The position numbers and the translations under genes are program-made. Shown in pieces: positions 1 to 32,756 of a DNA stretch of 32,756 nucleotides (the first letter of the stretch is position 1; the number at the start of each line of letters is the position of its first letter). The notes beneath the pieces were generated by a model. That model was not told where the DNA came from, searched no databases, and was given only the letters and a program-made list of their open reading frames with translations. Source of the stretch: Saprospiraceae bacterium (GTDB lineage: Bacteria; Bacteroidota; Bacteroidia; Chitinophagales; Saprospiraceae). The stretch lies in assembly GCA_020628085.1 (NCBI GenBank), contig JAHDFQ010000009.1:1-32756 (forward strand). The letters are read 5' to 3'.

Positions 1-40
1 ATTTTGATTGAGTATATCTGCTCTTTTTGAAACTAGCTTG

Positions 41-63
41 CCCGACCATTTGGCGGGATTTTT
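41..63 (+). terminator. Intrinsic terminator for a plus-strand gene left of the window
   Basis: CCCG at 41-44 pairs with CGGG at 54-57, and CCA/TGG can stack inside. Five Ts follow at 59-63. On the minus strand no T-run follows, so the plus orientation is favoured. One plus frame is open from base 1 to a TGA at 28-30, which could be the last nine codons of that upstream gene, but this is too short to call. Confidence 0.6.
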
Positions 64-85
64 AAACATCTAATTGCTCATTATT

Positions 86-123
86 AAAAATGGGTGCTTC
101 AAACAAAGTGCTTAAAGCACCCA
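86..123 (-). terminator. Second minus-strand terminator downstream of the surface protein
   Basis: TGGGTGCTT at 91-99 pairs perfectly with AAGCACCCA at 115-123. Read on the minus strand the stem is followed by five Ts (86-90 on the plus strand). It lies about 140 bp beyond the first terminator at 264-287, so the two may act in tandem. The loop holds a second GTGCTT (108-113) that could pair with the same downstream arm. The rest of 1-305 shows nothing else. Confidence 0.55.
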
Positions 124-263
124 AGGGAATTTAGTTGTTGGTAGAAAAATTATAGTAATATTCCTACCTCTTTAATTACTGTTATAAATCATTTGGTCAT
201 AGTTTTGACCCTTGCTGTGTATCTTAACCGTTCAATAACTGCGTTTTCAAAATGAGAAATGAA

Positions 264-287
264 ACACCCTCCCTCGCGGGAGGGTGT
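264..287 (-). terminator. Intrinsic terminator of the 1800-residue surface protein gene
   Basis: A perfect 10-bp GC-rich stem (ACACCCTCCC at 264-273, GGGAGGGTGT at 278-287) with a four-base loop starts 19 bp after the stop codon of the minus-strand gene. In the minus direction a T-rich tract follows. Confidence 0.8.
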
Positions 288-305
288 AACGCAGACATGA
301 ATGGA

Positions 306-3300
306 TTACTTTATTACGATCATTTTCTTAGTAGCAGAGTGTGTTGGCGTATCTAAACGATAGTACAATACTCCTCCTACTAAATTCTTGTTATCTACTG
401 TAAACTGGTTGTAACCTTTAGCGAATGAGTTGGTAATTACTCTCAACTCACGACCTTCTACATCATAGATAGTTAAGCTCGCTTGTGCTGCTTCTGGCAA
501 TGTAAACCCGATGCTTGTTTCGTTGCTGAATGGATTCGGTTGGTTTTGGTACAATTCAAATCCTGCGGCAGTGATTACTGTTCCGTTCGTGGTGTTGAAT
601 TCTAAACCTACGTTCATATCATTCATATCCGAGTCATAAGCTTCTGCTTTCGTGTATCGGCTACTCAAGCTAATCACTTCACTCAATGTAATGTCGTCTT
701 TAGCTGTGAATATCAATTCTACTACTTGGTTTGCATCTTCCACATCAGCTACTTTGTTCCAACTTGCCGTTAATACACCTTCGTTTAAGAAGCTGTAACC
801 GAAGTTTCCTGCTGTAAATCCAACTAAGTCAGAGTTTCCGACTTCCTCAAATTCTAATGCTGTGGCATCAAAGTTTAAGGTGAATTGGAATCCTTCTACT
901 GTCGCTAAGTCTTCTGATGTCAATGTCAATGTAACTTCTTCACCAGCAGCTACCAATTGGTCGTTTGCTTTCATCGTGAATGCGCCAACTAGGTTACGAT
1001 CTTCAGCACCTAAGATGCTGTTGGCTACTGCGTCACCGTTCAAATCACCTACTTTGATTCCGACGAAGTTCTCAGCCATGGCATTGTTTTCTAATGCGCT
1101 TAGGTTTCGTACTTCTGGGAATGACGTTGTAAATGGATTGGTTTGATCTGGGAATACAAAAGAAGCATCCACAAATCTCCATGATTTATTGTTTTGGAAA
1201 TCACTTGTGATATATAGGATCATTTGACGTAATTCTACAATATCAGCTGTTGTGATCGTCCCGTTATTGTTAACATCCGCTGCAATCATCGTATAAGGAG
1301 AGTCTAACTCATTGATTCCTAAGATGTGCTGGCTCAACAATACTAAATCATAAGTACTTACTCCATTTAATGGGTTGGTGTCATTTTCTGGTGTAACGGT
1401 AAAGTCCGTGTACATTGGTAACTCGTCAATTTCGTAGTGTCCGTCGTTTTCAGTTGTATAATCCCACATAGATGCTTCGGAACTGATTTCGATAGTTACA
1501 TCTTCTAAGTCATTTCCAAATTCATTTTTAAGATTACCTGCAACCATCACACGTGCGTCGTCTGGATTAGGATCACATCCGTCATCATTAGCAAATACCG
1601 TTGTTGTAGCGGTACAGAATGTCCAGTTTCCGTCTGTATCTCCAATCCAAATCTCTACTTCTACTTCAGCAGAAATTGGAGCATCATCAGGAATACCATC
1701 TCCATTGGTATCAACTTGTAAATCTGTACAATCAAATGTAATATTTGTACCCGTTGGAGGTGTTACCTGATCGGATTCAGACTCACGAATAATTCCGTAA
1801 ACTAAATCTTCTGTTGGTGTACAGTTATCTAAAACGCCTGACATTTCTACATAATCAGATGCCCATAATTCAATCATATTTACTTGTGGCATCAACGTTA
1901 CCGAAAGGTGCTTACAAGCAATACTTGGTGCTTTGTTGTCTGCGATAGAGAATACAATCTCTTGACTTGCTGTGTTTCCACAACCATCTTCTGCAACAAA
2001 TAATACTCTATGAGTTCCGTAAGGGAATACAACAGTTGGATCAACTGCTGGTCCAGTACCGCTAAGGCTTGGTTCAAACGTTGAATCGTTGTTGGCATCA
2101 ATCAAATATTCGTAAGAAATATCATCTGAACAACTATCATTTGCTGCTACTTGGATATTCACTGTTCCACCACACTCATCTGTTGTATTTAAAAATGCTG
2201 TTTGACCAACATACGGACTAAATACTGGTGCTACCGCATCTTGTACTTTAATCACTTGTGTATATCGGAAGAATCCGTCGCCGTCATCATCGAATGTAAG
2301 GTCTAAACCATCTACTGGATTACCAGAAGCTGTGTTTAGTAAACTTTCGTCGTCGTAATTACACCAGTTAACAACTGTCCATGTTCTTAATATTTTGTAA
2401 CAAGCTCCTGTTACTACATCAAACTGAACATCTGTTGAACCAACACCTACTTGAGCACAAATATCATTCGTGATAATTGGCGCACCAAAATCTCCTAACT
2501 GATCTGGACTTGTACAAGTCGTAATCGTAGTATCTCTTGGGAATTCTACTCGGAAACTATTGATAGAAGTAATCGTAATGCTCTGTTGACAAGAAACAGT
2601 GCTACCGTTAGAATCAACTGTCCATGTACGTGTGACCACACCTGCTCCACAAGCAAGATTTACTAAATCATCTTGGTAAGTCGGTTGTAAGGTTTCACCA
2701 CAGTTATCGAAAGTGAATCCACCTCCAAGTGTTGCTGGTGAAGTTCCTACTACTACATTTCCTGTTAAAGCTAAATCGTTAATATCATCGGTACAAGTAA
2801 TCGTTACATCAGCAGGACATGTTAAAAATGGTCCTATTTTATCTTGAACTTCTACTTCGACCATACAGTCGTTGAAGTTTCCAGCAGCATCCGCTACACG
2901 CATCACCACCATAATTGGGCTATTTGCAGCATCTGCACAAGTTAAATCTATACAATCGGTAAATGGAGTGGCCTCATCTGCGTCCATGCGTCTCACTGTT
3001 CGGGATGTGATCGCACAATTATCATAACTTCCGCTATCTAGGTTGTCTGCACAAATACGTGCGCCCCCATTTTGAGCATTAGTTAATGAAACGGTTGTAA
3101 ATTGATCGCAGATGGCAATCGGTTGGTCGTCGTCTAAAACATTGTAGAAAATCGGGCATTCAGCTCTGTTTCCACAATCGTCTGTTGCAATAAATACCAC
3201 TCTTCTCAAACCGAAACCAATTTGTGCTGGCTGAGATAAATCTTGAATAATGTAATCTAAACCATTGTTCGTATTATAAACTTCAGCAGAGTAAGTAATC

Positions 3301-5708
3301 GCTGCATCTCCACAAGCATCTGTTGCTGTTGGTGCATTTAATGTTCCAAAGAAGAAACAATTATCTGCACTTGAGCTAGATGAGTTTAATGTTAATGGAT
3401 TAGCCATTGTACTACCTGGCTGCGCATCGTCAGTTGTTGCATCGTTATCTGGATCGCTATTTGGACAATTTGTCCATACTGGAGCCGTTGTATCTATTGT
3501 TTTAATAATCTGTGTGTATTGATTTAAAGCAATACTTTGTGTACAGTTTGGTCCTGCTGCATTGAATGGTTCACAAGCATTTACAATGTTACCAGTACAC
3601 CAATCTAATACTGTCCATTCTCTAATGAATTTTTGTGTATCACCACATAAGTCCAATAGTGGAATATCATTAAAAATTACAGAGTATTTACAAGAAGAGT
3701 GACTTCCGTCGATCAATGGTCGAACAACACCTAAGTTATCAACAAAGTGCGGTACAAATTGTGGGTTAATTGCTGCTAAAGTTGCTGCATCTACGCCAGA
3801 AAGGCATTCTAATGTGTCTATTAATGGAATTGGTGCATAGATAACACTTGGTCTGAAGAAGTAAGCAAATGCTCTACAAGAAACAGAACCGTTTCCTAAT
3901 ACATCTGAAATTTGCCATGTTCTAATAACAATATTATCTAATGTAAATCCAGTACCTGGGTTTTGACATGGTAATGGAATAAAGATTCCGTCCGCTTCAA
4001 ATACATCAATCAATCCATTTGAGTTCCCGTCTGTTAAGCTAATTGCTGAACCTTCGTACATTCCACAAGAACCAAAAGCTTGATCGAAAATAATTGTATC
4101 ATTTGCTAAACCTGTACAGTCGCTAAATACTGGAGGACTTGTAAATAAATCATCTACTTCAACTCCGCAAAATCCAATATAACACTCTTCTTCTAGTACA
4201 CATGTAGGGCCTGTTTTGTCTTCAGCGTTCACTGTTCCCCAGCAATAAATTCCTGATAAAACGCCACCTGGTGCAAATTCTACTTTTACAGTGTATGTAC
4301 CCGGGCTGCAAATTACATTATCATCAAAGCCAACAATCGTTACAGCGTAATCATCATCATCTAAACAAGGTGCTTCAATAATCATATCAGCAGTAATCGC
4401 TACTTTACAGTTAGGTCCTAAAGTAACGTTCACCTCATCATTACAAACCATTACTGGCTCGATAAATACATTCTGTGTACGTTGAACCATATTTCCTGCA
4501 CAGTCCATTACGCTATAAGTGATGAAGTAACTACCTGTTGCAAATGGCCCAGTATAAGTCACCATTTGACCTGGTTGTCCTGTACTTCCCATCACTGTAG
4601 GAGTTCCTCCAGGCAAATCAGTTGCAGTGATAGTAATTGTGTTTTGACATGGTCCTGAAACGGCTGGAAATTGAACGGTAATAGCACTTGCATTACAACT
4701 TCCTCCGTTATCCGCAGCACTGATATAGATATCTGGTTCTACGGTCAATTCGCATTCTTCACAATTAACAGACAGTGTCCATGGTTTCCAATCCGCTTCG
4801 CAAGTGTTTCCATGTACTTGAGAATTTACATTCAAAAATACTTCATTATCCAAAGCCAAGTAACTCATGCTAACACAAGTTTGCCCGTTTGATGATACTG
4901 GTGTTGTTGAAATAGCTGCTAAATCAGTAGGTGTTGTACCTGATGATTCTGCTCTATCCAACCATAAATCCATTAATGGATAAATATCAGAAGTTACTCC
5001 ACAGACTTCAAAGGTATAAAATGAACCCGTGTTTAAAGCAAACCCGTAAGTACCACCAGAAACAATTGTTCCGTTATAGATGTCATCATCACAATCAGCA
5101 GTCAATAGACTTACATAGTCTCCATCTTCGGTTTCTCTTATACCGTTGTTATTAACATCTACATAAGGGTTGCTACCTGTAACTACACCTACTGTTTCAT
5201 CGTCGCTTGATCCGTTGGTATCCGCTGGATGATCGCAATATGATTCGCTTGCATCTAGTGGACCTTTAACCACATTTACAGCTTGTGTACAATTCTGTGT
5301 AGGAGTACCTGGACAACCATCTACCTCATAAGTTATAGTGTATGAACCTGTTCCTAAACCAGAAGAAATTACAAAACCCGATCCTGTAATAGTAAAAGGT
5401 AGTGATCCTGGTAATAAGTTTGCAGGAATACTTGTTGAAGTCACCACTAAATCTCCAGTACATGATCCTACTGATGGTGTTGGTACAACAGTATTTGACT
5501 GCGTTGCATTTGTCGAAATAGTCTCCGTAACGTCCGCCGCACATGTAATCTGTGCTTGTATATTTGTATTTCCTAGTATAAAAATCGCTAGTATCAGTGT
5601 AAATAATTTTCCAATATTAGTACACGCTCGTAGTGTATCGGGGATACTGGAATCCCATGTTTGTGTAGTGCTCCATGCTGTTGTCGGGAGCGACTGACTG
5701 TGTTTCAT
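306..5708 (-). CDS. Giant secreted surface protein: HYR-like repeats, dockerin-like and cohesin-like modules, T9SS sorting domain
   Basis: An 1800-residue secreted protein. Residues 1-34 form an unusually long polar N-region before the hydrophobic signal core (about 35-52, ending NTNIQA). The body is Cys-rich and built of repeated beta modules with HYR-like signatures such as DKIGPFLTCPADVTITC, and repeated R-x-WTV-x-x-W-C strands. Near the C-terminus come a regulatory-like beta module (about 1390-1442), a dockerin-like calcium-binding pair (about 1443-1505, DVNNNGTITTADI), a cohesin-like module (about 1572-1710) and a type A T9SS sorting domain (1717-1800: QNQPNPFSNET, YDVEGRELR, final KKMIVIK). 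It is expected to cross the outer membrane by T9SS and be held at the cell surface or released. HYR modules usually mediate adhesion, but the ligand is unknown. It is monocistronic, with its own terminators and four copies of a 10-bp repeat upstream. Its dockerin segment closely matches that of the protein at 29734-31332. Confidence 0.94.
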   Translation of the reverse strand: MKHSQSLPTTAWSTTQTWDSSIPDTLRACTNIGKLFTLILAIFILGNTNIQAQITCAADVTETISTNATQSNTVVPTPSVGSCTGDLVVTSTSIPANLLPGSLPFTITGSGFVISSGLGTGSYTITYEVDGCPGTPTQNCTQAVNVVKGPLDASESYCDHPADTNGSSDDETVGVVTGSNPYVDVNNNGIRETEDGDYVSLLTADCDDDIYNGTIVSGGTYGFALNTGSFYTFEVCGVTSDIYPLMDLWLDRAESSGTTPTDLAAISTTPVSSNGQTCVSMSYLALDNEVFLNVNSQVHGNTCEADWKPWTLSVNCEECELTVEPDIYISAADNGGSCNASAITVQFPAVSGPCQNTITITATDLPGGTPTVMGSTGQPGQMVTYTGPFATGSYFITYSVMDCAGNMVQRTQNVFIEPVMVCNDEVNVTLGPNCKVAITADMIIEAPCLDDDDYAVTIVGFDDNVICSPGTYTVKVEFAPGGVLSGIYCWGTVNAEDKTGPTCVLEEECYIGFCGVEVDDLFTSPPVFSDCTGLANDTIIFDQAFGSCGMYEGSAISLTDGNSNGLIDVFEADGIFIPLPCQNPGTGFTLDNIVIRTWQISDVLGNGSVSCRAFAYFFRPSVIYAPIPLIDTLECLSGVDAATLAAINPQFVPHFVDNLGVVRPLIDGSHSSCKYSVIFNDIPLLDLCGDTQKFIREWTVLDWCTGNIVNACEPFNAAGPNCTQSIALNQYTQIIKTIDTTAPVWTNCPNSDPDNDATTDDAQPGSTMANPLTLNSSSSSADNCFFFGTLNAPTATDACGDAAITYSAEVYNTNNGLDYIIQDLSQPAQIGFGLRRVVFIATDDCGNRAECPIFYNVLDDDQPIAICDQFTTVSLTNAQNGGARICADNLDSGSYDNCAITSRTVRRMDADEATPFTDCIDLTCADAANSPIMVVMRVADAAGNFNDCMVEVEVQDKIGPFLTCPADVTITCTDDINDLALTGNVVVGTSPATLGGGFTFDNCGETLQPTYQDDLVNLACGAGVVTRTWTVDSNGSTVSCQQSITITSINSFRVEFPRDTTITTCTSPDQLGDFGAPIITNDICAQVGVGSTDVQFDVVTGACYKILRTWTVVNWCNYDDESLLNTASGNPVDGLDLTFDDDGDGFFRYTQVIKVQDAVAPVFSPYVGQTAFLNTTDECGGTVNIQVAANDSCSDDISYEYLIDANNDSTFEPSLSGTGPAVDPTVVFPYGTHRVLFVAEDGCGNTASQEIVFSIADNKAPSIACKHLSVTLMPQVNMIELWASDYVEMSGVLDNCTPTEDLVYGIIRESESDQVTPPTGTNITFDCTDLQVDTNGDGIPDDAPISAEVEVEIWIGDTDGNWTFCTATTTVFANDDGCDPNPDDARVMVAGNLKNEFGNDLEDVTIEISSEASMWDYTTENDGHYEIDELPMYTDFTVTPENDTNPLNGVSTYDLVLLSQHILGINELDSPYTMIAADVNNNGTITTADIVELRQMILYITSDFQNNKSWRFVDASFVFPDQTNPFTTSFPEVRNLSALENNAMAENFVGIKVGDLNGDAVANSILGAEDRNLVGAFTMKANDQLVAAGEEVTLTLTSEDLATVEGFQFTLNFDATALEFEEVGNSDLVGFTAGNFGYSFLNEGVLTASWNKVADVEDANQVVELIFTAKDDITLSEVISLSSRYTKAEAYDSDMNDMNVGLEFNTTNGTVITAAGFELYQNQPNPFSNETSIGFTLPEAAQASLTIYDVEGRELRVITNSFAKGYNQFTVDNKNLVGGVLYYRLDTPTHSATKKMIVIK

Positions 5709-5743
5709 AGTGTGAGAAATTTTCTAATGTGATAAAATGATAA

Positions 5744-5829
5744 ATAGTGTTTCTAAAAAAAATTAAATAGTGTTTCCAAAATTGATACTTTTTGATAGTG
5801 TTTCAGGCTCCAAAAAGTCATACTGTTTC
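5744..5829 (-). repeat. Four spaced 10-bp direct repeats upstream of the surface protein gene
   Basis: ATAGTGTTTC occurs exactly at 5744-5753, 5767-5776 and 5795-5804, and as ATACTGTTTC at 5820-5829 (minus strand GAAACACTAT). Start-to-start spacings are 23, 28 and 25 bp. The first copy is 36 bp before the start codon of the minus-strand gene. The arrangement resembles iterated binding sites for a regulator; that role is inferred. Confidence 0.6.
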
Positions 5830-5847
5830 ATAGATTAGGGGTATTTT

Positions 5848-5952
5848 GAACAATGTTATTCATCTATGAGAAATAGCATTTTTTATCCTTTATCTATTCC
5901 TTTCGAATAGCCTCCTTCGAAGGACGGATCGTATATGAATTGTTCTTTTTTT
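5848..5952 (+). ncRNA. Candidate branched structured RNA ending in a T-run
   Basis: A long-range stem closes the element: 5848-5853 with 5940-5945, 5859-5863 with 5935-5939, and 5865-5869 with 5929-5933 (16 pairs, one U-G in plus sense). Inside are a hairpin at 5894-5910 (CTATTC/GAATAG) and the palindrome TCCTTCGAAGGA at 5913-5924. Seven Ts at 5946-5952 follow the closing stem, as in an intrinsic terminator read on the plus strand. No clear TAnnTTTG promoter is visible upstream, and no known RNA family was recognised. Confidence 0.35.
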
Positions 5953-6321
5953 GTTTAGTAATATTAATTTTAGCCCTTTCTATACCGTATTTTATCTTCG
6001 TTCTTTATTAATCGGGCAATACTATATCAGGCAATTGATCTACCATTGAGTAGACATTGCAATGTGATTTACGTAATCCTGATTCAATAAAGTACGTGTA
6101 ACGAATCAAAAACCTGTGCTAAGAAACTTTATAATACTGTATTTTGGGATACCATTTCAAAAGCTTCGATCTATTCATTCTATTCCAACACTTCGTTATT
6201 ATTTTGAAATAAATGGGGGCATTATATTCCAACCTAAAAGAGATACAATTATCTTTTTTAGTAATAAAAAACAGTACTGAAAGTAAAAAATTAGCTTGGT
6301 TGACGACCAATGTAACTAATA

Positions 6322-6553
6322 TCTGTGTGTAAATATCCAATCTATGTAATGCGCCAGTAAAATCTGCCTACCGTCTAAGCTGATCTATGGATTGACGACG
6401 TAATCTTATACCGATAATTCAATCGGTCTCCTACTTTTTACACTATTTATAAATAGTCATTAAAAAAGTATTCACAAGTAAGGGAGATAAATAAATTCAA
6501 ATGGGGGAATTGAATGTATTTATTACTTCTAAAAATTACTCTGTGTGTAAATA
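6322..6553 (+). repeat. 14-bp direct repeat inside the gene-free region
   Basis: TCTGTGTGTAAATA is found exactly at 6322-6335 and 6540-6553, 218 bp apart. It is the longest exact repeat noticed in the gene-free stretch and suggests that parts of it are related by duplication. Confidence 0.6.
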
Positions 6554-6703
6554 ACTGCATTTTTACGGTTCTGTGGAGACATAACGAGTTCTGTCTACCA
6601 CCTTGTCTTTTGCGGTAAAATTGAAGTAGTATAGATCATATAAAAAATATGTACCACACTTCTTCCGTATAGCAAATCATTGCTTTAATCATATTCTGAC
6701 TAG

Positions 6704-6786
6704 TACAACATGGTGTTACTTTAGACACTTATGGTAAAAGCGATCACGTAAACGCTCGTAGCATAAGGTAAAGTAACTTTGTTGTA
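6704..6786. repeat. 83-nt extended imperfect hairpin
   Basis: Four stacked helices share one axis: 6704-6710 with 6780-6786 (7 bp), 6715-6723 with 6769-6777 (9 bp), 6728-6733 with 6762-6767 (6 bp) and 6739-6742 with 6753-6756 (4 bp). They are separated by small internal loops and capped by a 10-base loop, for 26 pairs in all. A second hairpin follows directly at 6794-6821. No T-run follows on either strand, so it is not a simple terminator. Confidence 0.7.
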
Positions 6787-7295
6787 ATAGCTGAATAATA
6801 GCAATCGTATTGCTTATTATTAAAATGTAAATTCAATAAATGAAACCGTAGTACGGTGCATACGTTGGGCATGCTACGCCTACTACTTTAGGGTCGTCAA
6901 AGGTCGGTTACGGGATGGGAATAAACTGTCTTTATAAAGATCAGTCTACCTTTTGCCAGTTATAAAAAATCTGCTGGCTCATTTTTTTGATAGAAAAACT
7001 ACGAATAATTTGTCTACCGTTTTCGGTTTAAATCAATTAATCTATAATATATTACTTGATCTTTACTAGAAGGTTGCATGATATATTAAATATTAATTTC
7101 ATGTTTATAATTGCAATCTCCATGCCAATTACACTTTAAATTAAAATATATGTATAAATATTTATAATATGTTTGTGGTTTTTTGCAGCGTCTATTGTTT
7201 TGACAAGAAAAATATATAAAAAAATCAAAGTAAGAATTACTATGATTTTACACATGCAATTATTTTGATTGAAATTGAATAGCTCTTAAACGACA

Positions 7296-7328
7296 AAAGG
7301 GAGTAATTCGTACTGAATTACTCCCTTT
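7296..7328 (-). terminator. Terminator of greA
   Basis: A perfect 14-bp stem (7296-7309 with 7315-7328) and a five-base loop lie 26 bp after the greA stop codon. A short T-run follows on the minus strand. Confidence 0.75.
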
Positions 7329-7353
7329 CAATATAATATTTAAAAAAATAGAC

Positions 7354-7830
7354 TTAGGCTAAGCTAATATCCATTACTTCGAACTCTATGACGCCTCGTG
7401 GTGTTTTCACCTCTGCAATTTCACCTACCTTTTTTCCCATCAGACCTTGTGCTACGGGTGAATTGGAAGAGATTTTTTTACTTTTCAGATCAGCTTCTGC
7501 TTCTGGAACAATAGCATACGTCACTTCTTTTTTGGTTTTCATATTTTTGATAGATACCTTAGTCAATAGAGTAACTTGAGAAGTATCTATTTGGCTTTCA
7601 TCTATAATTTTTGCGGTTGCCAATTTTGTTTCAAGTAATGCAATTTTCATCTCTAGCATACCTTGATCGTCTTTAGCTGCTTTGTACTCTGCGTTTTCAG
7701 AAAGATCTCCTTTTTCGCGTGCCTCGGCTATGGCAGAAGCTATTTTTTGGCGTTCTTCTGTTTTTAGTTGTTCTAGATCCGCCATCAATTTAGCATATCC
7801 ATCTTTTGTTAAATAAACTTGTTTTGACAT
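7354..7830 (-). CDS. greA: Transcription elongation factor GreA
   Basis: A full-length 158-residue GreA. It enters the RNA polymerase secondary channel and stimulates transcript cleavage, rescuing backtracked complexes in the cytoplasm. The N-terminal coiled-coil hairpin (about 1-75) carries the acidic tip GDLSENAEY at 41-49, with D42 and E45 as the conserved acidic pair. The C-terminal FKBP-like domain (about 80-158) has the ISSNSPVAQGLMGKKVGE pattern and the P-x-G strand near the end. The start at 7830 is supported by the usual N-terminus SKQVYLTKDGYAKL. It stands alone, with a hairpin terminator directly downstream and the PorV-like gene's own terminator upstream, so it is probably a separate transcript. 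Nothing unusual is seen in the protein. Confidence 0.98.
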   Translation of the reverse strand: MSKQVYLTKDGYAKLMADLEQLKTEERQKIASAIAEAREKGDLSENAEYKAAKDDQGMLEMKIALLETKLATAKIIDESQIDTSQVTLLTKVSIKNMKTKKEVTYAIVPEAEADLKSKKISSNSPVAQGLMGKKVGEIAEVKTPRGVIEFEVMDISLA

Positions 7831-8000
7831 ATGTTGTAATCTTTTAATCTCATAATATATATAAAGCTGAGATTTGGTTATTTCTACACTTAAAAATGAG
7901 CCTAGAAAAAATACACTTTTTTGTGATACCTCCCTGCAACGAGAAAGGTCTTTTTATAAAAAAGTAAATTTTAGACTTTTGCTGAATAAGGTTTGAAGAT

Positions 8001-8008
8001 CAAATTTA
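8001..8008 (-). promoter_or_regulatory. Candidate Bacteroidota -7 element for greA
   Basis: The minus strand reads TAAATTTG here, an exact match to the TAnnTTTG consensus, about 170 bp before greA. A weak TTTC lies 17 bp upstream where TTTG would be expected. The gap 7831-8190 holds only this candidate and the terminator at 8078-8112. Confidence 0.3.
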
Positions 8009-8077
8009 TCTTCATAAAGTGCAGCGAAATTCATTTGCTTATGCAAACATATCAGCACTTGAATGGTTGCATAAAAC

Positions 8078-8112
8078 AAGAACGTTTCTACCAAATTGAT
8101 AGAAACGCTCTT
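8078..8112 (-). terminator. Terminator of the PorV-like gene and its cluster
   Basis: A 13-position stem (8078-8090 with 8100-8112) has one A-C pair on the plus strand. That becomes a G-U pair in minus-strand RNA, so minus-strand use is favoured. A T-rich tract follows on the minus strand. It lies about 80 bp after the stop codon. Confidence 0.65.
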
Positions 8113-8190
8113 ATTATTTTAACAAAGATATGAAAAACGTTGATAAAAATCAACTCTGTTTATTTCTGTTCACTTTATAGGACATTTTTA

Positions 8191-9231
8191 CTATAATGCT
8201 AATCGAACGCCAAAATTGTGTGTTCCGCCCCAAGGATTAGAAGCTCTATAAGCATAGTCGATACCAATTTTACGATCACCACCTTTTTTAAATGGCACCA
8301 TTACACTCAACCCACCGCTCAATCCAGTGTATACATTATCTTCAATTCCTCCGTTCTGTCCTTGACCGAATGTATATTTATATCCACCACGTAACATAAA
8401 CATTTCGTTAAGTGCGAATTCTACACCTGCACCTAGTTGATCTTGAGAGAAGGAATTAGAAGTAAAGTTTCCGAGTACTGTAATTCTTGACTTATCTAGC
8501 AAAAAGTCATAAGATGTTCCTATATGCAATATAGAAGGTAATTCAAAGTCCGAAGCTCTTCGGTTAAAGGTTAATTGTGTTCCATCACCGTTAACCAATT
8601 GTTCTGACAAACCTTCACCACCAAACTCCATTGGTGAACCTACGTTACGAAGAGAAATACCGAATTTAAAGTTATCTTCTTCTCCAGCTACATACTGTAC
8701 ACCTGCATCAATTGCAAATCCAAAAGCATTTAAATCTGCTAATGATTCAGAGATTACCCGTACTAAAACCCCTACGGATACCTTGTTTTCAAATTGATGG
8801 CTGTAACCAAGTCCTATATTTACCCAAGCAGGAGAATAAGTTGCTCCTGTACCTTCAGGTTGGTCTTCAGTTGTAACAGCGATATCTCCAAAATCGACTG
8901 CCATGATACTCACACCAAATGCCCCTCCATTTTTGGTTTTCTGACTTAAACCAAAAGCATTCATTTGTATATCTGTACCCTCTAAGTAGATTGCACTACT
9001 AAAAAGTACTTCTGTTTTACCCGTCAATCTTGATAATCCAGCAACATTTAAGCGCATAGATTCGACGCCTGCAATACCAGCTGTGTTCATGGTGTGTAGA
9101 CCTGCGCTTTTCGCCCAAGGATTCATTAATAATTCGTAGGCTCCTGCTTCACCTTGACGATCTGGATTTCCAGCAAAAGCACTAACTGAAGTTAATACTA
9201 TACCTATTATTAAATATAAAATTTTATTCAT
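8191..9231 (-). CDS. PorV/PorQ-family outer-membrane barrel protein
   Basis: A 346-residue outer-membrane beta-barrel of the PorV/PorQ family. In characterised T9SS systems PorV collects substrates at the SprA translocon and delivers them to the attachment complex; the role of this paralogue is inferred. The signal peptide is residues 1-20 (MNKILYLIIGIVLTSVSAFA). Just after it comes the family signature GEAGAYELLMNPWAKSAG, then GVESMRLNVAGLSRLTGKTE, followed by alternating amphipathic strands to the end (FGVRLAL). I chose the ATG at 9231; a start 11 codons upstream would put a charged extension before the signal peptide. It is the last gene of a three-gene cluster with the receptor and the KWFG-tail protein, and a hairpin lies in the gap before it. 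Whether it is the cell's general PorV or a dedicated shuttle for the neighbouring protein cannot be told from this window. Confidence 0.92.
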   Translation of the reverse strand: MNKILYLIIGIVLTSVSAFAGNPDRQGEAGAYELLMNPWAKSAGLHTMNTAGIAGVESMRLNVAGLSRLTGKTEVLFSSAIYLEGTDIQMNAFGLSQKTKNGGAFGVSIMAVDFGDIAVTTEDQPEGTGATYSPAWVNIGLGYSHQFENKVSVGVLVRVISESLADLNAFGFAIDAGVQYVAGEEDNFKFGISLRNVGSPMEFGGEGLSEQLVNGDGTQLTFNRRASDFELPSILHIGTSYDFLLDKSRITVLGNFTSNSFSQDQLGAGVEFALNEMFMLRGGYKYTFGQGQNGGIEDNVYTGLSGGLSVMVPFKKGGDRKIGIDYAYRASNPWGGTHNFGVRLAL

Positions 9232-9379
9232 TGTTCCGATTTTGAATATTAAGTAATGGCACAAAATGATTTCAGTTATGCACTCTTTTATTCTAATTTC
9301 ATCTAATCTATTGTTATAAATTATAATGACTACTAATAAAAGAAACTGAATTTATTTATTTTACTTGCCTAATTCAAAC

Positions 9380-9418
9380 AGGAGATGTCGTCTAGATCAA
9401 AACTAGAAAACATCTCCT
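9380..9418. terminator. Two-step hairpin between the KWFG-tail gene and the PorV-like gene
   Basis: AGGAGATGT (9380-9388) pairs with ACATCTCCT (9410-9418), and inside it TCTAG (9391-9395) pairs with CTAGA (9403-9407). It begins 14 bp after the upstream stop codon. A T-run (9418-9423) follows on the plus strand, although no plus-strand gene ends here. On the minus strand only GTTTG follows, so partial termination, RNA processing or 3'-end protection within the cluster are all possible. Confidence 0.6.
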
Positions 9419-9432
9419 TTTTTATAATATTA

Positions 9433-12400
9433 TTATAATCCAGATGGATCAAATTGACGTGCTACACCAAACCATTTGACGACACGTTCTCCTAATTCAC
9501 CAGCATCAATATGTATCAAGTATACACCACTAGCTACAGGAATGGCACTCTTATTTCTCAAATCCCATTCAATAGCTGGATTAATTTGACCACTAATTAC
9601 ACCTCCATTGGAAAGACCCTTATTCATCTCTACTTCATCTCTTCGGTATTGACGGATAAACTGACCATCTAATGAGTATATAGTTACTGTACATTTCGCT
9701 GGTAGGTTAGTAATTTTAACTACGTTAGAGAATTGTGAAATTTCGTAAGAAGAATATCCATAATACGGATTTGGTACTACATTAATGGCATCTAATTGCT
9801 CGTCATAATCTGCTTGAGTTGAATTTGGATCTGCTGTTTTACCCGTTAAACTAAACTCGTAAGCTGGATAGAAATTATTAGATCCACTTCCTTCATCTTT
9901 TGCTATTGAGTAAGGGCTATCTACCCTTAATTTGATGGTTACATCATTTGGAATCAAACCAGTATCACCACTTCCAAGTTCATCCAATTCAGATTCAACA
10001 TTTACAATTGGAATACCAGCCCACTTAATAGATTGGTAGGCGTCCCTTCTAAGGATTGGTAAATTATTCGTAATTGTTTCTCTTATTTCTGCACATTCAT
10101 CGTACTCAGTATCTGTTACATATATATAATGTTGTGCTCCAACTAAAGCGTTGTAGGGTCCAAATCCACCTGCTCCTGTATCCAAGAATAATTGCGAAGT
10201 TGGATTCCACATCATATCTGCCCCAGTTGCAACAAAATTATCATATTTACCTACAGTATTATCGTCTGGATCACAGAATAAATCCAATCCAAGATCAGGG
10301 TCGCATCTGAATGTTGAATTTTCACCAAAGAAAATATTCAGACGTTTACCAGTTTCTACATCAATTGCGTATCCTGGAAACCAACCCATACCTGTCATGC
10401 CTCCATCTTCATCAGCTAAACCATCACCGTCATTATCAAATCTACCGACAGAAGGACTTTCGCGTAAGTCTAAATTCTGTGCGTCTCCAACTGTTGGAAT
10501 AGCACCAGGGTTAATATTAGAGTCATAGTAAGATGGAGATGCGGTTTCTACCACAATACATCTACTCCACTTTGATTTGTCTGATGTTAAAACAATATCT
10601 ACATTGTTTAATGAATCTAACGGATTTTGTAATGTTCCAGCTAGTGTATTAACCCATCCTGGTGTGATTGCCTGTGTGGATGTTCTATATTCTGTCAGTG
10701 CAAATGGTGAGAACGTTCTTGTACCGATGTTACTCAAAGAAGCTGTTGGATCGAGATCAGAGTACAATTCGCCATTTCCATTTGGTATATAATTAAACAA
10801 ACCACCACCAAATATTTGTGCATCATCGGGAATCCAATTGAACCAATCTTCACCATTTGGATCTTCATATTCAACTGTCTGTCCAATTGCACCAGTTGTT
10901 GGATCAATTAAATCACCTGCTTCATTAGATTGTCCCAATGTGATTGAGAATCCATGGTCTACAATTAGCTGCTCATTTAAACGTGAAATATCTATTTCAG
11001 ACATCACTTCAAAATCAGGATCATCATTCTTCGTTAGTGTCCATGTGTTACGACCATCTAATTCATCTATTCCCACACCTATAGTCGAACCTTGAGACAT
11101 TTGTAAGGTAAACGTTCCATCTTTTACATTTCGTGGATCGTATACTTTAACTTCAATTGGTGCAGCACCTGGCTGGTATGTAATTTTTCCATCAAAATTA
11201 CCCTCTTCATAATCATTTAAGATGGCGTCTAAATCTGTTTCAGAATAGTCTATTTCTAAGAAGTTCTCACCTGTACCAGAACCGTCTAAACGTGTTACGA
11301 TAGCACCGTCACCATAGAATGTATTCAATTCTCTATCATTAATTGGTCGTGGAATAACCGTATATGTCTGAATGTTCCGACGTCCTTCTAAGTATGAATT
11401 TCTCTGACCAATCTCCGTTGTCGGATTAAACTGGCTATAGTTGTTATATGCGTAAGCAATAGTTAGGAAGTAGTATTTCTTATGATTGATTAACCGTGTA
11501 TCAGATGTTGCAAAACGATCTTGAGTAATACGGAATGTATGACGTACACCTTCATCGTTACCTTCTACTCTTAAATTTGGTGTCCATACATTATTTGGAA
11601 TGTCTCCTATTCCTGCATTAGGATCAGGGTTGGGCTGAGAAGTCCAGTTGTATATTTCGCTAACACCATCTTTAATATCAACTTGATATACGATTTGAGC
11701 TCGAGAAGGATCATTCAACTCACCTACGGTGACTGTTGGACTCACTAATTGAAACACTTTATATCCTTGAAAAACATATAAATCATCTACGCCTTCTGGT
11801 GCTTGCAAATCTTTTTCCTCATAACTTTCATTAAAGTTATTAGAATTTAATTCGTTAGATAAAGTAAAGATTAATTCTTGATCTAATTCGATGGTACATA
11901 AGTCTGGAGCATCCGGTCCATCGGTAATGTCAAAACAGTTATCAAATAGTGATTGTGCTAACCCATCTGCATTCAATAATGCGGAAATATCTGGTTCTGG
12001 ATGATCGACATTAGGTACCCATGGCACTCCAATAATTAGCTCATTGACGGCTCCTGGGTCTAGACGAAGTGGTCCTGATGCTTGTACAGTTCTTCTATCT
12101 CCAAAACCCAAACCTTCTTGCGCCATTGACCATCCATTGATATCGTTTGGAGGATTAGGAAATACATAATTAACTGACATAATACCGCCGTATCCATTAC
12201 CTCCATCAGTAAAAGGTGTACCATCTCTCCAAGTACCCGTTAAATAGTTATAATACTCCGTACCAGTTTGCGGATCTGTTGTACCAGGTAAAGGGGTACC
12301 AGTAGCTCCATTATTATAATAAACAAAGGAGGACATGCCCAATTCAATTATAGTATCTGGAAAAACTCCTAGAGGTGGGTTTGTAAAAATAGTATCACCA

Positions 12401-13584
12401 GGTACTGATAAAGTATCTATTAATTTAGGCCCTAATGGACCTCTAAAATAATCTACCCCTAAGATTGGAACTTCATCACAATAAGTGTTGACTCCTTGTG
12501 GACAGTTACAACTACCTGCCTCACCATCTAGTGCATCTTCATTATAAACATACATTAAACTACGATCAACATCACAACCGACATAATCATCTAAATAACA
12601 ACCTAAATCTGGATCAACCCACATAGCAAAATAGGTACTGTCTATAGTCTCTACTGCTCGGTTAATTAGTTTATATCTTTGGAAAGTCATATCATTCAGC
12701 TGATCATTTGTTGCATACGCAAATGCTTGTACTTGAATTTCCATCTGAATCGCATCAGCGTTGGTTTCGGTGTGTACCCCACCTGCGTCATTATAAATCC
12801 AAAAATACATTTGATCTGGATATTGAGGTTCGGTACAACCCCGAATTTCAATAATTGGGTAATCACCTGTTTCTGGTTCATAGATACCATCTCCATTCTG
12901 ATCCCAGAATGCTCCCAAACCTTGAGAAGTATTTGGTAGTTCAAAGTTATGGATACTAAAAAAGTCTTTGTTTCCTCGTGCTGGCCAACCTCTGATATCC
13001 TCAGTAATGACAGAAGCATCAAATAATTCGGCTGCTAATTCATTCAATTCAGCTTCCGTACAATCAGGACAAGATTCGCTTGCTTCGGCTAAAGCTGCTT
13101 CAAAGGCACTAACATGAACATCAATGTTTTCACCTAGAACCTCAAACATCTTATCCCAATCTGCACATGTTTCTTGATCTACTGTACCAGTTTCTGGATC
13201 TAATGGGCCAGGAAAAAAGTCAGAATCTCCTGAACTTCTACCAAAAGTCTGTGCTGCAATTTTCAAGTTACCAGCAGGATCGACTCCTCCAATCCAAACG
13301 GCACCGGCAAAGATAGATGATACAGGATCGACTCCATCTGGTACTTTAGGAACAATGTATAATCCATCGTCTCCATTCCACCAAACATCACCACCTACTT
13401 GAAGTCTGGCACGTACATTATTAATATCTTGATCTTCTTGAGCCGTTGATCGAGCACAGTCCATACGGAAACTGGCATGCGGGTTTGTCCGCTTTTGATG
13501 AAGGTCTGGGTTGATATGCGCTTGAGCCTCTAAAAAGCTAATAAAGCAAATCAAAACAGCCACTAAATATTTAATATTATTCAT
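9433..13584 (-). CDS. Large secreted protein with a non-canonical T9SS-like C-terminal domain ending in a KWFG tail
   Basis: A 1383-residue exported protein. The signal peptide is about 1-22 (LVAVLICFISFLEAQA). An N-terminal beta region contains WWNGDDGLYIVPKV and IFAGAVWIGGVDPAGNL (about 68-115). A calcium-loop-like DQNGDGIYEPETGDYP is at 228-243 and DNDGDGLADEDGG occurs further on. The last 117 residues (1267-1383) resemble a type A T9SS sorting domain: VVPNPYYGYSSYE, CTVTIYSLDGQF, then ASGVYLIHID. Instead of stopping at a final Lys-rich strand, it continues through RVVKWFG (KWFG at 1370-1373) to a ten-residue tail. No catalytic signature was recognised. It sits 141 bp after the TonB-dependent receptor and 201 bp before the PorV-like gene on the same strand, so the three products may work as one outer-membrane assembly (inference). 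Proteins with this architecture are, from memory, widespread in Bacteroidota and relatives but functionally uncharacterised. Confidence 0.92.
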   Translation of the reverse strand: MNNIKYLVAVLICFISFLEAQAHINPDLHQKRTNPHASFRMDCARSTAQEDQDINNVRARLQVGGDVWWNGDDGLYIVPKVPDGVDPVSSIFAGAVWIGGVDPAGNLKIAAQTFGRSSGDSDFFPGPLDPETGTVDQETCADWDKMFEVLGENIDVHVSAFEAALAEASESCPDCTEAELNELAAELFDASVITEDIRGWPARGNKDFFSIHNFELPNTSQGLGAFWDQNGDGIYEPETGDYPIIEIRGCTEPQYPDQMYFWIYNDAGGVHTETNADAIQMEIQVQAFAYATNDQLNDMTFQRYKLINRAVETIDSTYFAMWVDPDLGCYLDDYVGCDVDRSLMYVYNEDALDGEAGSCNCPQGVNTYCDEVPILGVDYFRGPLGPKLIDTLSVPGDTIFTNPPLGVFPDTIIELGMSSFVYYNNGATGTPLPGTTDPQTGTEYYNYLTGTWRDGTPFTDGGNGYGGIMSVNYVFPNPPNDINGWSMAQEGLGFGDRRTVQASGPLRLDPGAVNELIIGVPWVPNVDHPEPDISALLNADGLAQSLFDNCFDITDGPDAPDLCTIELDQELIFTLSNELNSNNFNESYEEKDLQAPEGVDDLYVFQGYKVFQLVSPTVTVGELNDPSRAQIVYQVDIKDGVSEIYNWTSQPNPDPNAGIGDIPNNVWTPNLRVEGNDEGVRHTFRITQDRFATSDTRLINHKKYYFLTIAYAYNNYSQFNPTTEIGQRNSYLEGRRNIQTYTVIPRPINDRELNTFYGDGAIVTRLDGSGTGENFLEIDYSETDLDAILNDYEEGNFDGKITYQPGAAPIEVKVYDPRNVKDGTFTLQMSQGSTIGVGIDELDGRNTWTLTKNDDPDFEVMSEIDISRLNEQLIVDHGFSITLGQSNEAGDLIDPTTGAIGQTVEYEDPNGEDWFNWIPDDAQIFGGGLFNYIPNGNGELYSDLDPTASLSNIGTRTFSPFALTEYRTSTQAITPGWVNTLAGTLQNPLDSLNNVDIVLTSDKSKWSRCIVVETASPSYYDSNINPGAIPTVGDAQNLDLRESPSVGRFDNDGDGLADEDGGMTGMGWFPGYAIDVETGKRLNIFFGENSTFRCDPDLGLDLFCDPDDNTVGKYDNFVATGADMMWNPTSQLFLDTGAGGFGPYNALVGAQHYIYVTDTEYDECAEIRETITNNLPILRRDAYQSIKWAGIPIVNVESELDELGSGDTGLIPNDVTIKLRVDSPYSIAKDEGSGSNNFYPAYEFSLTGKTADPNSTQADYDEQLDAINVVPNPYYGYSSYEISQFSNVVKITNLPAKCTVTIYSLDGQFIRQYRRDEVEMNKGLSNGGVISGQINPAIEWDLRNKSAIPVASGVYLIHIDAGELGERVVKWFGVARQFDPSGL

Positions 13585-13648
13585 ATAAAATGATATTATT
13601 CTAATTAAAAATTACTTAATAATTGATTAATTAGTTATTAGTTATAAT

Positions 13649-13687
13649 AGTTATTCAATTTGATTCTGTTTTACATTTTGAATAACT
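13649..13687 (-). promoter_or_regulatory. Hairpin between the receptor gene and the KWFG-tail gene
   Basis: AGTTATTCAA (13649-13658) pairs perfectly with TTGAATAACT (13678-13687) across a 19-base loop. It lies 38 bp after the receptor stop codon. There is no T-run, so it is more likely an RNA processing or stability element than a terminator. Confidence 0.4.
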
Positions 13688-13725
13688 GTATCACTAGGAT
13701 TCTTAGTAATTTCTTATTGTATTAA

Positions 13726-16700
13726 TTAAAAATCAAATATAGCTCCTACATACATACGACGTGGAATACTGTAAAAATCAGGGTTAAGCATTGCCCAGTT
13801 ATATGCGTCTTGGAATGCTTCCAAACTACGTGTTTCTGAGCGAACTAAATCCTGAATAGCATCTAATCCATTAGCTGATGTTAAATATCCATCATCTTCT
13901 GGAGAACCCGTTGCTGAATATACTTCGATTACATTTCGTACATCAAATAAGTTCTGTACACGGAAATAGACATTTAAGTTCAACTCACGCTTAGCATCTG
14001 GTTTTGATAAGGTGAAGTTCTTATCTAAACGAAGATTTACCCAATAATTCCAAGGTTTACGAGCACCATTTAATGCTCCACCAATACTAGTACCACCTAA
14101 CTCATCTGGAAGATTATTGACTGTATATGGACGACCTGAAACGGCTGTTGCTTGTATATTTAAACCTGCATTTGCAAAAATATCACGCCCAGCAACTCTT
14201 GGTCCATTGTATCTTTTACCAGAACCATAACGATAATCAGCAATTACATTTAAACGGTGACGCTCATCAAAATCAAGGGGAAACAATGTTCTAATATTAC
14301 CTCTATCACTTAAACCTGCTTGAGAATCTGCATCTGAACCCGTTCCATCTGCAAATTGGAGTGTATAAGAAGCATTTAATTGTAAATTATTCGTTCTTCT
14401 CATATCATATTGAAAAGAGAAAGCTTTTACTGTACCAAAATCTTGATTGTCATAACTTGTATATGTTCCAGCAGGAATACCTGCAACTTGTAGGTATGTA
14501 CGACGTTGGATCATATCTCTTAACTCTCGGTAGTAGGCTGAAACATTTAAAGCTGAGGTATTAGATAGTTTTTGCTTAAAACCAACTTCATATGTGATCG
14601 TTCGTTGTGGTTTCAATCCTGGATTTCTGTATAATGTACTTGCAGCTCTATCTGCTATAAAGAAATAATCCAAAGCAGTACCTCTTGCCTGTCCAGAACC
14701 TGGTCGTTGAACCAAAATATCATAATTGGCATAGAAGTTTGCTTCATCAGAAATAGGAAAAGAAAATGCTAAACGTGGCATCCAATTGATTTGAGGAGCA
14801 TAGTCTTCAAAAGAATTGTTAGGATCAAAATCTTCTGATTGAATATTGTTATTACGCTCTTCATATAATTGAGGTGTGATCAAACCATTTTGACCAAAAA
14901 TTAAATTCCCATCATTAGCTTGTTCACCGTTTGCAAAATACCATTGTTCGTCATCTCTAAATGCTCTTACTGTACGATTATTTCCACTTCCACCATCTAC
15001 GTATACCTTATAATCGTCACCAATAGTAGATGGGCGATCTCCTGCATCATATTGAGCGTAAAAATCATTGGCATTCATAATTTCATATAAAGAGAATTCA
15101 TCCTTTAAAACTTTGGTGTTGGCATCATAACGATCTACACGAAGACCTAAACGGAATATAATATCTTTATATTGGAACTTATCTTGAATGTAAGCCGCAG
15201 AGTAAATAGGTGCAAATGCAGCTACTGGTAATGTACGTATGCCCTCTTCATTTCTTGCTGTAAAAAAGTCATCAAAAGTTACATCGTTAGCCAATTTGTT
15301 ACCCAAATAATCATATCCTGTATATTCTAAATCAATACCTGTGTCATTTACTAATTCTCGAGCAGAAAACATATCTAATGATAGTTGACTAGGGTCGAGT
15401 GCATCTACATTTACAAATTCTGTTAAAGATTGTCCCGTTGCCTCTCTAACTTTTCTTAAAAAGGTACTATTTTGAAAATCTTCTGTTCCTAAATTAGTAT
15501 CCGCACTAAAAGAACCTAATTCTTGGCCTTGTAGTTGATCAAAATATACGTTTTGAATAACTGTTTCTAACTGACTAGGATCTGTTATGGGAAAACTTCC
15601 ATTTGGTGATAAAGGGTTAGTTGATGTCAAGTGTGCATTAGATAAACTTCTTGCCAACAACCATAATTCAACAGGATTTAACGAGTGTGATCGTATAAAT
15701 CTTTGCTCATATAAAATACCAAACTGTACGCTATGACGTCCCTTTTCTGAACTTCCTCCAGGAACTAAGTCAAAAGAACTGTTTACATTGAAAGTATAGT
15801 AATCGTTGTCTTGCTTTCTAGCGAAATCATACACACGCCCAACATTATTATGTAAGTCCCATATAGACTCTACATTATTTCTAAATTCGCCATTTACAAC
15901 TAGATAGTCATTAAACGTTGCATCAGTGTCTTCACCAATAACGTTATTGTAATTAGCTAAGACGGGGTTACTACTATTAGAAAAATCTACACCTGTAAAA
16001 GTCTCAGCATAATCTGTATGCCCAACAGTATCAATGCTTTCTGTAAATTCATTAAAAACTTCTGTTATTTGTCCTTCGTTTATCAAGTTAGATAATAATG
16101 TATCCACATAACCAGGATTATTCTCTTCCTCTTGTTGATATCTATTTCTAAGCGATTCTGCACCAATAATACCCACAACAGGTGTCCACTCTCTGTTAAA
16201 CGTTCCAACATGTCCGTAAGCAAAATAATCATTACCGTGACGTTGATCAGATCGTTCGTTTAAATTTCTTTCATATCCAAATTGAAGGATATAAGAAGCA
16301 TTTCGAATAACCGATTGTGTTTCTTCTTCACCGGCTACTTTTGCACCACCTAAACGGTGACGGAAACGGAAATTACCTCTATAACGAGTATTGATATCAG
16401 TTGGGTTATTGTGATTATTGAATACTCTGTTAAAATTTCCATCAGTAGTATAGTTACCTGGGGTAAACTGATTTTCATTATTAATATAAGAACCGCTTAA
16501 TGTGATATCAATTGCATCACTTAAACGAGCATCAAATTTAGCCGTTAAATTTAAATCGGTACTCCTTTCATTTGGATTTGCATTCAATACCTCAATATCT
16601 TCGTTTGTCACAAACTCCGCTGCTGGTAGAAATCCGTCATTTACTTGAACAACAGGATTAGCTTCTAATTCAGCTAATTTTTCACCTGTTACTTGATAAA

Positions 16701-17577
16701 CAGGTAGCGCTGGAGGATCATCATCTTGTAAATCTAAATATTGACCAGAAAAACGGAAACCAAGAATAGTTTCACCTGTTGCATCTCCATTTGCATCTTT
16801 CTTTTTGATGATTGGTCCACTAACATTTGCACTTAATAGGTTATAGCCAAAGGCATCCAAATATTCAGATGTCTCTGCTTCTATTCCTCCTCTAAATTCT
16901 GATGAAGGGCCTTTTGAAGTAATGGAAATAACTCCACCCGTCACATCACCATATTGAGCAGCTACACCACCCGTAATCACTTGCAACTGTTCAATCTCTG
17001 ATTGAGGTGGTAGGTTGTTTGCACGAACACGAATACCATCTACATAGTAATCGGTCGATTCTGCACGTGAACCACGAACAGTCAAATCTGCTCCATCATC
17101 AGAAGAACCAATACCCGCAGTGTTGGCCGCTAGACCATTAATGTTCTTTGTAGGTAATGTCTTAATCTGCTCGGCTGTTACAATTCCCCCTTGAGTCGTG
17201 TTATCTTGCTCAATCAACGGAACAACGTATTCCACTACGACGACTTCTGTTAGGTTGATTCCTACACCTAATTGTATATCCAAGTTGTTTGCTTTATCTG
17301 CATAAAGTACAACACCTTCGATTCGTTGTGGTGAATATCCAACATAAGATGCTTCCACGTCATATGTACCTGGATCAATGTTTGTGATATTATAATTTCC
17401 GTCGAAATCGGTTTCGACTCCCGTTATAAGCGTACCATCTCTGAAAAGTGCCACATTCCCAAAGAGGATGGGTTCTCCATTATCTGCATCTGTTACACTT
17501 CCCTTCAAGGAGGTTTGTGCCATAGCAATGGTACTGGTTAGCATAAATGCTAAAATAATAAGTAAATTACGTGCCAT
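13726..17577 (-). CDS. TonB-dependent receptor with N-terminal carboxypeptidase-regulatory domain
   Basis: A 1283-residue outer-membrane receptor energised through TonB; the substrate is unknown. Residues 1-20 are a signal peptide (LLIILAFMLTSTIAMA). Residues 22-103 form a carboxypeptidase-regulatory-like beta sandwich (GSVTDADNGEPILFGNVAL, GVETDFDGNYNI, YVGYSPQRIEGV). A TonB-box-like run EVVVVEY is at 111-117. The plug domain is about 126-222 (LTVRGSRAESTDYYVDGIRV, GGVAAQYGDVTGGVISITSKG). The remainder is a large barrel ending in aromatic RRMYVGAIFDF, as expected for outer-membrane assembly. It is first in a minus-strand cluster with the KWFG-tail protein and the PorV-like protein. No SusD-type partner is beside it, which argues against an ordinary glycan-uptake pair. 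It may act in assembly or signalling for the secreted neighbour rather than nutrient import; that is inference. Confidence 0.94.
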   Translation of the reverse strand: MARNLLIILAFMLTSTIAMAQTSLKGSVTDADNGEPILFGNVALFRDGTLITGVETDFDGNYNITNIDPGTYDVEASYVGYSPQRIEGVVLYADKANNLDIQLGVGINLTEVVVVEYVVPLIEQDNTTQGGIVTAEQIKTLPTKNINGLAANTAGIGSSDDGADLTVRGSRAESTDYYVDGIRVRANNLPPQSEIEQLQVITGGVAAQYGDVTGGVISITSKGPSSEFRGGIEAETSEYLDAFGYNLLSANVSGPIIKKKDANGDATGETILGFRFSGQYLDLQDDDPPALPVYQVTGEKLAELEANPVVQVNDGFLPAAEFVTNEDIEVLNANPNERSTDLNLTAKFDARLSDAIDITLSGSYINNENQFTPGNYTTDGNFNRVFNNHNNPTDINTRYRGNFRFRHRLGGAKVAGEEETQSVIRNASYILQFGYERNLNERSDQRHGNDYFAYGHVGTFNREWTPVVGIIGAESLRNRYQQEEENNPGYVDTLLSNLINEGQITEVFNEFTESIDTVGHTDYAETFTGVDFSNSSNPVLANYNNVIGEDTDATFNDYLVVNGEFRNNVESIWDLHNNVGRVYDFARKQDNDYYTFNVNSSFDLVPGGSSEKGRHSVQFGILYEQRFIRSHSLNPVELWLLARSLSNAHLTSTNPLSPNGSFPITDPSQLETVIQNVYFDQLQGQELGSFSADTNLGTEDFQNSTFLRKVREATGQSLTEFVNVDALDPSQLSLDMFSARELVNDTGIDLEYTGYDYLGNKLANDVTFDDFFTARNEEGIRTLPVAAFAPIYSAAYIQDKFQYKDIIFRLGLRVDRYDANTKVLKDEFSLYEIMNANDFYAQYDAGDRPSTIGDDYKVYVDGGSGNNRTVRAFRDDEQWYFANGEQANDGNLIFGQNGLITPQLYEERNNNIQSEDFDPNNSFEDYAPQINWMPRLAFSFPISDEANFYANYDILVQRPGSGQARGTALDYFFIADRAASTLYRNPGLKPQRTITYEVGFKQKLSNTSALNVSAYYRELRDMIQRRTYLQVAGIPAGTYTSYDNQDFGTVKAFSFQYDMRRTNNLQLNASYTLQFADGTGSDADSQAGLSDRGNIRTLFPLDFDERHRLNVIADYRYGSGKRYNGPRVAGRDIFANAGLNIQATAVSGRPYTVNNLPDELGGTSIGGALNGARKPWNYWVNLRLDKNFTLSKPDAKRELNLNVYFRVQNLFDVRNVIEVYSATGSPEDDGYLTSANGLDAIQDLVRSETRSLEAFQDAYNWAMLNPDFYSIPRRMYVGAIFDF

Positions 17578-18053
17578 ATAGTACTGATTTTATGTAAAAA
17601 CTTGAATATCTGTATACTGATTTTAAAATTAAGTCGTTGTATTTGTAGGGCTTTTGATAAAATTAAGCGTAGTGATCGAACTATTGTTAAAGTTATCATG
17701 TTTCCCTAACAGCATCACTCATGTTTTTTGAGTTTCTGCCCCTTTTATTACATGAAAGCTCTTCCTATCATAATAAAGCCCACAATTTTAAGAAATATCT
17801 ATGTGTTTTCAAAAAAAATTAATACTTGCTTGTCAATCGCTTGACATAACGAGTTTGATTTATTTCATAAAGGTATGCTTTATGATAAAATTAATGTTAT
17901 TGCTTGACGCTAAAATTGGGTAATTAATTGGTTGAGTATGATCTTAGTACTAGCCAATAAAAATCTTCTTGACTAATTTCTTAATGTAAAGTTAACAAGA
18001 AAAATGAGAATCCTTCAACCTATAAGAATACATAAGTCAGGTTTCTGAATAAA
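17578..18053. other. Gene-free stretch upstream of the receptor cluster
   Basis: No gene is visible in 476 bp. It holds TGTCAA/TTGACA as an inverted pair (17831-17846), an 8-bp dyad TCATAAAG/CTTTATGA (17865-17885), and the 12-mer TGATAAAATTAA twice (17655-17666 and 17883-17894). The minus strand of that 12-mer contains TAATTTTA, one base from the TAnnTTTG promoter consensus. Cluster control sites probably lie here, but none can be named. Confidence 0.4.
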
Positions 18054-19007
18054 TCATGTTGTCTTTGTGTACAAATCCTTTATTTTTCTTAACAAAATGG
18101 CTGCTAATCGTTCTTTAGATTCTACTGTCCATCCTGCTACATGTGGCGAAAAAATAGTGTTTTCAAAAGCGTATAATTGATCCAATAAAGCATGTTCTTC
18201 CGCTGTAAAAGTCGCTGTTTTTTCATTTTCAAACACATCTAAACAAGCACCTATTAGTTTACCTGATCGCAATCCATTTATAAGTGTTTGAGTGGGAATT
18301 ACTTTTCCTCTAGAAGTATTTATTACAACTATATCTTTTTGAAAATGAGTAAAGTATGTATCATCTGCCAAGTGTATTACTTCGGGAGTCAATGGCAAAT
18401 GAAAACTCAAAACATCTGATTCTTGATAAATTTTTTCCATTGTAGATTCTTCTACAAAGTCCAAATGATCGGCATAATTTTCTTTGTATTTGTCATAAGC
18501 CAATACACGAACATCCATCCCTTTTAATTTTTGGGCAAAAGCATTTCCTGTGTGTCCAAATCCAATGATACTAACTGTTTTTCCAGCAATTTCAAAACCA
18601 CGACAGGCTTCACGATTCCATTTTTTTTGACGCACCATTTTGTCGCCTAGACGCATTTTATTTGCTAAAGCTAACAACATTCCGAGTGCATGTTCACCTA
18701 CTGCATTACAATTTCCATCGGGTGCGCTAAAAACAGCTACTCCTTTTTGAGCGGCATATGTTTGATCTATAATTTCCATTCCTGAACCCAATCGTCCCAG
18801 AAAACGAAGATTTGATGCCGCATCGAACATTTGCTGATCACAGATCGTTTTGCTGTTAATAATCATACCCTCATATTCATACACCATTTTGCGTACTGCC
18901 TCTAGTACAATTTTGGGGTGATAATCGACATCAAATCCCATTTCTTTAAAACCAGAAATTAAAAGTGGGTGAACATCATCCGTTATCAATACTTTTCTTG
19001 CTATCAT
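18054..19007 (-). CDS. D-isomer-specific 2-hydroxyacid dehydrogenase (SerA/phosphoglycerate dehydrogenase-like)
   Basis: A 317-residue NAD-dependent cytoplasmic oxidoreductase that interconverts 2-oxoacids and D-2-hydroxyacids. The substrate cannot be read from sequence; 3-phosphoglycerate or hydroxypyruvate are usual for this class. The nucleotide-binding Rossmann domain is inserted in the catalytic domain, with IIGFGHTGNAF at 147-157 and an acidic end of the second strand (YDKY). The catalytic Arg is R233 in NTSRGKVI. The Glu lies in LDVFENE (260/262) and the His is H289 in SPHVAGWT. There is no C-terminal ACT regulatory domain, so this is the short form. The start at 19007 gives the normal N-terminal strand ARKVLITDDVHPLL. 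It is transcribed away from the lipoprotein gene at 19099 and separated by 476 bp from the receptor gene, so it is probably its own unit. Confidence 0.93.
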   Translation of the reverse strand: MIARKVLITDDVHPLLISGFKEMGFDVDYHPKIVLEAVRKMVYEYEGMIINSKTICDQQMFDAASNLRFLGRLGSGMEIIDQTYAAQKGVAVFSAPDGNCNAVGEHALGMLLALANKMRLGDKMVRQKKWNREACRGFEIAGKTVSIIGFGHTGNAFAQKLKGMDVRVLAYDKYKENYADHLDFVEESTMEKIYQESDVLSFHLPLTPEVIHLADDTYFTHFQKDIVVINTSRGKVIPTQTLINGLRSGKLIGACLDVFENEKTATFTAEEHALLDQLYAFENTIFSPHVAGWTVESKERLAAILLRKIKDLYTKTT

Positions 19008-19011
19008 TCTG

Positions 19012-19019
19012 TATATTTG
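19012..19019 (+). promoter_or_regulatory. Candidate -7 element for the lipoprotein gene
   Basis: TATATTTG matches the Bacteroidota TAnnTTTG consensus exactly, 80 bp before the start codon at 19099. The -33 TTTG is poor (a TTTTC-like run around 18993-18997). It abuts the start codon of the divergent dehydrogenase. Confidence 0.35.
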
Positions 19020-19098
19020 TAGGTAGAACGTGAATGCTTAGTTTTGAACAACAAGTTAATAAAAGTTGTCTTGCAATCTTAAAGATTAGAAACGATTT

Positions 19099-19785
19099 AT
19101 GAAATATATAGCTGGAATAATTTTCATACTCCTTTTCGGTGCTTGTCAATCGGATAAGCCTACTTCTGAAAATAATGAAATCAAGTTGTTTACAGATTTG
19201 TATGTTCGGTATTTGAAAAATGAACAACAAATGAAGGCTGAAGCGAGCTTTAAAAGAGGATTAAGTATAAAAAAAGCTGAAAAAGTCGATTTTGAAGGAG
19301 AAATTAAGCTAAATGATAACTTATTAACACCAATCAAAATCAAAGATGCTATTTTTAGATACCAATTATCTAAAGATCAAACATTTAAGAATCAATATAA
19401 TTTCACTTTTTTACAAGATAATGGCATTGAAACTGCTCATTCGATAAAAATGCTACCTATCGAAAAATTCAATTTAACAGAAGGTGTGGCGAGTAAAGAG
19501 CATGGATTTCAGCTGAATTGGGATGGAGCCGATCTGACAGCGCAAGAACGTTTGTTGGTGATGATTACGGATAAAAATAGTAAGGCGCATTCTATTTCAG
19601 TCAGAGGGCCATCTCAAAGCCAGTCTGTCACCATAAAAGGAGCAGACTTAGAACCTCTGGATATTGGAAATGGTTATATTTACTTAGTTCGGAAACAAGA
19701 AAGTGCTGCAAATCAGCAAAATATGGCGTTTTCTGCTCTATCTGAGTTTTATACGGATCGAATTTTAATAGATATTACGGAATAG
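19099..19785 (+). CDS. Putative lipoprotein of unknown function
   Basis: A 228-residue protein I do not recognise. The N-terminus MKYIAGIIFILLFGAC, with cysteine at 16, looks like a lipoprotein signal peptide, although Phe at -3 is not ideal. After a charged helical stretch (about 29-60, rich in Lys and Glu), the rest is predicted to be mostly beta, with alternating hydrophobic strands (FRYQLSKDQTF, FQLNWDGADLT, LLVMITD, SISVRG). A periplasmic or surface-anchored beta-sandwich is likely. It is divergent from the dehydrogenase and lies 136 bp before the SPOR-domain gene on the same strand, so the two may be co-transcribed. No catalytic motif is visible. Confidence 0.8.
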   Translation: MKYIAGIIFILLFGACQSDKPTSENNEIKLFTDLYVRYLKNEQQMKAEASFKRGLSIKKAEKVDFEGEIKLNDNLLTPIKIKDAIFRYQLSKDQTFKNQYNFTFLQDNGIETAHSIKMLPIEKFNLTEGVASKEHGFQLNWDGADLTAQERLLVMITDKNSKAHSISVRGPSQSQSVTIKGADLEPLDIGNGYIYLVRKQESAANQQNMAFSALSEFYTDRILIDITE

Positions 19786-19921
19786 AGTTAGTTAACAAGA
19801 CATTGGCATTATTTGTGAATTTTAAATATCGTATAGGTTTTAAGCACTAGTCAAATAGTCGTTACTTCAAACACCTTTACACGTCAATAAATAAACAAGT
19901 TCAAAACAATTAAAAAATACT

Positions 19922-20614
19922 ATGGTAAAGCGAATAATTATTTGGGTTCTAGTCATTGGTTTTGCATATTTCTTTTTTTCTACCATTGCAAAGTCATGTG
20001 ATAAAAATGCAGCAAATGCAGTTGAACAAACGGGTTCTGCCATTGGCGATGCTGCCGAGTCAGGTGCCAATAAAGTTAAAGAAATTGCATCCTTCGAAGA
20101 CGATGATTTAGCTCCAGACGAAGAGGACGAAGTGGTCAATAGAGATAGGGAAGATGATGATGAATATGACATTAACGATGAGGATGATCGAGCATCCAAA
20201 GAGGAGGACTTGGAAGACGATGAGGAGGACTTGGAAGACGAATCAGATGAAGAGGAAGACTTAGATGATGAAGATATAGAAGAAGATAGCGATTTGAGCA
20301 ATCCAGATTCTAAGACAATTCAATCAGCTAGTTCTAGTACTAAAAGTAATACTTCTACCTCCATTGCCGAAGATCGTTACTTGGTGGTTGCGGGTAGTTA
20401 TAGAGAGGAGACCAATGCTAATATTATGGTAGACCGTCTGAAGGATTTAGGCTATGACGAGGCACGTGTGTTTAGTTTTGATTTTGCAGAATATTATTCT
20501 GTAACGGCAGGTCGTTTTGGTACTTCTAGTGAAGCTAGTAGTGTTGCTAGTAAGCTAAAAGCTAAAGGAATTGATTGTTATCCACATAAAATGCGCTCGA
20601 AGTATTTTGATTAG
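19922..20614 (+). CDS. Membrane-anchored SPOR-domain protein with a long acidic linker
   Basis: A 230-residue inner-membrane protein. One N-terminal membrane segment (5-20, IIIWVLVIGFAYFFFS) is followed by a very acidic low-complexity linker (about 59-124, mostly Asp and Glu). A Ser/Thr stretch (135-148) precedes a C-terminal SPOR domain (151-224: RYLVVAGSYREETNA, YYSVTAGRFGTSSEAS, KLKAKGIDCYPHKM). SPOR domains bind denuded glycan strands of septal peptidoglycan, so a role in division or cell-wall remodelling is likely; the exact partner is unknown. The SPOR domain should face the periplasm. A 21-bp tandem duplication (20201-20241) makes part of the acidic linker. The gene ends at a hairpin and converges on the transporter gene. 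Confidence 0.92.
   Translation: MVKRIIIWVLVIGFAYFFFSTIAKSCDKNAANAVEQTGSAIGDAAESGANKVKEIASFEDDDLAPDEEDEVVNRDREDDDEYDINDEDDRASKEEDLEDDEEDLEDESDEEEDLDDEDIEEDSDLSNPDSKTIQSASSSTKSNTSTSIAEDRYLVVAGSYREETNANIMVDRLKDLGYDEARVFSFDFAEYYSVTAGRFGTSSEASSVASKLKAKGIDCYPHKMRSKYFD
20201..20241 (+). repeat. 21-bp tandem duplication in the acidic linker
   Basis: The 20-mer at 20201-20220 recurs exactly at 20222-20241 after a single T, giving two copies of EEDLEDD/E in frame. A degenerate third copy follows. Length variation here would keep the frame and only change linker length. Confidence 0.85.
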
Positions 20615-20615
20615 G

Positions 20616-20634
20616 AAAATTGCGAAGCAATTTT
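20616..20634 (+). terminator. Small hairpin just after the SPOR gene
   Basis: AAAATTGC (20616-20623) pairs with GCAATTTT (20627-20634) around a GAA loop, 2 bp after the stop codon. The only Ts are in the stem, so termination here would be weak. A TGATTGG-like degenerate repeat follows (20637-20665). Confidence 0.35.
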
Positions 20635-20683
20635 GGTTGATTGGTGATTGGCTAATTGGTTATTAGTTCGGGACATTCACCTG

Positions 20684-20714
20684 CAGGTTTAAACGTTTTG
20701 AACGTTTAAACCTG
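20684..20714. terminator. Bidirectional terminator between convergent genes
   Basis: A perfect 14-bp inverted repeat (20684-20697 with 20701-20714) has a three-base loop. It sits 6 bp from the stop codon of the minus-strand transporter gene and 70 bp after the plus-strand SPOR gene. A T-rich tract follows on the plus strand. Each arm contains GTTTAAAC. Confidence 0.75.
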
Positions 20715-20720
20715 TTTATT

Positions 20721-22157
20721 TTAGAATAAAAATGGAACAATGATATAACCCAATCCAATCAATAAGATCACGGCAATACAATTCAGCACAACTCCCACTC
20801 TCGCCATTTCGTACACTTTAATATGTCCACTTGCAAATACTATGGCGTTAGGTGGTGTTGCCATCGGTAACATAAAAGCGCAGCTAGAAGCCAAGGTCAC
20901 AGGGATGATTAAATGCAGCATCGGAATGTCTAAGCCTAAAGCGATTCCCGCTACGACGGGTACAAATATCGTGACCAAAGCTACATTACTCATCAGTTCC
21001 GTCATAAATAACATCACTGCAATTAGTATACTCATAATTAACAATAGGTGAACGCCTTTTAGATTTTGAATACTATTACCGATTAGATCAATTAATCCTG
21101 CATCTTTAAGTCCACTAGCGAGTGCTAGCCCACCACCAAAAAGGATCAAAATCCCCCAAGGTAGTTCTTTGGTATCCTTCCAGTCTAGGATGAATTGTCC
21201 ATTTTTTAAGGACTGCGGAATAATGAACATTGCCATTGCGCCTACCATGCTGATGCTGGCATCTGTCAATTTTAAGTTTGGAAACCATCCATTGATAACA
21301 CTTCTAAATATCCATAGAAAGGCGGTCATTAAAAAAATAATTAAAACTGTTTTTTCAGCTTTACTGAGCTTTCCAAGTTTTCTTAATTCGTCGGTAATAA
21401 CGGAATTAGATGCCTTCATTTGTCCTAAATGATTGGGATAAAACCAATGTACAATCACAAAATAAGAGATTATCAACAAAATAGCTGCAAACGGAACCCC
21501 GATCAACATCCAAGTCATAAACCCAATTTCTATATTGTATTCACTTTCTAGGAAACCGACCATTACAGAATTGGGCGGCGTACCGATCAAAGTAGCCGTG
21601 CCGCCAATATTAGCAGCAAAAGCAATTCCGAGCATAATACTCAAGGCAAAATTCTGATCATTTTTGGTAAATCCATCTTTATCGTCTATCAATAATTGAA
21701 TCACCGAAACCGCAATGGGCAACATCACAACCGTACTCGCAGTATTACTGATCCACATACTCATGAGTGCCGTAGCAAGCATAAAACCCAAGATCACACC
21801 ATTGGCATTTGTGCCCGTCCATTTGATGATCGTTAAGGCAATACGTTTGTGGAGTTGAACCTTTTCGAGTGCTAGAGCAATCACGAATCCTCCAAAAAAC
21901 AGAAACACAATAGGGTTAGCGTAGTGTTTGGACACGGAAGTGATGTCTGTAATACCAATTAAAGGAAAAAGCGTCAAGGGCAGCAGTGCTGTTACAGAAA
22001 TAGAAACCGCTTCGGTGATCCACCAAATAATCATCCACGCTGCTACGGCAATGACTTTTATAGCAATTGGGTTTTCTAAAGATATTGGTGATAGTAGTAA
22101 TATTAGAAAGAGGATTGGTCCTGTGAGAAAACCGATTTTTTTGTGGAGTGGGTGCAT
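20721..22157 (-). CDS. DASS-family (SLC13-type) sodium/carboxylate or anion symporter
   Basis: A 478-residue inner-membrane transporter of the divalent anion:sodium symporter family, with about eleven membrane spans. Family marks include WWITEAVSISVTALLP (45-60), the first SNT motif SNTASTVVMLP (137-147), NIGGTATLIGTPPNS (183-197), the second repeat's MSNVALVTIF, and LPMATPPNAIVFASGH near the end. The two Ser-Asn motifs form the substrate and sodium sites in the VcINDY structure. The likely substrate is a C4-dicarboxylate such as succinate; sulfate cannot be excluded. The start at 22157 gives a short cytoplasmic N-terminus before the first span. It ends at a shared terminator with the convergent SPOR gene. 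The HTH gene ends 17 bp upstream on the same strand, so read-through from that pair is possible. Confidence 0.95.
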   Translation of the reverse strand: MHPLHKKIGFLTGPILFLILLLSPISLENPIAIKVIAVAAWMIIWWITEAVSISVTALLPLTLFPLIGITDITSVSKHYANPIVFLFFGGFVIALALEKVQLHKRIALTIIKWTGTNANGVILGFMLATALMSMWISNTASTVVMLPIAVSVIQLLIDDKDGFTKNDQNFALSIMLGIAFAANIGGTATLIGTPPNSVMVGFLESEYNIEIGFMTWMLIGVPFAAILLIISYFVIVHWFYPNHLGQMKASNSVITDELRKLGKLSKAEKTVLIIFLMTAFLWIFRSVINGWFPNLKLTDASISMVGAMAMFIIPQSLKNGQFILDWKDTKELPWGILILFGGGLALASGLKDAGLIDLIGNSIQNLKGVHLLLIMSILIAVMLFMTELMSNVALVTIFVPVVAGIALGLDIPMLHLIIPVTLASSCAFMLPMATPPNAIVFASGHIKVYEMARVGVVLNCIAVILLIGLGYIIVPFLF

Positions 22158-22174
22158 TGAGAAAGGGGGTTCAT

Positions 22175-22672
22175 TTATCCTGCTTTTTTTAACAAATCCT
22201 TCAGTTTATATTTTTCGTAAGACAATTTATTATCCCGACTAGCTTCTAGCAATTCGTTTTTATTTTGTATGGATAACCATATATCAGGTTCAACATTAAA
22301 TATCTGTCCAAGTTTAAAAGCCAAGTCAATAGTCAATTTTCGTCTTCCTCTAATTATTGAACTAAAATTAGATTCTTCTAATTCAACATATTTCGCAAAT
22401 TGTTTATGTTTTATATTAATTGCTTTTAAATGCTTTTTCAAGAAAGTACCTACGGTGATGATTGTTGATGGTTTTTTATCTAAAATATAAGTTCTCATCT
22501 GGAGTTTAAGCGAAAGTAAGGTATGTTTCGCCTTATCTTCTGTCGATTGATTTTCAGCATGTTTCTTTACAGCTTCTTTGAGAAAAATAAAATCATTACT
22601 ATTCGTATTTACTACACCCTTACCAGTTCCGTTAACCCCTCCTTCGTTCAATCTTATTTTTTCATCTCCCAT
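22175..22672 (-). CDS. HigA/XRE-like helix-turn-helix protein, possible antitoxin
   Basis: A 165-residue DNA-binding protein. The first 70 residues are a polar, partly helical extension. Residues 72-140 are a HigA-type helix-turn-helix: VGTFLKKHLKAINIKHKQFAKY, then a recognition region SNFSSIIRGRRKLT, then LAFKLGQIFNVEPDIWLSIQ. The W-L-x-x-Q ending is typical of HigA-like antitoxins. It begins 2 bp after the stop codon of the GNAT-like gene, so translation is probably coupled. By family behaviour it should bind its own promoter; a TGACAA/TTGTCA dyad at 23191-23224, ahead of the pair, is a possible operator. HigA partners are usually RelE-type RNases, and no such protein is present here. Confidence 0.88.
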   Translation of the reverse strand: MGDEKIRLNEGGVNGTGKGVVNTNSNDFIFLKEAVKKHAENQSTEDKAKHTLLSLKLQMRTYILDKKPSTIITVGTFLKKHLKAINIKHKQFAKYVELEESNFSSIIRGRRKLTIDLAFKLGQIFNVEPDIWLSIQNKNELLEASRDNKLSYEKYKLKDLLKKAG

Positions 22673-22674
22673 AC

Positions 22675-23160
22675 TTATAATTTTAAAAATTTCTCCATTA
22701 AATGTAAGCCTGCATTAGGATCAATAAACATGCGTTGCCCTATGGCTAAAGTTGCACCATATTTATCCTGATACAAAGAAATCAACTTCGTTTTACTTTC
22801 AAATGTGAGATAGCCTTCATAATTATTTCTACCTAATTCAAAACTTTTCAAACAACCAAAAGCAATTAAACAACCAGCTACACGATCGTATTTTCCTTCT
22901 GTACCTAGATTATGAGATGCTATTTCGATATTATTCATATACACCATCTCGCCATTCATTACAGAAAACATAAAAAGTCCTTCAACTACTGAAGATGATT
23001 TTATAGAAAGTTTAAATATTTGTACTGCTTCTGCTTTATATAATGTCCGCCAAGAAAATTGCCAACCATTCTTCTTCAAGGGCATATCTTTAAGTGAAGC
23101 TCTACTTATAACAGCATCTATCTCATTTCCTGAAATAACATCTAATATTTTCACATCCAT
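22675..23160 (-). CDS. Small GNAT-like protein paired with the HTH gene, possible toxin
   Basis: A 161-residue protein that I read as an N-acetyltransferase-like (GNAT) fold. YMNNIEIASHN (74-84) would be strand 4, YDRVAGCLIAFGC (91-103) carries an R-x-x-G-x pyrophosphate-loop pattern, and YEGYLTFES (114-122) would be strand 5. KTKLISLYQDKYGA (123-136) matches the helix in which GNATs often have a catalytic Tyr. I chose the ATG at 23160, which has AAGGA just upstream; starting 15 codons earlier would add a hydrophobic run that looks non-coding. It could acetylate tRNA or protein as known GNAT toxins do, or be a housekeeping acetyltransferase. Gene order (putative toxin first) and the 2-bp gap resemble higBA-type modules. 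The family assignment is by pattern only. Confidence 0.7.
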   Translation of the reverse strand: MDVKILDVISGNEIDAVISRASLKDMPLKKNGWQFSWRTLYKAEAVQIFKLSIKSSSVVEGLFMFSVMNGEMVYMNNIEIASHNLGTEGKYDRVAGCLIAFGCLKSFELGRNNYEGYLTFESKTKLISLYQDKYGATLAIGQRMFIDPNAGLHLMEKFLKL

Positions 23161-23190
23161 ATCCTTAAAGGCAATAAAAATACAAAAAAA

Positions 23191-23224
23191 TGACAATAAA
23201 AACAAGTAATTATCAATTTTGTCA
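23191..23224 (-). promoter_or_regulatory. Possible operator dyad before the GNAT/HTH pair
   Basis: TGACAA (23191-23196) and TTGTCA (23219-23224) form an inverted pair 22 bp apart in the 69-bp gap between the E1 stop codon and the GNAT-like start. Such a site could be bound by the HTH protein, but no consensus supports it. Confidence 0.25.
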
Positions 23225-23229
23225 ACCTA

Positions 23230-25305
23230 TTAATACTCCAACAACCCTCTTATCCTCTCCTCCACTTTCTCAATTGACGGAATCATCGTTTCTTCCAAAA
23301 CCGAATTCAACGGAATAGCTGGCATATTGACTGAACCCAATGTACGAACGGGCGCATCTAAAGACTCAAAACACTGTTCTTGAATACGTGCAGCGATGCT
23401 TTGTGCGAAGGTATTATGAACGGGTTCTTCGGTCACGACGAGGCATTTTCCATGACGGCGAGTAGCTTCATAGATCGTCTGTTCATCAAGTGGATATAAG
23501 GTTCTTAAATCAACAATTTCAACTTGATTATTGAATTGTTCAGCGGCATTTAATGCCCAATGTACGCCCATTCCGTAGGTAATAACGACCATAGAATCCC
23601 CTTTTTCGACTTGATCTTTATCAGCTTCTAAAGCTATTCGGGCTTGACCAAATGGAATGACATAATCCTCGTCTGGTTCAATGGATTTGGCAGCGTCTGT
23701 TCCTCGTACTTTTGACCAATATAATCCTTTATGCTCAAATATCACTACAGGATTTGGATCATAGTAAGCAGCTTTCATCAAGCCTTTCATATCGGCAGTG
23801 GTACTTGGATAGGCAATTTTCACACCTCTGATATTAGCGACTACTGACTCTACACTTGACGAATGGTATGGGCCACCACTTCCATACGCTCCAATCGGAA
23901 CTCGCAGGATCATACTCACAGGATATTTTCCGTTGGACAGGTAACAAGAACGACTCACTTCGGTGAATAATTGATTCAATCCTGGCCAGATATAATCGGC
24001 AAACTGTACTTCCACAATTGGCTTTAAACCAACCGCAGACATACCAACCGTACTACCAATAATAAAAGCTTCTTGAATCGGTGTATTGAACACTCGATCA
24101 TCGCCAAATTTCTGTGCCAAAGTAGCTGCCTCACGGAATACACCACCTAATCTTGCGCCGACATCTTGTCCGTATAATAGACATTCGGGATGCGCTCGCA
24201 TGAGTTCTTCAACTGCTAGCAAAGCACCGTCGACCATAACTTTTACATCGTTATTTTTAGGGCTTCGTTCGCCTTTCTCCTCGGTTATTGTTGTCGGAGC
24301 AAAATCGTGTGTCAATAAATCTGCTGGACTTGGATCAGGAGCTTTTAACGCACGTTGCAGATCTTCTTCTACTTGTTTTTTAACAGCTTTTTCAATCTTG
24401 GTTAAAGTTTGTTTAGCAATGCCATATTCTAATAATTGTTCTTTGAAAAGTGGATATGGATCGCGAGTGCGTTGTTCTTCTAAATCGTCTCGATACCATT
24501 CCATTCGCACACCAGAAGTATGGTGATTGAGTAGTGGAACTTTGGCATGTATCAAAAACGGGCGTCGTTCTTTTCGCACCGTTTGAATGACTTCTTGAAC
24601 TGCTGTATAACTTTCAAAAAAATCACTTCCATTGATAGAGATCGCATCTAAACCCTTAAAACCTTGTGCATATTCATAAGCATTTTGAGAACGAATTTCA
24701 CGGGCGTGTGCCGAAATATCCCATTCGTTATCTTGCACTAAAAAAATAATTGGCATTTGTTTTAAGGCTGCCATTTGAAAGGCTTCTGCAATTTCGCCTT
24801 CTGTGACTGAAGCATCACCCAAAGAACAGACAACCAAGGGTTTATCATCTCCAAAATCATCCGCCAAACCTAATTTTTCTTTGTATTGTAAACCCATCGC
24901 CATACCTGTTGCAGGAATGGCTTGCATGCCTGTTGCACTGGATTGATGTGGAATTTTGGGTTTATCATCATCTTTCAAACTCGGATGCGAATAGTAGGAT
25001 CTTCCTCCCGAAAACGGATCATCTTTTTTAGCTAATAATTGTAGCATCAAATCATAAGGCGTCATACCAATTCCTAGTAAAAAAGCATCGTCTCGATAAT
25101 AAGGTGCAGCCCAATCTTGAGGCAATAATTGCATACTCATCGCCAGTTGAATGGCTTCATGACCACGAGACGTAGCATGTACATATTTGGAAACTAATTT
25201 AAAATTAGCTTCGTAGGTTTCGGTCATTGTTTTGGCAGTTGCCATGAGTCGAAACGCTTTAAGGAGTACTTCTTTTTTGATAGAAACTGTTGAATCTACA
25301 ATCAT
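23230..25305 (-). CDS. Fused E1 alpha/beta subunit of a branched-chain-type 2-oxoacid dehydrogenase
   Basis: A 691-residue thiamine-diphosphate enzyme with both E1 subunits in one chain. It decarboxylates a 2-oxoacid and passes the acyl group to an E2 lipoyl protein in the cytoplasm. The alpha half (about 1-320) has SSATGMQAIPATGMA (122-136) and the ThDP/Mg motif GDASVTEGE (163-171) through QDNEWDIS (191-198). A phosphorylation-loop-like HHTSGVRMEWYRDD follows at 261-274. The beta half (about 350-691) has YGQDVGARLGGVF, the catalytic-Glu segment NTPIQEAFIIG (about 407-417), and the C-terminal transketolase-like domain (VEIVDLRTLYPLD). The overall pattern is closest to branched-chain 2-oxoisovalerate dehydrogenase, but pyruvate or acetoin variants are not excluded. 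No E2 or E3 gene is nearby. It is last in a minus-strand operon, starting 2 bp after the membrane-protein gene. Confidence 0.95.
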   Translation of the reverse strand: MIVDSTVSIKKEVLLKAFRLMATAKTMTETYEANFKLVSKYVHATSRGHEAIQLAMSMQLLPQDWAAPYYRDDAFLLGIGMTPYDLMLQLLAKKDDPFSGGRSYYSHPSLKDDDKPKIPHQSSATGMQAIPATGMAMGLQYKEKLGLADDFGDDKPLVVCSLGDASVTEGEIAEAFQMAALKQMPIIFLVQDNEWDISAHAREIRSQNAYEYAQGFKGLDAISINGSDFFESYTAVQEVIQTVRKERRPFLIHAKVPLLNHHTSGVRMEWYRDDLEEQRTRDPYPLFKEQLLEYGIAKQTLTKIEKAVKKQVEEDLQRALKAPDPSPADLLTHDFAPTTITEEKGERSPKNNDVKVMVDGALLAVEELMRAHPECLLYGQDVGARLGGVFREAATLAQKFGDDRVFNTPIQEAFIIGSTVGMSAVGLKPIVEVQFADYIWPGLNQLFTEVSRSCYLSNGKYPVSMILRVPIGAYGSGGPYHSSSVESVVANIRGVKIAYPSTTADMKGLMKAAYYDPNPVVIFEHKGLYWSKVRGTDAAKSIEPDEDYVIPFGQARIALEADKDQVEKGDSMVVITYGMGVHWALNAAEQFNNQVEIVDLRTLYPLDEQTIYEATRRHGKCLVVTEEPVHNTFAQSIAARIQEQCFESLDAPVRTLGSVNMPAIPLNSVLEETMIPSIEKVEERIRGLLEY

Positions 25306-25307
25306 TA

Positions 25308-26225
25308 TTATATTATTTTTTCTGCTTTCTCAATAAAATGTCGCTTGGTTTCCACACTAGAGATAATCCACCAAACCCCTATTGCTCCAAATACGGCAGA
25401 TAAGCCCAAATTACTAAGAAGCACACTTCTTATTTCGGGATTTGTAAACATCAATTCCATAGTTTGACTATAACCTAACTCTAAGTAACTCAAATCAATA
25501 TAAGTTGAAATAATATTTGCAATTACAATTGCGAGTAGGGTCGTAATTATGAGAATAATTTTAGTTCCACCTCCTAATTTCCCTTTGAATTGTTCGTATC
25601 CGTAAGAAGCTGCAACGGCTATAAATATACCAAATGCAGCAATCAAATAGTTAAAAAACACAGCTATCAATACCCAAAGAATAATAACGGGAACAGTAAA
25701 TAATAACGCTCCCAAAAAGCCGTTCATATAGCTGACGCGCTCTAACGATTCTTTAGAATTATGCCGATTAAACTCTTGGTTAATTCTACTATATTCAGCA
25801 TGATCTAATAATACGCCCTCGCCTGACAAATTATATGCCTGATAGCTTGAAAGTATATTATCATCAATTGGAGAAACATCGTTAGCTTTGATTGTTTCAA
25901 TAATAAAATTTAAAACATCCGTAATTTTTTCATTTTTAGTGCGACGCCAGTTTTCAAATAAAACAACAGCAACGAACTTTTCGCTTACCTCAAATTGCTT
26001 ATATCCGTATTGTTTTTTATGTTTTTCTATTTCTTGCTGAATATTGAGTCGTCGCTCTTCTTCAATGGGATCAAATTTGCAGATAATAGTCTTGGATTGG
26101 GGACTACTCGTTAGATCACTCTGATAAATATTAATAACATAGCCTTGATAAGCTCCAAAGACACTATTTTTGGTTTTGTACCAATTGTGTTGTTTCCCAA
26201 ATTCTTTTAATTTTTTGGTTAGCAT
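25308..26225 (-). CDS. Membrane protein of unknown function with soluble N-terminal domain
   Basis: A 305-residue protein I do not recognise. The N-terminal half (1-165) is soluble, charged and alternates strands and helices (YQGYVINIYQSD, KTIICKFDP, FVAVVLFENWRRTK). The C-terminal half carries about four membrane segments (about 168-190, 191-208, 221-243 and 267-290) and ends in a short basic helix. It lies between the transglutaminase-like gene (14 bp gap) and the E1 gene (2 bp gap), so co-expression with the metabolic genes is likely. Nothing visible ties it to their chemistry. Start codon use is unambiguous. Confidence 0.82.
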   Translation of the reverse strand: MLTKKLKEFGKQHNWYKTKNSVFGAYQGYVINIYQSDLTSSPQSKTIICKFDPIEEERRLNIQQEIEKHKKQYGYKQFEVSEKFVAVVLFENWRRTKNEKITDVLNFIIETIKANDVSPIDDNILSSYQAYNLSGEGVLLDHAEYSRINQEFNRHNSKESLERVSYMNGFLGALLFTVPVIILWVLIAVFFNYLIAAFGIFIAVAASYGYEQFKGKLGGGTKIILIITTLLAIVIANIISTYIDLSYLELGYSQTMELMFTNPEIRSVLLSNLGLSAVFGAIGVWWIISSVETKRHFIEKAEKII

Positions 26226-26239
26226 ATATTGTTTTTTTT

Positions 26240-26890
26240 TTACTTAAAATCAGCTTCTGTCACTTCTCCTTTTTTCAAAAAATGATCAAAAGCAACGGTG
26301 TAATGTTGTCGCATCAAATCGAGCATAAACTGAACGGGTACATCATCACAATGACCATAATCTTCAATATATTCCATGAAGTTGCCACCTTTTTTGTCAA
26401 ATTCTTGAAAAATAGCATCGGTTTCTCCATCAAATTCGAGTGCTTCTACATTGATAAAGGCACATAATTCTTTATTAAAAACAGGGGTTGTTTTGATCCA
26501 TTTATTGTTTAAATAGACTTCCACATATCCGTGCGGCACCAGTTCATCCGTTCCAAACTGCTCCGTTATTTTTTCAGCAGCAATATGATTTCGAACCTTC
26601 GCCAAACACAAACGAGCTGGAATATCTAAAGTTCTGCAACAAGTCACCATCAAAATACTTTTATCGATACAATGCGCTTCTTTTTTATCTAAAATGACAC
26701 TGGCTCGATAACCTTCTTTTTTGACGGTAATATTATATGGATTGTATCGCCAACCGTCTCGAATAGCATAGTATAGTTGTATCGCTTGTTCTTTTTTACT
26801 AGCTGTTCTATCTACATATTTATGGATAAATTGCTGAATTGCGTCGGTTTCGTAATCAAAATAGAACGTAGAAGTTGTGAATTGTTGCAT
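26240..26890 (-). CDS. Transglutaminase-like cysteine-fold protein
   Basis: A 216-residue soluble protein of the transglutaminase-like superfamily. The nucleophile region is KKEAHCIDKSILMVTCCRTL, with C74 the likely catalytic Cys, followed by the typical DIPARLCLAKVRNH. The His is H120 in VPHGYVEVYLNNKW. Where most members have an Asp after the Trp strand (WxxxDP), this one has WIKTTPVFN, with Thr at 135. From memory, a subfamily with this TPxFN form is common, so it may use another third residue or none. There is no signal peptide, so it is probably cytoplasmic. The substrate is unknown, with a protease, amidase or peptide-processing role possible. It lies 18 bp after the crotonase gene and 14 bp before the membrane-protein gene. 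Confidence 0.85.
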   Translation of the reverse strand: MQQFTTSTFYFDYETDAIQQFIHKYVDRTASKKEQAIQLYYAIRDGWRYNPYNITVKKEGYRASVILDKKEAHCIDKSILMVTCCRTLDIPARLCLAKVRNHIAAEKITEQFGTDELVPHGYVEVYLNNKWIKTTPVFNKELCAFINVEALEFDGETDAIFQEFDKKGGNFMEYIEDYGHCDDVPVQFMLDLMRQHYTVAFDHFLKKGEVTEADFK

Positions 26891-26908
26891 GGTGATTTTT
26901 TCATTAAA

Positions 26909-27685
26909 TTATACAGCAAAGCGACCAATCGCATTTTTGGTAAACTCTGATAAAACCAATTGTCCACTAGTAGCTGCTCGCTCGTCTAATAACTCATCCC
27001 AATGTTCTGTTCCACTCCAAAAAGCAGCCTTCATTAAACGCATGGCTTCGGGGTTTGATTTGGATAGTTTGATCGCTAAATCTTCTATGGCTAAGTCCAT
27101 TTCTTGAACGGTTTCATAGACATCGGCATATAAACCGTGTTCCATTGCCCAAGCCGCAGAACGAAATTCCGTAGCATTAATCGCTAATTGTGTCATTCCA
27201 GAAGTGCCTAATTTACGTCGAACGGCAGGACCAACGACAAACGGTCCAATCCCTACATTCAGCTCACTCAATTTGACGCCAGCAAACTTGGTGGCCAAAC
27301 AATAATCCGTTGCGGAAGCCACTCCTACTCCACCACCTACTGCTTTTCCATGTACCCGTCCAATGATAAATTTGGGACATTTTCGCATCGCATTAATCAC
27401 ATTAGCAAAACCTAGAAAGAATTTTTTTCCTGTCTCAAAATCATTAATCGAAGCCAATTCGTCAAAACTAGCCCCTGCACAAAAGGTGCGTTCACCTGCG
27501 CTTTTTAATATAATCACTTTGATTGCATCATTTGTACCTGCTTCCTTGATCTGATCTCGTAATTGTGCTAGTAAATTTCCTGGTAATGAGTTGTGGGACG
27601 GATGAAAAAAAGTAATCGTAGCAATACCTTTTTCATCTATTTGTGTCTCCACTGATCCTTGTTGTGTTATATTTATATCTTGCAT
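26909..27685 (-). CDS. Crotonase-family enoyl-CoA hydratase/isomerase
   Basis: A 258-residue cytoplasmic crotonase-fold enzyme acting on acyl-CoA esters. The oxyanion-hole segments are FCAGASF (68-74) and VGGGVG (116-121). The conserved Glu of the second site is present as E141 in KLSELNVGIGP. The first catalytic Glu of hydratases (GGGxEL) is Gly at 121 here, so plain syn-hydration of enoyl-CoA may not be its reaction; isomerase or other crotonase chemistry is possible. Placed in an operon with a branched-chain-type E1, a role in leucine or related acyl-CoA catabolism is plausible but not shown. The start at 27685 gives the usual N-terminal strand preceding ATITFFHPSHNSL. A 24-bp dyad (27718-27741) lies in the 68-bp gap after pdxJ. 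Confidence 0.9.
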   Translation of the reverse strand: MQDINITQQGSVETQIDEKGIATITFFHPSHNSLPGNLLAQLRDQIKEAGTNDAIKVIILKSAGERTFCAGASFDELASINDFETGKKFFLGFANVINAMRKCPKFIIGRVHGKAVGGGVGVASATDYCLATKFAGVKLSELNVGIGPFVVGPAVRRKLGTSGMTQLAINATEFRSAAWAMEHGLYADVYETVQEMDLAIEDLAIKLSKSNPEAMRLMKAAFWSGTEHWDELLDERAATSGQLVLSEFTKNAIGRFAV

Positions 27686-27753
27686 GATTAATTTATTTCT
27701 TTATAAAATTGATTTTCAACTGGTGACTCTAGTCATCAGTTGATTTCACCTGT

Positions 27754-28467
27754 TTACTTCAATTGTCTCAAATACAACTGAATCGTATTATGCAAACCAT
27801 AATACAGCGCATCTGTAATGAGCGCATGACCAATGGAAACTTCTAATAATCCTTCGATGTGTTGTTTAAAATATTGGAGATTATCTAGGTTTAGATCGTG
27901 TCCTGCATTGATACCGATTCCAAGTTTATTAGCTTCGTTTGCAGCTTGTATAAATGGTTCAATTGCCTTGGCTTTATCTGCGTGAAATTGGTGCGCATAA
28001 TCACCCGTATATAATTCTATCCGATCTGCACCGACTGCTTTTGCACCTGCGACCATCGCTTCATCTGGATCAACAAAAATAGATACTCGAATGTTTGATT
28101 CATGCAAACGAGCAATTGTATCTGTTAAAAAGTCCTTATACTTGATGGTATCCCAACCCGAATCGGAAGTCAATTGATCGACCGCATCAGGAACGAGTGT
28201 GGCTTGATGTGGTGGGTTATCCAAAACTAGTTTCAAGAATTTTTCGTTAGGATTACCTTCGATATTAAATTCAGTAGTCGTGATAGCTTTTAGGGCAGGC
28301 ACATCGCTGTATTTGATATGGCGTTCGTCGGGGCGAGGATGTACCGTGATGCCTTGTCCACCAAATCGTTCGACGTCCTTTGCTACTTCTACTAAATTTG
28401 GCAAATTACTCCCACGAGAATTACGGAGTAAAGCGACTTTGTTTACATTAACGCTCAATCTTGTCAT
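27754..28467 (-). CDS. pdxJ: Pyridoxine 5'-phosphate synthase PdxJ
   Basis: A 237-residue TIM-barrel enzyme that condenses 1-deoxy-D-xylulose 5-phosphate with 3-amino-2-oxopropyl phosphate to make pyridoxine 5'-phosphate, the last ring-forming step of the DXP-dependent vitamin B6 route. Key parts are seen: SVNVNKVALLRNSRG at the N-terminus, GITVHPRPDERH with H43 and R45, FNIEGNPN with E70, IELYTGDYAH, GINAGHDLN with H190, and SIGHALI for phosphate binding. The NVNK variant in place of NIDH at the first motif looks normal for Bacteroidota. Length and start fit the family. It is first in a minus-strand run of five genes. A TATCTTTG -7-like element lies 127 bp upstream. Confidence 0.98.
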   Translation of the reverse strand: MTRLSVNVNKVALLRNSRGSNLPNLVEVAKDVERFGGQGITVHPRPDERHIKYSDVPALKAITTTEFNIEGNPNEKFLKLVLDNPPHQATLVPDAVDQLTSDSGWDTIKYKDFLTDTIARLHESNIRVSIFVDPDEAMVAGAKAVGADRIELYTGDYAHQFHADKAKAIEPFIQAANEANKLGIGINAGHDLNLDNLQYFKQHIEGLLEVSIGHALITDALYYGLHNTIQLYLRQLK

Positions 28468-28593
28468 TTCTTAGTTGATTAGTTATCAGTTCATTAGTAA
28501 TTAGTCTAAAAAAGATCACCAAATGAACTAACGTTTATTTGCCTTTGGTGAAACTTTCTTCAAGTTGCTACGCAATTTGATACAGAAACACTT

Positions 28594-28601
28594 CAAAGAT
28601 A
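28594..28601 (-). promoter_or_regulatory. Candidate -7 element for the pdxJ operon
   Basis: The minus strand reads TATCTTTG, fitting TAnnTTTG, 127 bp before the pdxJ start. A TTTG lies 27 bp further upstream (28629-28632), further than the usual spacing, so support is modest. Confidence 0.3.
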
Positions 28602-28714
28602 CTCGCTAGGAATGAGAATTTTAAACCTCAAACTATAAAGTCTATCAAGTATAATTCTTCATCTGCAAAAATTACTCTAATTTTACTAAAAATTCACATT
28701 AAGCCTATTCAGTT

Positions 28715-29632
28715 ATGTCAAATCCTCAACCTTCTTCTACTCTTTACAATAATGAACCGATGCACCCTGCTTTGGTTTTGATTATTTTATTGGCTTCTAT
28801 TTTCTTTTTCTTGATGATTGGTTCTGGTATTACTTTATGGTTAGTCAGTTCAAAAGGACTTGCATTAGATGAATTGATGAATTTTTTAAATGATGATAGT
28901 AGTGCTGGTGATCGGAACTTTTTTAGGACGACACTGCTCGTACAACATTTAACCATGTTTGTTTTGCCCGCTTTGACTACAGGATTCATTGTTTATAAGT
29001 TGGGTTGGATGCAAGGTTTGTCTTTAGATAAAACTCCATTATTACGCAATATCGGGATGGGTGCTTTAATGATTTTTGCAGCTTTTCCATTGGTACAATT
29101 TACTTTTTGGTTGAATAAACAATTACCCTTACCAGAATGGGCTTTGGACATGGAAAGTAGTACGCAAGAATTAATTATGCAAATGCTCAAAACGGATACG
29201 TCGCTCGAATTATTCTATAATATTTTGATTATTGCGATCATTCCAGCTATTGGGGAAGAACTTATTTTTAGAGGTTTTATTCAAAAAAGCATTTCTAAAA
29301 TCACACAAAATCCACATGTTGCGGTTTGGGTGGCTGCGATTATTTTTAGTGGTTTCCATTTGCAATTTGAAGGTTTTATTCCAAGAATGTTATTAGGTGG
29401 ACTGTTGGGTTATTTACTCGTTTGGACAAATAATTTATGGGTACCGATTATTGCACATTTTACAAACAATGCTTTTCAAGTGGTGGCTCAATATTTATAC
29501 TCTGAAGAAATGTCGTCTATTGATTTAGAACAAATGGATCAGGTCAATTATCCCCTAACAGCCATTTCTGTTGTAGCGGTTGGATATATTGGATATTGGT
29601 TTTGGAAACAGCGGGATTTGGAACAAATATGA
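28715..29632 (+). CDS. CPBP-family intramembrane metalloprotease (Rce1-like)
   Basis: A 305-residue polytopic membrane protein. The three active-site motifs of the CPBP/Rce1/abortive-infection family are intact: EELIFRG with E181, E182 and R186; FSGFH with H215; and HFTNN with H248 and N252. These place the catalytic residues in the membrane-embedded core. Additional spans lie near 19-44, 76-95, 110-131 and 280-297. Substrates of bacterial members are mostly unknown; protein maturation, bacteriocin processing and immunity are documented for relatives. The start at 28715 gives a short polar N-terminus before the first span. It is monocistronic, divergent from pdxJ, and converges on the P-domain protein gene with about 100 bp between the stop codons. 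Confidence 0.94.
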   Translation: MSNPQPSSTLYNNEPMHPALVLIILLASIFFFLMIGSGITLWLVSSKGLALDELMNFLNDDSSAGDRNFFRTTLLVQHLTMFVLPALTTGFIVYKLGWMQGLSLDKTPLLRNIGMGALMIFAAFPLVQFTFWLNKQLPLPEWALDMESSTQELIMQMLKTDTSLELFYNILIIAIIPAIGEELIFRGFIQKSISKITQNPHVAVWVAAIIFSGFHLQFEGFIPRMLLGGLLGYLLVWTNNLWVPIIAHFTNNAFQVVAQYLYSEEMSSIDLEQMDQVNYPLTAISVVAVGYIGYWFWKQRDLEQI

Positions 29633-29733
29633 TTAGTTTTACCACAGAGTTCATTGAGAACAAACAGACCTACCTACCTTTAGCAGAGATTATTTTACTT
29701 TACTAAACACAATGCTTACATCTTAATTCCAGA

Positions 29734-31332
29734 CTATCCCACATCTCCGACCTTCACCCCTATAAAGTTAATTGGTTCTTGTTCAGAACTGAAATTTTCA
29801 ATTTGAATTTCTTCTAAGAAAGGAGTGTCAAATGGGTTGAGTGGGTTGTCAAAAGTCTGATTGACATCAAAAAACCGCCAACTCTTTCCACTTGGTAATT
29901 CTGCAATACTCGCTAAAATTAATTGTCGGAGAATGATAATATCTAATGTCGTTATATTCCCATCTTCATTGACATCAGCGGCAATCATTTTGTAAGGATT
30001 TTCTATGATTTCACTTGCCAAAATATGTCTCGACATTAATACTAGATCGTAGGTTGATACACCATTCAGATAGTCGTCATTTTTAGTAACACTAAGCGTG
30101 TAATCTTGTTCTAGCACTACATTTTCAAATAAAAATGATCCGTCTTCCGATAATTGATTTTCCACAGTATCACCACCAAGTGTTACTATAACAGGAATAG
30201 TATCGCCCTCAAGCGTTTGTACATTACCTGTAAGATCACCTACTTTACATTCTATAACAATTGTTTGCTGGTATGGATCTAAATGTTGCCCTGTACACCA
30301 ACTGAATACAGTCCAAGAGCGAAATATTTTTTTTCCTAGTACTGTTGGCAATATCAAATCTTCATAAGTATAGCTTAGATCACAAAGTCCGTGTAAATCC
30401 TCTGTTAGTGGGTAACATCCATACGAATAAGGAAGAAGATAGTTTTCGTCAAAATTGTTGATATTATCGCAAGTGATAGTATCATTTGGTGGTAGCTTCA
30501 AGTCGTTCAATGCTGGTGTAATTAGTCCAACTACTTGCGTACAAGTTTCTATATTTCCGTTCGTTCGTTGTATTTCAAAAATACGTTCTATTTTAGCTCC
30601 GTATGGTAATTCATCTTGGTTACAACCTGTTTCTACAACTTGTTCACTCGTTAATTCAACTGCTTCAACGAGTGTTGGCTCAAGAATTTCGTAAGGTACA
30701 GGAAAACCCATTTCAAAGTTGATCTGTGCAGACAGAATCCGCCCTGTTGTGTTGTCAGGGTTTGTAATTTTCAATATCCAATTATCTTTAAATTCTCCTG
30801 CACTTCTTCCATTAAGTGTGGATAATGTTCCAAATGGATTATAAGTTCCTGTTAGCGTTCCAGTATTATTTTGACAGGCATCATTGAACGATTGCAATGC
30901 AGATTCATCAAAAACCACATCTAAGTCTAAAGCCGTTCCTGTGTTGCAGCTACTCGGTTCTATCAAATCAAGTACTAATAAAGGTGGCAATTCGTTCAAA
31001 AATGGGTTTAAGTTTTCAATGGATAATCCGATTTCTAATCCTTCGGGATTACTATGTTCTACTGCTAACTGGATGGTCATATTTTGTATAATTCCACAAG
31101 GAATATCAAAATGCAATTCGTTTAATCCAGATTCGAGTTCATATGGTAAGGGTTCGATTATATTTCCCGTTTCATTTTGTATTCCAAAATTCTCATTCAA
31201 TACATTAGGGTTGGTACAAGGAATATCATAATCTACGCAAACAACGGTTTGAATTTGTCCAGACATAGACAAGTATCCAAAGCAGCAAAATATAATACAA
31301 ATAATACGAATGGCTAGGCGAAGTGTGTGCAT
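29734..31332 (-). CDS. Secreted P-domain/dockerin-like protein lacking a T9SS sorting domain
   Basis: A 532-residue exported protein with signal peptide about 1-25 (LAIRIICIIFCCFGYLSMSG). Residues about 66-208 look like a proprotein-convertase P-domain (QLAVEHSNPEGLEIGLSI, TGTYNPFGTLSTLNGR, DNWILKITNPDNTTGRIL). Then come Cys-containing HYR-like segments (RSWTVFSWCTGQ at 339-350), a regulatory-like beta module (about 365-418) and a dockerin-like pair (421-486: NGVSTYDLVLMSRHIL, AADVNEDGNITTLDI). The dockerin part closely parallels the 1800-residue protein at 306-5708. It stops at FIGVKVGDVG, where the larger protein runs on into a cohesin-like module and the sorting domain. No sorting domain is found in any frame before the convergent CPBP gene. 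It may be a truncated relative, or it may be exported to the periplasm only. No protease domain is present. Confidence 0.9.
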   Translation of the reverse strand: MHTLRLAIRIICIIFCCFGYLSMSGQIQTVVCVDYDIPCTNPNVLNENFGIQNETGNIIEPLPYELESGLNELHFDIPCGIIQNMTIQLAVEHSNPEGLEIGLSIENLNPFLNELPPLLVLDLIEPSSCNTGTALDLDVVFDESALQSFNDACQNNTGTLTGTYNPFGTLSTLNGRSAGEFKDNWILKITNPDNTTGRILSAQINFEMGFPVPYEILEPTLVEAVELTSEQVVETGCNQDELPYGAKIERIFEIQRTNGNIETCTQVVGLITPALNDLKLPPNDTITCDNINNFDENYLLPYSYGCYPLTEDLHGLCDLSYTYEDLILPTVLGKKIFRSWTVFSWCTGQHLDPYQQTIVIECKVGDLTGNVQTLEGDTIPVIVTLGGDTVENQLSEDGSFLFENVVLEQDYTLSVTKNDDYLNGVSTYDLVLMSRHILASEIIENPYKMIAADVNEDGNITTLDIIILRQLILASIAELPSGKSWRFFDVNQTFDNPLNPFDTPFLEEIQIENFSSEQEPINFIGVKVGDVG

Positions 31333-31460
31333 GAGATTGTTGGTTTTTTATATTTATAAAATAGAAATTTACTTGAATAGGAACATTCAAATATTGAAAG
31401 GAAATTATTAGGACTGATTTATGGTAGAGAAAGGCTTTGGTTTTCTCAGACGTTGCTTTG

Positions 31461-32756
31461 CTATTCCAATATACGATTTTTATGATAGTTTTTCAACTCC
31501 CAAATAAAAAATACTATAACTAAACTGTATTCAATGGCTACCATACACAAGTTAGCATGATATTCATCGTAAGAGTAGTTGATGTAGGTCAAAAAGATCA
31601 ATCCTGACCAAAGTATCGGAAATCTGAAATTGGTGAATAAACACAGCACAACAGGTAATGCAGTGTACCAAGGATGCACCGTTGTGGTACAAAGTAAATA
31701 TAAGCAGATCGCCCAAAACCAGTAATTAGGGAGTTTTATAATCTTGTTATTTTTGGCTTGAAAAGAAAGATATAAAATCCCACTTAAAGCACCTAAAGCC
31801 AACATCGGCCCAATAGATGCAATTTGATTATAGCCCGAAACTTGAAATCCAATCCATCGAAAAATATAATATAAACTAGCATTAAACTCAAAACGTCGGA
31901 AATATAAATCAAGACTGTCGCCAAAATTAGAAAAGAACCCACCACTAACTAAAGGCAGAAACATTAAGATCAAGGCAACTCCCCCAATCATATAATATTG
32001 AAAACTTCGTTTCCAACCCATTGGACGGATCAAAAAAGGTAAAAACATCAGTGGTAATAACTTAGCAGCGACTGAACAGGCAAAAGCGATGGCAGATAAA
32101 ACGAACCATTTATTTATACTTAATGCCACTTTCTCACACTTTTTTAACCAATAAAAGGCAAGTAACAAAAAGAAAACCATAGCTCCTTCAAAGTGTAAAT
32201 TTCCACAGATTTCGAGAATAATCAACGGGTTTAATACATACCAAAGAATAGTGGATAATTGGTTTTTAAATAGTTTAGCTAATAAATATATCGTTCCACA
32301 TTCACACCCAAATAAAAACGTTTTCATCACTAAACTACTACCCCAAATACTATTAGGAAACAACCATGTGGCCACTGCAAAAACACCTTGTGCAATGGGC
32401 GGATAAATGGTAAAATATTCAGATGAATTGAGTTGGTCAAAAAGGGTTGGATTGATTCCGTTTATCGGTATGCCTTGATATTCATTGATATAATAAGAGG
32501 GCAAATATTCAAACGGATTAATACCTTGATTAATGAGTCGCCCATCCCAGATAAAGCGATAAATATCATCTGATAAATTGGGTAATGCAAAGAGTAAAAT
32601 AAACCGTAGCAAAACACCTAAACCGACCCAAAACCAGATTTGTGGAATCTCCCATTTCTGTCGATTGATCCAAATATAGATTCCAAAAAAAGTGGCGTAC
32701 GCTAGTATTAGTGGGTAAAAATCAGATTGTTGGACTTGATAACCTAAGAAATAGGT
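31461..32756 (-). CDS. Polytopic polyprenol-phosphate-dependent glycosyltransferase (GT87/mannosyltransferase-like), cut by window edge
   Basis: The 3' 431 codons of a GT-C-type membrane glycosyltransferase; the frame stays open to base 32756, so the N-terminus lies outside. The TTG at 32612 is not taken as a start, because the upstream reading (GYQVQQSDFYPLILAYA, then WFWVGLGV) continues the usual first membrane helices. The motif LPNLSDDIYRFIWDGRLINQGINPFEYLPS-type loop after the second helix is the mark of this family: the Asp-Asp acts at the lipid-linked sugar donor. About ten membrane spans follow. It probably transfers a hexose or mannose from a polyprenyl phosphate onto a glycan, lipid or protein at the outer face of the inner membrane. 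The acceptor is unknown. Its stop codon is 129 bp before the P-domain gene start. Confidence 0.88.
   Translation of the reverse strand, partial: TYFLGYQVQQSDFYPLILAYATFFGIYIWINRQKWEIPQIWFWVGLGVLLRFILLFALPNLSDDIYRFIWDGRLINQGINPFEYLPSYYINEYQGIPINGINPTLFDQLNSSEYFTIYPPIAQGVFAVATWLFPNSIWGSSLVMKTFLFGCECGTIYLLAKLFKNQLSTILWYVLNPLIILEICGNLHFEGAMVFFLLLAFYWLKKCEKVALSINKWFVLSAIAFACSVAAKLLPLMFLPFLIRPMGWKRSFQYYMIGGVALILMFLPLVSGGFFSNFGDSLDLYFRRFEFNASLYYIFRWIGFQVSGYNQIASIGPMLALGALSGILYLSFQAKNNKIIKLPNYWFWAICLYLLCTTTVHPWYTALPVVLCLFTNFRFPILWSGLIFLTYINYSYDEYHANLCMVAIEYSLVIVFFIWELKNYHKNRILE

Follow-up and report, generated by a model that had tools for sequence, protein, structure and literature searches.

The T9SS proteins PorZ and PorU keep their C-terminal domains (CTDs) and are held by PorQ and PorV, according to passages of PMC5562754, PMC11285876, and PMC10202324. 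One of these sources proposes, in the part concerned, that cognate PorV-like barrels shield CTDs from cleavage (PMC10202324), and another describes in one section the CTD of mirolase, which is cleaved, yet closest to those of PorZ and PorU (PMC11285876). For type B substrates, cognate CTD/shuttle pairs are reported to be encoded side by side (a passage of PMC12618676), and in BamG:BamH a FadL-type barrel holds a surface subunit of BAM (excerpts of PMC12611786 and PMC12578637). Among the open-access papers searched, no title or abstract was seen to describe the gene trio analyzed here, and within that scope the statement of an earlier note on this DNA, that no function had been described for it, holds.

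The window, that is, the whole stretch of 32,756 nucleotides of Saprospiraceae DNA that we analyzed, carries on its (−) strand a TonB-dependent receptor (TBDR; 17577-13726, 1283 aa), then an exported surface protein that we call KWFG (13584-9433, 1383 aa), which has near-full-length relatives in the order and class, and then a PorV-like barrel, the order in which the earlier note had placed them. The third gene is listed as an ORF of 357 aa (9264-8191), and the ATG at 9231, which corresponds to the start of most relatives, gives a PorV/PorQ-family barrel of 346 aa (8191..9231). The receptor and KWFG genes are separated by 141 nt, and KWFG and the PorV-like ORF by 168 nt (201 nt to the ATG). 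A simple scan found no terminator-like sites between the trio genes on this strand, and it also missed the terminator-like hairpin that follows them (8115-8075, (−) strand, 75 nt past the last stop). With its 19 predicted pairs, a 60-nt piece containing it folds at a ΔG of −24.7 kcal/mol and 0 of 200 shuffles did as well (z −8.5), which agrees with the claim that a terminator closes the unit. The receptor was also correctly said to stand without SusD, as none was found among the 17 Pfam-scanned ORFs of the window (25 of at least 100 aa are listed), which cover its direct neighbors.

We surveyed gene order at 180 KWFG loci, which were best matches with no random draw, a few of them fetched twice (L033/L134, L135/L178); 16 were dropped because a contig or stretch end left fewer than 300 bases on one side. 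In 160 of the 164 loci kept, from our order, class, and other classes, KWFG lies between its two partners with order and strand unchanged, so homologs are not usually found apart, and the proposal of three genes forming one unit with its own PorV-family protein is borne out. We regard this unit as near certain. Cultured relatives that carry it include Neolewinella agarilytica DSM 24740 (L102) and Membranihabitans marinus (L059). Within the order the most frequent recurring neighbors are serA-like, greA, and HIT genes, and a multihaem-cytochrome/TPR lipoprotein gene recurs in 13 other-class loci (two scanned). Among the recurring neighbors, most clusters of which were named by eye only, we saw no conspicuous CAZyme or transport gene, and we dropped the search for a function from flanking genes, as they were not informative.

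The receptor contains a CarboxypepD_reg domain (PF13620, residues 23-103, 17269..17511, (−) strand; 62 bits, E 5e-17) and a Plug domain (PF07715, residues 132-216, 16930..17184, (−) strand; 37.3 bits against a cut-off of 23.9, E 4e-9). Between them lies the segment LTEVVVVEYVVPLIEQD (residues 109-125, 17203..17253, (−) strand), picked by eye, which we take to be a putative TonB box; 57 of 59 aligned receptors, including that of the window, retain its P[LIM][IV] core. The plug over the cut-off and this TonB-box-like segment place the protein among the TonB-dependent receptors, and in the PDB its profile matches the plug regions of Cir, PirA, and FepA-type receptors. The SusC model TIGR04056 gave no match to the window receptor at E ≤ 1, and six trio receptors from other classes scored 59-80 bits against its cut-off of 368. 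The idea that the receptor acts as a mere plug, sensor, or anchor is not supported, since plug and TonB-box-like segment are kept, a Pfam scan found no STN/FecR-type signaling domain, and the multi-copy trios of SusD-poor genomes described below fit an uptake complex better.

KWFG begins with a signal peptide recognized by eye, and in 20 KWFG signal peptides inspected likewise no lipoprotein cysteine was seen at the cleavage region. The protein matched no Pfam family at E ≤ 1, and a sequence search returned no solved homolog. The AF2 model of its N-terminal domain (residues 41-553, 11926..13464, (−) strand; pLDDT 90.1) is a predicted glycosidase-type supersandwich (Z 18.5, rmsd 3.3, and 254 aligned residues against 9ju0), a fold that is no proof of sugar binding. 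As a control, four proteins of about 580 aa from the same genome share this domain; the two that were scanned end in ordinary TIGR04183 domains, scoring 51 and 43 bits, and within the stretches fetched no TBDR or PorV-family gene lies beside any of the four. An FN3/Ig-like region appears at residues 560-760 (11305..11907, (−) strand), where the match is weak (best Z about 7) and an fn3 Pfam match occurs in 3 of 62 KWFG sequences. Residues about 760-1255 show no named fold and were barely covered by the fold searches; the absence of a family from the KWFG fold lists is no evidence of its absence from the protein.

The CTD (residues 1258-1375, 9460..9813, (−) strand; pLDDT 87.9 for the C-terminal part of the AF2 model) is predicted to have the known Ig-like fold of T9SS CTDs. 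In Foldseek, PorZ (5m11) was the sole match at E ≤ 0.001, and PorZ (Z 11.3, 25% identity over 92 residues) and PorU (6za2, Z 9.2) were the two best structural matches, ahead of mirolase (Z 7.8), NucA (7.3), RemA (6.9), and RgpB (6.6), with other Ig-like entries in the same list at Z 6.4-8.3 (Vpr 8.3). As the mirolase CTD is cleaved though closest to PorZ and PorU, this ranking is no proof that KWFG escapes cleavage. The PorZ model NF052228 matches 59 of 62 KWFG sequences at E ≤ 0.01, and in the window protein it reaches 25.6 of 260 bits, through the C-terminal domain only, which falls short of a full-length PorZ. The PorU model NF033707 touches 22 of the 62 sequences and does not match the window protein, in which no sortase domain was found at E ≤ 1 either. 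The type B model TIGR04131, assumed to be present in the library, was not among its matches at E ≤ 1. After the last CTD strand comes a conserved tail, VARQFDPSGL (residues 1374-1383, 9436..9465, (−) strand), about nine residues longer, by eye, than the ends of ordinary CTDs from this genome. Of the 103 sequences of the order that reach that far, all have R1376 and 102 have D1379; in the AF2 model the tail has low pLDDT and lacks a strand, with only a short turn predicted. A general pairing signal in this tail was ruled out, as 34 of the 36 further trios described below end without it. PADLOC matched neither KWFG nor the barrel, and thus gave no hint of an anti-phage role.

The barrel belongs to the PorV/PorQ family (NF033709, 125.3 bits against a cut-off of 90). 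It reaches 59.8 of 250 bits with the PorV equivalog NF033710, 69.4 of 220 with the PorQ equivalog NF033711, and 33.6 of 325 in the comparison with PorU2/PorV2 (NF052324/NF052325), and it is also over the cut-off of PorP_SprF (PF11751, 25 bits against 22.3); the BamG model gave no match at E ≤ 1. Its only significant PDB relative is PorV of F. johnsoniae (6h3i_F), and its relatives share a conserved mature N-terminus, AGNPDRQGEAGA (9139..9174, (−) strand). In a tree limited to sequences of 290-460 aa free of masked letters, which held 34 of the 36 further-trio barrels, the trio partner barrels form a clade of their own. The same genome encodes PorU, followed by a PorV-family gene (contig C88), as well as PorQ (C243) and a canonical PorZ of 551 bits (C101), so the trio barrel is an extra one. 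It is thus not the sole PorV of the genome; had it been, this would have told against the earlier note.

In five genomes of other classes we found 36 further trios of a TBDR, a CTD protein, and a PorV-family barrel among 61 PorV-family genes examined; in our own class, none of eight such genes lies in one. The surroundings were fetched for part of the PorV-family matches (18 in G187, 14 in G069, 6 in G174, and 8 in G211, and 14 stretches in G053), and loci L276, L321, L329, L330, and L331 were left out as the barrel profile gave no match over 100 bits there. One of the 36 is a second KWFG copy, and a single genome holds 12 further trios and no SusD match. Of the 36 CTD proteins, 23 have a body that matches a CTD-less KWFG profile at E ≤ 1e-5, and 13 show no body homology to KWFG at that threshold. 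Against a tail-less KWFG CTD profile the CTDs of all 36 score 29-111 bits (median 68), values that are partly selected, since trio calling required a CTD-profile score over 20, and that overlap at the low end with two ordinary proteins at 31 and 34 bits. Judged by the single model PF07980, SusD is absent from five of nine other-class genomes, which have 8-21 PorV-family matches. SusD and PorV-family matches are inversely related over 21 genomes (Spearman −0.59), largely because the classes differ from one another; inside our class the value is −0.51 (p 0.09), and among the remaining genomes it is −0.13. The genome of the window has six SusD matches, so in this case the trio comes on top of SusCD.

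Taking these observations together, we propose that the trio encodes a single outer-membrane complex. KWFG would be exported through Sec and then the T9SS translocon, and the neighboring PorV-family barrel would take it up through its PorZ/PorU-type CTD. Rather than being handed on to PorU to be cleaved and linked to LPS, KWFG would stay parked, uncleaved, on this private barrel, on which it likely docks, and there it may contact the neighboring TBDR as an extracellular substrate-binding lid. Receptor, lid, and anchoring barrel would thus act like SusC plus SusD, the surface lipoprotein being replaced by a lid that T9SS delivers; we infer uptake by the receptor with its KWFG lid, and the trio probably builds a SusCD-like surface machine whose lid arrives by a different secretion route. 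We give slightly better than even odds to the reading as a whole, a TonB-dependent surface complex with a T9SS-exported outer subunit parked on a dedicated PorV-family barrel, SusCD-like without SusD. The order-wide trio would then be one of a family multiplied in SusD-poor genomes of other classes. More tentatively, and at somewhat below an even chance, this family may be a second SusCD-parallel superfamily in Bacteroidota, its T9SS-exported lid held by a dedicated PorV-family barrel, with one member class-wide but missing from some families and with trios reaching a dozen per genome, and replacing SusCD, in SusD-poor genomes of other classes.

The resemblance of the CTD to PorZ and PorU would also suit a third attachment-type complex, in which KWFG and the barrel contribute to biogenesis of the surface, through processing or the handling of lipid/LPS, and the receptor is a partner or client and no nutrient importer. 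In a sample of 392 genomes of the phylum, KWFG matches were observed only in genomes with a PorZ match (115 of 115, 114 at E ≤ 1e-49), as this explanation would expect. We count the same pattern in favor of our main reading too, and together with the canonical PorZ of this genome it rules out KWFG as a PorZ substitute. Of 40 genomes of relatives, 22 yield a single near-full-length match in one piece and one yields a pair, as for a housekeeping part (the phylum and class scans scored at most two candidates per genome and were not used for copy numbers). BamG:BamH offers a precedent (excerpts of PMC12611786 and PMC12578637). However, the genome already has PorU, the PorV-family gene behind it, PorQ, and PorZ, so that nothing needs replacing; 180 of the 277 genomes without a KWFG match have a PorZ match; and 12 further trios in one genome suit substrate-specific transporters better than biogenesis. 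We consider this explanation unlikely.

The improbable alternative that the barrel is only a private carrier, a dedicated shuttle like PorP/SprF from which KWFG is cleaved and released or linked to LPS, with the receptor merely co-expressed, has its model in the adjacent CTD/shuttle genes published for type B substrates (a passage of PMC12618676). The ordinary type A domain model TIGR04183, moreover, matches 48 of 62 KWFG sequences at E ≤ 0.01 (14.1 bits for the window CTD, below the cut-off of 23). Against it, the receptor stays with the KWFG-barrel pair in all 37 other-class loci testable on both sides and in the 36 further trios. In a mirror-tree comparison of 42 loci (38 of 80 did not have all five genes in full and were left out), which also speaks for our main reading, the tightest correlation is that of receptor distances with KWFG body distances (rho 0.85), followed by PorV-TBDR (0.84) and body-PorV (0.78). 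The CTD alone, though it is short, gave 0.62 with the barrel, lower than the body and no higher than its 0.63 with the receptor, which counts against our main reading. A conserved neighborhood held together by shared regulation or frozen ancestral order, with no physical complex, is very improbable, for although the serA-like and greA genes are also conserved (58 and 62 of 120 loci) and gene order changes slowly here, of 40 other-class loci, where the trio stays, 10 retain the serA-like gene and 1 retains the greA cluster, the correlations inside the trio exceed those with the flanking dehydrogenase and GreA (rho 0.44-0.52), and further trios repeat the same order elsewhere.

If the parked-lid complex is real, PorV-family barrels would not only shuttle cargo to the sortase but also act as stable anchors, which would explain the 8-21 PorV-family matches of some genomes and point to a way in which SusD-poor Bacteroidota may assemble uptake complexes of two parts nonetheless. 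It would also provide a testable case for the published proposal of CTDs being shielded from cleavage by their cognate PorV-like barrels, and a context for many genes now labeled only "hypothetical" or "PorV/PorQ family".

Compared with known systems, the trio resembles SusC-SusD (RagA-RagB) in placing a TBDR with CarboxypepD_reg and plug beside an exported-protein gene and in occurring in several copies in some genomes. Unlike SusC-SusD, it has no SusD-family protein or visible lipoprotein signal, its receptor stays below the SusC model, its third gene is a PorV-family barrel, and its exported protein bears a T9SS-type CTD. With PorU:PorV and PorZ:PorQ it shares the pairing of a CTD-bearing surface protein with a PorV-family barrel and the closest CTD folds, and with PorU-PorV also adjacent genes, as in this genome; it differs in that KWFG has no sortase-domain or full-length PorZ match and finds no match in many T9SS genomes, in the separate clade of the barrel, and in the added receptor. 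As in the type B substrates with PorP/SprF of F. johnsoniae, the carrier gene lies directly downstream of the substrate gene and the barrel passes the PF11751 cut-off, but the CTD is of the type A/PorZ fold, the unit includes a receptor gene, and the barrel matches the PorV/PorQ family more strongly. NCBIfam lists PorU2/PorV2 as an additional sortase-like protein and an additional PorV-family protein, and from these the window barrel, far below the cut-off, and KWFG, with no sortase match, both depart. Finally, BamG:BamH parallels the proposed complex in that a FadL-type barrel holds an extracellular subunit, although BamH is a surface lipoprotein and the window barrel is not matched by the BamG model.

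Three long open reading frames on the minus strand of the window encode a TonB-dependent receptor (17577-13726, 1283 residues), the exported protein KWFG (13584-9433, 1383 residues) and a PorV-like barrel (9264-8191; an ATG at 9231 is the start position in most relatives), and a strong hairpin lies 3′ of the barrel gene, the last of the trio. A Pfam scan placed CarboxypepD_reg and Plug domains on the receptor and no domain on KWFG. By curated NCBIfam cut-offs the barrel is a PorV/PorQ-family member that falls below those for PorV, PorQ and PorV2, and it narrowly passed the Pfam cut-off for PorP_SprF as well. The earlier note had proposed the three as one self-contained surface assembly, and a neighborhood survey of KWFG homologs upheld their co-occurrence: we took 180 loci, 164 of them testable on both sides, and in 160 of these KWFG is preceded by the receptor gene and followed by the barrel gene, all on one strand (relatives 23/24, titled 71/73, further set 6/6, other classes 37/37, class of the source genome 23/24). 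The exceptions are L035 and L124, which are tandem copies, L208, whose genome holds further matches, and L105. Across 42 loci, distance correlations among the KWFG body (KWFG without its C-terminal domain, CTD), receptor and barrel were 0.78-0.85, compared with 0.44-0.52 between trio members and two flanking controls, GreA, which is short, and a dehydrogenase close to the barrel in length; for the CTD by itself the values were 0.62 (barrel) and 0.63 (receptor). In a tree, all 58 KWFG partner barrels used fell within one group of 61 (support 0.92), whose remaining members (at L301, L311 and L317) also have KWFG-type neighbors. Receptor, KWFG and barrel almost certainly form a functional unit.

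As for the surroundings, the serA-like dehydrogenase gene upstream (18054-19007) was a conserved neighbor in 58 of 120 loci, other classes contributing 10 of these, and the other-class copy scanned (L185) is full-length with an ACT domain. On the downstream side, 13 other-class loci share a further protein (e.g., L177:1989-4226 and L185:11185-13389); the two scanned gave multihaem-cytochrome and TPR matches. Within the window, about 1.5 kb (~5760-7300) between greA and an 1800-residue gene holds no ORF of 100 residues. The 1800-residue protein (306-5708) is T9SS-tailed, with Cohesin and Dockerin matches, and shares a 44% identical segment with a second Dockerin-matching gene (29734-31332).

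AlphaFold2 models of KWFG, built from our own alignments of 62 rows, covered residues 36-760 (pLDDT 90.1, pTM 0.87) and 560-1383 (pLDDT 87.9, pTM 0.87). Residues 41-553 are predicted to resemble the supersandwich domain found in enzymes of the glucoamylase, phosphorylase and GH116 types (9ju0, Z 18.5, rmsd 3.3, 254 aligned); such enzymes bear a separate catalytic helical barrel, which is absent here. The best NCBIfam view of the CTD was the PorZ model (25.6 bits, residues 1255-1370), the type A model giving 14.1 bits against a 23-bit cut-off, and the predicted structure likewise ranked PorZ first (Z 11.3, 25% identity over 92), then PorU (9.2), Vpr (8.3) and other CTDs (6.6-7.8). Some ten residues follow the last CTD strand as a tail that the model leaves poorly ordered but that is nevertheless conserved, with R1376 in 103/103 and D1379 in 102/103 rows of the order; F is the last residue in 29/38 other-class rows. 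In published accounts PorV holds PorU and PorQ holds PorZ, and neither of the two loses its CTD (PMC5562754, PMC11285876, PMC10202324); as a caution, one cleaved CTD is likewise most similar to PorZ and PorU (PMC11285876). A less likely reading of the trio is a further surface-biogenesis complex, which the PorZ and PorU likeness would also fit. Another is a barrel acting as a private carrier without any complex, which sits less easily with the receptor's correlation with the KWFG body.

KWFG matches were found in 38 of the 40 relatives' genomes (E<=1e-5; the count takes in the source genome and matches to the N-terminal domain only), 309/396 sampled within the class and 115/392 sampled across the phylum (E<=1e-20); family f17 of the same order had none among its 14 listed genomes. 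Deposited labels, read for the 80 best of 583 confirmed loci, are chiefly Saprospiraceae or Saprospirales; the others include Neolewinella, Membranihabitans and metagenome bins labeled Saprospira, Aureispira and, in three cases, Chitinophaga pinensis. PorZ was matched in 115/115 phylum-sample genomes with KWFG (114 at E<=1e-49) and in 180/277 without it; in this sample KWFG occurred only alongside T9SS, yet T9SS can do without KWFG.

In the source assembly, which is 5.0 Mb long and 96.7% complete, PorU lies at C88 (1286 bits, cut-off 420) and is followed there by a PorV-family gene (315 bits with the family model; no PorV score was taken, the sequence being partly masked); PorQ lies at C243 (382 bits, cut-off 220) and PorZ at C101 (551 bits, cut-off 260). 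Because these are present, the window barrel is an additional one. The possibility raised in the earlier note, that it is the sole PorV of the genome, thus falls away. Four partial KWFG paralogs of about 580 residues, three in tandem at C15 and one at C184, share approximately residues 34-549; two were scanned and have an ordinary type A domain at the C-terminus (51 and 43 bits), and the stretches fetched (the C184 contig is 9.2 kb) held no receptor or PorV-family neighbor. The N-terminal domain is re-used in this genome, and a receptor and private barrel stand beside the odd-C-terminus form only. A 663-residue protein on C30 (L229:3918-5909) has 74% identity with the window receptor over its first ~200 residues (CarboxypepD_reg and Plug), then VWA and T9SS sorting domains, which makes it a barrel-less plug on a secreted protein.

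PorV-family matches in 21 genomes ranged from 3 to 6 for members of the class and from 8 to 21 for the nine that belong to other classes; G187, G053, G069 and G211 had 14-21 each. We fetched the surroundings of many, not all, such matches in five other-class genomes, plus twelve class loci. Excluding KWFG trios already known, 36 of 61 other-class barrel genes over the profile threshold lay in receptor-CTD protein-barrel trios (12, 9, 9, 4 and 2 per genome), five had a receptor without a CTD protein, four a CTD protein only (one being the canonical PorV) and 16 neither; none of eight class barrel genes examined gave a further trio. The 36 CTD proteins span 615-1290 residues; a profile of the KWFG body that excludes the CTD matched 23 of them at E<=1e-5, including a second KWFG copy at L301, and missed 13. 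Their CTDs scored 29-111 bits (median 68) against the tail-less KWFG CTD profile, partly by selection, as trio calling required more than 20. Among 25 other nearby CTD-like proteins, three barrel neighbors scored 79-129 bits on the KWFG CTD profile, two 31 and 34, and 20 at most 25, the source genome's PorU giving 21. The grouping of all trio barrels was weakly supported (0.65, 13 other barrels inside). At L262 and L285 the order is CTD protein, T9SS protein, ~530-residue protein, receptor, barrel, and the same is hinted at in L293 and L313; neither ~530-residue protein scanned has a Pfam family, that of L285 has by eye a lipoprotein-like signal, and they could be SusD-like subunits. SusD (PF07980) matches numbered 0-37 per class genome, zero in five of the nine other-class genomes, including the one bearing 12 further trios, and 1-6 in the remaining four.

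The simplest account is a T9SS-exported protein on a private barrel serving a TonB-dependent receptor. KWFG would be exported by T9SS, held on its own PorV-family barrel and would serve the receptor's outer face; that it is parked there is probable, and that it is a lid for uptake is an even bet. Each part is already known, and we found no description of the combination, its spread or its multiplication in an open-access literature search. The trio resembles SusCD in layout, and perhaps in action, and its proposed anchoring is like that of PorU:PorV.
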